A stretch of 64,000 nt of DNA, taken from the NCBI RefSeq assembly GCF_019972115.1, contig NZ_BPFJ01000001.1, positions 806,001 through 870,000 of the forward strand, written 5' to 3'. Origin of the DNA: Sulfurovum sp. TSL6. GTDB lineage: Bacteria > Campylobacterota > Campylobacteria > Campylobacterales > Sulfurovaceae. Positions 1 through 64,000 of this stretch are shown piece after piece; position 1 is the stretch's first letter, and each line of letters opens with the position of its first letter. The position numbers and the translations under genes were made by a program. The notes beneath the pieces were generated by a model, which saw only the letters and a program-made list of their open reading frames with translations, ran no database searches and was not told the DNA's origin.

Positions 1-1105
1 CACACGCCTCTTTGAGTGCATTATCAAAAGTTTCAACGGCATCTATCTCTTTTTTTCTATCAAAATTCAAAGCATTAAATTTAGCTACTGCATCATAGCG
101 GGAAATGGCTCTTCGACTCTCATGAAAAAATGAGCTTCGCAGTGTGGTCAGTGACTCTTTAGAAAATGTCACCCCACTCTGTGTCATGACCCTGAAAATA
201 GTTTGTGCAATATCAATGGCCATCTTTGCTACTCCACCTTCAAGCTCCTGGGCAGGGTTTTCTCCTAAGAGTTCTTGGTGTTTATGCTCATAACTCTCCA
301 TGATCTCTGTTTGACAAATACGTCGCACAGAAGTTTTATCATAGACTTCACTCAGCGTTGATACCTCTAAGCCCCAGGTAGGTGAAATACGAATCCCCCG
401 CGCAAGTGTACGGGTAAAGGCAAATTCTCCTGAAAGTGCATACCTGAAACTGTCCATATAGTTTAAATAGGCACTCTCTCCATAGGTACTTTTAAGTGCT
501 TTGATCAGCGGAGTGTAAAAGAGCCTTGTGACACGTCCATGCAGCTTGTCTGTCACACGTGAGTAGTAGCCTTTGTTAAATTCAAAATCCAGTGCCGGGT
601 GAATGATCGGGTAAAAAAGCCGAGCAGGAACTTCACGACTGTAGTTTACAATGTCGCAATCATGCAGGGCAAATGCAAAGGCATTTTTATCTGCAAGGGC
701 ATAGCCCAGCATCGTCCATACATTTCGACCTTTTCCTTTAATCTTAATACTGTTAAATCCTAGATCACTAAACTCTTGGTAGAGTTTTTGAACATTAGGC
801 CCATCATTCCAAAGTACTTCTACCCTCACATCGAGTGTGGACATGATCTCTTTAACCTTTTCAAACTCCTCTTCCGTTGCTCTGTCTAAGCCCAAAATGA
901 TCTTATAAAGATATTTTATCCCTTTCAGTTCTTTAAGGATCTGTTGCATAGCCGGTGTTTCAAATTCTGAGTAAAGTGCAGGCAGAAGCAGCACCATATT
1001 GTGTCTTTTTGAGAACTTTTCTAACTCAACCTCCATCTCATCAAGTGTTCTATTTGAGAGATTTTGTAGTGTTGTGATTAATCCGTTTTGAAAAAAATCT
1101 GCCAT
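1..1105 (-). CDS. Glucosyl-3-phosphoglycerate synthase-like glycosyltransferase (3' end cut by window)
   Basis: An open frame of 368 codons runs off the left edge. It starts at the ATG at 1105, which has a GGAG ribosome site just upstream. The protein has a GT-A type nucleotide-sugar fold pattern: hydrophobic beta strand and LPALYSEF near residues 38-48, GKGRNVW near 124-130, and an HDCDI metal-binding DXD-type motif near 148-152. This resembles the GpgS/GT81 family, which moves glucose from an NDP-sugar to 3-phosphoglycerate for glucosylglycerate or related solutes. The next two genes, a glycerate 2-kinase and an MPGP-type phosphatase, fit such a pathway. The family is recognised from overall pattern. 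The sugar donor, and glucosyl versus mannosyl product, cannot be read from sequence alone. Confidence 0.7.
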   Translation of the reverse strand, partial: MADFFQNGLITTLQNLSNRTLDEMEVELEKFSKRHNMVLLLPALYSEFETPAMQQILKELKGIKYLYKIILGLDRATEEEFEKVKEIMSTLDVRVEVLWNDGPNVQKLYQEFSDLGFNSIKIKGKGRNVWTMLGYALADKNAFAFALHDCDIVNYSREVPARLFYPIIHPALDFEFNKGYYSRVTDKLHGRVTRLFYTPLIKALKSTYGESAYLNYMDSFRYALSGEFAFTRTLARGIRISPTWGLEVSTLSEVYDKTSVRRICQTEIMESYEHKHQELLGENPAQELEGGVAKMAIDIAQTIFRVMTQSGVTFSKESLTTLRSSFFHESRRAISRYDAVAKFNALNFDRKKEIDAVETFDNALKEAC

Positions 1106-1115
1106 TGCTTCTCCT

Positions 1116-2270
1116 TTATTTTTTTAAGATGATCATAAAATCCATCACATTCGTTCCTGTAGAACCTATGGTAAAATCGGAATTTAGTGCTTTAAAAAAA
1201 GTATAACTGTCACTGTTTTTTAAATATGTTTTTGGTTTTAAGCCTTTTATTTTCATTTTTTTGTAAATATTTGATTCTAAAAAGGCGCCTGTTGCAGGCG
1301 AATTTCCATCGATACCATCACTCCCTGCAATTAAAATAGAGATCTTGTCCGAAACCAATGCATCTTCCAGCAGTCTTAGAGCCAACTCCTGGTTGCGACC
1401 TCCTTTACCCGTACCTTTGACTTCTGTGGTCGTCTCTCCGCCAAAAAGCAGACAAAAAGAGTCATATCTTTTGTCATACTCTTTTATTTTTTTAATTAGA
1501 TATTTCGCAGCCTCTTTAGAAGGTCCGTTGAGTGTATTCGTTACTATTTTTACCCTCTCAACTTTGCCTTTGATATACTTTTTTGCCTCTTTTAAAGCAA
1601 TCGTATTGTTTCCGATAATATGGTGAGGTATTTTACCGTTCATCATTGGAGCAGAACCGATAGTCTGTAGATCATCACCGATCACATCACTCAATACCAA
1701 AACCACCCCTTTGGCCTTTGTATGGTTCGCCAGTTTTCCACCTTTGATCTGAGAGATAGCTTTTCGTACACTGTTCATTGTTTGAATATCTATACCCGAA
1801 CCTAGCAATGCGGAGGATATTTTTTGAAAATTCTCTAAAGTGATGCCATCAATAGGTTTTTCGATCATGGCTGAAGCCCCACCTGAAAGACAGAAGATGA
1901 AAAAGTCATCTTCACCCATGGTTTGCATAGCTTCGATCAGTTTTTCTGCAGCGTCAATACTCTTTTGTGAAACTAAAGGATGTGTTGAAGTATGGTGTTC
2001 AATAAAGCTACATTCACCCTCTTGATGTGAAATAGCAACCCCTCCTTGGATCAGAGGTCCTAAAATCTTTTCTACAGCCTTTGCCATACCTAATCCAGCT
2101 TTCCCCACGGAAAAAAGGTATAGTTTATTCAACTTTTTCAAAGGGTAAGCCGTGTTGCAAATGGTGAGATTTTTTTCATCCAAAGTGATATTGTTACGAA
2201 TGATCGTCTCGGCTTTTACCGCCTGGAGGGCTTGGTGATAGATCTGTGCTAATATTTTTTTATTAGACAT
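1116..2270 (-). CDS. Glycerate 2-kinase (MOFRL / DUF4147 family)
   Basis: At 384 residues this is slightly shorter than most class II glycerate kinases. The N-terminal DUF4147 domain spans about 1-230 with a conserved SGGASAMIE stretch near 128-136. The C-terminal MOFRL domain follows from about 270, with GGETT, KGGRNQELAL and AGSDGIDGNSPATGAF, the last being a family signature. The enzyme phosphorylates D-glycerate to 2-phosphoglycerate. It overlaps the upstream phosphatase gene by 8 bp and lies 10 bp before the glycosyltransferase, so the three are one operon. It probably returns glycerate freed from a glycerate-based solute to glycolysis; that role is inferred from context. Confidence 0.88.
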   Translation of the reverse strand: MSNKKILAQIYHQALQAVKAETIIRNNITLDEKNLTICNTAYPLKKLNKLYLFSVGKAGLGMAKAVEKILGPLIQGGVAISHQEGECSFIEHHTSTHPLVSQKSIDAAEKLIEAMQTMGEDDFFIFCLSGGASAMIEKPIDGITLENFQKISSALLGSGIDIQTMNSVRKAISQIKGGKLANHTKAKGVVLVLSDVIGDDLQTIGSAPMMNGKIPHHIIGNNTIALKEAKKYIKGKVERVKIVTNTLNGPSKEAAKYLIKKIKEYDKRYDSFCLLFGGETTTEVKGTGKGGRNQELALRLLEDALVSDKISILIAGSDGIDGNSPATGAFLESNIYKKMKIKGLKPKTYLKNSDSYTFFKALNSDFTIGSTGTNVMDFMIILKK

Positions 2271-3057
2271 TTTTCAATACCATTTCATTCCAGCCTTTAC
2301 TGCCTTGATAACTTGATTTTTGTATATGGGTCACATTGGTTTCAAGATAGCTTCCATCATATTTTTGAATCAAAATAGGTATGTCAACATGCTCCAGCAT
2401 TTCAGTATCATTTTGGCTGTCACCTAAGGCAATGGAACGGATATTCTCATGATATAATGCTTCAAAAAGTTCTATCGTCTTGATCACGGCAATTCCTTTA
2501 TCCTGGGATTCACGCATTAAGTGATAGAATCGTCCGCCTTGGGTGATTTTTAACGCATAAGAGTGAGCCAACTTTTTTAATGCGTCTAATTTTGTCTCAT
2601 TCTTAAGTATAAATGGTTCCGTAAAATCACGATGTTTTGCAAGGATAACATCTCTTTGGCTCAAGCCCGTTAAATGTATAATTTCATCATCAGACATATC
2701 ACTCATTCCAAGCATACTGAATTCATCTTTATAGCGTCTATAAAATTCCAGAACTTTCGTATAAGATTCACCAAAGACCATAACTTTCTTATCATCATAA
2801 TTTCCAAGAAATGACAGATCAAGTCCTTGATACCCATCAGGTATAAAGAGTGCTGCACCATTTTCAACAATAAAAGGTTCCGAGATACCGACCTTTTCTT
2901 GCAAATATTCAACTTCCGCTTTCGTTTTACTCGTAGTGAAAATAAGAGGAATCCCTGCCTCTTTGATTTTTTGCAGTGCCTCAAAAGATTCTTCAAAGGA
3001 GTAATCATGGTGATTTAAAAAAGTACCATCTAGATCAGTGAATATTATACGTTTCAT
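2263..3057 (-). CDS. HAD-IIB phosphatase, mannosyl-3-phosphoglycerate phosphatase type
   Basis: The protein begins MKRIIFTDLDGTF, HAD motif I with the two catalytic aspartates DLD. Motif II is the FTTSKTKAE stretch and motif IV is ALGDSQNDTEML near the C-terminus. VENGAALFIP is typical of the MPGP/YedP branch. It should remove phosphate from mannosyl- or glucosyl-3-phosphoglycerate, the step after the synthase two genes downstream. The frame stays open to an ATG at 3093, but the extra 12 residues would put the HAD motif unusually far in, so the start at 3057 is preferred. Neither start has a clear ribosome site. It is the first gene of the three-gene solute operon. Confidence 0.78.
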   Translation of the reverse strand: MKRIIFTDLDGTFLNHHDYSFEESFEALQKIKEAGIPLIFTTSKTKAEVEYLQEKVGISEPFIVENGAALFIPDGYQGLDLSFLGNYDDKKVMVFGESYTKVLEFYRRYKDEFSMLGMSDMSDDEIIHLTGLSQRDVILAKHRDFTEPFILKNETKLDALKKLAHSYALKITQGGRFYHLMRESQDKGIAVIKTIELFEALYHENIRSIALGDSQNDTEMLEHVDIPILIQKYDGSYLETNVTHIQKSSYQGSKGWNEMVLKNV

Positions 3058-3265
3058 ACACATACTATAACATATTAGTGAAATATCATTCATGAATTAT
3101 TGTATAATATCTATACAATTAATAAATAATTTATTATCTAACATTATTATTTATTAACCAATGGGCAGCACTGTAGTTTTACTGTCTTACATACGTTTAA
3201 ATACTAAAGAGTAGAGGCAGTGTTCTATGCATACCTACCTGCTGATTGTACTTATCACTATAAAA

Positions 3266-4486
3266 TCATAGTTCCTGCAATTTACTCTTCAAAATAATTT
3301 TTCCTGCCTCTACTCCTGGTTGATCATAAGTATTGACATCTATCAATTCTCCCACCAAAGATGTGAGTAATTCATAATAGAATATAAGAGAACCGATATT
3401 TGATTCTGTCACACTTTGAATAGTGATCGTATCTAAAGGGATATTGTTTTGATCCAACAGTGCTTCGATCACAGAATCACATTGCATATTGATCAGTTTT
3501 GAAAAAGGAAGATTATTTAAACTGTCAAGCATTTCCAAATGAGGCAGTGTAATATCAGGTATCGTGGTATTGTCATGAAAATCTTCTATCTTTATAAAGG
3601 TCACCGATTTATCTCTGGTACCTTCCATGATCAGTTGTAAAAAAGAGTGTTGGTCTTCAGGCCCGATAAGTCCGATAGGAGTAAGCCCTACATGAAAGGC
3701 ACTGTGACGCTGATGTTTTCCTAAACTCTCACCCCAGAGTTGCACATACCATTGACAAAAGTATTTCAGTGTTTCTGAATAGGCAAAGATACAGTTAATA
3801 CTGTACTGTGCATGGTTTTTAGCATAATAGACAGCTTTTTCAAGCAACATATCTTGCACATATCCTTTGTTAAAGAATCTCTCTTTGATCAATTGTGCAC
3901 CCGTTAACAGGTCTCTGATATCAATACCGCACAGTGCCAAAGGGACCAAACCTACCGTTGAAAGGACTGAGAACCTACCGCCTACATTATCAGGAAGGTA
4001 GAGTACAGAAGCGTCTATCTCTTTGGCATATTTTTCAAGTGGCGAACCAGGGTCAGTAATAAAAGTATAGAAAGAGGGATCGTTTTGTAAAGAATAAATG
4101 TATTTATAGATAGAAAATGTTTCTACTGTGCTCCCTGATTTTGAGATGACCAAAAAATGTGTCTTATTGACATCAAGTTTGGAAAGGAGTTCAGTAATAT
4201 TGATAGGGTCGGTACTTTCAAAGAAATAGAGTTTTCTAGATAAGTCTTTGACCGGTTTCATGAATTCATAAACTGCCTTGGCCCCCAAAGAACTTCCTCC
4301 TATCCCGATCACCGCAATCGTTTCTATGGTTTCAGGAATCGTACTGCAATACTCAAGTATCGGACCAATATCCTGATCTGGCAAAGCATAATATCCTATA
4401 GACTTTTGTTCTTCAACAATGGCTTCAAATGCCTTTTCTTCTGCTCTTTTACTGATCGAACTAAAATAAAGTTTGTTTTTTATCAT
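3266..4486 (-). CDS. pgi: Glucose-6-phosphate isomerase, short form
   Basis: 406 residues, the length of the short Pgi found in Campylobacter relatives rather than the ~550-residue enterobacterial form. Phosphosugar-binding SIS motifs are visible: GIGGSSLGAKAVYE near 61-74, SKSGSTVET near 118, and the Pgi signature GGRFSVLSTVGLVPLALCG near 168-186. It interconverts glucose-6-P and fructose-6-P. It is the last gene of zwf-pgl-edd-eda-pgi, with 1 bp between eda and its start codon. In this setting it can feed fructose-6-P from gluconeogenesis into glucose-6-P for either glycogen or the Entner-Doudoroff route. Confidence 0.95.
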   Translation of the reverse strand: MIKNKLYFSSISKRAEEKAFEAIVEEQKSIGYYALPDQDIGPILEYCSTIPETIETIAVIGIGGSSLGAKAVYEFMKPVKDLSRKLYFFESTDPINITELLSKLDVNKTHFLVISKSGSTVETFSIYKYIYSLQNDPSFYTFITDPGSPLEKYAKEIDASVLYLPDNVGGRFSVLSTVGLVPLALCGIDIRDLLTGAQLIKERFFNKGYVQDMLLEKAVYYAKNHAQYSINCIFAYSETLKYFCQWYVQLWGESLGKHQRHSAFHVGLTPIGLIGPEDQHSFLQLIMEGTRDKSVTFIKIEDFHDNTTIPDITLPHLEMLDSLNNLPFSKLINMQCDSVIEALLDQNNIPLDTITIQSVTESNIGSLIFYYELLTSLVGELIDVNTYDQPGVEAGKIILKSKLQEL

Positions 4487-4487
4487 C

Positions 4488-5120
4488 TTATTTTTTTCCT
4501 TTTATGACCTGTGTGGCTTCTGTGCAAAGCTTTGTGATCTCTTTAAAATTTTTCTCTTTCATCGCATGTTTAGGGACGATCCAGCTTCCTCCTGCACAGA
4601 GCACATTTTCAAGTGAAAGGAAACCATTGATATTGTCAAGATTAATGCCTCCTGTAGGGCAAAATCTCATGCTGGGAAAAGGTCCGAAAAATGCCTTCAG
4701 AATCTCAATTCCTCCTGCAAGTGTTGCAGGAAAAAGTTTACAATGTTCAAAACCGTTATTTTTCGCAAGCATCACTTCTGAAGCCGTTGCCACGCCAGGA
4801 ATCAATGCAATATTTAATTCTTTTGAAGTCTGCATCAATGCTTCGCTGATACCTGGGCTAAAGACAAACGCTGCGCCATGAGCCACTGCATTTTTAAAAT
4901 CACTTCTATTGAGTACGGTTCCCGCACCGACATGCATCTGTGGCAAAGCCTTTGAAATGATCTCTATAGCCTTCAGACCTGCCTGGGTACGCAGTGTGAT
5001 CTCCATAATGTTAATGCCGCCCTCCAACAATGCTTTTGCAAGAGGGAGTGCATCTTCTTCATTCTCCAGTGCTATGACTGGAACGATAGGTGAAAGTTTC
5101 ATTACTGCTTCAGCCGTCAT
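4488..5120 (-). CDS. eda: KDPG/KHG aldolase
   Basis: 210 residues, usual for Eda. Class I aldolase residues are visible: Glu in IMEITLRT near 38-45, the GAGTV stretch near 64-68, and the Schiff-base lysine in HCKLFPA near 129-135, followed by the phosphate-binding PTGGI. It splits 2-keto-3-deoxy-6-phosphogluconate to pyruvate and glyceraldehyde-3-P. The start at 5120 overlaps the edd stop by 4 bp (ATGA) and has AAGGAG upstream, so translation is coupled to edd. Confidence 0.95.
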   Translation of the reverse strand: MTAEAVMKLSPIVPVIALENEEDALPLAKALLEGGINIMEITLRTQAGLKAIEIISKALPQMHVGAGTVLNRSDFKNAVAHGAAFVFSPGISEALMQTSKELNIALIPGVATASEVMLAKNNGFEHCKLFPATLAGGIEILKAFFGPFPSMRFCPTGGINLDNINGFLSLENVLCAGGSWIVPKHAMKEKNFKEITKLCTEATQVIKGKK

Positions 5121-6946
5121 GCCCGCTCCTTACCAGAGATATCAAATAGACTTGCACCCTCTTCTGCCATACCGACACTCTGACGGACAGAGACAAAAAG
5201 CTCTCTACCAAACCCATGGGTATTGGCACTAAGGTCTGGTCTGTCAATGGTACGTGCCTTTAACTCTGCATCCTCAACCAAAAGCATGATCTCCCCTTTT
5301 TTTGCATCAAAACGGATCATATCCCCGCTTTTAACCTTGGCCAGAAGTCCTCCATCAAGGGCTTCTGGAGAAAAGTGAATGGCAGAAGGCACTTTGCCCG
5401 AGGCACCGGACATACGTCCATCGGTGATAATGGCAACTTTATACCCCTTGTCTTGAAGTGCACCAAGCGGCGGCATCAGTCCGTGTAACTCCGGCATTCC
5501 ATTGGCCTTTGGACCCTGATAACGCACTACAGCAATAAAGTCTTTTTCCAATTCACCTTGATGAAATGCATCCTGTAAAGCTTCCTGAGATTCAAAAACG
5601 ATCGCCGGTGCTTCAATGAAAAACTGTTCGGGCTTCAATGCAGAGGTCTTGATAACACTGCGTCCAAGATTTCCATTGAGGAGTTTAAGCCCTCCCTCTT
5701 CACTGAAAGGTGTTTCTTTGCTCGAAATCACCTCTTTGTTACGTGAAACCTGAGGACCGGATTCAAAGGTCAAAATACTCTCACTCATGTGAGGTTCAAC
5801 AATATAGGCATCCAGCCCTCTGCCTACAATTGTTTCGACATCATTATGCACAAGTCCTGCATCAAGTAGTTGTGAAATGACAACACTCATCCCTCCTGCG
5901 TCTCTAAAATGATTCACATCCGCCTGCCCGTTTGGATACATTTTACAGAGCAGAGGGGTCACCTTTGATATCTCATCAAAGTCATCCCAATTAAGTAGTA
6001 TTCCCGCCGCTCTTGCCATAGCGATAAGATGAATGGTATGATTCGTAGAACCACCTGTTGCCATCAACCCTACGATAGCATTGACAAAACTTTTTTCATC
6101 AATGATATCAGCTATAGGTTTGTAGCTTCCCCTTAACTCTGTCATCGTTAAGATCGTTTTTGCAGCATGTGCAGTCAATGCTTCTCGCAAAGGCGTATTG
6201 GTATTGATAAAAGAGCTGTTTGGAAGTTGCAATCCCATCATCTCAAGCAACATTTGATTGGAGTTTGCCGTACCATAGAATGTACAGGTACCGCTACTGT
6301 GATACGAAGCAGATTCGACTTTGAGCAGCGCATCTTCACTCACCTTGCCTTGGGCAAAATCTTGACGTACTTTTGCTTTTTGTGCATTACTGATACCTGA
6401 AGGCATAGGGCCTGCAGGAACGAAGACTCCAGGAAGATGTCCAAAGGCCAAAGCACCGATCACAAGTCCCGGAACGATCTTATCACACACACCAAGATAA
6501 AGTGCACCATCATAGACATTATGAGAAAGACCTATAGCAGTTCCCATGGCAATATTATCACGACTGAAAAGACTCAACTCCATACCAGGCTGTGATTGGG
6601 TGACACCATCACACATTGCAGGGACCCCACCTGCAACCTGTGCAGTAGCACCCAGATCCATCAAGGTACGTTTTATCAATGGAGGATAGAGTTTATACGG
6701 CTCATGTGCAGAGAGCATATCGTTATAGGCTGTGATAATAGCAATATTAGGACTTTCTAATCCAGCAAGCGATTTTTTTTCACCCTCTTCCATAGGTGCC
6801 ATAGCATGTGCTAAATTACTGCATCCCAGTTTATTACGGTTGACGCCATGTCCTTTTGCTAAAGCAATTCGGTCCAGGTAAATGGTTCTACTCTCTAAAG
6901 AACGTTCACGAATTCTGTCTGTCACTTTTTGAATAACTTCATTCAT
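5117..6946 (-). CDS. edd: 6-phosphogluconate dehydratase
   Basis: 609 residues, full family length for Edd of the IlvD/Edd superfamily. Cysteines expected to hold the Fe-S cluster are visible in PAMCDGVTQSQPGMELS near 153-170 and SGTCTFYGTANSNQM near 218-232. GRMSGASGKVPSAIH is the C-terminal family signature. It dehydrates 6-phosphogluconate to KDPG, the committed Entner-Doudoroff step. Four-bp overlaps with both pgl and eda indicate one transcript. The Fe-S cluster implies oxygen sensitivity, consistent with a microaerobic or anaerobic host. Confidence 0.95.
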   Translation of the reverse strand: MNEVIQKVTDRIRERSLESRTIYLDRIALAKGHGVNRNKLGCSNLAHAMAPMEEGEKKSLAGLESPNIAIITAYNDMLSAHEPYKLYPPLIKRTLMDLGATAQVAGGVPAMCDGVTQSQPGMELSLFSRDNIAMGTAIGLSHNVYDGALYLGVCDKIVPGLVIGALAFGHLPGVFVPAGPMPSGISNAQKAKVRQDFAQGKVSEDALLKVESASYHSSGTCTFYGTANSNQMLLEMMGLQLPNSSFINTNTPLREALTAHAAKTILTMTELRGSYKPIADIIDEKSFVNAIVGLMATGGSTNHTIHLIAMARAAGILLNWDDFDEISKVTPLLCKMYPNGQADVNHFRDAGGMSVVISQLLDAGLVHNDVETIVGRGLDAYIVEPHMSESILTFESGPQVSRNKEVISSKETPFSEEGGLKLLNGNLGRSVIKTSALKPEQFFIEAPAIVFESQEALQDAFHQGELEKDFIAVVRYQGPKANGMPELHGLMPPLGALQDKGYKVAIITDGRMSGASGKVPSAIHFSPEALDGGLLAKVKSGDMIRFDAKKGEIMLLVEDAELKARTIDRPDLSANTHGFGRELFVSVRQSVGMAEEGASLFDISGKERA

Positions 6947-7641
6947 CTGTAAAATACCTCTATCTCTTTAATGTCTTGATTTAATACACTGCGTATAGGC
7001 ATCATATACATATCTTCTCCGGCAATCGCTTCTTCATACACAGCAATCTTCTCATCACCTTCAAAATGGATATAAATATGTTTGGCACCTAAAATGGCCC
7101 AACGGGTTAAACTCATCCTTGTATAAGGTGCTGTTGTCGGTTCTATAGCGATACAAAAGTTTTGATTTTTAAGATCAAAAGCCTCTTCTAGTTTAATATT
7201 CTCCGGGAAAAGAGACGCCGTATGGGCATCAGTTCCCATACCCAAGATGAGTACATCAAAAGGGAAAAGCTTCTCTTTCATCTTTTTTGAACATAGTTTT
7301 TGTGCAGTATAGATATCTGTATCTTCACAATACATCCCTACAAAGTGAGCCTTTGCAGCCTCTTCTTGAAGCAGATATTTTTTGACAAAATGTTCATTGC
7401 TCTCTTCTTTGGAAACATCAACCCATCGTTCATCACAAAGACCTACAGTTACTTTATCCCAATCCAAAACTTCTTTTCTAAGTTTTTCAAATAAAGGTTT
7501 AGGTGTACTTCCCCCTGAAACAAGTAGAGAAGCTTTTCCCTTTTCCTCAATGGCTTTTTGAAGATTTGCCAGTATACTTTGACTTAATGCCTCTATAAGT
7601 GCTTTTTGTTCATTAAAAGCATGTACAGATCTACTCATCAT
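6943..7641 (-). CDS. pgl: 6-phosphogluconolactonase
   Basis: A DevB/Pgl-type protein of about 232 residues with the nagB/RpiA-like fold: LLVSGGSTPKPLFE near 38-51, VGLCDERWV near 67-75 and GMGTDAHTASLFP near 134-146. It hydrolyses 6-phosphogluconolactone. The frame opens at 7656, but the pair of ATGs at 7641/7638 has AGGAG 5 nt upstream, so 7641 is preferred. That start overlaps the zwf stop by 11 bp. It sits between zwf and edd in pathway order. Confidence 0.93.
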   Translation of the reverse strand: MMSRSVHAFNEQKALIEALSQSILANLQKAIEEKGKASLLVSGGSTPKPLFEKLRKEVLDWDKVTVGLCDERWVDVSKEESNEHFVKKYLLQEEAAKAHFVGMYCEDTDIYTAQKLCSKKMKEKLFPFDVLILGMGTDAHTASLFPENIKLEEAFDLKNQNFCIAIEPTTAPYTRMSLTRWAILGAKHIYIHFEGDEKIAVYEEAIAGEDMYMMPIRSVLNQDIKEIEVFYR

Positions 7642-9094
7642 GCCAACTCCTGCCATCTCTAGCGATTAATTGCACTGCAGCACTTGGTCCATCCGTTCCC
7701 GCACTGTAACTTTTCATCGGAACCATATCTGCTGCCCAGCTTTCCAAGATCACATCTGCCCATTTCCATGCTGCTTCCACTTCATCCAAACGCATAAAAA
7801 GTGTCGGATTTGCACGAATCACATCTAAAAGCAAGCGCTCATAGGCATCTGGCTTATGTGCAACATTTAAAGGTGTATTGAGCTCAAGTTCTACAGGTTT
7901 TAACATCATCTGTTCACTGAGACCCGGAATTTTATTCATCAGCTGCAGATGGATACTCTCTTTGGGCTGCAGTGCAATGACCAGTTTATTTTCTGAGATA
8001 CATTTACCTTGATTGGCAAAAATAGAGTGTGGTATACCTTTAAAATGTATCACGATCTCAGAATTTCGACGTCCCATACGTTTACCGCTTCTAAGGTAAA
8101 AAGGTACCCCATTCCAACGCCAATTGTCGATATCTACACGAAGTGCAGCAAAAGTTTCTGTAGTACTTTCTTCCATACCGTCACCCTCACGATAACCCGG
8201 TACAGGCATGCCGTCACTAGAACCCTTCGTGTACTGCGCACGTACTGTTTTCTGTTCAATATCCGCAGGTGACATTCTACGAAGAGAACGGAGTACTTTC
8301 ACCTTCTCATCACGTACACTGTCAGCATCAAGTGAGCAAGGCGGCTCCATCGCTACAAGACAAAGCAACTGCATGAGGTGATTTTGCACCATATCACGCA
8401 TCGCACCATAATCATCGTAATATCCCCAACGTCCTTCAACACCGACACTTTCGGCTACAGTGATCTGTATATGGTCAATATGGTTTGAATTCCACAATGG
8501 CATAAAAAATCTGTTTGAAAAACGTAGCGCCATGATATTTTGTACGGTATCTTTACCCAGATAATGGTCGATACGGTAGATCTGTGATTCTTCAAAATAC
8601 TTCAGTACTTCGACATTGATCACACGTGATGATTCAAGATCTCTTCCTATAGGTTTTTCAAGCACTACCCTGCTTTGTGGTGTGACAAGCTCTAACTTGC
8701 TCATAGACATACAGATCGTACCAAAAAAGTCAGGTGCTGTAGAAAGATAGTTCACTCTTTCTCTTTCTGGATACGCATCCAATAACGTTTTAAGTCCTGT
8801 ATAGCTCTCCACTATATCAAACTCAATGGTCACTACATGAAGTTGTGCTCTAAAATACTCAAATTTCTCCTCTTCAAAAGCATCATCTGATAAAAATTCT
8901 TTCAGTTTGGACTTCACCAGATCACAATGTTCATCATTACTCATAGGTACTCTGGTCGCTGTGATAATACGACTTTTCTCATCCAGATATCCGCTATTGC
9001 TCAAATGATACAGTGCAGGCATCAACTTCCTGAATGCTAGGTCACCATGTCCGCCAAAAATGGTAATATCACATAAACTTTCCATTGTATCCAT
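7631..9094 (-). CDS. zwf: Glucose-6-phosphate 1-dehydrogenase
   Basis: 487 residues, normal for Zwf. The N-terminal dinucleotide loop reads FGGHGDLAFRK near 13-23 instead of the usual GASGDLA. The substrate and catalytic motif RIDHYLGKD near 174-182 is intact. It oxidises glucose-6-P to 6-phosphogluconolactone with NAD(P). The start at 9094 has a GGAAGG site about 10 nt upstream. It heads the zwf-pgl-edd-eda-pgi operon; the 179-bp gap before it, after glk, is AT-rich and probably holds its own promoter, though glk read-through is possible. Confidence 0.96.
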   Translation of the reverse strand: MDTMESLCDITIFGGHGDLAFRKLMPALYHLSNSGYLDEKSRIITATRVPMSNDEHCDLVKSKLKEFLSDDAFEEEKFEYFRAQLHVVTIEFDIVESYTGLKTLLDAYPERERVNYLSTAPDFFGTICMSMSKLELVTPQSRVVLEKPIGRDLESSRVINVEVLKYFEESQIYRIDHYLGKDTVQNIMALRFSNRFFMPLWNSNHIDHIQITVAESVGVEGRWGYYDDYGAMRDMVQNHLMQLLCLVAMEPPCSLDADSVRDEKVKVLRSLRRMSPADIEQKTVRAQYTKGSSDGMPVPGYREGDGMEESTTETFAALRVDIDNWRWNGVPFYLRSGKRMGRRNSEIVIHFKGIPHSIFANQGKCISENKLVIALQPKESIHLQLMNKIPGLSEQMMLKPVELELNTPLNVAHKPDAYERLLLDVIRANPTLFMRLDEVEAAWKWADVILESWAADMVPMKSYSAGTDGPSAAVQLIARDGRSWHDE

Positions 9095-9273
9095 TTGATC
9101 TACCTTCCTTTCACGCTTATCGTAAAATCATCGTTCTATCAAATTCTAGTTATCAACTCATATTTTATTATAACACTTTATTATCTATCAATGATTATAA
9201 CCCAATATGGATCATAAGTAATCATTACTATGCCTATATTTTATGCAATCTGTATTTTAAAACCAAAATATCC

Positions 9274-10257
9274 TTAAAGTCTATCGAATGCAAAATGCGC
9301 AGCGCCCAGTAATGCAGTTTCAGAGTTTAAAGAGATTTTCACCTGCATTGCCTGCAACATTTCATTAAAACGGCCTTTACTTAAAAATCCATTCATAAAA
9401 TGGTTATTGGCAAGTACAGGTAAGATTTTAGGAGCAATACCACCACCAATATATACGCCACCCAATGACATTGTTTTTAAGGCAAGATTTCCCGCCTCAG
9501 CACCATATATCTCTGCAAAAAGTCTAAGTGCTTCCATGCAGAGCGGATTGTGTTCTTTTAAAGCACATTCACTCACCATGGCACTACGGTCTTTTCCTTC
9601 GGGTATATTTAACATCGAGCTCGGCTCTGCTGAAAAACCACTTTCCACTAAATATTCATACAGTGTATAGATACCCGGGCCTGAGAGTATTCTTTCAAAA
9701 CTCACATGTCCCGGATACCGATTACGCATCCACTGCAACAGTGCATCCTGCTGCGGTGTCAAAGGTGCAAAATCACTATGCCCACCTTCAGAACCGATAG
9801 GATGATATGCGGTACCGTCATAATACAACATCGCTTCTCCAAGTCCTGTACCTGCAGCGATCACCGCTCGATTTCCACCCATGAGCCGAGCTTTAGGGTT
9901 GAGATCTACAAATTCATCGTCAGGAAGATACAACATACCATAAGCGGTTGCTTCCAGATCATTCAGGAGCCGTACCTTTTGAATGCCCAGATGTTCCTGC
10001 AAGCCTGATGTCGTAATATCCCAGGGTAAATTAGTCGTACGGCAACGCCCTTCAATTACCGGACCGGCGATACCAAAACAAGCTGCATCTATATGTGGCA
10101 TGGAAGTCTTTTCCTTAAATAATGTGATCACCTCATCGAGCGTGGAAAATTCTCTACTGGGAAAATGATGTTGTGCATGTACACTCAATCTGTTTTCTTT
10201 ATATTTAAAAAGTGCAAGATTCGTTTTTGTACCGCCTATATCTCCTGCCATTATCAT
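9274..10257 (-). CDS. glk: Glucokinase (bacterial Glk type)
   Basis: 327 residues. The N-terminal ATP phosphate-binding motif GDIGGTKTNLALF sits near 5-17, LLNDLEATAYG near 98-108 supplies the catalytic Asp region, and the second ATP loop AAGTGLGEAML is near 133-143. It phosphorylates free glucose to glucose-6-P. GGGAG precedes the ATG. It follows the phosphorylase-kinase-like gene by 17 bp and precedes zwf, so glucose freed by GH57 or GH15-type enzymes could enter the Entner-Doudoroff route directly. No sugar transporter is visible nearby, which favours internal glucan as the source. Confidence 0.93.
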   Translation of the reverse strand: MIMAGDIGGTKTNLALFKYKENRLSVHAQHHFPSREFSTLDEVITLFKEKTSMPHIDAACFGIAGPVIEGRCRTTNLPWDITTSGLQEHLGIQKVRLLNDLEATAYGMLYLPDDEFVDLNPKARLMGGNRAVIAAGTGLGEAMLYYDGTAYHPIGSEGGHSDFAPLTPQQDALLQWMRNRYPGHVSFERILSGPGIYTLYEYLVESGFSAEPSSMLNIPEGKDRSAMVSECALKEHNPLCMEALRLFAEIYGAEAGNLALKTMSLGGVYIGGGIAPKILPVLANNHFMNGFLSKGRFNEMLQAMQVKISLNSETALLGAAHFAFDRL

Positions 10258-10274
10258 ACTAACTCCCTATTCTT

Positions 10275-13200
10275 CTATACTGTAAGATCATGCAAAGCAT
10301 CCTGTGGTGATAACAAAAACATAAAGGCCTCTAAAAATGCTTTGTCTGTTTCTACAGGTGAACGTGTATAAAACGCTTTCCAAGCTTCTGAACGGTGCTC
10401 ATTATAATGCTTTGAAGCACTCTCCTTTTCCCAAGATATGCGTACTGCATGTCCTATGAGTACATCCATAATGAGGTCATCTTCAAGATGCAGGTCGGGG
10501 TTTTCTCTAAATAGTCTTACCAGGCTTTCGATCAGTTCAATATTCAACTGGCGGTAATCAGGGGCATCGATACTTTGTAAAAGTGCATCGATCTTCAAGG
10601 CAAAGCTTCGTTCACCTGCAGTTGATTCCAATGTAAGTTCTGAACCTATCCTGTTTTGAACATTGTATTTATCTCCGATCACCAAGCCGCTGCATTGCCG
10701 TAATAAATACCATATATCCTTATAGAAAACAGAAGAAAACGGACCTATCATACCCCTCTCATATCTCCATTGCGACCAGTCAGTGACTTTGCCAAACTCC
10801 GTAACTGTCGGACCTTGTTTAATTGATTCAAAAGAAGGTGTACCCGAAGCATGTAAATTTTCATGCACGAGAAACAGCGAGACTTCTCTTTTAAATGATT
10901 TTAATACCCTGTGCAAACGGTCATAAATTGCGTGAGGAGCTAAACTAAGCAACCTTTCATAAGCATCGGCCATATGCAGGTTCTCCTCCCTGCTTATCTG
11001 TCCTACAAGTAACTGAATAAAGTACCAAGTACGAATCGTTAGCATATTTTCAAAAAGTTCAGGTTCATTTCTGATCATATATCCAAGATGTAAAATGATC
11101 TCCTGTGTCAAGACACTTTCTGCTGTATTATTACCACAATATTCCATGATCGTTTTAACGATATCACTACTTTCATACGGTTTTGAAAATGTCGCTTTTC
11201 CACTGTATGACCGTCCTACTGCAAGGCGCTTTTGCCGTATCACTATATCAAGCAATACATCTTCAATACGATCATCATATTTTTCTGTAAAATCAGCGAT
11301 ACGCCGTACCAGATTCCACTCATGACACACGGTAGCTAATTCATAAAGATTTTGGGCAAACTGTGACAATGTCACATTTTCATGTTCCACGGAAAATACA
11401 AAATCTGCACCCTTGCGTTGCCACATCTCTTCAAGTGCATAGGTCTTATATAAACGATTTTTTTTACCCAAAAGTATCTCTATCAATCCAGAGTCATCCT
11501 GATCACTAAGAGACTGTATTTCCTCTGGACTCAAAAATGTATGGATTTCAGTTTCCTTCAAACAGATACCCAATCTATTATTATTTGACACAATGTCTGA
11601 AGCTTGCAAGGTAAACCCGTGAATATCTTGCATACGTTCCATACACGCTAGACCCAATAATTTTTCCAATGGGCCTGTCTGAATAGTCACATCGCCACTC
11701 TGCTCTTTTTGTATATCCTCCAATAGTTCAACCAGTGCCTCACGTTCACTATCAGAAAACATCGATTCACGAACAAAGAACGGTATGATAGGATTACCTC
11801 TTGCATCCCACTGCATAGCAAGGAACTTTAATGATGCCCGAAAATGTTCTACTAACAATTGATTATCCGCTGAGAAATAAAATCCATGCGGATTAAAATA
11901 ATAAGGAAGAAAGACTATCTCTTCACCTCCATAGAAGTGAACCCTTGCAGTCGTCATTGTTCTTGCAACTATCCATTCCCTACCGCTTAAAGAAAGTTTT
12001 TCATTTTGACCCAAAAACGTATGAAGCATAGAGAGTTGATCAGCATGTAAGATCCGTACAGGCTTGATCTCTTCGATGGTTTCACTTTCAAAACCAAGAT
12101 CAGCCAATTTTTCTTTAACCGATTCATTTTCAGCGATCACCGGAACCAAAGGTTTGGTACCGAAACTGTGTCCTATACGTTTGTGACGCTCTAAGGGATC
12201 TATATCTTCCGATTCCAAAAGACCATCAAGCATCATATCGGAGAGCATATAAAGACTTTGTGCCCATACCAAAGGTATATTTTCATTGGCAACACGTATT
12301 TGACTTCCAGGATCTTCTTTTTCTGCCTCTATACTTTCTTTGGGAACAATATAGAGTTCAGGTAAAAGCTTCTTCCCATCCTGTTCAACAAAAAGCGGTT
12401 GCAGTTTTTGCTTCCAATGCTTGATCTCTTCTTTCTCATTACGTATCAATGCATCCAGTAGTAAATAGGTGAAAAAAAGAGGCCATTCTGATTCAATATG
12501 TTCAAATTCACGCAACTCTGAGGGTTCATAGTGCAGGCGGCTCGCATCTTCAATACTGCTTTGATGACCATCGAGTAAAAAACGTTTACATCCGTAATTT
12601 CCTGCAAGTTTTTTGATGATCTTATCACGTGTACGTTTGACCAGTTTCGTATCTTCAACCGCATAGGCGGGATAGCCTATAATACTCAGCAATGCGGCAT
12701 CAGTCTCTTTAGAATTGGATTCTCTGGGTAACAGTCCCTGCAACGTGAAGCGAGAACGGGCGATATCACTAGGAACCACATGGATCACAGCTTCATGGTT
12801 TGGCAGATCAGCAAAAAGATTAAAGCCGTCCAAGGCTTCAAGTGCTGCTTTTGCCATACCTACAGAACTACCATTGACTTCTGTATTTCCATGATTGATC
12901 TTATTTCCGCGCTCCCAGATACCATAATCAGGGGTACAGTAAGTATGGCTGATATAGTGCACCATATTTTGTACAAAATCAACTTCATCCATCGTATAGA
13001 TAATACGCAGTCCAGAAGCAATCATTTGCGCGATCATCAAGAGAAAAAGAGAGCTTGCATCCAGTTGCAAATGCCCCCATTCGTCATCTCCTACCACGGC
13101 TAAACCTGTATTTGTACCATACTTCGCATGCAGAGCATCTGTAGGATTATGTGTTTTTTTAAATACTTCGATTCTGTCCGACTGTCTCATCATAGCAGTG

Positions 13201-13472
13201 AGCAGTCCCCTCATCAATTTAACCACACTCTGGCTCAAAAGATAACTACGATGATGGTCAGCATCAAATTTTCTATAGGCAATTGCAAGTCCCCAGACAC
13301 TCAAAATGCTGTAGACATTATCTCTTACCCAGGCATCGGTATAATCCCCATGGGCATTTACCGCTGTACTTGCAGGCAACAAACCGGTGATAGGATCTTG
13401 CCGTGAGAGGATGATCTTGTCAACAACCAGAAAATGTCGATCAAGTGTAGCCTGAAGTGTATCTTGATTCAT
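10275..13472 (-). CDS. Phosphorylase kinase alpha/beta-subunit-like protein (GH15 related)
   Basis: A 1065-residue protein. The ATG at 13472 has AAGGTGAG just upstream, so it is preferred to the in-frame ATGs at 13502 and 13493. The N-terminal third is a GH15-type (alpha/alpha)6 domain. It reads very much like the animal phosphorylase kinase alpha subunit: DPITGLLPAS, DAWVRDNVYSILSVWGLA, SVVKLMRGLL, VVGDDEWGHLQLDA, ASGLRII, GIWERG and SSVGMAKAALEALD. Similarity continues collinearly through ESEWPLFFTYLLLDAL, LLPELYIVP and KLSLSGR to a C-terminal FYKDIWYLLRQCSGL and APDYRQL region, so the whole regulatory-subunit architecture is present. No protein kinase domain is encoded nearby. It could be a glucan-binding or hydrolysing GH15 enzyme, or a regulatory scaffold; it lies between glgP and glk. 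The homology is clear, the function is not. Confidence 0.85.
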   Translation of the reverse strand: MNQDTLQATLDRHFLVVDKIILSRQDPITGLLPASTAVNAHGDYTDAWVRDNVYSILSVWGLAIAYRKFDADHHRSYLLSQSVVKLMRGLLTAMMRQSDRIEVFKKTHNPTDALHAKYGTNTGLAVVGDDEWGHLQLDASSLFLLMIAQMIASGLRIIYTMDEVDFVQNMVHYISHTYCTPDYGIWERGNKINHGNTEVNGSSVGMAKAALEALDGFNLFADLPNHEAVIHVVPSDIARSRFTLQGLLPRESNSKETDAALLSIIGYPAYAVEDTKLVKRTRDKIIKKLAGNYGCKRFLLDGHQSSIEDASRLHYEPSELREFEHIESEWPLFFTYLLLDALIRNEKEEIKHWKQKLQPLFVEQDGKKLLPELYIVPKESIEAEKEDPGSQIRVANENIPLVWAQSLYMLSDMMLDGLLESEDIDPLERHKRIGHSFGTKPLVPVIAENESVKEKLADLGFESETIEEIKPVRILHADQLSMLHTFLGQNEKLSLSGREWIVARTMTTARVHFYGGEEIVFLPYYFNPHGFYFSADNQLLVEHFRASLKFLAMQWDARGNPIIPFFVRESMFSDSEREALVELLEDIQKEQSGDVTIQTGPLEKLLGLACMERMQDIHGFTLQASDIVSNNNRLGICLKETEIHTFLSPEEIQSLSDQDDSGLIEILLGKKNRLYKTYALEEMWQRKGADFVFSVEHENVTLSQFAQNLYELATVCHEWNLVRRIADFTEKYDDRIEDVLLDIVIRQKRLAVGRSYSGKATFSKPYESSDIVKTIMEYCGNNTAESVLTQEIILHLGYMIRNEPELFENMLTIRTWYFIQLLVGQISREENLHMADAYERLLSLAPHAIYDRLHRVLKSFKREVSLFLVHENLHASGTPSFESIKQGPTVTEFGKVTDWSQWRYERGMIGPFSSVFYKDIWYLLRQCSGLVIGDKYNVQNRIGSELTLESTAGERSFALKIDALLQSIDAPDYRQLNIELIESLVRLFRENPDLHLEDDLIMDVLIGHAVRISWEKESASKHYNEHRSEAWKAFYTRSPVETDKAFLEAFMFLLSPQDALHDLTV

Positions 13473-13625
13473 ATATCTCACCTTTTGCAGCATACTATTC
13501 ATGAGTACAGCTTATATAGCTATAGTACATTTTTATTACTTAAGTTAATTATAATCCAATTTTGGAAAAAAGTATAATATTATTGTTTCAATTTTAATCA
13601 GTAGATAGAGAGATTTCTTATATTG

Positions 13626-13820
13626 TCATTTTCTTTGATATTTTTTTATAGCATCCAAATAACCGCTCCATTCTCTAGTTATTGGAAGAAGGTGACGAGC
13701 TTTAAAAAACAATGATACTGCTGTCTGATGCAAGCAAAGTAAATTAGCTACAAATAGACGAATCTCTTGCACTGTCTGCGGCAAATCTATAATAGGAGTT
13801 TGATCCTTTATAATATATTT
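13626..13820 (-). pseudogene. Orphan coding-like frame downstream of glgP, no start codon
   Basis: On the minus strand 64 codons stay open between a TAA at 13821-13823 and the TGA at 13626-13628. The frame reads like protein (for example LPQTVQEIRLFVANLL and ITREWSGYLDAIKKY), with amphipathic helix character. There is no ATG and no ribosome site; only TTG, GTG or ATT could start it. It may be the tail of a gene that has lost its front, or a decayed partner of glgP. The rest of the 13473-13863 gap is AT-rich with nothing else I can name. Confidence 0.3.
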
Positions 13821-13863
13821 TTATCAGTTAAATATGATTGTAGTCATATAATGATTACATACT

Positions 13864-15525
13864 CTACTTCTCAACCTGCCCCTCATCATCATACATCCAC
13901 TTATAGTATTGGTGTGCCATACGAGTTGAATTAAATTCTCGCACTACATCATTCATAGCATATTTCATCATTTTTACCCATTCCTTCATGTCATTATAAT
14001 ACAAGGGTAAAATAACGTTTTCAAGTTTATCCATCATCGCTTTATGATCATAATGATCTTGGTCATGGATAGGTAAAGAAGCATCTGCTGTGGCTATAGA
14101 AAATGCATTTACCCCGTCTTTGGCAAATTCTGGATGCCATCCGTCATTGATAGAAAAATGAATCGAAGCATTCATACTTGCGGACATACCACTTGTACCA
14201 CTAGCTTCACGTGTTACACGTGGTGTATTAAGCCATATATCACTTCCTTGCTTAAGCATTTTAGAAAGGTTTAACTCATAACCAGTCAGCACAGCCATAT
14301 TTTTATAGCCATGGCTCAACTCAATAAGTTCATTAAACATATTGATAGCACCCGCATCATTAGGATAAGGTTTTCCTGCCCATATAATCTGTACAGGATA
14401 TGTTGTGTTATGCATTAGCTTATGAAAACGTTCAAAATCATAAATGAGTAATTCTGGACGTTTGTATTCAACAAAACGACGTGCCCAAACTATGGTTATG
14501 GTATCAGCAGAAAACACTTTTCCTGTTTGATTGGCTACCTCTTCAAAAAGAATTTTTTTAAGGTGTTTTTTACGTGCAATAATTCCATAGTCTTCATGCT
14601 CTTCCAGCGCTCTTAATAATGGTTTATCAACCCAAAATCTACGATTTTGTGCATTGGTAATCCCAATTATCTCACATCGTCCATCAACATTTTTCCACAT
14701 TTTGTTTGCTACTTTTTCATGTATCTTAGATACAGCATTGGCACGTTTAGATGTTTTCAATGCACCAATTGTTAAACAAAATTTTTCATCATAATAATGA
14801 AGTTCATTTTGGATCTCTTTTAGAGAATATCCGTTAAAAAATCCCATTTGGGCTAAAAGATAGACATTGTGTTCTTCATTTCCTGCCTTTTCGGGAGTAT
14901 GTGTCGTAAATACCACATGTTCACGTACCGCTTCAAACGTTTTATATGTATTTAACAACTCAAATACCAACGGTAATGCATGCCCCTCATTCATATGGTA
15001 TATATCGACCTTTTGATTGAGTGATTCGAGTGCTTTCACACCACCAATACCCAAAACAACTTCCTGTGCTATACGTGTTTCTTCATTTGGATCATAAAGT
15101 TTATGTGTGATAGTACGGGAAAGAAAATCATTTTCAGGAATATCTGTTGTGAGTAAAACAAGCGGTGCAGAACCGAACACCCTGCTAGGCATGACCAGTA
15201 CCTTCACTTGGACAGGTTGACCATTGACGTTTACGGTTACTCTAACTTCAGGATCTTCAAGAAAAGAATAGTATTTACGGGTATATTTCAAATCTAAAGT
15301 GCGATCTTTATGCCGATCCTGGTCATAATACCCATAACTCCAAAGTATACCCACACCAACCATATGCTGTTCAAGATCGTATGCACTACGCATATGAGAT
15401 CCTGCCAAAAATCCCAATCCGCCAGAATAAATTTTAAGCGATTGATCTATCGCAAATTCCATTGAGAAATAAGCTACTTTTGTTGCATATTGGCTGTCAA
15501 TTTCATAATGCACCAAATTTTTCAT
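13864..15525 (-). CDS. glgP: Alpha-glucan (glycogen) phosphorylase, short form, atypical PLP site
   Basis: 553 residues, matching the short alpha-glucan phosphorylases of GT35 (the E. coli type is ~800). Typical motifs are AYFSMEFAIDQSL near 18-30, YSGGLGFLAGSH near 33-44, HMNEGHALPLVFELL near 177-191 and VWARRFVEYKRPELLIYDF near 332-350. The cofactor region reads REASGTSGMSASMN near 437-450. Where canonical enzymes carry the PLP-binding lysine after GM, this one has Ser (codon at 14182-14184, read directly). Canonical enzymes release glucose-1-P from glucan. Whether this one is active is open. It is transcribed toward the phosphorylase-kinase-like gene. Confidence 0.82.
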   Translation of the reverse strand: MKNLVHYEIDSQYATKVAYFSMEFAIDQSLKIYSGGLGFLAGSHMRSAYDLEQHMVGVGILWSYGYYDQDRHKDRTLDLKYTRKYYSFLEDPEVRVTVNVNGQPVQVKVLVMPSRVFGSAPLVLLTTDIPENDFLSRTITHKLYDPNEETRIAQEVVLGIGGVKALESLNQKVDIYHMNEGHALPLVFELLNTYKTFEAVREHVVFTTHTPEKAGNEEHNVYLLAQMGFFNGYSLKEIQNELHYYDEKFCLTIGALKTSKRANAVSKIHEKVANKMWKNVDGRCEIIGITNAQNRRFWVDKPLLRALEEHEDYGIIARKKHLKKILFEEVANQTGKVFSADTITIVWARRFVEYKRPELLIYDFERFHKLMHNTTYPVQIIWAGKPYPNDAGAINMFNELIELSHGYKNMAVLTGYELNLSKMLKQGSDIWLNTPRVTREASGTSGMSASMNASIHFSINDGWHPEFAKDGVNAFSIATADASLPIHDQDHYDHKAMMDKLENVILPLYYNDMKEWVKMMKYAMNDVVREFNSTRMAHQYYKWMYDDEGQVEK

Positions 15526-15542
15526 TCTATTTTTTCCTAAAA

Positions 15543-15820
15543 TTAATTATTACCCACAAACACACACCTATCAACAAGGCGAAAACTGTATCCCCATTCA
15601 TTATCATACCATGCAAGTACTTTAACCGTAGCGCCAACAACTACACTGGTCATATCTGGGTACGTAAGTCGAACTGTAGGTCGAGCCTATAAAGTTACTT
15701 GAAATAAGTTTACCTTTTAAATAGCGACATCCTTGGCTGCACCCGTTTTCGTAGCACAAGATGCATTTGAGATAATTGTCTCTCCTTTGTACTCACTAGT
15801 GCAGAACCAAAGTCGAGCTC
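15543..15820 (-). pseudogene. Decayed glyceraldehyde-3-phosphate dehydrogenase (gap) relic
   Basis: On the minus strand this otherwise gene-free stretch shows collinear GAPDH fragments in shifting frames. They are EYKGETIISNASCAT (catalytic Cys region, about 15794-15750), KTGAAKDVA directly after it, [15 protein letters not shown] (around 15680-15715), and [19 protein letters not shown] ending at a TAA at 15543-15545. In an intact ~330-residue GAPDH these segments are far apart, so large internal deletions plus at least one frameshift and stop codons have occurred. The N-terminal NAD domain is missing. The rest of the 15526-15978 gap (15821-15978) is AT-rich upstream sequence of pgm. Confidence 0.85.
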
Positions 15821-15978
15821 ATTCAGATCATAGGATCCCTTTATATTCTTACATTATTATATTTAAGATATAGTATAAAAATGATTACATAATTGTTTCA
15901 TTTTTAATCCAATACCTAATATTTAATCTATTTAAAAAACGCTAAAATAACATAATTAATTCTTCTTAAAGGTAAACA

Positions 15979-17613
15979 ATGAGTCTTCATGCATATGCTG
16001 GAAAACTGGCACCGAAATCAATTCTTGTAAATGTTCCTGAACTCATCAGTGATTACTATACTAAGATTCCCGATACAAAAGACAGAGCCCAGTGTATCAG
16101 CTTCGGAACCTCTGGGCACCGTGGTTCTTCACTGCGTAAAAGCTTTAACGAGATGCATATCCTTGCTGTAACACAAGCCGTCTGTGACTACCGTAAAAAA
16201 GAAGGTATAGAGGGGAGACTCTTTATGGGTATGGATACCCATGCACTCTCATATCCGGCACAGCTCACTGCCATTGAAGTCTTGGCAGCCAATGAGGTCG
16301 ATCTTTATATCGCCGAAGATTTCGGCTATACACCGACACCTGTCATATCACATGCGATTTTGACACACAATGCAAAAGGCGGACCGCTGTGTGACGGTAT
16401 CGTGATCACCCCTTCACATAACCCGCCGACAGATGGAGGGTTTAAATACAATCCGCCGCATGGCGGACCTGCAGATACCGATGTAACGGATTGGATAGAA
16501 GCACGTGCCAATGAAATTTTGGAAAATAACCTGCAAGATGTCAAAAAAATACCCATAGAAGAGTCATTAAAGGCAAAAAATATTACCCAATACGACTATG
16601 TAACGCCTTATGTAGATGATCTTGAAAATGTGATAGATATGAAAGCTATTGCTGCATCGGGTATTCTCATCGGTGCAGATGCTATGGGCGGTTCGGGTAT
16701 GGCATACTATGCTGCCATCAAAGCACGTTACGGACTCAATATGGAGATCTTCCACGATACACTGGATGCTACATTCTCTTTTATGCACTGTGACAAGGAT
16801 GGTAAGATCCGTATGGATTGTTCTTCCCCTTATGCAATGGCCGGACTGATAGAGCTCAAAGAAAAGTATGACATTGCTTTTGGAAACGATACAGATTTTG
16901 ACCGTCATGGCATTGTCACGAAAAGTGTCGGACTTATGAATCCCAATCATTACCTCAGTGTAGCCATCAACTATCTGGCACAAAACCGTCCTGAGTGGAA
17001 CAGTGACCTGGGTATAGGAAAAACACTCGTAAGCAGCTCTATGATAGACCGTGTAGCAAATGACCTAGATAAAAAAGTGATCGAAGTGCCCGTCGGCTTT
17101 AAATGGTTCGTTGATGGTCTTATCAACGGGAGTATCTTCTTCGGAGGAGAAGAGAGTGCCGGTGCAAGCTTTTTGCGTAAAGACGGTTCGGTTTGGAGTA
17201 CCGATAAAGACGGCATTATCCTGACACTTCTGGCCGCTGAAATATTGGCAGTGACAGGGAAAGACCCTGGTGTGCATTATCAAGAGTTAACGGAAAAATT
17301 CGGAGCTCCTATCTACGCCCGTATCGATGCACCTGCGGATGAGCAGCAGAGAAGTATTCTGAAAAATCTCTCCCCTGATGATGTGAAAGAAAAAGAACTT
17401 GGCGGTGAACCTATTGAAGCTATATTGACCAATGCCCCGGGTAATGGAGCTGCCATAGGCGGTCTTAAAGTGGTCGCAAAGAACGGATGGTTTGCACTCC
17501 GACCATCAGGAACGGAGCCGATCTATAAGATCTATGCCGAGAGTTTCATCGATGAAGCACATCTCAAACAGATACAACAAGAAGCACAGGCCATGGTCAG
17601 TAAACTTTTTTAG
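15979..17613 (+). CDS. pgm: Phosphoglucomutase (alpha-D-glucose phosphate specific)
   Basis: 544 residues, the length of the Pgm/PgcA family specific for glucose phosphates. The active-site serine loop is VITPSHNPPTDGGFKYNPP near 142-160. The metal loop is GNDTDFDRHG near 304-313, sugar binding GGEESAGASF near 393-402, and the C-terminal phosphate site is RPSGTEPIYKIY near 513-524. AAAGGT precedes the ATG. It links glucose-6-P with glucose-1-P, the branch point between the Entner-Doudoroff genes on one side and the glycogen operon on the other. It is the only plus-strand gene in the first 30 kb and ends 11 bp from the convergent glgB. Confidence 0.95.
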   Translation: MSLHAYAGKLAPKSILVNVPELISDYYTKIPDTKDRAQCISFGTSGHRGSSLRKSFNEMHILAVTQAVCDYRKKEGIEGRLFMGMDTHALSYPAQLTAIEVLAANEVDLYIAEDFGYTPTPVISHAILTHNAKGGPLCDGIVITPSHNPPTDGGFKYNPPHGGPADTDVTDWIEARANEILENNLQDVKKIPIEESLKAKNITQYDYVTPYVDDLENVIDMKAIAASGILIGADAMGGSGMAYYAAIKARYGLNMEIFHDTLDATFSFMHCDKDGKIRMDCSSPYAMAGLIELKEKYDIAFGNDTDFDRHGIVTKSVGLMNPNHYLSVAINYLAQNRPEWNSDLGIGKTLVSSSMIDRVANDLDKKVIEVPVGFKWFVDGLINGSIFFGGEESAGASFLRKDGSVWSTDKDGIILTLLAAEILAVTGKDPGVHYQELTEKFGAPIYARIDAPADEQQRSILKNLSPDDVKEKELGGEPIEAILTNAPGNGAAIGGLKVVAKNGWFALRPSGTEPIYKIYAESFIDEAHLKQIQQEAQAMVSKLF

Positions 17614-17624
17614 ATCTGTCTTCT

Positions 17625-19544
17625 TTATATCTTTTTCAAATAGATAACCCCCAAAGGAGGCAGCGTCAGAGTGATCGAATATTCACGTCCGTGCATCGGT
17701 TCTTTGATCGCCTTAAGAGGTCCTGTATTACCGATATTCCACCCCTCATAATAACTTGACTGAGAATTAAATATCTCGACATACTCACCTTCACAAGGCA
17801 CACCGATCTTATAGCTTTCCCATGTCTCATCAGCAAAGTTACATACGACATACACTGTCTCATCGAGAAGATCACACTTACGCATAAAGCTGATACAGTT
17901 ATGCTGATAGTCTCCGTCATCTATCCACTCAAAACCAGCATGTTTTTCATCATATTGGTACAAAGCACGTTCATTACGGTAGAGGAGATTAAGATCACTG
18001 AGCATCTTTTGCAGGTTGGCATGGTAGGGATCTTCAAGAAGATGCCAATCAATACTTTCCTCAAAATTCCACTCAGTATACTGAGCGATATCTCCTCCCA
18101 TAAAAAGAAGTTTTTTACCAGGATGTGCCATCATATAAGCATACATAGTACGCAGATTGGCAAATTTCTGATTGGTGTCACCCGGCATCTTGTTGATCAG
18201 GGAACCTTTCATATGTACCACTTCATCATGACTTAAGGGCAACATAAAATGCTCATCAAAAGCATACCATAGGCTAAAAGTCAGTTGATGGTGATGATGC
18301 TGACGATGTATAGGGTCATAACTCATGTACTTTAGCGTATCATGCATCCATCCCATATTCCATTTAAATCCGAATCCCAGACCACCGATGCTCGTAGGCC
18401 GTGTGACCATCGGCCATGCTGTAGACTCTTCAGCGATCATCATGATATCAGAGAATTCGGCATAGATGCTTTCATTGAGTTTACGTAGAAATGCAACCGC
18501 TTCGAGGTTTTCATTTCCTCCATTGACATTAGGTGTCCACTCCCCCTCTTCTCTGGCATAGTTCAGGTACAGCATGGAGGCGACAGCATCCACACGTATA
18601 CCATCAATGTGATATTTGTCGAGCCAGAACATGGCTGATGAGATAAGAAATGATTTTACTTCATTACGCCCATAGTTAAAGATATAACTTCCCCATTCAG
18701 GATGAAAACCTTTTTGTAGGTCTTCATGTTCATAGAGTGCCGTACCGTCAAAATTGACAAGCCCATGCATATCTACAGCAAAATGTGAAGGTACCCAGTC
18801 CATAATAACACCAAATCCGTTCTCATGCAACACATCGATAAGATACATGAGATCTTGAGGTTCACCAAAACGTGCCGTAGCGGAAAAATAACCTGTGACT
18901 TGATACCCCCATGAACCAAAATAGGGATACTCCGTTAAAGGCATGAACTCCACGTGGGTATAATGCATTTGTTTGAGGTATGCCAGAAGTTCTACGGCCA
19001 ATTCTCTGTAGCTGAGATAGCGGTTCTCTTCTTCAACTTTTCGCTTCCATGAACCAAGGTGCATTTCATAAACACTGACCGGGGCATCATGTGCATTGAC
19101 CTTATGACGTGTTATCATCCACTTTTCATCTTGCCAATCATACCCATCAACAGTCCAGACACGAGAGGCTGACTTAGAAGGCTTCTCAGAGAAAAAAGCA
19201 AAAGGATCACTCTTGTCATGGATAATATTATGAAACTTTGAGACGATATGATACTTATAGGTCAAACCCTGTTCCACACCTTCAATAAAACCTTCCCATA
19301 TACCAGAATCATCTTCCCGTAATTTAAGGGGGTGTGTATCTGTGGCATAGCTGTTAAAATCACCACGTACACTTACACTTTGTGCATTAGGTGCCCAAAC
19401 AGCAAAGTGTACACCATCCAAGCCTTCGTATTGCATTTTATGCGCACCGAATTTTTCATAGAGTTTCGTATGATTTCCCTCTTTAAACAGATAAATATCA
19501 AGATCACTCAATGTTGAGATATTATAATGCATGGCATGTGTCAT
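17625..19544 (-). CDS. glgB: 1,4-alpha-glucan branching enzyme (GH13)
   Basis: 639 residues. An N-terminal CBM48 domain occupies about 30-125 (GVHFAVWAPNAQSVSVRGDFN). The GH13 barrel follows with region I DWVPSHF, region II GIRVDAVASMLY (catalytic Asp), region III IAEES (acid Glu) and region IV LSHDEV. YPYFGSWGYQVTGYFS is typical of GlgB. The enzyme makes alpha-1,6 branches in glycogen. AAGGAG lies 7 nt before the ATG, and the start overlaps the glgA stop by 4 bp. It is the last gene of the glycogen operon. Confidence 0.95.
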   Translation of the reverse strand: MTHAMHYNISTLSDLDIYLFKEGNHTKLYEKFGAHKMQYEGLDGVHFAVWAPNAQSVSVRGDFNSYATDTHPLKLREDDSGIWEGFIEGVEQGLTYKYHIVSKFHNIIHDKSDPFAFFSEKPSKSASRVWTVDGYDWQDEKWMITRHKVNAHDAPVSVYEMHLGSWKRKVEEENRYLSYRELAVELLAYLKQMHYTHVEFMPLTEYPYFGSWGYQVTGYFSATARFGEPQDLMYLIDVLHENGFGVIMDWVPSHFAVDMHGLVNFDGTALYEHEDLQKGFHPEWGSYIFNYGRNEVKSFLISSAMFWLDKYHIDGIRVDAVASMLYLNYAREEGEWTPNVNGGNENLEAVAFLRKLNESIYAEFSDIMMIAEESTAWPMVTRPTSIGGLGFGFKWNMGWMHDTLKYMSYDPIHRQHHHHQLTFSLWYAFDEHFMLPLSHDEVVHMKGSLINKMPGDTNQKFANLRTMYAYMMAHPGKKLLFMGGDIAQYTEWNFEESIDWHLLEDPYHANLQKMLSDLNLLYRNERALYQYDEKHAGFEWIDDGDYQHNCISFMRKCDLLDETVYVVCNFADETWESYKIGVPCEGEYVEIFNSQSSYYEGWNIGNTGPLKAIKEPMHGREYSITLTLPPLGVIYLKKI

Positions 19545-21031
19545 TTGTGCTCCTTATTTTTAAGACGACCCTGAATGATATGACGATATAGGTCTTCATA
19601 ACCATGTGCTGCTTCTTCCCAGTTAAAACGCTTTAACATAGCATTGTGTTGGAGTTGTTTAAACCCCGATTTATCCTGATACCACGTATCGACTGCCCAT
19701 TGTACAGTCCCGATCAATGCCTCAGGTGTTGCATTGTAAAACTTAAATCCTGTGCCGCTTTGATGCACACTGTCATAATTCTCTATAGTATCATCCAGCC
19801 CACCGGTTGCATGTACTATAGGCAATGTTCCATAACGTAAACTATAGATCTGATTGAGTCCGCACGGTTCAAAAAGCGAAGGCATAAGGAACATATCACT
19901 GCCTGCTTCGATCTTATGGGCAAGATCATTGCGATATCCGATATAACAGGCGAATTTTTCAGGATATTTAGATGTAAGCTCTGAGAAGAAGTGCTCTGCC
20001 CACTTCTCTCCAGTACCCAACAGTACTATCTGAATATCCAGTTTCATCAATTCTTCCATCGCGGCTGAGAGCAAGGTAATACCTTTTTGTTCAACCAGAC
20101 GTCCAACCAAACCTATAAGTGGGACTTCGTTTTGCTGTGGAAGATCGAACTCTTTTTGCAATGCAGTTTTACAGAGTGCTTTTCCCGAAAGATCATCAAG
20201 ATCAAAGGTCGCTGGAATGAAGGTATCTACTGTGGGGCTCCACTCTTCATAATCTATCCCATTAAGGATACCGTAGAGTTTATACGCCTTTGCATCGATG
20301 AGCCTGTCCAGTCCCCATCCAAACTCCGGTGTACGTATCTCCTGTGCATATTTCTGACTCACAGCATTGATGGCATCTGCATGTACAATACCGCCTTTAA
20401 GCAGATTGATGCCGTCAAACTCTTCAAGTTCATCTGCTTTAAAGTGCTCCCATCCTACACCCAACACATCCATCGCACCTTTGTAAAATTTACCTTGGTG
20501 CTGCAAATTATGAATAGTTAAAAGTGAGCCTGTGTATTCAAAGTCGGGATCAAAAGCATAGATGGTATTAAGTAAAATAGGTATGGCTGCAGTATGCCAG
20601 TCATTGGCATGAATCACATCAGGTTTAAAATGTAATTTTTTTGCTAGCTGCATGACTGCCTTAGAGAAGAATATAAAGCGATTGTCATTGTCATCATAGC
20701 CTTTCCCATCTTCATCATATAAGCCTTTACGTCCAAAAAAACCTTCATGCTCTATAAAGTAAATAGGTACATCACTTCCAGGCAGTACACCTTCATATAC
20801 ACCTGCCCATGCTTTACCCATACTTCCCATCGGAACGCCCAGGGAACCTTCAAGTGCTTTCAAACCATACTTTTCCTTATCTACAATATAATAACGAGGC
20901 ATCACCACACGCACATCATGTCCCAAGGCTCGAAGTGCTTTGGGAAGTGCTCCAGAGACATCTGCCAAACCGCCACTCTTTGCATAAGGCACCACTTCAG
21001 AAGCTGCCAGTAAGATATTTAATTTATCCAC
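19541..21031 (-). CDS. glgA: Glycogen synthase (GT5), copy 1
   Basis: 496 residues beginning with the GT5 glucan-binding signature AKSGGLADVSGALPKALR near 17-34 (KxGGLAD). The C-terminal half carries the GT-B catalytic motif SLFEPCGLNQIYSLRYGT near 387-404. It transfers glucose from ADP- or UDP-glucose to the glucan non-reducing end. The start codon is GTG (21029-21031) preceded by GAGAG and overlaps the second synthase's stop by 8 bp. It differs clearly from the adjacent paralogue, so this is an old duplication or two separate acquisitions. Confidence 0.93.
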   Translation of the reverse strand: MDKLNILLAASEVVPYAKSGGLADVSGALPKALRALGHDVRVVMPRYYIVDKEKYGLKALEGSLGVPMGSMGKAWAGVYEGVLPGSDVPIYFIEHEGFFGRKGLYDEDGKGYDDNDNRFIFFSKAVMQLAKKLHFKPDVIHANDWHTAAIPILLNTIYAFDPDFEYTGSLLTIHNLQHQGKFYKGAMDVLGVGWEHFKADELEEFDGINLLKGGIVHADAINAVSQKYAQEIRTPEFGWGLDRLIDAKAYKLYGILNGIDYEEWSPTVDTFIPATFDLDDLSGKALCKTALQKEFDLPQQNEVPLIGLVGRLVEQKGITLLSAAMEELMKLDIQIVLLGTGEKWAEHFFSELTSKYPEKFACYIGYRNDLAHKIEAGSDMFLMPSLFEPCGLNQIYSLRYGTLPIVHATGGLDDTIENYDSVHQSGTGFKFYNATPEALIGTVQWAVDTWYQDKSGFKQLQHNAMLKRFNWEEAAHGYEDLYRHIIQGRLKNKEHK

Positions 21032-22463
21032 GTTGACTCTCTTCTTTTAGTTTTTCATATTCTTTAATATATAATTCTCCGCTCTCTCTCCATGAAAAAT
21101 CACATAACATATTATGTTTGACTATCTGGTTATATTGTGTTTTCATACTGTAAAGCAGTAAAGCTTTTTTAACTGCATCTAAACATGCATGATGATCAGG
21201 TTGGCTAAAGACAACCCCATACCCTTTTTGACTTTTAGCATCAAAGGCTGCATAATCATGTACCGTATCTGTCAACCCTCCCACACTGTGCACGATAGGC
21301 ATCGATCCATAATGCATAGCGATCATTTGTGCCAATCCGCAAGGTTCGAACAGTGACGGCATCAAAAAGAAATCTGAAGCTGCGTACATACGGTGAGAGA
21401 GTGCTTCATCATAACCAGACTTCAGATATATATTGTCATGTTTGTTAGCTAATGTTTTGAGTGCATCATGGTATTGTGCTTCACCATCTCCAAGGACAAC
21501 GATATTGCATTCCATCAAAGCCATATCAGGTAAAGCATCAATAAAGATCTCCAAGCCTTTCTGCCACGTAAAACGTCCTATAAAAATAACCAAAGGTCTT
21601 TTAGGATCTTTCAACTTTATCTCTTTTAAAAAAGCTCTTTTATTGACTGCTTTTCCTCTGAGATCAGTATAAGGTGAGACTAGCATCTTGTCAGTGGATG
21701 GTGAAAACTGTTCGGTATCAATACCATTCACGATACCTGTAAGTTTACCACTGTGGTATTGCAAGAATCCCTCGAGACCACATCCAAACTCTGGGGTTAA
21801 TATCTCTTTGGCATAAGTAGGACTGACCGTTGTAATCTTATCAGCATAGGCTATCCCTGCTTTCATAAAATTAACCTGCCCGTAAAATTCCAGACAATCC
21901 ATATGAAAATATTTTTCATCAATGCCCAGTCTTGCGAGTGCTTTTTTTTCAAAAACTCCCTGGTAGGCAAGATTGTGAATGGTAAACAAACTTTTAGTCT
22001 CAATCTTTGGCTCATTATTAAGCAGTAGAGGCAGCAATGCAGTTTGCCAGTCATTGAGGTGTACGATCTCATAGATATCCCGTTTCACTATTTCCAACAT
22101 GGCATAATTAAACAGTGCAAACCGGATATCATTATCTTCATAACCGCCTTGAGGATTTCCATAGAGGAACTCTCTGTCACAAAGCAACGGTGTATAGATA
22201 AAACGGTACGTTATATTTTCATATTTACAAATATAAAGTGTGACAGGATAAGATTTATTTCCCATCATGATATTAAATGTTTCGCCACTCGCTTGTATGC
22301 CAAACTGTACACGGTCTATGAACTGGTAAAGAGGCATGATGACATCAACGTTATATGCTTCATTTAATGCTCTTGGCAAACTGTATGCTACATCAGCAAG
22401 TCCACCGCTTTTAGCAAAAGGATACACTTCACTTGCAGCAAATAGTATCCGTGAATTACTCAT
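21024..22463 (-). CDS. Glycogen synthase (GT5), copy 2
   Basis: 479 residues, a second GT5 enzyme with AKSGGLADVAYSLPRALN near 17-34, HLNDWQTALLPLLL near 130-143 and SLFEPCGLAQMIAMHYGSM near the C-terminus. The frame opens at a TTG at 22466, but GGGGAG is better placed for the ATG at 22463. It shares only family-level similarity with the neighbouring glgA and has shorter loops. Possible division of labour is priming versus elongation, or different donors (ADP- versus UDP-glucose). The sequence does not decide this. Confidence 0.88.
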   Translation of the reverse strand: MSNSRILFAASEVYPFAKSGGLADVAYSLPRALNEAYNVDVIMPLYQFIDRVQFGIQASGETFNIMMGNKSYPVTLYICKYENITYRFIYTPLLCDREFLYGNPQGGYEDNDIRFALFNYAMLEIVKRDIYEIVHLNDWQTALLPLLLNNEPKIETKSLFTIHNLAYQGVFEKKALARLGIDEKYFHMDCLEFYGQVNFMKAGIAYADKITTVSPTYAKEILTPEFGCGLEGFLQYHSGKLTGIVNGIDTEQFSPSTDKMLVSPYTDLRGKAVNKRAFLKEIKLKDPKRPLVIFIGRFTWQKGLEIFIDALPDMALMECNIVVLGDGEAQYHDALKTLANKHDNIYLKSGYDEALSHRMYAASDFFLMPSLFEPCGLAQMIAMHYGSMPIVHSVGGLTDTVHDYAAFDAKSQKGYGVVFSQPDHHACLDAVKKALLLYSMKTQYNQIVKHNMLCDFSWRESGELYIKEYEKLKEESQRG

Positions 22464-23487
22464 CAATACTCCCCCTTAATAGCTTAGCAGCATGTTCAGG
22501 TGCAACAGGATTTATATTTATTCCTGTACTCACTTCAAATCCAGCCAAATGATAGAGACGTGGCATAATTCGAATCGCAAAACGGCACATCTCATCTGTA
22601 TGTGTGAGTATATCATATTCAAATGCATTCCCCTGTAAAGGCGGTGTGCTGATAGAAAGGTTAAAAGTAAAACAACCCAACTGTTTTTTCATATTTTTTA
22701 GTATTAATACTAACAATGGTGCAACTTCTGCTATAGTCTCATCATGAAGGGTATCTATTTGTCCTAATGCCTTTTTAGAACTGATGATCACTTCAAAAGG
22801 ATAGGCACTAGCATAAGGACAATAAGCGGTGAACTCACCATTCTTGGCTACAATACGCTCATCGGATGCTTCCTCATGCTCTATTTCTGACTCTAACAAA
22901 GCACTCGAATTTTGCTTATAGTACGTAAAACTACGCTGATATCTCTCTCTTAGTAATTTTGGAACGATTGGCAGTCCTATGAGCTGTGTATGACAATGCT
23001 GCTGTGAAGCGCCTGCCTCACTCCCCTCATTTTTAAACAGTGAAATATAGGCAATACGTTCATCCTTTCTTAAATCAGAAACCCTTGCTCGCAATGTTTG
23101 TAACCAGTGCACCACTGCACTCTCACTCCATTGTGTGATGGAAGTATGATGTTCCGGTGTATCTATGATCAGTTCATGTGCACCAAAACCTTCCCAATGC
23201 TCAAAAAATCCATAATGGTGTTCATACGCTGTTTCTATCTGAACCGCTTTATAAAGGTTTGGAACCACACGTGTTTTCCACCCCTTTTTATTTGGAAGTG
23301 AACCTTTTTTTCTTAGTGCAAAGATCTCAGGTGGAGTCATGGACTCATTGCCTTCACAAAATGGACAATACTCCTCCTTGACGATCTCTTCATTCTCTTC
23401 TACTCCATAACAATGGGGCCGATGTAAACGTTCGGGTGCAATGATCACTTGCGTACCATGTACACGATCATGTCTAATATCAGACAT
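22456..23487 (-). CDS. GalT-like hexose-1-phosphate nucleotidylyltransferase
   Basis: 343 residues of the HIT-superfamily GalT fold. The N-terminal zinc-type CPFCEGNE motif lies near 42-49. The active-site region reads SQQHCHTQLIG near 160-170, with HCH in place of the usual HPH of GalT; the nucleophile histidine is still present. GalT moves UMP between glucose-1-P and galactose-1-P. GGAGGT precedes the ATG. Being inside a glycogen operon with no galE or galK visible, it may act on a nucleotide-glucose rather than in galactose use; that is inference. Confidence 0.82.
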   Translation of the reverse strand: MSDIRHDRVHGTQVIIAPERLHRPHCYGVEENEEIVKEEYCPFCEGNESMTPPEIFALRKKGSLPNKKGWKTRVVPNLYKAVQIETAYEHHYGFFEHWEGFGAHELIIDTPEHHTSITQWSESAVVHWLQTLRARVSDLRKDERIAYISLFKNEGSEAGASQQHCHTQLIGLPIVPKLLRERYQRSFTYYKQNSSALLESEIEHEEASDERIVAKNGEFTAYCPYASAYPFEVIISSKKALGQIDTLHDETIAEVAPLLVLILKNMKKQLGCFTFNLSISTPPLQGNAFEYDILTHTDEMCRFAIRIMPRLYHLAGFEVSTGININPVAPEHAAKLLRGSIDE

Positions 23488-25522
23488 CTTTTACCTCCAA
23501 TGTTCCCTTGATGGAAATATCCTTACTAAACGGCACCACCATGGCGAAACTGATTCCTTGTACACTAAGGTCAAATCCGTGTTCACTTTGCGAAAGTGTC
23601 TTGAGTTGGAAATAATGGATATCACAGGTTTGATCAAGACTAATCACGATATGTTGCTTTAATTCTGCATCAAAGATCTCAAGTGTATCCGTACTTAAAA
23701 CACTCCCCTGATCAAGTAAAGGATCTCCATTAATGACAACAGATTCATAGTCACAAAAATGAAAATTGTGCTCAAGTATATACTTGAATGTTCCTTCCGC
23801 CTGTGTAGAGAGGCTGATCTCAAAATCAAATCCATGTTTATTTGGGATATAGGTCTTCTCCAACTTTGCTGGTACTTTTTGTGGGAAATATAAACCGCCT
23901 TCTCTAGAAAATATCACTTTCTTTTTATCTACATAGACATCAAAAGGCTGATTGGAAAAATCGCCAAATTCATGAAAATTACAATGCTTAAAATTGTCCA
24001 TACAAAAATTATCATCCGAGATATGATCGATAAAAGAGTTTTTAAGATACCAATCATAAATGATCGCATCTCGTAAGTTATCGTCGATCTCAACGGCGGC
24101 ATGGTGAATCGTATCGATCCCTTCTTCAGCCATAGGTACCTCTTCTTTAGGTGTATCTTCGAACAAACGCTGATGATAGGCCTCTTTACGTCGTGTTAAA
24201 GTATTTTGCCAATTAAAGCATGCATCTCGACTGTCAAATTCTACCAACTGACCTCCATGTGCCGAATCAAAGCGGAAAATATGTTTTTCAGTCACTGCCT
24301 TGACCTTATCATAGCCGTCTAAATCATTTTGGTCAGTGACTAAAACACTTTTTTTCTTATAACGTACATTCTCTGCTTCGATAATATAGTGATAGGCATT
24401 GTCTCTTAAGTTTGGCAGATATAGCCCTCCAAATACCCCATGCCATAGAGCATCATTGGTTTGTGCTTTATAGAGAGCCGTATCAAAGGCAGATTTTTTC
24501 ACCTCTTGACGTACTTTTGAAAGTTCCATCATACGTTTATGGATACGGTTGCTCTCCTCATACTTCACAAAGAAATTTTTCCAAATACCGCCTTTAAGGA
24601 ACTTCACACCCTCCTTCTCATAACGATCATGTCCCATCTCTTCTTTGAAGAGTTCGAGTTTCAGTGTATCATCTGCACGAAGGCTCCACTCACCCATTTC
24701 ATAATAAGAGACATTGGGCAAATAGGCAATACCGCGTGTGCGTTCCTCTTCATAATAGGTACCATAATGCATCGTCTCGATCTCATCATCCTCTAACACA
24801 GCCTGCACGAATTTATCAAGCCACCCTTTTTCATAGACCCATTCATAGGTTCCCGGCCACATACCAAACTTCTCTGCATCGTCAAAGATGATCGCTGCAG
24901 CGTTTTCTTCTCTATTGTACGATTTGATCGCTTTAATGGCAGCATCCACATTTAAAAAAGGGATCGCATAACGCAGCTTCTTGCTGATAGGGAAAAGACC
25001 TATCTCATGTCCTCCCTCTTCACTCATATAATATCCATCCAAAATCTCTTCATCAAAACCGGCACACTGAAAATGGTAATCATCCATGACAGTGTATTGA
25101 ATACCTGCACGCTTCAGATCAGGAATAAGAGACGATTCCCAAACACGTTCAGTAAGCCAAAGCCCCTGTGGTGTTTGATTAAAACCTGATGCAATGAAGT
25201 CATTAAGCATTTTGATCTGTGTCACGCGGTCTTCTGATGGTATCACACTTAAAATAGGTTCATAATATCCAGCAGAAAAAAACTCGATACTTCCTTTCTC
25301 AGCCAATGTCTTTATCTGTTTGTAAAGCTTAGGATGAAATGCTTCTATCTGTTCCATAAGCCATCCGCTGCAATGTACAGCAAATCGAAACTCCGGATAT
25401 TTACTCATCACTTCAAAAAATGGGCCATAACAGACTGCCACACCATGTTTGATAACCCACTCAAAATTATCGACGGGTTGATGCATGTGGATACCAAAAA
25501 GTAATTTTGTTTTATTGAGCAT
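23480..25522 (-). CDS. GH57 4-alpha-glucanotransferase / alpha-amylase
   Basis: 680 residues from the preferred ATG at 25522, which has GAAGGG 8-9 nt upstream; an ATG at 25540 lacks a site. GH57 signatures are FGIHMHQPVDNFEW near the start (region 1), HCSGWLMEQ, the nucleophile region GLWLTERVWE (third Glu-type region) and the acid region IFDDAEKFGMWPGTYEW. The C-terminal half looks like the DUF1925/DUF1926 beta domains of the Thermococcus litoralis type glucanotransferase. It rearranges or shortens alpha-1,4-glucan chains in the cytoplasm; no signal peptide is seen. Hydrolase and transferase activities cannot be separated here. Confidence 0.88.
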   Translation of the reverse strand: MLNKTKLLFGIHMHQPVDNFEWVIKHGVAVCYGPFFEVMSKYPEFRFAVHCSGWLMEQIEAFHPKLYKQIKTLAEKGSIEFFSAGYYEPILSVIPSEDRVTQIKMLNDFIASGFNQTPQGLWLTERVWESSLIPDLKRAGIQYTVMDDYHFQCAGFDEEILDGYYMSEEGGHEIGLFPISKKLRYAIPFLNVDAAIKAIKSYNREENAAAIIFDDAEKFGMWPGTYEWVYEKGWLDKFVQAVLEDDEIETMHYGTYYEEERTRGIAYLPNVSYYEMGEWSLRADDTLKLELFKEEMGHDRYEKEGVKFLKGGIWKNFFVKYEESNRIHKRMMELSKVRQEVKKSAFDTALYKAQTNDALWHGVFGGLYLPNLRDNAYHYIIEAENVRYKKKSVLVTDQNDLDGYDKVKAVTEKHIFRFDSAHGGQLVEFDSRDACFNWQNTLTRRKEAYHQRLFEDTPKEEVPMAEEGIDTIHHAAVEIDDNLRDAIIYDWYLKNSFIDHISDDNFCMDNFKHCNFHEFGDFSNQPFDVYVDKKKVIFSREGGLYFPQKVPAKLEKTYIPNKHGFDFEISLSTQAEGTFKYILEHNFHFCDYESVVINGDPLLDQGSVLSTDTLEIFDAELKQHIVISLDQTCDIHYFQLKTLSQSEHGFDLSVQGISFAMVVPFSKDISIKGTLEVKDV

Positions 25523-25568
25523 CTTTTTTCCCTTCTTCATTTGATATCTTTTACCTATAGTTGTTCAT

Positions 25569-27605
25569 TTATACAAACCAGTTATGGACATACGTTTCAT
25601 CCAGATCAATAAACAGTGCACCATAACCAGGCATCGTCTGTATGATCTCACTCCCTTTGAGTATTTCAAAACGAAGATGCACAGTACTGTAGTCTTTAAA
25701 GTGTGCTTTTGAAATGGAAAGTTCTATACGCTCATCAACCGCAAAACATATGCCATCCTTTTCATAAGGTGTGTCCATAGAAAAATTGAAATTAAAATGT
25801 TCTCCAGTTTCTTCTACGATGACCTCCAGTTTCATATGTGACATTTTCAAAGATGCAACATCCCCTTCCAAGGCTAGAAAAATATTTTGATCATCATGGC
25901 CATAGTAGATCATATCTATAGGTCCGCGAACCCGGTCCATGGTAGAGTAGAGCTTACTCTCATCAACACTTCCACAGCCGATCCATTCAAAAAAGGTACT
26001 GTGTTTGCCATCAATGACCGGTGAAATGTGTGCGTGCGGTTTGACTAAAAATGAAACCGCACTCTTTTGTGAAATGATCGGCATGAAAAGATCTGAAGGC
26101 GGTTGCATATGCATCAGGCGGTAAATACTGATAAGATGTTCTCTAAAGAGTTTATCAAATTCCAACCCGAACTCTGTGACATGATCATCACCATACCACC
26201 AAAACCAGTCACTACACTCTGAAGCAAGGAAGTGAAATTTTACTTTTTCCTTCACTGCATCAGAGATATCACCCTTATGGTTATCGACATCACGCCGTGT
26301 CTGATAGATCATTTCCCATGCACGATTCTTTTCACTGTGTCCCGACCAGGTATCAAAGTTGCCATGTATCCAGCTTCCTGGCGCAAGCTTCTCCAGTTTT
26401 CCCGGATCTGATAAGCGTGAGACTTCATCCATAGTGACCGTTTTGCACCATGACGTTTGCATAAATTTCCCATAAAGTGCTGTAAAAAAGTTATAGGCAT
26501 TATTTTCAAAAAACTCCCACGCATTTTCCCCATCTAAGATGACAAACACCGTAGCATTCCTCTGTGCATGTCTAATATGTTCTAGTGCATGCATAAAATG
26601 TTCACTGGCATCATGTCCGGATTTAAAACGATAGTTAAATCCTATCAGGTCACTGAGTCCATGGTCACGAAATCCTATGGTCACATCATTATAGACGTAC
26701 GGCTTATAGAGATTTGCACGAGTATTGTCTTCAAGTGATCGAAATAAGATCGCCTCGTCCGTGGCTATCCAAGAGATTCCTCGATCTTTGTAAATGGCTA
26801 TACTCTCTTCATCTACGGCACCTTCTGCAGGCCAAAATCCTGTGGGCTCAGCACCAAAGGTCTTTTTATAGAGAGTGATAGAACGTTCAACCTGCTCAAT
26901 GGCATCTTCTCTGAGTGACATAGGATTATCCGGCAGAGTGGTATGTGCATTGGCACGCTTTGTATTTTCCATATCAAGCAGCAGTGGCAATATAGGATGG
27001 TTATAGGGTGTAGTGGAAAGTGAGATCACTCCCTCTTCTTGCAACTGTGCATAAAAAGGCAAAATGGTTGCTACAAAGTCGCACAAAACCTGAAGTAACT
27101 GCACTTTATCTGTTTGGGTAAAACCTTTTCCTTTTTGAAACAATGTTTTTACAAGTGCATTTTCCTGACGAAGATAGTTCCCGCACCAGGCGAGCATAAA
27201 AAGCATCTCAAAGTCAATAAGTTCTGCATCACTGAGTTCTTCCTTATGATAAAGCAGACTCAGATATTCTATGGGTCTGATCATCGTCTCATACTGTGTT
27301 GATTTACACGTTTTAATGAGCCAATCTCTCTCGTCATTCACTAACGTTGAGGGATCTTTTTCCCATAATGAGAGAAAATAATCATTTTTCAAAGGATCAC
27401 TATAGAGGTGGATCTGCTCTATCAAAGGAGGCGTGATATTGAAGGTTGCTTTAAGTCCCTTATGGCGACTTAACAGCCATGGCATTTCATAGTAGTCTTT
27501 TATTGCATGGAGAAAAACCCACGGCATACTCATCACTCCGTTACTGTCTCTGTAATCGGGTTGGTGCATATGCCAAAAAAAACAGAGATTCAGTGATGGC
27601 TTCAT
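25569..27605 (-). CDS. GH57 alpha-amylase/amylopullulanase-like enzyme
   Basis: 678 residues, a second GH57 enzyme of another subfamily. It opens LCFFWHMHQPDYRD (region 1, catalytic His). TTPYNHPILPLLLD is region 2, GFWPAEGAVDEESI holds the nucleophile Glu, and FVILDGENAWEFF holds the acid Asp; EYxxRF-type sugar contacts follow. A C-terminal beta domain after about 500 probably binds glucan. There is no signal peptide, so it should act on internal glycogen or maltodextrin. It starts 2 bp downstream of the nucleotidyltransferase gene and precedes the other GH57. Confidence 0.87.
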   Translation of the reverse strand: MKPSLNLCFFWHMHQPDYRDSNGVMSMPWVFLHAIKDYYEMPWLLSRHKGLKATFNITPPLIEQIHLYSDPLKNDYFLSLWEKDPSTLVNDERDWLIKTCKSTQYETMIRPIEYLSLLYHKEELSDAELIDFEMLFMLAWCGNYLRQENALVKTLFQKGKGFTQTDKVQLLQVLCDFVATILPFYAQLQEEGVISLSTTPYNHPILPLLLDMENTKRANAHTTLPDNPMSLREDAIEQVERSITLYKKTFGAEPTGFWPAEGAVDEESIAIYKDRGISWIATDEAILFRSLEDNTRANLYKPYVYNDVTIGFRDHGLSDLIGFNYRFKSGHDASEHFMHALEHIRHAQRNATVFVILDGENAWEFFENNAYNFFTALYGKFMQTSWCKTVTMDEVSRLSDPGKLEKLAPGSWIHGNFDTWSGHSEKNRAWEMIYQTRRDVDNHKGDISDAVKEKVKFHFLASECSDWFWWYGDDHVTEFGLEFDKLFREHLISIYRLMHMQPPSDLFMPIISQKSAVSFLVKPHAHISPVIDGKHSTFFEWIGCGSVDESKLYSTMDRVRGPIDMIYYGHDDQNIFLALEGDVASLKMSHMKLEVIVEETGEHFNFNFSMDTPYEKDGICFAVDERIELSISKAHFKDYSTVHLRFEILKGSEIIQTMPGYGALFIDLDETYVHNWFV

Positions 27606-27607
27606 TG

Positions 27608-30115
27608 TTATTCCTTAGACCATTTTTCAATTTTAGCAGAGTATTCAGCCAAGATTGCTTCCCCTTTTTCATCATTTTCAGACTGGATATACAAGTTAAG
27701 GTGATCTCTATACTGATCCGGGATCATGAGGATCCAATCATTTTTATCTAACCATATCTTGACACCATCAAGTGTGGATGCTTCTTTACCTTTGGCATCT
27801 GCAAGGAACATACGCATCATCTTGCCTTTCAGTGCCTGTCGACATTCAATCTTCGTTACCTTATAATAAAATCTCGGTAATGAATCGATCATTTCAGAAA
27901 GTTTTATCTCATGATGCAATATCATTTCAAGTATTCTCAAAGTGGCGAACATTGAATCCCGATGCGTCGAAAATTCGGTAAAAGCAAAATTACCTTCACC
28001 CGTAGCCACAAGATCATACTCTTTCAACTTTGCTGCTTTAAAGTTTGCGTATTGACCCCGTTCTATTACAAGATTTTCAAAATAGACGATATCTGCTGCC
28101 CATGTTGGTAAGAAAACGCGTTTTTTAGTTCCTGCTTCCTTCGCCTCCATATTTAAAAGTAAAAGAACCACATATAAGGCGTCTTGTTTACCAAGAACAA
28201 CACCTTTATCACTTACGATATCCAAACGCTGACCATAAGGATAAATAATAAATCCTGCATTAAGTTTCAGTGCATTAATGACATCATACATATCTTCCTT
28301 TGTTTGTTTAACTAAAGCATTGATATTGGCAAGACGATGTTCATCCCTATGTGCATTAAACATAATATTCTCTACACCAACATCATATAAAATATCCGGG
28401 AAAACATCTGAAGCCATTCCATGCATCATATCAACTGCAACACGACAATCGAAACATTTAAATATATGCGGGTTCACTAATTGTATCATTCCCTCTTTAT
28501 ACACTCTATATTCTTTTTCATGACTGGACTCACGAATCTGGCCGATCAGCGAATAGTCTACACGTCGGAAAGTTTCTTTGAAAAATGTTTTTTCTACTTT
28601 TTTAGACATTTCATTATTGATACGTAGTCCTTCACAGTCAAAAAAAGTCAATACCGTACTGGTTGGATCATCAGTTTTTTGACGGAAATGAACACCTGCA
28701 ATGAACTGATCATGTGAAGATAAATTACAACGTAAAACAGCTGAAGGAATATCACGATAGTCGATCACGTTTATACCTGCTGAAAGAAGTCCTCCTAGAA
28801 AAGCACGTTTAAGCATACGTGAACTTTTATGATAATCTCTGGAGACAAGTACTGTTGAGCCGACAGGCAGTTGTGCACCAAAAGCTTCAGCAAGTTTTGT
28901 GGCCATTTCACATGAGAGTTCAACATTGGACTTTCCAAACACCGTCCCATTTACGAAAATAGAATTTTTGTATTTATTTCCAAGAATCAAACTGTTGTTA
29001 ACGATAGAAGCATCATCAATTTTTTTATCAGGCCAGATGGTAACATCTTTTTCGATCTTGGTTAACTGACCGATCTCACATCCCTCTGCCAAGATCATCC
29101 CTGCATTTGCAGTGACATTATTACCGATCACATTATCATTACAGATCACACAACCATCCAACTTGGCTTTAGCATGAATATCCACATCATTCCAAATCAC
29201 AGTGTTTCTTATCTTACTCTCTTTGCCGATGGTAACATTATCGCCAATAACGACATTATTGAGCTTCACGCCCTTCTTCAGCGTAACATTCTTTCCCAAT
29301 ACCACCGTACCAACAAATTCAATACTTTGATCAAAACTGTACGTCTCATCACTGTAAAGCACACCATCAGAAAATTGTGTTATTTCCCCATCAATGTTGA
29401 ACTTGACCTTACCTGTCAAAATATCATCATACACATCCCGGTAGCTTTCCGGATTTCCCACATCACGCCAATACCCTTCAGAATATCCGGCCATCAGATC
29501 AATACCATTACGCATCAGTTTAGGAAAAAGGTCTTTACCAAAATCATAGTTTTTATTTTTAGGTATATACTCCAGGATCTCCGGCTCTATGATATAGATA
29601 CCCGTATTTATCGTGTCACTGAAAACTTCACCCCAACTTGGTTTTTCAAGAAACTTTTCTATTTTCCCCTCTTCATCCGCGATAACCACACCAAACTCCA
29701 AGGGATTATCGACCGATGTCAAGGTAATGGTCAGTTTAGACTTTTTCTCTTCATGATAGTCAAAGATCTTCTGGAAATCAAAATCCGTTACAAGGTCTCC
29801 ACTGATGATGATAAAGTTATCATCTCCTATGTGTTCCTGTGCCAACTTCACTGCACCTGCTGTACCATAATCATCATCCGGTACAACATACGTGATCTTG
29901 ATACCAAAATCACTTCCATCACCAAAATGCTCTTGAATGATCTCAGGCTTGAAATAGAGCAAAACGATAAACTCTGTAATACCTAAGTCCTTCAAGGTCA
30001 TCATAGTGTGTTCCATCATCGGTTTATTCATGATGGGTAACATTGGTTTTGGACGAGAATTAGTCAGTGGTTGGATCCGGGTTCCAAAACCACCTGCCAT
30101 TACAACAGCTTTCAT
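27608..30115 (-). CDS. Sugar nucleotidyltransferase fused to a degenerate phosphohexomutase domain
   Basis: 835 residues. Residues 1-235 form an NTP-transferase domain with GGFGTRIQPLTNSRPKPM and the metal Asp in ISGDLVTDFD. Residues ~250-370 are left-handed beta-helix hexapeptide repeats. Residues ~375-830 follow the phosphomannomutase/phosphoglucomutase fold. The mutase active serine loop, normally TASHNP, reads AGVHFRQ, and the DGDxDR metal loop reads YPYGQRLD, so this domain appears catalytically dead. Homologues are often labelled mannose-1-P guanylyltransferase. As no separate glgC is in the window, it may supply the nucleotide-glucose for the two synthases; that is inference. Confidence 0.85.
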   Translation of the reverse strand: MKAVVMAGGFGTRIQPLTNSRPKPMLPIMNKPMMEHTMMTLKDLGITEFIVLLYFKPEIIQEHFGDGSDFGIKITYVVPDDDYGTAGAVKLAQEHIGDDNFIIISGDLVTDFDFQKIFDYHEEKKSKLTITLTSVDNPLEFGVVIADEEGKIEKFLEKPSWGEVFSDTINTGIYIIEPEILEYIPKNKNYDFGKDLFPKLMRNGIDLMAGYSEGYWRDVGNPESYRDVYDDILTGKVKFNIDGEITQFSDGVLYSDETYSFDQSIEFVGTVVLGKNVTLKKGVKLNNVVIGDNVTIGKESKIRNTVIWNDVDIHAKAKLDGCVICNDNVIGNNVTANAGMILAEGCEIGQLTKIEKDVTIWPDKKIDDASIVNNSLILGNKYKNSIFVNGTVFGKSNVELSCEMATKLAEAFGAQLPVGSTVLVSRDYHKSSRMLKRAFLGGLLSAGINVIDYRDIPSAVLRCNLSSHDQFIAGVHFRQKTDDPTSTVLTFFDCEGLRINNEMSKKVEKTFFKETFRRVDYSLIGQIRESSHEKEYRVYKEGMIQLVNPHIFKCFDCRVAVDMMHGMASDVFPDILYDVGVENIMFNAHRDEHRLANINALVKQTKEDMYDVINALKLNAGFIIYPYGQRLDIVSDKGVVLGKQDALYVVLLLLNMEAKEAGTKKRVFLPTWAADIVYFENLVIERGQYANFKAAKLKEYDLVATGEGNFAFTEFSTHRDSMFATLRILEMILHHEIKLSEMIDSLPRFYYKVTKIECRQALKGKMMRMFLADAKGKEASTLDGVKIWLDKNDWILMIPDQYRDHLNLYIQSENDEKGEAILAEYSAKIEKWSKE

Positions 30116-30166
30116 TTATACTCCTGGTTATAATATGTTTGACACTCTTATCTATGAAATATCTAT

Positions 30167-30448
30167 TTATAATTCAAGTAAAGAATTTTGACTTCCAAAG
30201 GGAGAAGGAACAGAAGAACACGCATCTTCTGTTAGCCATTGCTCACCATTGACCATATATCCAAACTCGAAACTCTTACCTGTATTTAGCACTTTTGTTA
30301 GATAATAATCACCATTTTTTTTCTTTTTCATCGGTTCACCTTTCCAAGTGTTCCACGCTCCTAAAAGCGTTATGCCTTCTATGGGATTCTTTGAAGAAAC
30401 TGTAAATGTCACCCACACTTTTTCACCGTTCTTTTTAATCACAAGCAT
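30167..30448 (-). CDS. Single-domain CBM48 (AMPK-type glycogen-binding) protein
   Basis: 93 residues that are almost entirely one immunoglobulin-like E-set domain: VWVTFTVSS, LLGAWNTWKGEPMKK with the glycan-contact tryptophans, YYLTKVLN and FEFGYMVNG. This matches the AMPK1/CBM48 glycogen-binding domain as a free-standing protein. It has no enzyme domain and no signal peptide. As the first gene of the glycogen operon it may coat or tether proteins to glycogen granules. The short C-terminal tail after residue 75 is of no recognised type. Confidence 0.8.
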   Translation of the reverse strand: MLVIKKNGEKVWVTFTVSSKNPIEGITLLGAWNTWKGEPMKKKKNGDYYLTKVLNTGKSFEFGYMVNGEQWLTEDACSSVPSPFGSQNSLLEL

Positions 30449-30512
30449 ATTTCATCCTTTTTCAAAGTATTTTAAATTATATACTAACAATTATCCAACT
30501 ATTTTTTTAAAG

Positions 30513-30702
30513 TGATTGATTATTAATCAATAATGAAATTTCATGCTTAATGTAAAAAATATATATTATTAAAAGTTAATCTTTAAAATAACTTTAAAAA
30601 ATTATACTGATTAATTATTAATCGATAATGAAATTTCATGCCTAATGTAAAGAATATATATAATTAAATATAAATCTTTAAAATAAATTATAAATATGTA
30701 TG
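30513..30702. repeat. 95-bp tandem repeat with palindromes upstream of the glycogen operon
   Basis: Two adjacent imperfect copies, 30513-30607 and 30608-30702, align with a 95-bp period over their length, including ATGAAATTTCATGC at 30535 and 30630 and CTTTAAAATAA at 30581 and 30676. Each copy holds an inverted repeat of the TTGATTATTAATCAA kind (30517-30531, and its variant at 30612-30626) followed at once by the perfect 12-bp palindrome ATGAAATTTCAT. They lie in the 516-bp divergent gap between the glycogen operon (-) and the CPBP gene (+). Operator sites for a dimeric regulator are a likely reading. The remaining gap sequence is AT-rich with no other clear element. Confidence 0.75.
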
Positions 30703-30964
30703 AAGTCCATATCTACAACATATACCTTTGTTTTTTTAATGTCACATCTGCTCCATTGATACTCTAATTCGGATATTAATAAAGAGATAGTAAAAATACT
30801 ACAAGAAAAAAGATACATTTTAGTATCACGGCGTATAATCTTATTAAACTCAATCTATACACATTTACAGAAGATCTCCATAGAAAAAAGAACACATATC
30901 CTTATGATTGATTGTATGACTCTTAGATATAATTGATGATATAAAAGATTTGAAGGTTGTCTTT

Positions 30965-31636
30965 ATGGGTAATACCGGCACATACGCATCACTGATTCAA
31001 TCACGACTCTATCTTATCTGTGAACTGCTGGGCATCTTCGTTATTATACCAGCCATTATCTATGCCTTGCTTCCACTACCCTTTATCCCCATTTTATGGT
31101 TGATCACTTTCTTGTGTATTTGGGCTGTGTCCAAAGACAAAACCTTTGATCGTGATTCTCTATGGCGTGCATCAGAACTTAAGAAAAATTATAAAGGTAT
31201 GTTAAAACAGTTTCTCATAATAACTGTAGTGATGATGGCTTTGGTCTATGTCTTTATTCCTGATCATCTTTTTTCCCTTATCAAAGAAGATCCACTAGTT
31301 TGGTCACTCATAGTGATCTTGTATCCGCTTATTTCTGTCTTTCCTCAAGAGCTGCTCTACAGAACCTTCTTTTTTCATCGTTACAAGATGCTCTTTAAGA
31401 AGAAATGGCAGATCATCACTGTAAATACCCTGCTCTTTGGCTACATGCATATCATTTTTCAAAACTGGGTAGCAGTTGGTCTTACTGTTCTAGGAGGGTT
31501 TCTCTTTGCTTCCATGTATGAGAGGACACGTTCTACACTCTTGGTTTCAGTCGCACATGCACTCTATGGAGAGCTTATATTTACAGTAGGTTTGGGTACA
31601 TACTTTTATACCGGTACCCTATTAACGCTATCTTAA
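30965..31636 (+). CDS. CPBP (CAAX/Abi) family intramembrane metalloprotease-like protein
   Basis: 223 residues from the ATG at 30965, preceded by AAGG; the frame opens at a TTG at 30950. About six hydrophobic helices are visible. Conserved CPBP motifs are PQELLYRTFFF near 137-147 (usually EExxxR; here the first acidic residue is Gln), FGYMHIIFQN with a metal-type His near 163-172, and VSVAHALYGELIF near the end. Family members cleave prenylated or other membrane proteins or act in bacteriocin immunity. The Gln substitution means protease activity is not certain. It is divergent from the glycogen operon and monocistronic. Confidence 0.75.
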   Translation: MGNTGTYASLIQSRLYLICELLGIFVIIPAIIYALLPLPFIPILWLITFLCIWAVSKDKTFDRDSLWRASELKKNYKGMLKQFLIITVVMMALVYVFIPDHLFSLIKEDPLVWSLIVILYPLISVFPQELLYRTFFFHRYKMLFKKKWQIITVNTLLFGYMHIIFQNWVAVGLTVLGGFLFASMYERTRSTLLVSVAHALYGELIFTVGLGTYFYTGTLLTLS

Positions 31637-31761
31637 ATGTTGAATGAGTTGCCTAATATGACAAAATCTATTATCAGTAAAGATGCTTTTTCTTTCCAAT
31701 CATTCATGACATCATATTGAAGGCCTTAAAAAAGTCATAAAAAATATTTATTATGCATTAT

Positions 31762-31790
31762 TTGCTATTATTAAAATATTCAGCTATAAT
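31762..31790 (+). promoter_or_regulatory. csp promoter, copy A
   Basis: A TTGCTA -35 box (31762-31767), a 17-bp spacer and a perfect TATAAT -10 box (31785-31790) lie before csp. Transcription from about 31797 would give a leader near 145 nt. The leader begins with an 8-bp hairpin (AAAGATGA pairing with TCATCTTT, 31801-31825), a layout like cold-responsive csp leaders. The 31637-31759 stretch before it shows nothing further. Confidence 0.7.
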
Positions 31791-31942
31791 AATACTATTG
31801 AAAGATGATTTAGAGTTTCATCTTTGGCTAGACTTTTATTGCTTACCTTTAGTTTACAGTATTATCCACCCGAAAAAGAACACTCCACTTTATATTTTCA
31901 GCACATCAGAAATGAAGTGTATAACAACTAAAAGGAATTGCA

Positions 31943-32161
31943 ATGGCAACTCAAGTAAACGGAACCGTAAAATGGTTCAACAGTGAAAAAGGTTTCGGTT
32001 TTATCGAACAAGAAAATGGTGGAAATGATGTATTTGTACACTATCGTCAAATTAACAGCAACGGTTACGACCGTGTTTCCCTTAATGAAGGTCAAAAAGT
32101 GACTTTTGAGATCGGTGAAGGTCAAAAAGGCCCACAGGCTGAAAACGTTACTGGTCTTTAA
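31943..32161 (+). CDS. Cold-shock protein, copy A
   Basis: 72 residues, one CSD/OB-fold domain. RNP1 is KGFGFIEQ near 19-26 and RNP2 VFVHY near 34-38; the N-terminal [17 protein letters not shown] is the standard Csp opening. It binds single-stranded RNA/DNA as an RNA chaperone. AGGAA precedes the ATG. The protein is identical to copy B at 46661. A perfect 9-bp stem with a GAGA loop follows the stop. Confidence 0.95.
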
Positions 32162-32170
32162 GACCCTCTA

Positions 32171-32192
32171 ATGGACAGAGAGATCTGTCCAT
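32171..32192 (+). terminator. Stem-loop after csp, copy A
   Basis: ATGGACAGA pairs perfectly with TCTGTCCAT around a GAGA tetraloop of GNRA type. Only a short T run follows, so partial termination or 3'-end protection of csp mRNA is as likely as full termination. The small ORF downstream may depend on read-through. Confidence 0.55.
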
Positions 32193-32254
32193 AGTTTAAA
32201 CACTTCTATAAAGAGACTACTAGGTCTTTTTATGAATTGCTTAAAGGAAAACGT

Positions 32255-32464
32255 ATGAAAAGTAAAGAAGCTGTTTTTGAAGCGTTAAATGAAGGTAAAA
32301 ATCTTATGAGTTGTATCACAGGGATACAATATACAATGATTAAAGGGATCTTACATACTCGTCATAGTGAAAGAAGTGACTGGGAGCAAAGTGAACTTAA
32401 TTTTTACAATCCGCCATCTTGGCTCAACCTCAAAATAATAGAGGAAAAATCTGCCAATATATAA
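32255..32464 (+). CDS. Small conserved protein downstream of csp, copy A
   Basis: 69 residues from the ATG at 32255 with AAGGA 7 nt upstream; an upstream TTG frame opening at 32237 is less likely. The sequence is hydrophilic and slightly basic (AVFEALNEGKNLMSCITGIQ, then a TRHSERSDWEQSEL region), with helix-turn-helix-like spacing near 5-35. I do not recognise a family. Both chromosomal copies are identical, so it has been kept intact with csp. Stem-loop CAGAGTC/GACTCTG at 32472-32490 follows. It may share the csp transcript. Confidence 0.65.
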   Translation: MKSKEAVFEALNEGKNLMSCITGIQYTMIKGILHTRHSERSDWEQSELNFYNPPSWLNLKIIEEKSANI

Positions 32465-32537
32465 GATATCACAGAGTCTGATGGACTCTGCTGTTCCACA
32501 TCTTAAAATCTCTACTCTCCCATTCATTTGATGCTTG

Positions 32538-33824
32538 TTATGTAGATCTTTTACTGTAAGCTGCAAACTCTTTTACCACATCATAGATCGCTTGTGTTAT
32601 TTGCGTTAACTCTTCACTTGAAGTAATATATGGCGGCATAATATACACAAGATTCAAAAAAGGTCTGATCCATATACCTTGTTGAATAAACTTAGGGGTC
32701 ATCCATGCAAGATCTACATCCCTGTTGAGTTCCACCACACCTATAGCACCTAAAACGCGCACCTCTTTAACAATATCAAGTGTATTACACTCAGACAATT
32801 CCTCTTTGAGTTGTGTCTCTATCCCTAAAATTCTTTGCTGCCAGGGAGAGTGAAGCAGTAACTCTAAACTTGCATTTGCAACACTGCACGCCAATGGATT
32901 TGCCATAAAGGTCGGCCCATGCATCAACACATTCCCATTTGACTCAACGCCATGCATCACTTTTTTTGTAGTAAGCGTCGCTGCGAGTGACATATATCCA
33001 CCCGTCAGCGCCTTACCTACACATAAAATGTCCGGGGAGATATCGGCATGCTCATACGCAAATAACTTTCCTGTTCTTCCAAACCCTGTAGCTACCTCAT
33101 CCAGTATCAACAACACACCATACTCATCACATAGCGCTCTTACCACTCTTAAAAAATGAGGTGAGTAGATCCTCATTCCACCTGCACCCTGAACTATGGG
33201 CTCAAGTATGACTGCAGCTATTTCTTTGTGATTTTGCTCCAACTTGGATGCGAAGTCGGCAATGTACCCTTCATCCCACTCTGCATTATAATCACACCCG
33301 GGAGCCTCTGCAAATATATTTTTATGGAGTATCTTTTCAAAGGCTGAGTGCATCCCTGTAATGGGATCACATACACTCATTGCGCCAAACGTATCACCAT
33401 GATACCCTTTAGAGAAGGCTAAGATCTTACTTTTTTCGCTGTTTCCTTGTGAACTCCAGTATTGAAATGCCATTTTCAAAGCCACCTCAACACTCACAGA
33501 ACCAGAATCACTAAAAAACACCCTCTCCAAAGATGTATCGGTAATGTCGATCAGTGTTTTTGCAAGCTTTATGGCCGGTTCATGCGTAATGCCCCCAAAC
33601 ATTACATGAGACATTTTTGAAAGCTGTTCTACCGCAGCATTATTTAAAGCCTCTACATTATAGCCATGGATGACTGACCACCATGATGACATGGCATCGA
33701 TGATCTTCTTTCCGTCTTCCAGTTCAAGGTAGACGCCCTTGGCTGATTTTACAAAAGTCATATCTGCGGATGGATTGGAAGGTGCATAAGGATGAAGAAT
33801 ATGCTCTCTATCGTACTCTAACAT
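32538..33824 (-). CDS. bioA: Adenosylmethionine-8-amino-7-oxononanoate aminotransferase
   Basis: 428 residues, class III PLP aminotransferase of BioA type. DAMSSWWSVIHGYN near 43-56 is the BioA substrate-side signature, GSVSVEVALKMAFQYW near 107-122, ILDEVATGFGRTG near 237-249 holds the PLP-ring Asp, and the PLP lysine is in CVGKALTGG near 266-274. It makes 7,8-diaminopelargonate in biotin synthesis. TAAGGAT lies before the ATG. No other bio gene is in the window. Its start is followed upstream by a 314-bp gap. Confidence 0.94.
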   Translation of the reverse strand: MLEYDREHILHPYAPSNPSADMTFVKSAKGVYLELEDGKKIIDAMSSWWSVIHGYNVEALNNAAVEQLSKMSHVMFGGITHEPAIKLAKTLIDITDTSLERVFFSDSGSVSVEVALKMAFQYWSSQGNSEKSKILAFSKGYHGDTFGAMSVCDPITGMHSAFEKILHKNIFAEAPGCDYNAEWDEGYIADFASKLEQNHKEIAAVILEPIVQGAGGMRIYSPHFLRVVRALCDEYGVLLILDEVATGFGRTGKLFAYEHADISPDILCVGKALTGGYMSLAATLTTKKVMHGVESNGNVLMHGPTFMANPLACSVANASLELLLHSPWQQRILGIETQLKEELSECNTLDIVKEVRVLGAIGVVELNRDVDLAWMTPKFIQQGIWIRPFLNLVYIMPPYITSSEELTQITQAIYDVVKEFAAYSKRST

Positions 33825-33915
33825 AAATTTTATCCTTATTTTTTTAGTTTTTATCTATGAGATTATACAAGCTAGTTTCTGATTGCTCTATGAAAATAAA
33901 AAAGAATTTCAGACA

Positions 33916-34023
33916 ATGATGAATAGTAGGAATAGCCCAAAGTACTACAAGAAACTTTTGAAATTACAGTCTCATCTGGATACTGAGAGAAATAGAGGTG
34001 TAAGAAGCTATATTGAATGGTAA
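33916..34023 (+). CDS. Possible 35-residue ORF in the bioA-lipoprotein gap
   Basis: A short frame (MMNSRNSPKYYKKLLKLQ..., ending in IEW) has protein-like composition, charged and helical, in a gap that is otherwise AT-rich. There is no convincing ribosome site. It could be a small gene, a gene fragment or chance. Apart from this frame and the stem-loop at 34037-34074, nothing is seen between 33825 and 34138. Confidence 0.2.
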   Translation: MMNSRNSPKYYKKLLKLQSHLDTERNRGVRSYIEW

Positions 34024-34036
34024 GTTTTATTATAAA

Positions 34037-34074
34037 AGTAGAGGTTAAAATAATTTTTCATTTTAACCTCTACT
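34037..34074 (-). terminator. Intrinsic terminator of the Asp-rich lipoprotein gene
   Basis: AGTAGAGGTTAAAAT at 34037-34051 pairs perfectly with ATTTTAACCTCTACT at 34060-34074, a 15-bp stem with an 8-nt loop. On the minus strand it is followed by TTTT, and it lies 65 bp after the lipoprotein stop. Confidence 0.8.
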
Positions 34075-34138
34075 ACTTTTGTACTTATTAGATCAATAGA
34101 CTTTATTTTTATAATGAAATATTTATGCTTGACTCATA

Positions 34139-34927
34139 TTAATCGTCATCCTCTTCATCCAATATACCGTCATTGTCATCATCGTCATCTTCGTCATCAT
34201 TGATACCATCATTGTCGTCATCATTGTCATCGTCATCATCCAAGCCATCGTTGTCATCATCTACATCATGATCATTTGTGACACCATCACCATCTGTATC
34301 ATTATCTTCGATGCCATCACCATCATCATCCGTATCCACGTCATCAGTGAGACCATCATTATCATCATCGTCATCGTCATGATTACTCAAAGTATCATTA
34401 TCATCATTCTCATAGACATCCAGAAGGCCATCACCGTCTTTATCCATTGGATCATTCTCAAGTTCAACGGTAAGTAAGCCATCTTCTACTTCAAGTTCCA
34501 ATATCTCATCTGAAACACCATCACCTTCAATATCTACAATAAATGCACGATCCATCGCCAGGTCTACATATCCAAGATCCACATCCCCTTCTGCTCTGAA
34601 AAGTGTACTATTGCCATCAGCTGTGACAATGCCGATCGGTGTTACGACTTTATTATCAGGATCATCCTCATTCGTTGTCATCACGATACGGCAATCCGTA
34701 CTAAGCGGCACTTCTATCTCAAAAGGGTGTTGGTCTGTACCGTTTTGTACCGATTGTGTAGAGTAGTAGCTACCATCTTCACAAAACAGTTCTATCAGTG
34801 TACCTGGAACCGTACCACTCACTTTTGCTGTTTGTTCTGTAGAGGAGAGATTCTCTCCACAACCCATCAAAGAAAAACCTACCAGAGTTGAAAGCAACCC
34901 GCTTGTTAATATATGTAATTTTTTCAT
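34139..34927 (-). CDS. Lipoprotein with C-terminal Asp-rich thrombospondin type 3 / calcium-binding repeats
   Basis: 262 residues. A signal peptide ends in the lipobox LMGC near 20-23, so the protein is lipid-anchored. Residues ~30-150 look like a beta domain: a GTVPGTLIELFC opening and a short GDGVSDEI calcium-type motif. From ~155 the protein is a run of DxDxDG-type repeats (DKDGDGLLDVYE, DDDDDNDG, DTDGDG) that end almost purely in Asp, as in thrombospondin type 3 repeats that bind calcium. GGATAAGGT precedes the ATG. A c-di-GMP-I riboswitch candidate lies ~170 nt upstream in the same orientation, so an adhesin or biofilm matrix role is plausible but inferred. Confidence 0.8.
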   Translation of the reverse strand: MKKLHILTSGLLSTLVGFSLMGCGENLSSTEQTAKVSGTVPGTLIELFCEDGSYYSTQSVQNGTDQHPFEIEVPLSTDCRIVMTTNEDDPDNKVVTPIGIVTADGNSTLFRAEGDVDLGYVDLAMDRAFIVDIEGDGVSDEILELEVEDGLLTVELENDPMDKDGDGLLDVYENDDNDTLSNHDDDDDDNDGLTDDVDTDDDGDGIEDNDTDGDGVTNDHDVDDDNDGLDDDDDNDDDNDGINDDEDDDDDNDGILDEEDDD

Positions 34928-35097
34928 ACCTTATCCTTTATATCATTTGATATGCTTGGTTCAATGTTGTTCAAGCCATGAAAGCCCATGATGAAGGCAT
35001 TCGCTAGCAGCTTTTGACACAACAAAACAGCTTTGGAATTAAATATGATGAGTGGACAACCTATCGAAAGGATAAAAGGAAGTAATGAAGTATTCAT

Positions 35098-35168
35098 TAT
35101 GGCAACCCCGCTATCTACTTGAGACCGGAGGCTTTCCGTCCTTGCTTCGCAACAAGTTTGGCACAACA
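35098..35168 (-). promoter_or_regulatory. Cyclic di-GMP-I (GEMM) riboswitch candidate
   Basis: Read on the minus strand, this stretch has the GEMM-I order: CCAAAC, a small hairpin (TTGC-GAA-GCAA), the conserved GGACGGAAAGCC, TCC, GGTCT, a very short arm, then AGATAGCGGGGTTGCC. Consensus elements GGACGCAAAGCC, GGCCT and TAGCGGGGTTACC match with one or two changes each. An AT-rich hairpin (TAATGAA/TTCATTA) followed by CTTCCTTTT comes right after, a possible expression platform. The target is the Asp-rich lipoprotein. The rest of the 34928-35483 gap holds the candidate RNA at 35383-35465. Confidence 0.75.
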
Positions 35169-35332
35169 ATAATATTTAATAAATCAGATACCATTATAAC
35201 CCGAATATATAAATTTTTTTCTCCAATTGGTAACAAATTGATAACATTGCTAAAATGCTACAGAGAATCTCTAAGCGAGTTATCAATGGTATTCCATTAA
35301 TTTGTTAAGCTTAAGATCCATATTGAAAGAAA

Positions 35333-35465
35333 GCATGCATGTTTACATTCGGTTAGTGTAGACCAAGTAAACTCATTCTTACATAGCAACCAAAAACATG
35401 AAAATATCAATTTTTATGTTGACTCCTTCCTTGTAAACTTCCCCCCCCCTTTATTTGGTTGCTAT
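35333..35465 (+). ncRNA. Candidate structured small RNA, copy A, with C9 loop tract
   Basis: The 12-nt ATAGCAACCAAA at 35383-35394 pairs perfectly with TTTGGTTGCTAT at 35454-35465. Inside is a second hairpin (AACATGAAAAT with ATTTTTATGTT), then ACTCCTTCC and nine consecutive C (35441-35449). A conserved upstream block from 35333 contains TTTACA as a possible -35. A related copy lies at 47718-47837; the paired arms are identical while loops differ in length, and the inner hairpin is kept by different bases. This suggests an ~80-nt RNA with 5' and 3' ends paired and a C/U-rich loop able to meet G-rich ribosome sites. Strand is inferred. Confidence 0.5.
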
Positions 35466-35483
35466 CATAAAACAAAATAACCA

Positions 35484-36920
35484 CTACCCTTTGATACACA
35501 CCTTTGGTTTTAAAAAGGCTACCCTTCTTGCCAACCCTGCTTTTTCAGTCGCTTCAGCAACAAGGTCGACATCCTTATAAGCATCAGGGGCTTCTTCAGC
35601 AACCCCACGCATAGATGCAGAACGGATGAGAATACCTTTTTGTGCAAGATCTTGTATGACTTGTTTCCCTTTCCAGAGTTTGAGTGCCTGATGACGGCTC
35701 ATTGCGCGGCCGGCCCCATGACTTGCTGAAGAGAAAGCTCTCTCCTCTCCCTCTTTGGTACCTGCAAGAATATAGGATCCCGTTCCCATACTTCCACCGA
35801 TTATAACAGGCTGACCCACACTCCTGTAGCCTACCGGGATGTCTTGATGTCCTGGACCAAAAGCACGCGTTGCTCCTTTACGGTGAACCCATAAGGTACG
35901 CTCCACACCATTTACCAGATGCATCTCCTCCTTACAGGTATTATGGGAGACATCGTAGAGTGTCTCAATATTCACACCTTTAAATAAGCCCTCAAAAACA
36001 TTTCTGGTCAAATGGGTCAGTACCTGTCTGTTTGCCATAGCGCAGTTGATCGCTGCATTCATAGCACCGATGTACTCCTGTCCTTCAGGTGAATGGATAG
36101 GTGCACAGGCAAGTTCCCTGTCAGGCAGTGAGATTCCCAGTCGTGTGGCCGCTTTTGCAAGCGAGACCATATATTCCGTACCGATCTGATGTCCCAGTGC
36201 CCGAGAACCGCAATGGATCGATACAAGGATCTGACCTTTTTTGATACCAAATGCTTCTGCTGCTTTTTCATCATAGATCTTGGCAACTTCCTGGACCTCA
36301 AGGTAATGATTTCCAGAGCCTAGGGTACCCACTTCTCCAAGTTGCCGTTCTTTAGCCAGTTGGGAGATATTCTCAGGCCTAGCACCTTCCATCTTACCCA
36401 TCTCTTCAACGAAACTTAGATCTTCGCCTACACCATATCCATGATGGATCGCCCATTGGGCACCGCCTCTAAGGACATCATCAAGCTCATCGATCGTAAG
36501 TTTGAGTTTTCCCTCTCTACCTACGCCTGCAGGTATCGTGCGGGAAAGCTCATCCGCCAGCTTTGTAAGATCTGTAGATGTCAGATCCTCTCTCATCAGG
36601 TCTGTACGTAAACATCGAATACCGCAGGATATGTCAAATCCTACACCTCCTGCAGAAATGATGCCCCCTTCATCCGCATCAAAAGCAGCAACACCGCCTA
36701 TGGGAAATCCGTAGCCCCAGTGTGCATCCGGCATTGTCATGGCCTCTCCTACCAAACCCGGCAGTGTCGCGACATTACTGATCTGCTCTAAGACTTTATT
36801 ATCCATACTTTTTAATAATGGTTCTGATCCGTATAAGAGTATGCCACTTCTTTTTTCTCCTGCCTTTAGAGGGATGGTCCATGTATAATCATCAATTTTT
36901 TCCAATAGGTTCATATTCAT
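35484..36920 (-). CDS. rtcB: RNA-splicing/repair ligase RtcB
   Basis: 478 residues, full RtcB length. Signatures are MPDAHWGYGFPIGGVAA near 62-78, the metal cysteine in GGVGFDISCGIRC near 91-103, GSGNHYLEVQ near 200-209, HCGSRALGHQ near 236-245 and the GMP-accepting histidine in SASHGAGRAMSR near 396-407. RtcB joins RNA 2',3'-cyclic-phosphate or 3'-phosphate ends to 5'-OH ends using GTP and Mn. AAGGAG precedes the ATG. It follows archease by 12 bp in the same direction, as in many genomes; no RtcR-type regulator is seen. Confidence 0.95.
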   Translation of the reverse strand: MNMNLLEKIDDYTWTIPLKAGEKRSGILLYGSEPLLKSMDNKVLEQISNVATLPGLVGEAMTMPDAHWGYGFPIGGVAAFDADEGGIISAGGVGFDISCGIRCLRTDLMREDLTSTDLTKLADELSRTIPAGVGREGKLKLTIDELDDVLRGGAQWAIHHGYGVGEDLSFVEEMGKMEGARPENISQLAKERQLGEVGTLGSGNHYLEVQEVAKIYDEKAAEAFGIKKGQILVSIHCGSRALGHQIGTEYMVSLAKAATRLGISLPDRELACAPIHSPEGQEYIGAMNAAINCAMANRQVLTHLTRNVFEGLFKGVNIETLYDVSHNTCKEEMHLVNGVERTLWVHRKGATRAFGPGHQDIPVGYRSVGQPVIIGGSMGTGSYILAGTKEGEERAFSSASHGAGRAMSRHQALKLWKGKQVIQDLAQKGILIRSASMRGVAEEAPDAYKDVDLVAEATEKAGLARRVAFLKPKVCIKG

Positions 36921-36932
36921 AACACTTCTCCT

Positions 36933-37346
36933 TTAAACATCGACGACACATCGGGCTTCCCAATGGTCTTCTTTTTCTTTGACGGAGAGCATGGTCAGTG
37001 TTGCCCCTTTAACCTCTGTTCCACGCTCTATCTCTTTTTTCCACTTGTCTCCCCATGCTTTCCCTCTCCAAGAGTTACCCTCTTTCTGCAGTTCAAACCG
37101 TCCCAAAGCAAGATGTTTCATATGCGCTAAAGCCAAAAGCGTATTGAGCCACTCTATCAGAGCAAACTCGTTATCATCCTCCTCGAATGTCACTTCTATC
37201 AACTCATCACAATGCAATACATCTACATCAGCCATAATAGCAAACATTGCCACTGCAGCTGATTCGAATGCCTCCTCCAGGCGATTCCCTCTTCCAATAA
37301 TACCGATATCCGCATCATGCTCAAAATAACCATATTTTTTGTTCAT
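36933..37346 (-). CDS. Archease
   Basis: 137 residues. The N-terminal YFEHDADIGIIGRGNRLEEAFE and the acidic metal-binding residues, including the C-terminal CVVDV, are archease features. EWLNTLLALAHMKHLAL is the central helix signature. Archease helps RtcB to be guanylylated and recycled. It is the first gene of the archease-rtcB pair. A promoter-like block shared with the tdh operon lies at 37405-37455. Confidence 0.93.
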   Translation of the reverse strand: MNKKYGYFEHDADIGIIGRGNRLEEAFESAAVAMFAIMADVDVLHCDELIEVTFEEDDNEFALIEWLNTLLALAHMKHLALGRFELQKEGNSWRGKAWGDKWKKEIERGTEVKGATLTMLSVKEKEDHWEARCVVDV

Positions 37347-37404
37347 ATTTGGCCTTCTTTAGTTTGTAAGTTCTACCGTTTCCAATACACCTTTTAAGAA
37401 AGAT

Positions 37405-37455
37405 CCTTACTTATTCTAGCATCATTTTCGTTTTTTACCATCACTATCTCTGGTA
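37405..37455 (-). promoter_or_regulatory. Shared promoter-like block upstream of archease-rtcB
   Basis: On the minus strand this reads GGTAAAAAACGAAAATGAT then TGCTAGAAT (37413-37421, an extended -10) and AAGTAAGG. About 50 bp here match the block at 44404-44453 upstream of tdh with few changes, the best conserved part being the extended -10 and its flanks. Start of transcription would be near 37405, about 60 bp before archease. The remaining 37456-37547 stretch is upstream of the plus-strand fusion gene. Confidence 0.5.
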
Positions 37456-37547
37456 TTTGCAACTTTATAATCGTATAAAAGCAGTACTCTCTAACTTGTA
37501 ATCTGTTATGATTATCATAGAATCTGTTACTTGAAAGAAGTACTATC

Positions 37548-40379
37548 ATGAAACATGAAATGAAGTCTAAAGCGGATAAAAGGGCTCAAGCTCTGTTAAA
37601 AATTATAAGTGAACTTCTTACAGAGATACATCCCCATCATCTTCCTTCTGAGCATATTTCACTTGATAGCAGATTTGAAGAAGAGCTTGGACTCGACAGC
37701 CTTTCACGGGTTGAACTTATCGCAAGGGTTGAGAGGGAGTTCAAACTTTCATTACCGGAACGTGCTTACTCTGAAGCAGAAACACCACGGGACCTTTTGC
37801 GTATGCTGCTTGGTACACAAAAGGCATATGCTACCCTTCAAGATTCGGAAATTGCTTCAATAACACTCGATAAAATAGAAGGTACACCTTTTGAAGCAAA
37901 AACCCTTGTAGAGGTACTGCAATGGCATGTGGCACACCATCCGGACCGTCCCCATATCCAATTCTACCAAGATGATGGTCAGGGCGATGTCATCACTTAT
38001 GATGAACTGGAAAAAGGTGCCAAAAATGTCGCAGCAGCATTGCAACAACGTGGAGTAGAGTCTGGTCAGTCGATCGCGATTATGCTACCCAGCAGTCCGG
38101 ATTACTTTTTCATCTTTTTTGGCATACTGATGGCCGGTGGTATACCCGTCCCCATCTACCCACCTGCACGCCCTTCACAACTTGAGGACCACATCCGAAG
38201 ACATGCCCGTATACTGGATAACTGCCGTGCAAATATCCTTCTTACCGTACCTGAAGCCAAGCATGTTGCAAAACTTCTAAAATCGATGGCTCCAAACCTT
38301 CATCATATCGTATCAACCACTGACTTGAAAGCCTCCTCCCCAAGTACCATGCTTCCAAGTATCAATGAACAGGATATCGCATTTATACAATATACATCAG
38401 GAAGTACCGGAAACCCTAAAGGCGTAGTACTGACACATGCCAACCTTCTTCACAATATCAGAGCTATGGGGAAAGTGGTCAAAGCAGGATCTAAAGATGT
38501 TTTTGTCAGTTGGCTGCCGCTTTATCATGATATGGGCCTTATTGGTGCCTGGCTTGGCAGCCTCTACTACTCTGCACTTTTTGTAGTCATGTCTCCATTA
38601 GATTTTTTGGCCAGACCTGAACGCTGGTTATGGGCGATCCACCGCTATAGGGGTACACTCTCTGCATCACCTAACTTCGGATATGAGTACAGTATGCATC
38701 GCTTAAAAGATACCGATCTGACAGGGTTGGATCTTAGCTCATGGCGTGCTGCATTCAACGGAGCAGAAGCAGTCAGCCCTGAAACTGTAGAACAGTTCAG
38801 TAAACGATTTGCACCATTTGGATTTAACAAAGAGGCGATGATGCCTGTTTACGGCCTTGCAGAGTCTTCGGTCGGTTTGGCATTTCCACCACTCGGACGT
38901 GGTGTATATATCGACCATATAGACCGCACTACTTTCACCCGTTCAGGAAGTGCCATAAGTACTTTACAAGATGACAGCAATGTTTTAAGATTTGTCAGTT
39001 GTGGATTACCTCTTCCAGGACACCACATCAGAATCGTGGATGAAACAGGGCATGAACTGCCCGAACGTCAAGAAGGACGCTTGGAGTTTCGCGGTCCCTC
39101 TTCGACCAGTGGCTACTACCGTGATGCCCAAAAGACTCAAACCCTTTTTGATGGAGAGTGGCTCGATACAGGTGACCTGGCCTATATTGCCAACGGAGAA
39201 CTTTATGTAACCGGACGCATCAAGGACATTATCATACGTGCCGGACGTAACATTTACCCGGATGAACTGGAAAAGATGGTAGGGGATATACCAAATATCC
39301 GAAAAGGATGTGTGGCAGTATTTGCCAGTATGGATCAAAAGAAACAGACAGAAAAACTGGTTATTTTAGCTGAAATACGAAGTGAAGACTCGAATGAACA
39401 CCAAAGATTGCGCAACGACATCAATACACTATCGATCGATCTCACCGGAATACCGCCTGATGAAGTTGTCTTGGCACCTCCTGGGAGCGTTCTAAAAACT
39501 TCAAGCGGAAAGATCAGACGTTCTGCAAGCCGTGAACGCTATGAAAAAGGAATGATCACTAAAAAGTCCCAAAATGTAATATGGCAGGTGGTCAGACTGG
39601 CACTTAGCGGTATCAAACCCCAATTACGACGTCTAAAACACTATCTTGGCAGCCTATTCTTTGCTGCATATAGTTTGTCCATCTTTGCTTTGATCGCACC
39701 GATTGCATGGCTCTCTATGACACTCCTGCCAAAGTTTTCCATGCGATGGCGTATGGTACAAGGCTGTGCAAAACTTCTAGCCTATATAACTGCCACACCG
39801 CTCAGAGTAAATGGTGTCGAAAACCTTCCACTTGCAGGAAGATCCTGCGTCTTAGTCGCCAATCACGCCAGTCTTCTTGATGCCGCAGCCCTCATAGCAG
39901 CACTACCGCGTCATTTTCGCTTTATTGCCAAGTCTGAGTTCACTAAAGACTTTTATACCCGTCTGCCACTGGAAAAGATTCATACGGAATTTGTCGAACG
40001 TTTTGAGACCACTAAAAGTGTTCACGATACAGAACATCTTCGTACCGTCCTCGAATCGGGTCATGCATTGTTCTTTTTCCCTGAAGGGACTTTCAGCCCG
40101 GTTCCCGGTCTTATGCCGTTTCGGCTGGGCGCATTCAGTATTGCAGCTGGGGCAAATGTACCGGTCATTCCCATAGCCATCAAAGGTACACGATCGATAC
40201 TGCGGGATGGTTCCTGGTTCCCGCATAACAATCCGATTCACATAGAGATCGGTACACCTATCGATCCGAAGAAGATCAGATCCAAAGCAGATATAAAAGA
40301 GTGGGATGTAGCTATAGATTTGCGCGACCAAAGCCGCGAATTTATTTTGCAACACTGTGGTGAACCGGATCTTTCATAA
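37548..40379 (+). CDS. ACP / fatty acyl-AMP ligase / PlsC acyltransferase fusion protein
   Basis: 943 residues with three domains. Residues ~10-95 form an acyl carrier domain with GLDSLSRVEL (attachment Ser51). Residues ~110-670 form an adenylating enzyme of acyl-AMP ligase type: YTSGSTGNPKGV near 281-292, WLPLYHDMGLIGAWL typical of FAAL, and TGRIKDIIIRAGRNIYP near 554. Hydrophobic helices at about 705-730 anchor it to the membrane. The last ~200 residues are a PlsC domain with NHASLLDA (HX4D) near 771 and FFPEGTFS. It may activate a fatty acid, load it on its own carrier and pass it to an acceptor such as a lysophospholipid. It is convergent with the fadD-like gene, 14 bp apart. Confidence 0.87.
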   Translation: MKHEMKSKADKRAQALLKIISELLTEIHPHHLPSEHISLDSRFEEELGLDSLSRVELIARVEREFKLSLPERAYSEAETPRDLLRMLLGTQKAYATLQDSEIASITLDKIEGTPFEAKTLVEVLQWHVAHHPDRPHIQFYQDDGQGDVITYDELEKGAKNVAAALQQRGVESGQSIAIMLPSSPDYFFIFFGILMAGGIPVPIYPPARPSQLEDHIRRHARILDNCRANILLTVPEAKHVAKLLKSMAPNLHHIVSTTDLKASSPSTMLPSINEQDIAFIQYTSGSTGNPKGVVLTHANLLHNIRAMGKVVKAGSKDVFVSWLPLYHDMGLIGAWLGSLYYSALFVVMSPLDFLARPERWLWAIHRYRGTLSASPNFGYEYSMHRLKDTDLTGLDLSSWRAAFNGAEAVSPETVEQFSKRFAPFGFNKEAMMPVYGLAESSVGLAFPPLGRGVYIDHIDRTTFTRSGSAISTLQDDSNVLRFVSCGLPLPGHHIRIVDETGHELPERQEGRLEFRGPSSTSGYYRDAQKTQTLFDGEWLDTGDLAYIANGELYVTGRIKDIIIRAGRNIYPDELEKMVGDIPNIRKGCVAVFASMDQKKQTEKLVILAEIRSEDSNEHQRLRNDINTLSIDLTGIPPDEVVLAPPGSVLKTSSGKIRRSASRERYEKGMITKKSQNVIWQVVRLALSGIKPQLRRLKHYLGSLFFAAYSLSIFALIAPIAWLSMTLLPKFSMRWRMVQGCAKLLAYITATPLRVNGVENLPLAGRSCVLVANHASLLDAAALIAALPRHFRFIAKSEFTKDFYTRLPLEKIHTEFVERFETTKSVHDTEHLRTVLESGHALFFFPEGTFSPVPGLMPFRLGAFSIAAGANVPVIPIAIKGTRSILRDGSWFPHNNPIHIEIGTPIDPKKIRSKADIKEWDVAIDLRDQSREFILQHCGEPDLS

Positions 40380-40393
40380 ATGTCATGCAGTAT

Positions 40394-42073
40394 TTAGAGT
40401 TCTGTATTTTTCTTCATCTCCCTCTCACGTAACAGGCGACGCATCAATTTACCCATGACATTTTTAGGTAACGCGTCTACAAATTCGACCGATGATGGAA
40501 CCTTGAACCGTGCAAGCTTGTTTCTAAGGTATTCGATGATCTCATATGCTTCAGCCTCTTGGCCCGATTTTAGCACTATGAATGCCTTTATCTCTTCACC
40601 TTTGTACTCATGCGGTATACCCACAACTGCTGCATCTTCGACTTTTGAGTGCGTGCAGCACACCTTTTCCACTTCTGTAGGTGATACGTTCAACCCTTTA
40701 ACAATGATGATATCCTTTTTCCTGTCAACCACATAAAAATAGCCCTCTTCATCCATTTTTACAATATCACCGGTATAGAGCCAACCCTCTCTTATCGCTT
40801 CATCTGTCATTTCAGGTTGCCCCCAGTACCCCTTCATTATCTGTGGACCCCTTACGATAAGCTCCCCCTCTTTTCCGACCTCCATCTCATCCTTTCCGTT
40901 TTCAAGATCAACGATCCTACACTCTGTATCGGGCATGGGCACACCGATAGAGTTTGGTTTATTTGGGGCGTTCATCGGATTGGCATGTGTCACAGGAGAT
41001 GCTTCTGAAAGTCCATAACCTTCAACCAGTTTTGAACCTGTCACTTCCACAAACCTCTTTTTGACACTCTCTATCAACGGAGCACCTCCGCAAATGCATG
41101 CCCTTACAGAACTGAGATCATACTTTGCCACACCCTTATAGTTACCCAATGCTGCATACATCGTAGGTACGCCCGGCATGATAGTGATCTTCTCTTTTTC
41201 CATCGTTTTAAAAATGTAAGCCAAGTCTCTGGGATTGGGGGTCAATACCAGTGTACCTGCACAGCTCATCGTATAACTAAGACAGGCTGTCATACCGAAG
41301 CTGTGAAAAAAAGGAAGCCACCCCAACACATGCTCTTGGCCTTCAACCGTATCAGTCACCCATGCCCTGCACTGAAGTGCATTGACGACAAGATTATAGT
41401 GGCTGAGCATCACACCCTTCGGTGTGCCTGTTGTTCCACTGGTGTACTGCAGTAACGCGATATCTTCAGGTTCAACCCTTATATCAGGCCTCTTATCATT
41501 GCTTTGTTGCATCAACTTTTCCAACCAATGATCTGTCGCATCTATGCTCACCCTATCCTCTTTCTCTTTTAAAAGCGTAAAGAGGATCTTGGTGAAGAGG
41601 GGGAAGTACTCTTTGACATTGGTAACAATGACGTTTTTAACACCTGTTTCCTCTTTTATCTCTTGGATGATCGGATAAAAGCGACTCATAACGACCACAG
41701 TTTTAGCACCAGAGTCATTAAGCTCATATGCCACTTCTGCAGACTTAAAAAGAGGATTTATAGGAACAGCGATCGCTCCAATCTTTAAAATGCCATATAG
41801 CATAATAATAAACTGGGGTGTATTGGCAAGATAAAGTGCCACACGGTCACCTTTTTGAACACCCAGATCTGTAAGAGCATTTGCTGCTTTGTTTACCAGT
41901 CTATCCAGCTTGCTGTAAGAGATGTTATTTCCCAGGTAGGAGAGAGCCCTATTGTGTGGATATTTTGAAGCTGACTCTTCCAAAAAAGTAAAAAGTGGTA
42001 CCTTAGGGTACTTTACAGTGGCAGTTACACCCTGATCATAATGTTTTAACCAAATCTTTTCATCATATATCAT
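40394..42073 (-). CDS. Long-chain fatty acid-CoA ligase (FadD-like)
   Basis: 559 residues of the ANL adenylating family. YTSGTTGTPKGVMLSHYN is the AMP-binding P-loop motif near 206-223. GWLPFFHSFGMT, GYGLSEASPVTH, GWLYTGDIVKMDEEGYF and DRKKDIIIVKGLNVSPTEVE follow in order, ending in the catalytic lysine region KNVMGKLMRR. It should form acyl-CoA from a free fatty acid. It is about 100 bp downstream of kbl on the same strand and may be co-transcribed. With the neighbouring ACP/FAAL/PlsC fusion it suggests reuse of free fatty acids; substrate length is unknown. Confidence 0.88.
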   Translation of the reverse strand: MIYDEKIWLKHYDQGVTATVKYPKVPLFTFLEESASKYPHNRALSYLGNNISYSKLDRLVNKAANALTDLGVQKGDRVALYLANTPQFIIMLYGILKIGAIAVPINPLFKSAEVAYELNDSGAKTVVVMSRFYPIIQEIKEETGVKNVIVTNVKEYFPLFTKILFTLLKEKEDRVSIDATDHWLEKLMQQSNDKRPDIRVEPEDIALLQYTSGTTGTPKGVMLSHYNLVVNALQCRAWVTDTVEGQEHVLGWLPFFHSFGMTACLSYTMSCAGTLVLTPNPRDLAYIFKTMEKEKITIMPGVPTMYAALGNYKGVAKYDLSSVRACICGGAPLIESVKKRFVEVTGSKLVEGYGLSEASPVTHANPMNAPNKPNSIGVPMPDTECRIVDLENGKDEMEVGKEGELIVRGPQIMKGYWGQPEMTDEAIREGWLYTGDIVKMDEEGYFYVVDRKKDIIIVKGLNVSPTEVEKVCCTHSKVEDAAVVGIPHEYKGEEIKAFIVLKSGQEAEAYEIIEYLRNKLARFKVPSSVEFVDALPKNVMGKLMRRLLREREMKKNTEL

Positions 42074-42171
42074 CTATCTCTCCTTCTTTATCGTAGAAGA
42101 TGATCCAAATTATCCTTCATATCCTATGCATCCTGTCAATATTCTTCTTTCCCTCTCTGCCTCTTTGGTTC

Positions 42172-43389
42172 CTAAAAACGCTTCAAAACACCCAACAAGT
42201 AATCGATATCTTTTTCTGTATGATTGGCAGAAACCTGAAACCTGATCTCCTCATCGCCCTTTGGAACCACGGGAAAGTTAAGGCCTGTGGCCAGAATGCC
42301 ATTCTCAAAAAGATACTTCACAAGTCTGGAAGTCTTTTCAGTGTCCCTTATCATAAGAGGGACAATGGGATGCTCTCCTGGGATAGTTTCATAACCAAGA
42401 TCCTTTAGCCCCTCTTCAAGCCCCCGGGTTAGTGTGCGAAGCTGTTCCAGTAACTTCAAACCCTGGGGACTGTCGAGGATATCAAGTGACTTACTGGCCG
42501 CTGCTGCTTCAGAGGGAGTAATAGGATTGGAAAAGATGTAAAAGGGGGCTGTCTCTCTCAAATAATTAATGACAGTTTCACTGGAAACCACATAGCCGCC
42601 ATTGACGCCGAGGGCTTTTCCGAGGGTCCCAATGTGGATATCGACTTTTGTACCAGTCACTTCCTCTGTTCCCCGACCGGTTTTACCGAAGGCTCCGACA
42701 CCGTGTGAGTCATCGACAACAGTAATGATCCCTTCTTCAAACTTTTCTTCATATTTTTTGCAGATCCCAACGATCTCATTAAGGGGTGCATTGTCTCCCC
42801 GCATGCTGAAGATACCGTCGGTAACGACGATCATCCGTCTGCATTTACCTGAGAATCGCTGGATAGCAGCTTCAAGGTCTTCCATATCAAGGTGCGGATA
42901 TACGGCTTTTTCAGCAGGGTGTGCCAGCCGGATGGCGTTGATGATGCAGTTGTGGTTCAGTGCATCACTGATAACCACCGTTTCTTCTGTTATAAGCTGT
43001 GGTAGGACACCCATAACGGCCGAATAGGCTGCGCTGAAGATCATGGCCGCTTCTCTGCGACAGAAGTCGGCCAGTTTCTTTTCGAGTGTCACATGAGGCG
43101 CAAAGGTACCGCTGATAAAACGCACGGCACCTGGCCCGGTACCAAATTGGTGTGATGCCTCCTCTTCGGCTTGAATGACATCTTTATGCGTTGATAAGCC
43201 CAGGTAGCTGTTGGAATTCATCTGCAAGAAGGGCTTATCTCCCTGCCCGGCAAGCGTAACCCTCGGTCCGAAACCACCTTCGGCTCCCATGATCCCTGTA
43301 ATGATCTTCTCATACCGTTTACTGACACCCTTTGAATCTATGGCTTCAAGCTGCCGCCTTAAAGGAATTTCAAGCTTTTCAAGTGACAT
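42172..43389 (-). CDS. kbl: Glycine C-acetyltransferase (2-amino-3-ketobutyrate CoA ligase) or related alpha-oxoamine synthase
   Basis: 405 residues, PLP alpha-oxoamine synthase family: NSNSYLGLSTH near 53-63, GTGPGAVRFISGTFAPHVTLE near 78-98, SDALNHNCIINAIRLAHP, VVDDSHGVGAFGKTGRG and the PLP lysine in GTLGKALGVNGGY. Next to tdh this fits cleavage of 2-amino-3-oxobutyrate to glycine and acetyl-CoA. The family also includes serine palmitoyltransferase, and lipid genes lie nearby, so that alternative remains. It overlaps tdh by 11 bp. The DNA is more GC-rich than surrounding genes, suggesting transfer. Confidence 0.82.
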   Translation of the reverse strand: MSLEKLEIPLRRQLEAIDSKGVSKRYEKIITGIMGAEGGFGPRVTLAGQGDKPFLQMNSNSYLGLSTHKDVIQAEEEASHQFGTGPGAVRFISGTFAPHVTLEKKLADFCRREAAMIFSAAYSAVMGVLPQLITEETVVISDALNHNCIINAIRLAHPAEKAVYPHLDMEDLEAAIQRFSGKCRRMIVVTDGIFSMRGDNAPLNEIVGICKKYEEKFEEGIITVVDDSHGVGAFGKTGRGTEEVTGTKVDIHIGTLGKALGVNGGYVVSSETVINYLRETAPFYIFSNPITPSEAAAASKSLDILDSPQGLKLLEQLRTLTRGLEEGLKDLGYETIPGEHPIVPLMIRDTEKTSRLVKYLFENGILATGLNFPVVPKGDEEIRFQVSANHTEKDIDYLLGVLKRF

Positions 43390-44338
43390 GGGAACCCTCC
43401 TTTCTCAACTTTTCAATCATCTCTTTCGTCATCGCTTCCATATCATATTCCGGTTGCCAGCCCCATTCGGCTCTTGCTGCGCTGTCATCCATTTTATGAG
43501 GCCAGCTGTCAGCGATTTCCTGCCTTATGGGGTCGACTTCGTAAGTCATACTGAAATCGGGCAGCTCTTTTTGAATGGAAGCATATAATTGGTCCGGAGT
43601 AAAACTCATAGCCGTTATATTATAGGCATTACGGTGGGTTAGCATCCTCGCATCTGCCTCCATCAGCTCAATAACTGCCCGAATGGCATCGGGCATGTAC
43701 ATCATGTCCAGACGCGTTCCTTCTTTCAGAAAGCATCGGTATGGTTCATTTTTTACAGCAGCATAGAAGATTTCAACGGCATAATCGGTTGTTCCTCCGC
43801 CTGGCAGCGTTTTATAGGAGATCAAGCCGGGAAAGCGAACGCCACGTATATCCATATCATACTTTTTAAAATAATAGTCGCAAAGCAGTTCACCAGCCAC
43901 TTTTGTAATACCATAAAGTGTGTTGGGACGCTGAATAGTCACCTGAGGGGTGTTGTCAGGTGGTGTGGATGGCCCGAAGGCCCCGATGGAGCTGGGGAAA
44001 AAGAGCGTGCAGTGGTGGTGACGGGCAACTTCGAGAACCGTCTGGAGCCCATTCATATTGATATCCCATGCAAGTTGGGGATTCTCTTCCGCTTTTGCCG
44101 AAAGAAGCGCTGCAAGATGATAGATGGTATCAATGCTATACTTTTGTACAAGTGCAGAGATGGATTGCGCATCTGTCGTGTCCATGATCTCATAGGGGCC
44201 AGCATCAATAAATTCATCTTCCGGCTTTCGTCGGTGCCCCGCAGCAACTACATTCTCTCTCCCATATTTATCTCTAAGAACAGGGACAAGCTCAGAGCCG
44301 ATCTGACCTGTTGCCCCAGTGACCAATATCCTTTTCAT
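43379..44338 (-). CDS. L-threonine 3-dehydrogenase, short-chain (epimerase-like) type
   Basis: 319 residues of the extended SDR family. The Rossmann motif is VTGATGQIGSELVPVLR near 5-21, the catalytic triad YxxxK is in TLYGITKVAGE near 142-152, and GVRFPGLISYKTLPGGGTTD near 165-184 is the signature of SDR-type threonine dehydrogenase. It oxidises threonine to 2-amino-3-oxobutyrate, the substrate of the overlapping kbl gene. The two form an operon led by a promoter-like block at 44404-44453. Higher GC than neighbours points to acquisition. Confidence 0.88.
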   Translation of the reverse strand: MKRILVTGATGQIGSELVPVLRDKYGRENVVAAGHRRKPEDEFIDAGPYEIMDTTDAQSISALVQKYSIDTIYHLAALLSAKAEENPQLAWDINMNGLQTVLEVARHHHCTLFFPSSIGAFGPSTPPDNTPQVTIQRPNTLYGITKVAGELLCDYYFKKYDMDIRGVRFPGLISYKTLPGGGTTDYAVEIFYAAVKNEPYRCFLKEGTRLDMMYMPDAIRAVIELMEADARMLTHRNAYNITAMSFTPDQLYASIQKELPDFSMTYEVDPIRQEIADSWPHKMDDSAARAEWGWQPEYDMEAMTKEMIEKLRKEGSHVT

Positions 44339-44403
44339 CTTTTATCCCATTAAATAATAATATTTTTTTGCTCTACAGTTTTCACTATATCTCTTAAGAT
44401 TAA

Positions 44404-44453
44404 CCTTACTTATTCTAGCATTATTTTCGTTGTTTACACTCACTATTTTGGTA
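44404..44453 (-). promoter_or_regulatory. Shared promoter-like block upstream of tdh-kbl
   Basis: This block matches 37405-37455 upstream of archease-rtcB: on the minus strand an AT-rich AACGAAAATAA stretch, TGCTAGAAT (44412-44420) and AAGTAAGG. It sits 66 bp before the tdh ATG. The rest of the 44339-44615 gap shows nothing else clear. Confidence 0.5.
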
Positions 44454-44615
44454 AAGTCTACCACATAGCATTTTATGTTCTATGTCTAAAAATCCTTCGC
44501 ATCTGTATAGATTTATGCTTAGTTAAGTTTATATGGCTATACTGACCATCTATTTTGTAGCCTTCACTAATCTATAATTTAATCAAACACACTTAAATAT
44601 TTCCATATTTATTAT

Positions 44616-44692
<77 letters not shown>

Positions 44693-44718
44693 ATCACAAT
44701 TAAAACAAAGGAGAAAAT

Positions 44719-44889
44719 ATGTCAATCACTAATATATCTGAACATTCTAGACTAAAAGTACTCATTAGACTTTTAAAAGATAATGAACAATTTAATATTG
44801 CCTGTTCTAAATCAGGCTTATCAATCAATATTGCTAAACAACTTTTAAATAAATACAACCCAATAAAACAACAGCACTTATATCAATAA
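44719..44889 (+). CDS. Small hypothetical protein next to tRNA-fMet
   Basis: 56 residues with a strong AAAGGAG site 5 nt before the ATG. The middle part (LKVLIRLLKDNEQF, then SGLSINIAKQLLNKY) is helical and has helix-turn-helix-like spacing; no family is recognised. It lies directly behind the tRNA gene and could be co-transcribed. After it, 44890-45175 holds only imperfect hairpins, such as AAAGACTAA pairing with TTAGTCTTT around 44980-45020. Confidence 0.55.
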   Translation: MSITNISEHSRLKVLIRLLKDNEQFNIACSKSGLSINIAKQLLNKYNPIKQQHLYQ

Positions 44890-45175
44890 TTTTTCCCTAT
44901 TTTTTAAATCAAATGGTGTAATGAATATAATCATCATAAAGGTCCATTGAAACTATTAAGTTCAAATTAGACCTTAACTACAGAAAGACTAAGAAAACAT
45001 TGAAGAGAAATATTAGTCTTTAAACCCCCTCCTTCACCATGAGTAATGAGTTTCACTTTCTGAAACTTTGGAACACTTGCAACAAACCAAAATATAAAAA
45101 CGTAAACCTATTGACGGAACTGATTATTCGTTATTGAAGTCACGCCTATATGTTTTTTAATAAAAAGGCAATAAA

Positions 45176-46357
45176 ATGAGTAAATTAAAAATAGGAGTCA
45201 TTGGGACTTCAAAAAAAGAAGATGAGAGACGTTTTCCAATCCATCCGGAGCATTTGTCTCGTATTCCTGAAGCCCTTCGTCGTCAGCTAATATTTGAAGA
45301 AGGATATGGAGCGGCCTTTGGTGTCTCAGATTCTGAAATTGCTGCTCAGACAGGTGGTATTGCCTCAAGACATGAATTATTAGCCGACATTGGCACAGTT
45401 ATCATTAACAAACCAGTATTGACTGATTTGGAAGAACTAAAAGTTGGAGGAACACTCTGGGGCTATGTGCATTGTGTACAGCAGCAGGATATTACCCAGG
45501 CTGCACTTGATCGCAAGCAAACACTCATCGCCTTTGAGGATATGTTTGTTTGGTCTCCTGATGGTTATATGGGGCGCCACACATTTTATAAAAACAACGA
45601 AATGGCAGGTTATTGTGCAGTACTGCATGCCTTACAACTTAAAGGTATCGATGGACACTACGGCAATCAGCGCAAAACGGTTATTTTCAGTTTTGGTGCA
45701 GTAAGTCGTGGGGCGATATACGCTCTCAAAGCACATGGATTTAGAGATATCACAATCTGTATTCAGCGTCCAGATCATGAAGTACGAGAAGAGGTACTAG
45801 ATTGCCACTACGTCAAGGTTCGTCCAGGCACTAAAGGTGAGGCACGCATGATGATGGTGGAACACGATGGAACTGCACATCCGCTAACTGACCTAATCAG
45901 TGAAGCCGATATCATCGTAAACGGAACTTTTCAAGAAACAGATAACCCTATGGACTTTATTATCGAAGAAGAAGGCTCCTGTCTCAAGCCCAATAGCCTG
46001 ATTATCGATGTCAGCTGCGACGAGGGAATGGGATTCTTTTTTGCCAAACCAACCACATTTAAGAATCCAATGTTTAAATATGAAACTGTCGATTACTACG
46101 CAGTGGACCATACTCCGAGTTACCTCTGGGAAAGTGCAACACGCTCAATCTCTGCGGCCCTGATTGTTTATTTACAGACGGTGCTAGATGGTCGTGATAG
46201 TTGGCAGAAAAATGAAACCATTCGAAGGGCTATAAACATTGATGATGGCGTGATTAAAAATCTCTCTATTCTGTCATTCCAAAATCGTGAACCACACTAC
46301 CCTCACGCGCACATTAGTCCGCTTGGAAATGCTGTTACAGATATAGTTGTCGTCTAA
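45176..46357 (+). CDS. Alanine dehydrogenase/PNT-family protein, N5-(carboxyethyl)ornithine synthase-like
   Basis: 393 residues. It opens KIGVIGTSKKEDERRFPIHP, as in the AlaDH/PNT N-terminal domain where Arg and His contact the keto acid. A Rossmann segment VIFSFGAVSRGAIYALKAHG lies near 174-193. WGYVHCVQQQDITQAALDRK and LIAFEDMFV near 96-125 resemble N5-(carboxyethyl)ornithine synthase more than classical alanine dehydrogenase. Such enzymes reductively couple pyruvate with an amino acid using NAD(P)H. AAAAGG precedes the ATG. It lies alone in an accessory region after the tRNA. The substrate is unknown. Confidence 0.6.
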   Translation: MSKLKIGVIGTSKKEDERRFPIHPEHLSRIPEALRRQLIFEEGYGAAFGVSDSEIAAQTGGIASRHELLADIGTVIINKPVLTDLEELKVGGTLWGYVHCVQQQDITQAALDRKQTLIAFEDMFVWSPDGYMGRHTFYKNNEMAGYCAVLHALQLKGIDGHYGNQRKTVIFSFGAVSRGAIYALKAHGFRDITICIQRPDHEVREEVLDCHYVKVRPGTKGEARMMMVEHDGTAHPLTDLISEADIIVNGTFQETDNPMDFIIEEEGSCLKPNSLIIDVSCDEGMGFFFAKPTTFKNPMFKYETVDYYAVDHTPSYLWESATRSISAALIVYLQTVLDGRDSWQKNETIRRAINIDDGVIKNLSILSFQNREPHYPHAHISPLGNAVTDIVVV

Positions 46358-46479
46358 CAACTTCCTACAACCGATGCACCTTCGTGCGCGGCTAAAGAAA
46401 GTATTACATGTACATGTGGTTATCATCATGCTCCTAAATCATGATAATCTTATAAAAAATATCTATTTTTATAAATAAT

Positions 46480-46508
46480 TTGCTATTATTAAAATATTCA
46501 GCTATAAT
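46480..46508 (+). promoter_or_regulatory. csp promoter, copy B
   Basis: TTGCTA (46480-46485), 17-bp spacer and TATAAT (46503-46508), identical to copy A. The leader with its 5' hairpin is also identical, so both copies should respond alike. Confidence 0.7.
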
Positions 46509-46660
46509 AATACTATTGAAAGATGATTTAGAGTTTCATCTTTGGCTAGACTTTTATTGCTTACCTTTAGTTTACAGTATTATCCACCCGAAAAAGAACA
46601 CTCCACTTTATATTTTCAGCACATCAGAAATGAAGTGTATAACAACTAAAAGGAATTGCA

Positions 46661-46879
46661 ATGGCAACTCAAGTAAACGGAACCGTAAAATGGTTCAACA
46701 GTGAAAAAGGTTTCGGTTTTATCGAACAAGAAAATGGTGGAAATGATGTATTTGTACACTATCGTCAAATTAACAGCAACGGTTACGACCGTGTTTCCCT
46801 TAATGAAGGTCAAAAAGTGACTTTTGAGATCGGTGAAGGTCAAAAAGGCCCACAGGCTGAAAACGTTACTGGTCTTTAA
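46661..46879 (+). CDS. Cold-shock protein, copy B
   Basis: 72 residues, identical to the protein at 31943, with intact RNP1 (KGFGFIEQ) and RNP2 (VFVHY). The same AGGAA site and the same 145-nt leader precede it. The same 9-bp GAGA stem-loop follows at 46889-46910. It doubles the dose of this RNA chaperone. Confidence 0.95.
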
Positions 46880-46972
46880 GACCCTCTAATGGACAGAGAG
46901 ATCTGTCCATAGTTTAAACACTTCTATAAAGAGACTACTAGGTCTTTTTATGAATTGCTTAAAGGAAAACGT

Positions 46973-47182
46973 ATGAAAAGTAAAGAAGCTGTTTTTGAAG
47001 CGTTAAATGAAGGTAAAAATCTTATGAGTTGTATCACAGGGATACAATATACAATGATTAAAGGGATCTTACATACTCGTCATAGTGAAAGAAGTGACTG
47101 GGAGCAAAGTGAACTTAATTTTTACAATCCGCCATCTTGGCTCAACCTCAAAATAATAGAGGAAAAATCTGCCAATATATAA
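46973..47182 (+). CDS. Small conserved protein downstream of csp, copy B
   Basis: 69 residues, identical to the product at 32255, with the same AAGGA site. Family unknown. Stem-loop CAGAGTC/GACTCTG at 47190-47208 follows, after which similarity with copy A ends. Confidence 0.65.
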   Translation: MKSKEAVFEALNEGKNLMSCITGIQYTMIKGILHTRHSERSDWEQSELNFYNPPSWLNLKIIEEKSANI

Positions 47183-47369
47183 GATATCACAGAGTCTGAT
47201 GGACTCTGCTATTCCACATCTTAAAATCTCTACTCTCTCATTAAAAAATATTCCATTTATTAAATCCAAAGCGTCCATCCTTATCTAATATTTTTATAAT
47301 AATTTTATGTTAATATATAATTATTATTTATACTATATAAATGAAATACTATTTCTGAAAGGGATTATA

Positions 47370-47690
47370 ATGGGATTAACATTGATTATTGTAGGGTTGG
47401 TCATTTCATATTTTTGTTGGATACAAAAAAGAGAGATAGAGTATATTGATAAAAAAAATCATGAAAATGAAATAGGCATAGAACGTATAGGTGACAAGGG
47501 CATAAAAATTCAAACCAAATTGCTGAATAATGAAAAACTAACCCTCATTGAGTGGCTGCATTTGTATTCACATAAAATAACGTATAGTGCGCTCAAATAT
47601 GGTTTTTATGGTGGTTTTGTTTTGAGTTTTATCGGTTTTGTTCTGTTTGTTTCCGTCATATTCCATTTTACCACTTCAATGACAGTGTAG
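47370..47690 (+). CDS. Two-helix membrane protein of unknown function
   Basis: 106 residues from the ATG at 47370, preceded by AAAGGGA; the frame opens at 47307 but the extra 21 residues lack a ribosome site. One hydrophobic helix lies at about 2-20 (LTLIIVGLVISYFCW) and another near the C-terminus (GGFVLSFIGFVLFVSVIF), joined by a charged loop of ~60 residues. No family is recognised. It sits between csp copy B and the candidate RNA. Confidence 0.6.
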   Translation: MGLTLIIVGLVISYFCWIQKREIEYIDKKNHENEIGIERIGDKGIKIQTKLLNNEKLTLIEWLHLYSHKITYSALKYGFYGGFVLSFIGFVLFVSVIFHFTTSMTV

Positions 47691-47717
47691 TAAGATCACC
47701 GATCTTCTTATGTTCTA

Positions 47718-47837
47718 GCATACATATTTACATTCCGTTAGTGTAACTTATATACACTTCTTCATAGCAACCAAAAACATGAAATTTATTTTTCATGATT
47801 AACTCCTCAATTTTTAACTCCTCCCTTTGGTTGCTAT
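47718..47837 (+). ncRNA. Candidate structured small RNA, copy B
   Basis: ATAGCAACCAAA (47764-47775) pairs with TTTGGTTGCTAT (47826-47837), the same arms as copy A at 35383-35465. The inner hairpin is AACATGAAA with TTTCATGATT, and the loop carries ACTCCT twice (AACTCCTC and AACTCCTCCC), anti-Shine-Dalgarno-like. Upstream, TTTACA (47728-47733 region) is followed after ~18 nt by TATACA, a fair promoter that would start the RNA close to the left arm. Copy A's C9 tract is absent here. Minus-strand reading gives a ribosome site and a 22-residue frame, so direction is not certain. The remaining 47838-47976 is AT-rich. Confidence 0.5.
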
Positions 47838-47976
47838 TTATTAAACACGAACAAAACTACACCAAAACATCCCTAAATGAATTAAGCATGCTTAACGTTA
47901 TAAAAATAATCATATAGTTATATTTTATATATTACTCGCTCCAATTAAGTATAATAATAAATAAGGATAAAAAAGT

Positions 47977-48540
47977 ATGTTAGAAGAACTTACCTCACTT
48001 GTTTCACAATATGGTTTATGGATTGTATTCTTTGGTATGATGACAGAAGGAACCATTATGATCATGGTCTCTGGAGTATTGTGTTATCTTGGGATGTTAT
48101 CTTTAGAAGAGACTATCCCTGTTGCTATATTTGGAGCAATCATAGGCGATCAGTTTTGGTACTGTATAGGTAGATGTTATGGTCAACATATACTAAACAG
48201 GTTTCCTTTGCTAAAACAAAGAATTAAAGAGCTTGAACATTCTGTAAAAAAACGAGGAATATGGCTAGCATTCAGTGGGCGTTTTATTTATAGTGGTGCG
48301 ATATTGTTTCCTGTAACACTAGGTACCTATGGGTATCTTCATAAAAAATTTACTCTTTTTAATACACTAGGTATCATCGTATGGAGTGTGTCAGGAATTT
48401 CATTAGGATACATATTGGGTACGGGAGCAGAACACGTTTTTGGAAAAATTGAAAAGATCGAACATTTTATAGGACTTGTACTCATCATTATTTTTTTAGT
48501 TTGGATCACAAAGCCTTATTTCAACAGTAGAGAAAAATAG
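47977..48540 (+). CDS. DedA/VTT-domain membrane protein
   Basis: 187 residues with the DedA layout: hydrophobic re-entrant region near 15-45, the polar stretch GAIIGDQFWYCIGRCYG near 51-67, and FSGRFIYSGAILFPVTLGTYGY near 97-118 (the FxGRFxPxxR-like motif with changes). A C-terminal membrane helix ends in WITKPYFNSREK. DedA proteins act in lipid carrier recycling and membrane homeostasis, and several are undecaprenyl-phosphate flippases. It is monocistronic. Confidence 0.85.
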   Translation: MLEELTSLVSQYGLWIVFFGMMTEGTIMIMVSGVLCYLGMLSLEETIPVAIFGAIIGDQFWYCIGRCYGQHILNRFPLLKQRIKELEHSVKKRGIWLAFSGRFIYSGAILFPVTLGTYGYLHKKFTLFNTLGIIVWSVSGISLGYILGTGAEHVFGKIEKIEHFIGLVLIIIFLVWITKPYFNSREK

Positions 48541-48571
48541 AAAGATGATGATTTTGATCTAGTGGAAGAAT

Positions 48572-48690
48572 GTGAGGGATTCCAACACTAGATTAAATCC
48601 CTTAAACGCCCTATTCTAGGGCATACATAAATTAAAAAGTTAGCTGTTGGCATACAAATAACGTACAAATTTGGCAGAGTCTACCAAAAT
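48572..48690. repeat. Att-like degenerate direct repeat, left copy
   Basis: This stretch aligns at roughly 85 percent with 51655-51775: both contain ACTAG(A/T)TTAAATCCCTTAAACGCCC as two consecutive blocks, AGGGCAT, TAGCTGTTGGCA and TTTGGCAGA. The tRNA-like tail seen in the right copy is worn down here. Together the pair brackets about 2.9 kb with rtcA. Most of the 48541-48885 gap is this repeat and the fragment after it. Confidence 0.7.
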
Positions 48691-48712
48691 ATTATTAGTT
48701 GGGAAGCTTTGA

Positions 48713-48889
48713 ACTGCTAGCTATATTCTACATTCAGTAGTGCCAAGTTTTTCAAGAAGTTCACCTTCTGATTACCAAAGGTACGATACATTATCTACTG
48801 ACAGAGAACATGCTAAGCATATTAAAAATATAGTGAAAGAAAAAGAGAATGATAACGCATGCCCTAAATGTGAAAGTGAATTTTTATGA
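48713..48889 (+). pseudogene. C-terminal fragment of a NERD/topoisomerase-zinc-finger type protein
   Basis: A 58-codon open frame after a TGA has no start codon. It ends in a protein-like tail (STDREHAKHIKNIVKEKEND, then ACPKCESEF). The helix plus CPKC zinc half-motif resembles the region where NERD-domain nucleases pass into a topoisomerase-type zinc finger. The stop overlaps the next ATG by 4 bp. Probably a leftover of a lost neighbour. Confidence 0.4.
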
Positions 48890-49701
48890 AAGATACTGAA
48901 TGTATTGGTTTCTTGCAGCAAGCTTTGCCGACACTGCATATGCAGTGGCAGGGATTTCGCAAAGTCGGAAAGCAGGTATGCAAACGGATAAAGCGGCGTT
49001 TGCAGGCATTGGGCTTAGCTGATATCACAGCATACAGCAGATATCTGAAAGAAAATAAAGAGGAGTGGAGTGTTTTGGATGATATGTGCCGTATCACCAT
49101 TTCCCGCTTCTACCGTGACAGAGGGGTGTTTGACTCTATTCGCGAAACAGTGCTTTTAAACATAGCCAGAGAAGCTGAGGCAAAGGGAGAAAAGAGCATA
49201 AAAGTCTGGAGTGCAGGAGCTGCTTCCGGGGAGGAAGCCTATACACTCTCGATCATATGGGAGCAATGCTTTGCAAAGCGCTTTCCAAGACTGACACTAA
49301 AGATCGTTGCAACAGACAGTCATACACATATGCTCAAGCGGGCAAGAAGAGCCTGTTACGCGTTTGGAAGCCTCAAGGATTTTCCAAAACAGTGGCTTGA
49401 AGAGGCATTTGAGAGAAAAGATGGACACTACTGTCTAAAGGAGCATTATAAACACCAGGTCCGATTTCTTCAACAGGATATCCGCCAAACAATGCCGGAG
49501 AATTATTTCGATCTGATACTCTGCAGAAATCTTCTCTTTAGCTATTTTGATGAACCGCTTCAACGAAAAATACTCACACAGTTGAAAAGAAAACTACACC
49601 CAAATGGTTATCTGGTTATCGGCATCCATGAATCTCTGCCAAAAGACTCTGGAGGATTCAGGGAGATTTCAGAGCATAATAGAATCTACCAAAAAACTTA
49701 A
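48886..49701 (+). CDS. Free-standing CheR-type methyltransferase
   Basis: 271 residues. The SAM motif WSAGAASGEEAYTLSIIWE near 106-124 corresponds to the CheR GCSTGEEPYS motif. CRITISRFYRDRGVFDSI near 67-84 is the loop before it, ATDSHTHMLKRAR is the second SAM contact, and FDLILCRNLLFSYFDE near 204-219 is the CheR-type motif. It lacks chemotaxis genes as neighbours and lies in a small islet with rtcA and a DUF504 gene, so an RNA or repair substrate is possible rather than a chemoreceptor. The ribosome site is weak. Confidence 0.82.
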   Translation: MKDTECIGFLQQALPTLHMQWQGFRKVGKQVCKRIKRRLQALGLADITAYSRYLKENKEEWSVLDDMCRITISRFYRDRGVFDSIRETVLLNIAREAEAKGEKSIKVWSAGAASGEEAYTLSIIWEQCFAKRFPRLTLKIVATDSHTHMLKRARRACYAFGSLKDFPKQWLEEAFERKDGHYCLKEHYKHQVRFLQQDIRQTMPENYFDLILCRNLLFSYFDEPLQRKILTQLKRKLHPNGYLVIGIHESLPKDSGGFREISEHNRIYQKT

Positions 49702-49752
49702 ACCTTAGTAGTGACTGCTGCCCCGGTCAGCTATTATTTTTGAATTATTGCT

Positions 49753-50820
49753 TCAGTACACTGTCGCACCTGAAACAATTATACGCCCAGGTTCTCCCAC
49801 CTCTGCATCTATAAAGATATCTACAGCTATGAACTGCCTGATAATGTGGGCATTGGTGACCAGGTGCCTGCTGATGCAATCGGTCTTAAGTTCGCTGACC
49901 CCGTCTGCCAGAGACATGGGCAGAAGCAACTGATCAGCCAGATATCGGTCCACAGATGCACCGCTTTTGTGATACTCTATCAGGTAGGCACATGCTTCTT
50001 CGGCAACCTCTTCAGAGTATTTACCCGGCTTCCCAAGCGCTGAGAAACCAGCCAGGGCATGCTCGTATTGTACCGTCAGGAAAATTCCGGCCCCGGATCC
50101 TACGCACCGCTCGCGCCGCGGGGTGATCTCGGCCGAGAATCCGCTGCTTTTTAGGATTGCTCCCGCCCTATCGGCCATCCTTTGGGGAATATGCGCCGGT
50201 AGGTTGCAGGCAGTTGCATTCCCCCATATACGTTGGAGATTCCCGCGCTCAGTGAGTTTAAGCGGCATCAACGAAGCAGAACCGAAAATTTCCACGGTCA
50301 TCTCTCCACCCCCAACAGGATAGAAGCCCCGGGCATTCAACCGGCATTGGGCTTTTATTCCCATGCGCTCAAGCATTGGCAGAAACACATGGGCTATATA
50401 CTCATACGGAGGGCTCCACGCCACATTGGTGCCTCCACGGAGCACCAGATGGCTTTTTGCGTTGGTAAGTGCGAGAGGAAGCAGCAGTGTCTGCAGTATA
50501 AGTGTCACCGATCCGGCACTGCCTTTTTGCGCCGCTTCTGTGACATCAAAGATATATCTGTCCGCTCGCGGCTTGGCTTGGGGTTCAAACAGCAGTTTCA
50601 TCGAGCCTATTTCGGCGCCTTCGACATTTGCATCACAGATCTCGGCCAGTGCAAGCACGTTGGTCAAGTGCTGGGGTGCAAGCCCGGGATTCGGCCGGTT
50701 TTTACGAATGTTATGAATGGCTACAGGTTTTCCGGTCAGGGCTGAAAGTGTAAGAGAGGTCCTGATCACCTGTCCGCCACCTTCACCGAAGGAGCCATCT
50801 ATCTCTACCCAGGTTTTCAT
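49753..50820 (-). CDS. rtcA: RNA 3'-terminal phosphate cyclase
   Basis: 355 residues, full RtcA length. IDGSFGEGGGQVIRTSLTLS near 7-26 is the family signature, RGGTNVAWSPPYEY near 129-142, and the AMP-accepting histidine is in SRHLVTNAHIIRQF near 310-323. It converts RNA 3'-phosphate ends to 2',3'-cyclic phosphate with ATP, making ends that RtcB can join. The gene is visibly richer in GC than its surroundings, which suggests transfer. It is divergent from the DUF504 gene and has an extended -10 at 50949-50957. Confidence 0.95.
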   Translation of the reverse strand: MKTWVEIDGSFGEGGGQVIRTSLTLSALTGKPVAIHNIRKNRPNPGLAPQHLTNVLALAEICDANVEGAEIGSMKLLFEPQAKPRADRYIFDVTEAAQKGSAGSVTLILQTLLLPLALTNAKSHLVLRGGTNVAWSPPYEYIAHVFLPMLERMGIKAQCRLNARGFYPVGGGEMTVEIFGSASLMPLKLTERGNLQRIWGNATACNLPAHIPQRMADRAGAILKSSGFSAEITPRRERCVGSGAGIFLTVQYEHALAGFSALGKPGKYSEEVAEEACAYLIEYHKSGASVDRYLADQLLLPMSLADGVSELKTDCISRHLVTNAHIIRQFIAVDIFIDAEVGEPGRIIVSGATVY

Positions 50821-50948
50821 ACCTCGTTCCGATCATACCGATGGAGATGCATAGACCAGTTCATCCTACCAAAACCTCTCAATCTCAATAAGCCCATCTA
50901 TACCCTCTCTTTACAGGATTTTCATCTATCTATTTTATCTTACTTATC

Positions 50949-50957
50949 ATCATAGCA
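50949..50957 (-). promoter_or_regulatory. Extended -10 promoter of rtcA
   Basis: On the minus strand TGCTATGAT followed by GATAAGTAAG resembles the TGCTAGAAT...AAGTAAGG core in front of archease-rtcB and tdh. It lies ~130 bp before rtcA. On the plus strand TTTTGCTATACT near 51012-51023 is a matching extended -10 for the DUF504 pair. Nothing else stands out in 50821-51112. Confidence 0.4.
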
Positions 50958-51112
50958 TCTGTTTGCATAAGCTTGAGTAATATTTCATAGGTTTTGAAAA
51001 GTAGACAATTTTGCTATACTCTTCATACTGAATTATCGTAATAGAAAGAGACTTTGTATGTCAAAGTATTGACTGCAGTTGGTTTGATCCATCAAAAGAA
51101 CAGGAGTGACAC

Positions 51113-51238
51113 ATGACCTTAGAGCGAGTGCAGGAGTTTTTCAGCTGGAGTGCTTCACTGGGCATGGGCATACTGCTTTTGTCTTTTTTCATCATGCCCT
51201 CTCCGACTTTGAGCAGTTTGACATGGTATGCATTGTAG
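51113..51238 (+). CDS. Short DUF6868-like membrane peptide overlapping DUF504 gene
   Basis: A 41-residue frame with AGGAG 6-7 nt before its ATG opens MTLERVQEFFSWSASLGMGI and continues as one membrane helix (LLLSFFIMPSP). The opening resembles the ~80-residue DUF6868 family, but this frame stops early, so it may be truncated. Its stop lies 16 bp inside the DUF504 gene, which could couple their translation. Confidence 0.5.
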   Translation: MTLERVQEFFSWSASLGMGILLLSFFIMPSPTLSSLTWYAL

Positions 51239-51486
51239 ACCTACTCAACAGGATCCGATGGGACAAAGAGTTCGGTAAAGGAGAGTTTGTCATAGGCTAC
51301 GAAAATCATATGCTGGATCAATATGTGTACGTACCATTTAAAGAGATCATCTTTGAAGAAGGGAACCACTTCTCTTTTGAACTCATAAATGAAATGGGAG
51401 AATTCATCACCATTCCGTTTCACCGTGTCAGAGAAGTCTTAAAAGACAATAAGGTCATCTGGCAGAGGCCCCCGCACACACCATAA
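51223..51486 (+). CDS. MJ1316/DUF504 RNA-end recognition protein
   Basis: 87 residues from the ATG at 51223; the longer in-frame opening at 51106 runs through another gene's reading frame and is unlikely. LLNRIRWDKEFGKGEFVIGY, VPFKEIIF, FSFEL and IPFHRVREVLKDNKVIWQR match the DUF504/MJ1316 domain nearly end to end. This domain has been proposed to recognise RNA with cyclic-phosphate ends and is found with RNA repair enzymes. It is divergent from rtcA, ~400 bp apart, supporting one repair module. Confidence 0.8.
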   Translation: MVCIVDLLNRIRWDKEFGKGEFVIGYENHMLDQYVYVPFKEIIFEEGNHFSFELINEMGEFITIPFHRVREVLKDNKVIWQRPPHTP

Positions 51487-51645
51487 CCCAAAGAAAATAA
51501 ATATAATCTAAGATACACCAGAATTGACGTGATTAATTGAGATAGAAAATTGTATTTAGTTTTAGGATAAGTATTAAATTATATGCATTTGTTGTAACAA
51601 AATTTAAAAAAGTGATTTATTTCCCATATATTTGGGCTTTGTGAA

Positions 51646-51672
51646 TGGCGGACAGTGAGAGGGACTCGAACA
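51646..51672 (-). other. tRNA 3'-end fragment (probably tRNA-Ser type)
   Basis: On the minus strand GTTCGAGTCCCTC, TCACTGTCC, G and CCA form a T-arm half plus acceptor 3' strand with encoded CCA; the matching 5' half is not present. Such fragments mark integration at tRNA genes. It begins the right att-like repeat. Nothing else is seen in 51487-51645. Confidence 0.65.
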
Positions 51673-51775
51673 CTAGTTTAAATCCCTTAAACGCCCTATT
51701 TTAGGGCATCTACAAATTAAACAGTAGCTGTTGGCAAACAATTAACATACTGATTTGGCAGACTCTGGAAAATTA
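51655..51775. repeat. Att-like degenerate direct repeat, right copy
   Basis: Partner of 48572-48690 in the same orientation. The best-kept blocks are TTAAATCCCTTAAACGCCC, TTTTAGGGCAT, TAGCTGTTGGCA and GATTTGGCAGA. It joins directly to the tRNA 3' fragment. A further TTGGCAGAGTC at about 52850 hints at a third remnant. Confidence 0.7.
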
Positions 51776-51836
51776 AATAATCAATCTAAACTATATCTCA
51801 TCCATGTAATGAAATAAGACTCAAAGTCTTATAATC

Positions 51837-52700
51837 TTAATCCAGATACAATCCTGCACATACAACAATCATTTTCCCATCGATCATCACTTTTTTGACA
51901 TATGCTGATTTTTGTGACTTTTCTACATCTCCTGGTTTTGGCCATGGATAATCAACCCAACCTCTACCTTTTGTTTTGGCTACATTTATAAATTCCCTTA
52001 CAAAATAGTTTCCCTGAGCATCTTTATAATCAATCACATTACGCCCTTCTAATTTTGGAAAAGCTGCATTCATTAACTCTACACCATTTTCATCAATAAC
52101 AAAAACATAGGTATCCTGATAACTATACTGACTTCTCTTGCTTCTTAGAGTATCAAATGCCTTAAGACCATTCCGTTCGATTAGTTTCACTGCTGAATCA
52201 ACCGCATCTACAATAAAGGATCTTTGTACAGGCATATCATAGGCACCACTTCCTATAAGAAATATTTTTCCAGAAGGGCTTTTCACTTGCATTACATACG
52301 TACTTTTCCAACTTGGATCCAACTCACCTGGTTTTGGCCAACGGTAATGTACCCACCCTCTTCCTGCTTTTGATGAAGCTACTTCGATCATGAGTTTACC
52401 AATTGGCTTTTCATCAACATCTTTAATGTCACGAACATATTTACCTTCACCTTTTACATCAGGGGGATATACATACCGTAACCCATCCATATCCCAGACA
52501 AATATATATTGATCATCATGGAACCATTTTGTTCCCTTTTGTCTGAATGCATTAAATGCTTTATCACCTTTCTCTACTATCAAAGCTGCACCACTTTTGA
52601 CAAACTGTTCAAGTGCTACTGCTTCTTTCGCATGCATTACACTTGCAACAGTACTTATCAACACTATGAACTTCAAAAAACGTACAATAAAATTATGCAT
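51837..52700 (-). CDS. Periplasmic tandem Cache-domain protein
   Basis: 287 residues from the ATG at 52700, preceded by AAGGA; the frame opens at 52739. A signal peptide (FLKFIVLISTVASVMHA) is followed by two copies of a single-Cache-type sensor module, each with YVFVxDxxG, then GRGWVxYxWPKPG and a closing strand. Copies cover about 35-160 and 165-287. No membrane helix, kinase or chemoreceptor signalling domain follows, so it should be a soluble periplasmic ligand binder. Ligand unknown. Confidence 0.8.
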   Translation of the reverse strand: MHNFIVRFLKFIVLISTVASVMHAKEAVALEQFVKSGAALIVEKGDKAFNAFRQKGTKWFHDDQYIFVWDMDGLRYVYPPDVKGEGKYVRDIKDVDEKPIGKLMIEVASSKAGRGWVHYRWPKPGELDPSWKSTYVMQVKSPSGKIFLIGSGAYDMPVQRSFIVDAVDSAVKLIERNGLKAFDTLRSKRSQYSYQDTYVFVIDENGVELMNAAFPKLEGRNVIDYKDAQGNYFVREFINVAKTKGRGWVDYPWPKPGDVEKSQKSAYVKKVMIDGKMIVVCAGLYLD

Positions 52701-53114
52701 ATCAATCCTTTTCCTAAATATGATCTCGTACATAAACAAATGACTAAATTCCTATTCTCATTATGCGATATTGCATAACAAAAGGTTTATGTAGGGACAG
52801 ATAATAACTATGTTCCTTACTAGTATAATATAAGTAAATTATAAAAAAGTTGGCAGAGTCATTTTTTGGTGTAATCGAAAAACCGAAAATACGGGATATA
52901 ATCTATGATTCGGGCAGCTATTTTTTTTCATTTGATCTAATTTTTTATATCAATAACTCATTTTATAATAGATATAGTTAGTTTCTCTGTTTTAAAATCA
53001 TACAATTATACGTGTAGCAAATGTAAAGTACATAGCCAATTTAGTATTTAAATTTATGATACAATAATATAATAAAATATTAAATTTTCTAGCAGAATTG
53101 TAATAGTCTTTTTC

Positions 53115-53120
53115 TATAAT
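53115..53120 (+). promoter_or_regulatory. Probable -10 of the nuo operon
   Basis: A perfect TATAAT lies 25 bp before the nuoA start, with T-rich sequence and no clear -35 upstream. The 52701-53145 gap also holds TTGGCAGAGTC near 52850 (see repeats), and several further AT-rich -10-like words, for example GATATAAT near 52895. Confidence 0.45.
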
Positions 53121-53145
53121 ATAAAATCTTTTTAAAGGGGACAAA

Positions 53146-53508
53146 TTGAATGATAATTTTTATTTACCATTGACCATTATTTTAATTCTTACAGTGATGA
53201 TACCTTTTTTATTTCATTTAAGTCGTTATCTCGGTGATGTAACAAAAAACAATAATGCGATTAATCAAACCTATGAAAGTGGTATAAAAAAAACATACAA
53301 AGATAGTTTTGAGCGTTTTAATATCAAGTATTATCTTGTAGCTATTATCTTTATTATTTTTGATGTTGAGATACTTTTTATGTTTCCCTGGGCGGTGACA
53401 CTTCGTGATACAGGTCTGTTTGGGCTTGTTGAAATGTTTATATTCATGACACTGCTTCTTGCCGGACTGATCTATATCTATAAAAAGGGTGCCTTGAAAT
53501 GGAGTTAA
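53146..53508 (+). CDS. nuoA: NADH-quinone oxidoreductase subunit A
   Basis: 120 residues with three membrane helices. YESGIKKTYKDSFERFNIKYYLVAIIFIIFDVEILF contains the NuoA hallmark (xESG and FDVE). The start codon is TTG at 53146 with AAAGGGGA just upstream; the nearby ATG at 53150 is in another frame. It is a membrane-arm subunit of complex I and overlaps nuoB by 10 bp. Confidence 0.93.
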   Translation: MNDNFYLPLTIILILTVMIPFLFHLSRYLGDVTKNNNAINQTYESGIKKTYKDSFERFNIKYYLVAIIFIIFDVEILFMFPWAVTLRDTGLFGLVEMFIFMTLLLAGLIYIYKKGALKWS

Positions 53509-54017
53509 GTAATCCGTCACTGCCGAATAACATTGCGATCACGACTAAACTTGATGAAGCCATAGGATGGGCAAGGGAATCTTCTCTTTGGCCTATGATC
53601 TTTGGAACGGCTTGTTGTGCCATAGAATTTATGAGTGTGGCTGCAAGTAAATATGATATCTCCCGCTTTGGCGCAGAGGTTGTCCGTTTTTCACCGCGTC
53701 AGGCAGACTTGTTGATCGTTTCTGGTACTGTTACCTACAAACAAGGTCCCATCTTAAAACAGATCTATGATCAAATGAGTGAACCAAAATGGGTGATCAG
53801 TATGGGGGCTTGTGCATGTAGTGGTGGATTTTATGACAACTATACGACCATGCAAGGGATAGATCAGATCATCCCGGTTGATCTCTATGTGGGTGGCTGT
53901 CCTCCACGACCAGAAGCGCTGCTCGATGCACTCTTAACTCTACAAAAAGATTTAAGAACCAATAAGTACAACCCAAACAGACATGAGAACTTTAAAGGCT
54001 TACTTGATAATGTTTGA
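53499..54017 (+). CDS. nuoB: NADH-quinone oxidoreductase subunit B
   Basis: 172 residues. Cluster N2 ligands are visible: GTACCAIEFM near 37-46 with the adjacent double Cys, GACACSGG near 102-109 and GGCPPRPEAL near 131-140. It carries electrons to quinone at the junction of the two arms. It overlaps nuoA and nuoCD. Confidence 0.96.
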   Translation: MELSNPSLPNNIAITTKLDEAIGWARESSLWPMIFGTACCAIEFMSVAASKYDISRFGAEVVRFSPRQADLLIVSGTVTYKQGPILKQIYDQMSEPKWVISMGACACSGGFYDNYTTMQGIDQIIPVDLYVGGCPPRPEALLDALLTLQKDLRTNKYNPNRHENFKGLLDNV

Positions 54018-55656
54018 AAAAATGATAGTTTTGTCTGATGAGATACATGCATTTATAAAAAGTAAATATGATGAGGGATTTAATTATCTACTTGATATTA
54101 CTGCGATAGATTACAGTGACTACATCACACAGCAAGAGAAAGATTTTGCTTTAGTGTATATACTCCGTCATGAAAGCTTCAAGAATTATATTGTCATTAA
54201 AACCTATTTGCATGAACTGGAGATAGAGACTATTTCAGATATTTTCAAAGGTGCAAACTGGCTAGAGAGAGAAGTGTATGACCAGTATGGAATCTCCTTT
54301 AAAAACCATCCAAATCTAAGAAGAGTGCTCAATCATAAAGAATTCGTAGGACACCCTTTAAGAAAATCTTACCCTATCACAAAAGGTCAGATTCTTCATG
54401 AAACGGACGACCTTATTGATGAAATGAACCATAGACTGCTAAGCAAAGGTCTTGTGTGTAAAACAGACAATGGTTTATTTAGTGAATGCAGCAAAGATCT
54501 TATGTTCTTAAATCTTGGTCCTTCCCACCCGGCCAGTCATGGTACTATCAGAACGTATGTTGCGCTTGATGGAGAGACCGTAGAAGCTGCAGTATCTGAG
54601 ATTGGTTATCTGCATCGAGGGTTTGAAAAGAGCTGCGAAAATCATACTTATAATCAAATAATCCCTTATACCGATAGACTAAACTACTGTTCTGCTATCA
54701 GTAACAATATCGCCTTTGTAAAAACCGTTGAAGAGATGCTGGGAGTTACTCTGAGCGAACGTGCACAAGCGATCAGAGTGATGTTGCTGGAACTCTCTCG
54801 GATAGAAGATCATGTGGTATGTTTGGCTGCAGTTTTGGTCGATATGGGCGGACTTACCAATTACTGGTATATGTATAATCCAAGAGAAGACATTTATGAT
54901 CTGCTTTCGAAACTTACAGGTGCAAGACTGACAAATTCATACATGAGAGTCGGTGGAATGGCCAATGATCTCTATGAGGGTTTTGAAGAAGACCTGAAAG
55001 CAGTCATCAAAAAAATTCAGCATGGTGTAGAACAGACCTTAGCCCTTATAAAGCATAATAGAATTTTTCATGACAGAACGCAAAATGTAGGTGTCATCAG
55101 TGCAGAAGATGCACTTAACTACGCTATAACAGGTCCAAATTTGCGAGCAACGGGTGTAGCCTTTGATATGCGAAAAGACACCCCTTATTATGGATATGAA
55201 AATTACGAGTTCGATGTTGTCGTTGGCAGTGTCGGCGATGTGTATGACAGAGTGATGGTTCGTTTTGCTGAGATAGATGAGAGCATTAAGATCATTAAGC
55301 AGGTGATGGAAAACCTACCCGAGGGTGATGTGAATGTCAAAGATGCTTCTGTCACATTGCCAGATAAGGAGGCTGTTTATGGCACTATAGAAGGTGCGAT
55401 GAATCAGTTTAAACTTATTTATGAGGGGGTTAAAGTGCCTGTCGGCGAACATTACAGTGCTCTAGAGGCTACCAATGGAGAACTTGGATTTTTCATTGTG
55501 AGTGATGGAAGCGGGACGCCCTATAAGGTCAAAGTAAAAGCGCCATCATTCACTGCCATGAGTGCCTACCCGGAGATCATAGAGGGATCACAACTTGCAG
55601 ATGCCATCCTTACTCTTGGAAGTTTAAATATTATTGCCGGAGAGATGGATCGATGA
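54010..55656 (+). CDS. nuoCD: NADH-quinone oxidoreductase fused subunits C and D
   Basis: 548 residues joining NuoC (about 1-140: GANWLEREVYDQYGISFKNHP and RKSYPI) with NuoD (from about 160: LNLGPSHPASHGTIRTYVALDGE, EIGYLHRGFEK, RIEDHVVCLA and C-terminal PSFTAMSAYPEIIEGSQLADAILTLGSLNIIAGEMDR in pieces). The NuoD His of PASHG near the quinone site is kept. The ATG at 54010 (ATGTTTGA overlap with nuoB stop) is preferred to 53983. The fusion is as in enterobacteria, unlike the separate C and D of many Campylobacterota. Confidence 0.92.
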   Translation: MFEKMIVLSDEIHAFIKSKYDEGFNYLLDITAIDYSDYITQQEKDFALVYILRHESFKNYIVIKTYLHELEIETISDIFKGANWLEREVYDQYGISFKNHPNLRRVLNHKEFVGHPLRKSYPITKGQILHETDDLIDEMNHRLLSKGLVCKTDNGLFSECSKDLMFLNLGPSHPASHGTIRTYVALDGETVEAAVSEIGYLHRGFEKSCENHTYNQIIPYTDRLNYCSAISNNIAFVKTVEEMLGVTLSERAQAIRVMLLELSRIEDHVVCLAAVLVDMGGLTNYWYMYNPREDIYDLLSKLTGARLTNSYMRVGGMANDLYEGFEEDLKAVIKKIQHGVEQTLALIKHNRIFHDRTQNVGVISAEDALNYAITGPNLRATGVAFDMRKDTPYYGYENYEFDVVVGSVGDVYDRVMVRFAEIDESIKIIKQVMENLPEGDVNVKDASVTLPDKEAVYGTIEGAMNQFKLIYEGVKVPVGEHYSALEATNGELGFFIVSDGSGTPYKVKVKAPSFTAMSAYPEIIEGSQLADAILTLGSLNIIAGEMDR

Positions 55657-56096
55657 GTTTTTCTTTTAACCAAAACAACACTATGAAGATCGATTTGATC
55701 AAAGACCGTTATCCAGAAAAAAAAGCACTTATATTGCCTCTGCTTTGGCTGGCTCAAAAGCAGGAGTCATACATAAGAGAAGATGCAATGCAGTATATTT
55801 CGGAATTTACACAGATGCCATATATGCATGTGTACAGTGTAGCAACTTTTTATACAATGTTCAGACTTCAAAAACCTGAAAAAAGAGTGATAGAAGTCTG
55901 CAGAACACTCTCTTGTGAGCTAAATGGCAGTGAAGAGATAAAAAAACATCTTGAAAATCACTATAGTGATGCCTTTGAGATCATTGAAGTTGAATGTATG
56001 GGTGCATGTTCGGGTGCACCGATGTGTACACTCGATGGTAAGTACCTTGAGAACTTAACACCTGGGAAAATTGACGAGGTTTTAGATGCAAACTAA
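55653..56096 (+). CDS. nuoE: NADH-quinone oxidoreductase subunit E
   Basis: 147 residues of the thioredoxin-like [2Fe-2S] family. Ligands CRTLSC near 83-88 and CMGACSGAPMC near 115-125 match the C-x4-C ... C-x3-C pattern. MPYMHVYSVATFYTMF is the family signature. It partners NuoF. The start overlaps nuoCD by 4 bp. Confidence 0.94.
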   Translation: MSFSFNQNNTMKIDLIKDRYPEKKALILPLLWLAQKQESYIREDAMQYISEFTQMPYMHVYSVATFYTMFRLQKPEKRVIEVCRTLSCELNGSEEIKKHLENHYSDAFEIIEVECMGACSGAPMCTLDGKYLENLTPGKIDEVLDAN

Positions 56097-57318
56097 GATC
56101 GTCAGCAAAAATTTTGACATACCACTGTCACACACCATGGATGTTGCACTGAAAAACGGACGATATACATCTCTTGATAGACTTTTTACCTATAAACCGC
56201 AACAAGTGATCGATACCATTAAAGCCAGTGGTCTCCGTGGCAAAGGTGGAGGCGGAGCATATGCTGGTAATAAATGGCAATTAGCCAGTGATCATCATGG
56301 CATAAAATATGTCGTAGTCAATGCAGATGAGAGTGAACCGGGAACCTTTAAAGACAGACAGATCATTTCGCACGATCCGCATCTTCTCATTGAGGGGATC
56401 ATTGCTGCATGTTACGCTATCGGCTCAAACACAGCCTATATTTATGTCAGAGGTGAATATGAAGAGTTCAGTGATATTCTACAATCTGCTATAGAGGAAG
56501 CATATGAAAAAAAGATCTTGGGCAGTAAGTCAAAATATCTTGTAGATATCACCATACATAGAGGTGCTGGAGCCTATATTTGCGGAGAGAAATCTGCACT
56601 GTTAGAATCTTTAGAGGGGAATCGAGGCCATCCAAGACTAAAATCTCAAACACCGCAGCCGGAGTTTTACTTTGGCCAACCAACTCTCGTTACAAATGTT
56701 GAAACGATCGCTTCCGTTCCTTTCATTATAGAAAATGGAGCAGATGCGTATAGAGCCTATGGAACGGATGCATCTCCGGGAACTCTGCTTTTTGCGATCA
56801 GTGGGAATATTACCAATCCAGGAGTCTATGAAGCTGAATTTGGTGTGCGCATGCTTGAATATATAGAAACCATGGGTGGCGGAGTAAAAAATGGTAAAAA
56901 GCTGAAAGCTGTGATACCAGGCGGTGCTTCAACACCTGTGCTTCCTGCAAGTATGCTCAAAGATGCAACACTTGATTATGAGAGTTTAAAGCGTCTTGGC
57001 TCTGCACTCGGTACGGGAGGAATGATCATTTTAGATGAAGATGTATCTATGGTAAAAGCTTTGAAAAATCTACTTAGATTTTATCATCATGAATCATGTG
57101 GACAGTGTACACCATGTCGCGAGGGAACTTCTTGGGTTGACAAGACACTAGATAAATTTATAGCTAAAACAGCGACACAAGAGGATTTGAACATTTTAAG
57201 GTCAGTGAGTCAAAGTATGAATGGAAAAACAATCTGTGTATTTGCTCCTGCGGTAAGTGCTGTGATCGATGGATTTTTAAAACATTTTGAGAGTGAGTTT
57301 CTGGAGTGTATCGTATGA
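56086..57318 (+). CDS. nuoF: NADH-quinone oxidoreductase subunit F
   Basis: 410 residues. The FMN/NADH region is GLRGKGGGGAYAGNKWQ near 45-61 where most NuoF read GRGGAGFPTGLKW. ADESEPGTFKDR near 83-94, CGEKSALLESLEG near 166-178 (usually CGEETAL) and the N3 cluster ESCGQCTPCREGT near 342-354 follow. It is the expected electron entry site of complex I. The two changes in the nucleotide-binding motifs could affect NADH versus another donor. It overlaps nuoE and nuoG. Confidence 0.93.
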   Translation: MQTKIVSKNFDIPLSHTMDVALKNGRYTSLDRLFTYKPQQVIDTIKASGLRGKGGGGAYAGNKWQLASDHHGIKYVVVNADESEPGTFKDRQIISHDPHLLIEGIIAACYAIGSNTAYIYVRGEYEEFSDILQSAIEEAYEKKILGSKSKYLVDITIHRGAGAYICGEKSALLESLEGNRGHPRLKSQTPQPEFYFGQPTLVTNVETIASVPFIIENGADAYRAYGTDASPGTLLFAISGNITNPGVYEAEFGVRMLEYIETMGGGVKNGKKLKAVIPGGASTPVLPASMLKDATLDYESLKRLGSALGTGGMIILDEDVSMVKALKNLLRFYHHESCGQCTPCREGTSWVDKTLDKFIAKTATQEDLNILRSVSQSMNGKTICVFAPAVSAVIDGFLKHFESEFLECIV

Positions 57319-58658
57319 AAATCATGATCGACAACACTCCCATAGAATGCGAAGAAAATGAACTTCTCATTGATGTCATGTTAAACAACAACATCCATAT
57401 TCCTCATTTTTGCTACCATCAGGACTTAGGTGCGGATGGTAACTGTAGAATGTGTATGGTTGAGATCAAAGGTCAAAAACGTCCTCAGATAGCCTGTGAC
57501 ACCCTCGTAAAAGAGAATCTTGAAGTGTCAACAAAAAGTGAGAATATCACGGAGATCAAACGCTCTATCCTTGAACTGGAACTTCTAAACCACCCAGTAG
57601 ATTGCCCTATTTGTGATCAGGCTGGTGAGTGTAAACTTCAAGATTATTACATGGACTATGGTCTCTATGAGAGTCATCTCAGTACCCCAAAAACAAAAAA
57701 AGGCAAACATATAGACCTTGGCTCAAATGTAATACTTGATCAGGAGAGATGTGTTTTATGTACACGATGTACTCGCTTTACTTCAGATATTACAAAAACC
57801 GGTGAGCTGGGTATCATTGGGCGTGGAGACAGTGCACGGGTTGCAGTAGCGCCTGGACGTGAACTACATAATCCCTATGCGATGAATGTCGTTGAACTCT
57901 GTCCTGTTGGGGCATTAACCTCAAAAGATTTTAGATTTAAACAGCGTGTATGGTTCTTAGATTCTGCGGAAAGTATCTGTCATGGCTGTTCACGCGGATG
58001 CAATATTCATATAGACTACAATGAAACGAAATACGCGCATGAAAAAATTCATAGATTTAGGGCAAGAAGAAACACGCAGATAAATCAATCATTTTTATGT
58101 GATTACGGAAGACTTAGCTATAAAGAGTTAAATGAGAGCTTCAGTGGTACAGTCTCAGAGATAAAGGAGTTCAAAGCACTACTTACGATGGAGAACAAAC
58201 TTGCTTTGGTCTCCCCATCCATGAGTCTTCAACAGCTTCAGAGTGTAAAAAGTTTTTGTCAAACGTATGATATTGATCTTTTTTCTCTAGCCTATATGGA
58301 TGAGAATTTTGGGGATGACTGGCTAAGGACCAATGATCTCAGTGCTAACTTTACAGGGGTAAAAGAGCTCAATATCAATAGTTCTAAAGAGGCGTTTGAG
58401 ACTTCTTTGGAAAATGCAGAAGTAGTCATCAATTTTGATCATGACCTTTTAAAACATCAAGCCTTACACCATAAGAGAGTGGTTCAATTCACAACATCAA
58501 ATTGTGATACGCATTATGAACTTATTTTTGCTATTGCCAACTTTGCGCATGACAATGGTACTATTATCAACTGCGATGGTATAAGACAAGATTTTTATGC
58601 CACTAAATATAAGAGTGAGACCCCTACTTTAGTAGAACTCTTAGGAGAGTTAGTATGA
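57315..58658 (+). CDS. nuoG: NADH-quinone oxidoreductase subunit G, short form
   Basis: 447 residues against 680-900 in most bacteria. Fe-S ligands are all present in order: HFCYHQDLGADGNCRMC (2Fe-2S), HPVDCPICDQAGECKLQ (His-ligated 4Fe-4S), CVLCTRC with a later Cys (4Fe-4S), and an extra CHGCSRGC...FLCDYG set of N7 type. The long molybdopterin-like region is replaced by ~170 residues. The start ATG at 57315 overlaps the nuoF stop (ATGA) with GGAG upstream; a GTG opens at 57306. Confidence 0.92.
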   Translation: MKIMIDNTPIECEENELLIDVMLNNNIHIPHFCYHQDLGADGNCRMCMVEIKGQKRPQIACDTLVKENLEVSTKSENITEIKRSILELELLNHPVDCPICDQAGECKLQDYYMDYGLYESHLSTPKTKKGKHIDLGSNVILDQERCVLCTRCTRFTSDITKTGELGIIGRGDSARVAVAPGRELHNPYAMNVVELCPVGALTSKDFRFKQRVWFLDSAESICHGCSRGCNIHIDYNETKYAHEKIHRFRARRNTQINQSFLCDYGRLSYKELNESFSGTVSEIKEFKALLTMENKLALVSPSMSLQQLQSVKSFCQTYDIDLFSLAYMDENFGDDWLRTNDLSANFTGVKELNINSSKEAFETSLENAEVVINFDHDLLKHQALHHKRVVQFTTSNCDTHYELIFAIANFAHDNGTIINCDGIRQDFYATKYKSETPTLVELLGELV

Positions 58659-59917
58659 ATACCATTTTCATTCTTCTCCCCCTGGTTTTAACACTGCTTT
58701 ACTCACTTGCCAGTGTTCCTATTTTGGTCTGGATGGAGAGAAGAGTTGCTGCGTTGATCCAAGACAGACTTGGACCTAATAGATGTCATATAAAAGGATT
58801 TAGACTTGGCGGAATTATTCAATCCGTTGCGGACATGATGAAGCTTGTTTTCAAGGAAGAATTTTTACCTTCACATATTAAAAATAAATTTTACTATTTG
58901 GTAGCGCCCTCTATTGCCTTTATGAGTGCATTTTTAACTTTTATGGTGATACCTTATGCTGACAACATCACGATCGATGAGAAGACGTATCACATGCAAG
59001 CGCTACCGACAGAGTTAGGTGTATTATGGTTCTTGGCATTTGCAGGGTTAGGTGTGTATGGCATTATCATTGGCGGTTGGGCCAGTCACAATAAATATGC
59101 CATTTTAGGTTCTCTGCGCGCTACTGCACAAGTGATCGGCTATGAAGTTGCTATGGGTTTATCTTTAGTATCTATGCTGATCACTTACGGTACCATCAGT
59201 TTAAATGATATGGTCGTTTACCAGTCACAAAGCTTTTTTATACTTCCTGCATGGGGTGTTGTACTCCAGCCTCTAGCCACGATCATTTTTATAGTCACAG
59301 CATTTGCTGAGACGAACAGAGCCCCTTTTGATGCAGCTGAAGGAGAAAGTGAAGTAGTTGCCGGGTATCATACTGAGTATGGTGCAATGAAATTTGGTCT
59401 TTTTTTTGTAGCGGAGTATATTGCTATGGCAGCTTCAGGTGCATTGATCGTGACGCTCTTTTTTGGTGGATACCAACTTCCCTATCTCAGTACAGCTGAC
59501 CTTTTAAACCATTTTGAATTAGTCTTATGGATCATCATAGCCTTTGCTGTTGTAAGTTCTCTGATATTTTTAAAATGGATGAGAAAACACAACATATTTA
59601 GAACGTCTGGTTTCAATGAGACAAAAATATATACAACGATGATTATTGGGCTTACGATCTTTGCAATCATGCTGATGTCTTATTATGCTCTTGGACTGGG
59701 AGATGCCGGTACATTAGGTGTCATGCTCTTACAGTTCGCTATTTTTACTGTCAAGCTTTTCTTTCTACACTTTGTTTTTATCTGGGTGAGATGGACGTTG
59801 CCTCGTTTTCGGTATGACCAAACCCAAAAACTCGGGTGGAATATTTTACTGCCGCTTTCTCTGGCAAATATCTTTATCACAGCGATGGTTGTAGTAGGAG
59901 TGAATTATGGGAATTAA
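58655..59917 (+). CDS. nuoH: NADH-quinone oxidoreductase subunit H
   Basis: 420 residues, somewhat longer than usual, with eight or more membrane helices. WMERRVAALIQDRLGPNR near 27-44 and the quinone-chamber motif AETNRAPFDAAEGESEVVAGYHTEYG (in two parts near 216-241) are diagnostic. RWTLPRFRYDQ lies near the C-terminus. It forms the quinone channel. The ATG overlaps the nuoG stop by 4 bp. Confidence 0.96.
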   Translation: MNTIFILLPLVLTLLYSLASVPILVWMERRVAALIQDRLGPNRCHIKGFRLGGIIQSVADMMKLVFKEEFLPSHIKNKFYYLVAPSIAFMSAFLTFMVIPYADNITIDEKTYHMQALPTELGVLWFLAFAGLGVYGIIIGGWASHNKYAILGSLRATAQVIGYEVAMGLSLVSMLITYGTISLNDMVVYQSQSFFILPAWGVVLQPLATIIFIVTAFAETNRAPFDAAEGESEVVAGYHTEYGAMKFGLFFVAEYIAMAASGALIVTLFFGGYQLPYLSTADLLNHFELVLWIIIAFAVVSSLIFLKWMRKHNIFRTSGFNETKIYTTMIIGLTIFAIMLMSYYALGLGDAGTLGVMLLQFAIFTVKLFFLHFVFIWVRWTLPRFRYDQTQKLGWNILLPLSLANIFITAMVVVGVNYGN

Positions 59918-60425
59918 AGTGGTTGAACGTCATGGAAATACCTTTAAAGAGAAAATCTATCTGCATGCTGTATTTTCCGGGATGAAAACAACACTTAAGC
60001 ATTTCACAGCAAACTTAAGTAATGCCAGTAATATCCCTACGATCTGTTATCCTGAACAGATGCCTACAGATATTACGCCTCGTTACCGTGGAGTACATAG
60101 ACTGACACATAGAGAAGAAGATGATTCCATTGCGTGTGTAGCCTGTTTTATGTGTGCCACAGCTTGTCCAGCAGACTGTATCAACATTGTTGCTGTCGCC
60201 AGAGAGGACAGTGTGGATGAAAAGATGCCCGAAGTGTTTAATATTGATTTGTTAGAGTGTGTGTTCTGTGGGTATTGTGTTGAAGCCTGTCCCTGTGATG
60301 CCATCCGGATGGATAGCGGTATATTCTCAGTCATAGGTGATAACAGAGAAGACTTTATCTACAACAAAGAGAAACTACTGAGTATCAAAGGTATCTCAGA
60401 TGAGGAGTATAGCCTTGCAAAATGA
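59907..60425 (+). CDS. nuoI: NADH-quinone oxidoreductase subunit I
   Basis: 172 residues, two 4Fe-4S clusters: CVACFMCATACP near 77-88 and CVFCGYCVEACP near 118-129. RYRGVHRL precedes the first. It relays electrons toward NuoB. The start overlaps nuoH by 11 bp. Confidence 0.95.
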   Translation: MGIKVVERHGNTFKEKIYLHAVFSGMKTTLKHFTANLSNASNIPTICYPEQMPTDITPRYRGVHRLTHREEDDSIACVACFMCATACPADCINIVAVAREDSVDEKMPEVFNIDLLECVFCGYCVEACPCDAIRMDSGIFSVIGDNREDFIYNKEKLLSIKGISDEEYSLAK

Positions 60426-60915
60426 GATCATTTTTTTGATATTGGCAGTGCTTGCTGTTGTAAGCTCCATAGTGATGATCACTGCGCATAGACCTATTGA
60501 TTCAGCACTCAGTTTTATCGTGACACTTATCAGTATTGCTGCACTTTTTGGACTTGTAAATGCAACATTTTTATTTGTTGTACAGATCATTATCTATGCA
60601 GGTGCCATTTTAACACTGATATTGTTTATTATTATGTTTTTAAATATCAAGGATGAGAATTTACCTGATGAAAAGTACAAAAACCTGTGGCTGCTCGGAA
60701 CAACTCTCCTTATCCTGCCCTTTTCTGCTATTCTGATTCATTTGATCCTTAAAAGTGACATTGCTCTCAACAGTGTCACAGATGAGTCATTCGGAACGAT
60801 CAAAGATGTGGGTTTGACACTTTACAGTCAGTGGGTATTGCCTTTTGAATTGGTCTCTGTCTTACTACTCGTTGCATTGGTTGGTTCTGTAACGCTCTCA
60901 AAAAGGAATGATTGA
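60415..60915 (+). CDS. nuoJ: NADH-quinone oxidoreductase subunit J
   Basis: About 166 residues with five membrane helices. RPIDSALSFIVTLISIAALF and IIYAGAILTLILFIIMFLN carry the NuoJ signature including the broken TM3. An ATG at 60400 is in frame, but AGGAG at 60403-60407 fits a TTG start at 60415 (spacing 7), so TTG is preferred. It overlaps nuoI by 11 bp. Confidence 0.88.
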   Translation: MQNEIIFLILAVLAVVSSIVMITAHRPIDSALSFIVTLISIAALFGLVNATFLFVVQIIIYAGAILTLILFIIMFLNIKDENLPDEKYKNLWLLGTTLLILPFSAILIHLILKSDIALNSVTDESFGTIKDVGLTLYSQWVLPFELVSVLLLVALVGSVTLSKRND

Positions 60916-61223
60916 TGTTAAAAGCATACATGATACTCTCGATCATACTTTTCTCCATTGGGATGGTGGGACTGATAAGCAGAAGGAACATTATTGTGAT
61001 ATATATGTCTATAGAACTGCTGCTCAATGCCGTAAACTTATCTTTGATCGCCATAAGTGGAGATCTGGGAGACTCCTCAGGTCATGTCATGTCACTGATC
61101 ATCATAGCTATTGCAGCGGCAGAAGCTGCACTTTTTATGTCTTTGTTCGTTGTACTATTTAGAAAAAAGGGCTCACTTGATGCCAATATTTTTGATCTAC
61201 TAGGTAGTAAATATGAGTCATAG
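60915..61223 (+). CDS. nuoK: NADH-quinone oxidoreductase subunit K
   Basis: 102 residues with three membrane helices. The conserved acidic residues lie in YMSIELLLNAVNLSLI near 31-46 and AAAEAALFMSLFVVLFR near 67-83. ATG at 60915 overlaps the nuoJ stop by 1 bp with AAGGA upstream. Confidence 0.95.
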   Translation: MLKAYMILSIILFSIGMVGLISRRNIIVIYMSIELLLNAVNLSLIAISGDLGDSSGHVMSLIIIAIAAAEAALFMSLFVVLFRKKGSLDANIFDLLGSKYES

Positions 61224-63105
61224 CATACTTTTAAATATTTTACTTCTTGCTCCGCTCACAAGTGCATTTCTGATTTTTTTACTCACTATCAGCACGAGAT
61301 ATACCAAACAGACGCTCTATACGTTTTTGGCATTATCAGGTTCCGGACTAAGTGCAATGATTGCTTTGTATATCAGTTATAGTAGTTATTTTGAACATAA
61401 ACTTTTTGTTTCACATCTTTTTACATGGTTGAATATCGGTGATTTTACCATTGAAGTGACACTCAAAGCTGATGCACTAAGTTCTTTTATGTTGCTTTTT
61501 GTTGCACCGGTTAGTTTTCTCATTCATATTTATGCCACAGGTTATATGCATAAAGACAAGAGTTATGGGCGTTTTTTTACGTATTTTAATCTGTTTATCT
61601 TTTTTATGTTTTTACTGGTATTGGCAGATAATCCTATTATTATGTTTGTAGGCTGGGAGGGAGTCGGACTCATATCCTATCTACTTATAGGTTTTTATTT
61701 TGATGATATTAAAAATACCTATGCCGGAAATAAAGCATTTATTGTAAATAGAGTGGGAGACTTCGGATTTTTAAGTGCATTGATGCTTTTGTTTATTGAA
61801 ATAGGCAGTGGTGGTTTCTCTTATCATGCAATATTTTCAAACCTATCTTCCATAGAGTCACCCATGTTAAGTTTAATTGCCCTCTTACTTTTTGTTGGAG
61901 CGATGGGGAAATCTGCACAATTACCGTTATTTGTATGGTTACCTGATGCAATGGCAGGGCCAACACCTGTTTCTGCACTGATACATGCCGCCACTATGGT
62001 TACAGCAGGTATTTATATGGTTGCCCGTTTTGCACCTTTATACACTCTCACCGTCGATGTTTCACTTTTGATCGCATACGTTGGAGCACTTAGTGCAATG
62101 TTTGCCGCTGTCGTTGCTACAAGACAATATGATATTAAAAAGATACTTGCCTATTCAACGATCTCTCAACTGGGATTTATGTTTATGGCTCTTGGAGTTG
62201 GTGCCTACTCTACTGCATTATTTCATATGTTCACACATGCCTTTTTTAAAGGATTACTCTTTATGGGAGCCGGTGCCATTATCGTTGCATTTCATCATAC
62301 ACAAGATATACGGAAACTTCGTGGCATAAGAAAGTCTGTACCTACTGTTTTTATCATGATGCTTATAGGGTCACTGACTATTTCTGCTATACCTCCCCTG
62401 TCCGCTTTCGTTTCTAAAGATGCCATTATGACTGTCCTATATGCCAGTCATCATTTAGATCTGTTTTTGATGGCACTGCTCTCTTCATTATTCACTGCCT
62501 TGTATATGTTCAGGATGCTATTTGTACTCTTTTTCAGTGAAACTACCTATGAAGCTACGCTGGAACCTTCCCGAAACAGTGTCAAATCCATGATCTATCC
62601 GATGGCCATTTTAACACTGCTTTCTATCTTTGCAGGCATGCTAAACCTTCCCGAAATATTTGGTGGAAATTTACATATTTCATGCTGGCTTGATCTTGCA
62701 AATAGACACTTTGTTCTTTCGCATACCCATGAGATAGTGTTAATGTCAGTCAATACGGTATTAATACTCTCTGTCATATTCTATGCCTATAAAAGATATG
62801 CATACAAGGATACGATCCTGAAAGAGAGCAACACCGGCTTTGTTGCAAATAAATTTTATATTGATGCACTATACAACCTGATCATTGTCAAACCCCTATA
62901 CCTATTATCTGTTTTCTTAGATAGAAAAATAAGCCACGAACTCATTGATAATACGATTAATTCAATGGCATTCAATTATAGAAAACTTGGAAAATTTTTC
63001 TCAATTCTTGAAAATGGAAATGTGAGGTTCTATGCACTTTATATGCTCATAGGTCTTGTTTTAGGATTCATATATCTATTTTTATTATTGAAGGCAATAC
63101 TATGA
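61213..63105 (+). CDS. nuoL: NADH-quinone oxidoreductase subunit L
   Basis: 630 residues, proton-pumping antiporter-like subunit. FVGWEGVGLISYLLIGFYF near 145-163 holds the conserved Glu, GAMGKSAQLPLFVWLPDAM near 233-251 the Lys, and GPTPVSALIHAATMVTAGIY near 253-272 follows. The C-terminal lateral helix region is shorter than in E. coli but present, ending in a final membrane helix. Overlaps nuoK by 11 bp and nuoM by 4 bp. Confidence 0.96.
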   Translation: MSHSILLNILLLAPLTSAFLIFLLTISTRYTKQTLYTFLALSGSGLSAMIALYISYSSYFEHKLFVSHLFTWLNIGDFTIEVTLKADALSSFMLLFVAPVSFLIHIYATGYMHKDKSYGRFFTYFNLFIFFMFLLVLADNPIIMFVGWEGVGLISYLLIGFYFDDIKNTYAGNKAFIVNRVGDFGFLSALMLLFIEIGSGGFSYHAIFSNLSSIESPMLSLIALLLFVGAMGKSAQLPLFVWLPDAMAGPTPVSALIHAATMVTAGIYMVARFAPLYTLTVDVSLLIAYVGALSAMFAAVVATRQYDIKKILAYSTISQLGFMFMALGVGAYSTALFHMFTHAFFKGLLFMGAGAIIVAFHHTQDIRKLRGIRKSVPTVFIMMLIGSLTISAIPPLSAFVSKDAIMTVLYASHHLDLFLMALLSSLFTALYMFRMLFVLFFSETTYEATLEPSRNSVKSMIYPMAILTLLSIFAGMLNLPEIFGGNLHISCWLDLANRHFVLSHTHEIVLMSVNTVLILSVIFYAYKRYAYKDTILKESNTGFVANKFYIDALYNLIIVKPLYLLSVFLDRKISHELIDNTINSMAFNYRKLGKFFSILENGNVRFYALYMLIGLVLGFIYLFLLLKAIL

Positions 63106-64000
63106 ATATATTAAGCATCATTATCTTCTTGCCTATCATCACTGCAGTGCTATTGTTTTTTGTAAGAATACCTATCAGACTCATTAAGATCATTTATATG
63201 ATGGTAACATCGATGATCGCATTTTTAACACTAAAACTCTACATAAGTTTTGAACATCATGCTTCTATACAATTTGAAGAGATGCATCGTTGGATATCTG
63301 AGTATGGTATCAATTATCATATTGGTGTGGATGGGGTATCTCTTGGTATTGTTGTCATGAATGCGATCTTAATGCCACTGGTAGCCATAGCCCTATATAA
63401 GCAAAGAGATAAACGCGGTTACTGGATTAATTTATTGTTTGTTCAAGGTGGTATCATGGGGGTTGCATTATCTCTTGACCTGATGCTTTTTTATCTATTT
63501 TGGGAGATTATGCTGCTACCAATATTTTTAATGATCGGTTTTTTCGGTTATGGAAACAAAAATTTTATTACAATGAAATTTAATATATATACTATATTTG
63601 GCTCATTAATGATGCTTATTTCTATCTTATATATCGCAGTACAATATAAACTACAGTTTGGTGTCTACACTTTTGATCTAGATAAACTTCAAAACCTCGT
63701 TTTAGATTCGACACAATCTATTTTGGTATTTAGTGGTTTTATGATTGCGTTTGCTATAAAGATCCCCATATTTCCATTTCATACGTGGCTGATCGACACG
63801 TACAGGAGTGCACCAACAGGAGCTGTCGTGGTCATGTCGGCACTCATGGCAAAACTTGGTGCTTATGCAATATGGAGAGTGTTATTTACCCTATTGGATA
63901 AGACTTCCCATGAACTAGCCTCTTATTTTATAGGAATCGGACTTTTGGGACTGATATATTTTGGTATATCCGCTATGAGTCAAACCCATTTAAAAAGTAT
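63102..64000 (+). CDS. nuoM: NADH-quinone oxidoreductase subunit M (3' end cut by window)
   Basis: 299 codons to the window edge. GVDGVSLGIVVMNAILMPL near 78-96, LFYLFWEIMLLPIFLMIGFFG near 128-148 (conserved Glu) and FAIKIPIFPFHTWLIDTY near 223-240 (conserved Lys) identify NuoM. The ATG at 63102 overlaps the nuoL stop (ATGA). nuoN probably follows outside the window. Confidence 0.95.
   Translation, partial: MNILSIIIFLPIITAVLLFFVRIPIRLIKIIYMMVTSMIAFLTLKLYISFEHHASIQFEEMHRWISEYGINYHIGVDGVSLGIVVMNAILMPLVAIALYKQRDKRGYWINLLFVQGGIMGVALSLDLMLFYLFWEIMLLPIFLMIGFFGYGNKNFITMKFNIYTIFGSLMMLISILYIAVQYKLQFGVYTFDLDKLQNLVLDSTQSILVFSGFMIAFAIKIPIFPFHTWLIDTYRSAPTGAVVVMSALMAKLGAYAIWRVLFTLLDKTSHELASYFIGIGLLGLIYFGISAMSQTHLKS

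Follow-up and report, generated by a model that had tools for sequence, protein, structure and literature searches.

The 64,000-nucleotide stretch of Sulfurovum sp. TSL6 DNA that was analyzed (the window) encodes a full-length homologue of the alpha and beta subunits of animal phosphorylase kinase (PhK). This protein, PhKL, is probably an active cytoplasmic glucohydrolase of the GH15 type, which releases glucose from glycogen or maltodextrin for the glucokinase and the Entner-Doudoroff genes encoded beside it. The initial annotation had left the choice between a GH15-type glucan enzyme and a regulator of glycogen phosphorylase. The first reading is favored because the catalytic glutamates and the subsite -1 residues are invariant and the glucokinase gene glk is coupled to PhKL, whereas the second lost ground because the position of the phosphorylase gene glgP beside PhKL is not conserved and seven PhKL genomes have no detectable GT35 phosphorylase. 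The PhK-like family is already known; a literature search found no experimental study of its bacterial members. The features discussed are compiled in Table 1, and other loci and genomes are given by L and G numbers.

Two Pfam domains span nearly the whole length of PhKL, i.e., an N-terminal GH15 domain (residues 30-825, PF00723, 4e-80) and the KPBB_C domain. A phmmer search against the PDB retrieved human PhK alpha and beta with E values of 3e-192 and 1e-159, respectively, the matching stretches reached from residue 12-19 to beyond residue 990, and these two proteins were also the only significant matches of a profile built from 64 bacterial homologues. PhKL has the GH15 plus KPBB_C architecture of a PhK alpha/beta-type protein and is colinear with both human subunits over its full length. 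An AlphaFold model (pLDDT 86.7, pTM 0.87, low confidence for the catalytic loop 197-200) could be aligned with both PhK alpha and PhK beta, across about 1080 columns. The global rmsd of about 15 Å was high beside a TM of about 0.7-0.78, and, thus, the domain placement differs from that of PhK or is uncertain. The GH15 part of the model adopts the (alpha/alpha)6 barrel fold of GH15 glucohydrolases, and Foldseek matched it to isomaltose glucohydrolase, which was the best GH15 match, and to Aspergillus glucoamylase (entries 5z3a, 6frv and 1gai). The claim of a full-length PhK homologue was therefore borne out by phmmer, Pfam and the predicted fold, which matches both PhK and GH15, and the similarity is not restricted to the GH15 domain. 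The length of 1065 residues given in the initial annotation is probably also right, because Met11 (position 13472) is at least 90% conserved among the relatives and AAAAGG is found just upstream of it.

Table 1. Positions of PhKL, its predicted functional residues, the neighboring genes and the kinase fusions of the genome (window coordinates unless a locus is named)
Feature	Position	Strand	Remarks
PhK alpha/beta-like GH15 protein (PhKL)	10275..13502	-	1075 aa from first ATG
KPBB_C domain (phosphorylase b kinase C-terminal domain) of PhKL	10302..10991	-	residues 838-1067; PF19292, 3.4e-78
GH15 subsite -1 motif HGDY-TDAW-V-RD of PhKL	13290..13385	-	residues ~40-71: Y54, W58, R60, D61
Glu197 codon of PhKL, in WERG	12912..12914	-	predicted general acid; equivalent to human PhK alpha Glu185
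Glu382 codon of PhKL, in PELY	12357..12359	-	predicted general base; equivalent to human PhK alpha Glu371, Lys in human beta
glk, glucokinase	9274..10257	-	PF02685 5e-102, TIGR00749; 17 bp downstream of PhKL
zwf-like glucose-6-phosphate dehydrogenase	7631..9094	-	based on translation and gene order; related loci have adjacent homologues
pgl, 6-phosphogluconolactonase-like	6943..7656	-	translated sequence and gene order
edd, phosphogluconate dehydratase	5117..6946	-	TIGR01196, 970 bits
eda, KDPG aldolase	4488..5120	-	TIGR01182
pgi, glucose-6-phosphate isomerase	3266..4486	-	NF003016
glgP, short bacterial alpha-glucan phosphorylase	13864..15525	-	553 aa; TIGR02094, 431 bits
PP2C phosphatase-protein kinase fusions elsewhere in the genome	L016:1348-3069 and L017:1339-2982		

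The active site was analyzed next to these global comparisons. The equivalence of the GH15 motifs is based on Pfam, the numbering of human alpha and Foldseek; when the profile of the bacterial family was compared directly with a single canonical GH15 sequence, no usable alignment resulted (probability 0.1%). Alignment placed the two predicted catalytic residues opposite Glu185 and Glu371 of human alpha, which have been named as catalytic (PMC10978961). The catalytic glutamate pair, which the initial annotation had proposed to check, is kept in PhKL, and Glu197 and Glu382 (WE and PE motifs) were invariant in all 93 bacterial sequences, a set that includes near-identical ones (71 are left at 85% dereplication) and whose named relatives were fetched with peptide patterns excluding these two residues. 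Y54, W58, R60 and D61 were invariant in all 92 bacterial sequences covering them, and the same was true for W142, W196, P410, L411 and W413 wherever the column was filled. Subsite -1 of GH15-type structures is lined by Tyr, Trp, Arg and Asp (PMC12446779), and canonical GH15 sequences share Tyr-x3-Trp-x-Arg-Asp (GGYHLIWPRD, GGYHLVWSRD) and Pro-Leu-x-Trp (TPLSW, SPLNW).

The human subunits, which entered the alignment and the tree with their N-terminal parts, keep 88 (alpha) and 68 (beta) of the 99 invariant bacterial positions in residues 20-425. The 11 positions lost in alpha include H51, G52 and Y54 and, beside W413, N406, N408 and L411. The loss of the first three goes with a six-residue deletion that directly precedes the W-x-RD motif; there is no aligned Tyr (Q is found at the Y54 position), and the second motif, NxNxPLxW, carries M, K and H substitutions. 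Human beta has Lys in place of the general base and none of the subsite -1 residues Tyr, Trp and Arg. Human alpha has kept both catalytic glutamates and is yet inactive on maltose, isomaltose and glycogen (PMC10978961), so that intact glutamates alone prove little; the loss of the HGDY loop is a possible cause of this inactivity. The glutamate pair also does not distinguish hydrolysis from transfer, because the GH15-like transglucosidase DDase carries the same pair (PMC12446779).

The gene next upstream of PhKL in the window is glgP, at a gap of 361 bp, and no kinase gene was found adjoining PhKL, both in agreement with the initial annotation. The neighborhood therefore has no counterpart of the associated kinase (gamma) subunit of the PhK holoenzyme. 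Genome-wide there were only two Pkinase matches, both PP2C-kinase fusions on other contigs, and a kinase partner for PhKL was rejected on these grounds. A promoter and terminator scan of positions 9000-16100 yielded nothing beyond chance. The only GH13 members in the genome are GlgB and a 580-aa protein beside a galU-like gene. The galU-like gene, the gene of the 580-aa protein and one for a 409-aa protein without Pfam match, which by eye resembles glucosyl-3-phosphoglycerate synthase, lie just outside the window (L126:1315-5106), and a role in glucosylglycerate metabolism is possible.

The glycogen cluster of the window has several further features. It is headed by an 835-aa protein (27608-30115, minus strand) in which a sugar-1-phosphate nucleotidylyltransferase is fused to a phosphomannomutase/phosphoglucosamine mutase-like part; this fusion is found near PhKL in L028 and L053. 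Two different GT5 glycogen/starch synthases are encoded consecutively, followed by glgB (19541-22466, minus strand), and L031, L045 and L102 have retained both synthases. The cluster also contains a GalT-like nucleotidylyltransferase (22456-23487, minus strand), found beside glgA in L031, L045, L058 and L102, whose substrate might be ADP- or UDP-glucose instead of galactose-1-phosphate.

The coupling of PhKL and glk was conserved. Among loci dereplicated at 85%, glk was directly downstream of PhKL in 29 of the 31 Campylobacterota loci with a downstream gene (one further locus ends right after PhKL and is outside the 31), and the same arrangement was seen in the window and in five gammaproteobacterial loci. 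The gaps were mostly -8 to +24 bp, including seven 4-bp overlaps. In Saccharospirillaceae a different glk (27-29% identity to that of the window) was found upstream of PhKL, two loci had a zwf-pgl-edd-glk-eda-PhKL run, and in L075 MalQ and MalK were downstream of PhKL. The gene order in Marinomonas was PhKL-GlgB-GlgX, in one locus followed by genes for a response regulator and an APH-type phosphotransferase (L095:15507-17841). In cyanobacteria and Paraglaciecola, PhKL was not next to glk or glycogen genes, and its neighbors look unrelated.

The full PhKL architecture was found in Campylobacterota, Gammaproteobacteria, Cyanobacteria, a Leptothrix, a Trueperaceae MAG and a Saprospiraceae MAG; the closest named relatives belong to Sulfurovum. 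All Campylobacterota rows formed one group in a quick tree (support 100), and the distribution in this phylum was patchy (14 of 397 genomes sampled). A strong glk was present in 13 of these 14 genomes (Fisher 8e-11, kinship ignored), in all 13 next to PhKL, and in the fourteenth, G284, a fragmented assembly, no glk was found. The other glk-bearing genomes of the sample mostly belonged to two families (f2 and f3) without PhKL. One genome, G327, has on a 12.6 kb contig a glk of the same type (L111:4360-5340, 64% identical) without PhKL. Outside the phylum sample, 35 of 36 PhKL genomes had a glk match, a few of them a weak one, again with kinship ignored. GH57 and GH77 glucanotransferases also release glucose and could alone explain a nearby glk.

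Three alternatives to an active glucohydrolase acting on glycogen or maltodextrin were considered. PhKL might be an active GH15 enzyme with another bond or outcome, i.e., a trehalase, an isomaltose hydrolase or a retaining transglucosidase. GH15 includes trehalases, glucodextranase and isomaltose glucohydrolase, the DDase-type transglucosidase is related (PMC12446779), and the top structural match within GH15 is an isomaltose glucohydrolase. However, the neighbors are glycogen and maltodextrin genes (GlgB, GlgX, MalQ), and no trehalose gene was among the neighbors scanned, and, thus, this alternative appears unlikely. Its trehalase version was rejected, because the sole sign was a weak NCBIfam match to TreH1 (5e-6, far below the cut-off).

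The tight coupling with glk would also be compatible with a glucan- or glucose-binding pseudo-enzyme, which would control glucokinase or other glycogen enzymes or position them on the granule. The large conserved C-terminal part and the precedent of human PhK, which has inactive alpha and beta subunits and binds acarbose (PMC10978961), point in this direction. We nevertheless regard a pseudo-enzyme as quite improbable, because conservation of the active site is complete over several bacterial phyla and extends to residues missing from the inactive human alpha, and because Marinomonas lineages with PhKL-GlgB-GlgX and without phosphorylase would have no obvious chain-shortening enzyme.

The remaining alternative concerns glgP. 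The conservation of its neighborhood, which the initial annotation had proposed to test, turned out to be nearly absent: of the 30 dereplicated Campylobacterota loci in which PhKL has an upstream gene, two had GlgP directly upstream, namely the window and L028 (16 bp gap). In L018, L034, L044 and L058 GlgP was within a few genes of PhKL, and in several single-contig genomes it was hundreds of kilobases away. A phosphoglycerate kinase gene lies between glgP and PhKL in L018 (871-2076), and a same-sized gene at the matching place in L034 (6464-7678) probably encodes the same enzyme. The closest named relative, Sulfurovum sp. AR (best PhKL segment 92% identical to the window's), has the same cluster minus GlgP. 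When the window is aligned with this strain and with L045, both sides of glgP match around a gap, and pgm adjoins PhKL there. Its absence at this position in L031 and L045 marks glgP as a lineage-specific neighbor of PhKL.

On the genome level, GlgP co-occurred with PhKL in the phylum sample as strongly as glk, though not as a neighbor (14 of 14 PhKL genomes, Fisher 3e-11, kinship ignored). Among the 36 other PhKL genomes, a GT35 phosphorylase was undetected with both models used (PF00343 and TIGR02094) in seven: Saccharospirillum MSK14-1, four of the eight Marinomonas genomes tested, Sulfurovum sp. AR and one small gammaproteobacterial MAG. These are mostly drafts, but the search did detect the enzyme in sibling genomes. 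Because PhKL genomes without phosphorylase exist, it is unlikely, as judged from the sequences, that PhKL controls the phosphorylation of glycogen phosphorylase. In addition, the GlgP of the window begins at the phosphorylase core and appears to be devoid of the N-terminal region that bears the Ser14 site of the animal enzyme. A non-enzymatic partner that binds and regulates phosphorylase, as a forerunner of the regulatory role of PhK, is therefore highly improbable in spite of the few loci with a nearby glgP and was rejected as the main reading, since the adjacency is unconserved, GT35-less genomes exist and an invariant GH15 active site would be left without a reason.

The favored glucohydrolase would cleave glucose off non-reducing ends, either of glycogen or of maltodextrins that phosphorylase and glucanotransferase leave behind; Glu197 would act as the general acid and Glu382 as the general base. 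Its exo-acting GH15 part would carry the extra domains of PhK alpha/beta. The free glucose would be converted to glucose-6-phosphate by Glk, which is probably co-transcribed with PhKL, and would then enter the Entner-Doudoroff route encoded by the adjacent zwf-pgl-edd-eda genes; no phosphorylase would be needed. What we infer from these data is the catalysis, the substrate, the co-transcription and the part played by the C-terminal domains, and the same applies to the linkage: alpha-1,4 is favored, and, since the genome showed no GlgX-type debranching gene, the enzyme may act on alpha-1,6 branch stubs. An archaeal GH15 glucoamylase works in intracellular glycogen catabolism (PMC11046441), and, thus, the principle of GH15 glycogen breakdown is not new.

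A more far-reaching and rather doubtful proposal is that PhKL represents the ancestor of animal PhK alpha/beta in a still living, catalytically active form, as a glycogen glucohydrolase partnered with glucokinase and using D2-D5 for glycogen sensing or docking. In animals it would have become a kinase regulator after deletion of a short loop had silenced the site. The two human sequences paired in the quick tree and were nearest to the cyanobacterial rows by path. However, they sit on long branches and the tree has no outgroup, and therefore no ancestry is claimed for animal PhK. Why PhK alpha has an intact-looking glucoamylase site but no activity was posed as an open question in the structure paper of 2024 (PMC10978961). 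Bacterial PhKL, with its full active site and its coupling to glucokinase, is an expressible protein that could show the original role of the fold, and it points to residues, those of the HGDY loop and of NxNxPLxW, through whose loss human alpha may have become inactive. If the favored reading is true, chemolithotrophic and marine bacteria would have an additional, hydrolytic way of using glycogen that is independent of phosphorylase.

Taken together, PhKL can be placed among several known systems. Both animal PhK alpha (PHKA; 8jfk chain A) and beta (PHKB; 8jfk chain B) share homology and fold with it over the full length, and identity to the bacterial proteins is 40-56% for human alpha and 33-48% for human beta. 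PHKA has the same order of a GH15 domain, D2-D5 and the KPBB_C region and keeps both catalytic glutamates, but PhKL is about 150 residues shorter, has no adjacent kinase partner gene and retains the HGDY and NxNxPLxW motifs, both of which are lost in human alpha. PHKB, in contrast to PhKL, has a Lys in place of the general base and an eroded subsite -1. The GH15 glucohydrolases, i.e., Aspergillus glucoamylase, Thermoanaerobacterium thermosaccharolyticum glucoamylase (1lf6) and Kribbella isomaltose glucohydrolase (5z3a), have the (alpha/alpha)6 domain, the glutamate pair, the Tyr-Trp-Arg-Asp subsite and the PLxW motif in common with PhKL, but identity in the structure alignment is only 13-17%, and they lack the C-terminal PhK domains. 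Amylo-1,6-glucosidase/glycogen debranching enzyme (GH133) has a related helical barrel (7vma, fold search E 0.016) and also frees glucose in glycogen breakdown, but it belongs to a different family and resembles PhKL by fold only.
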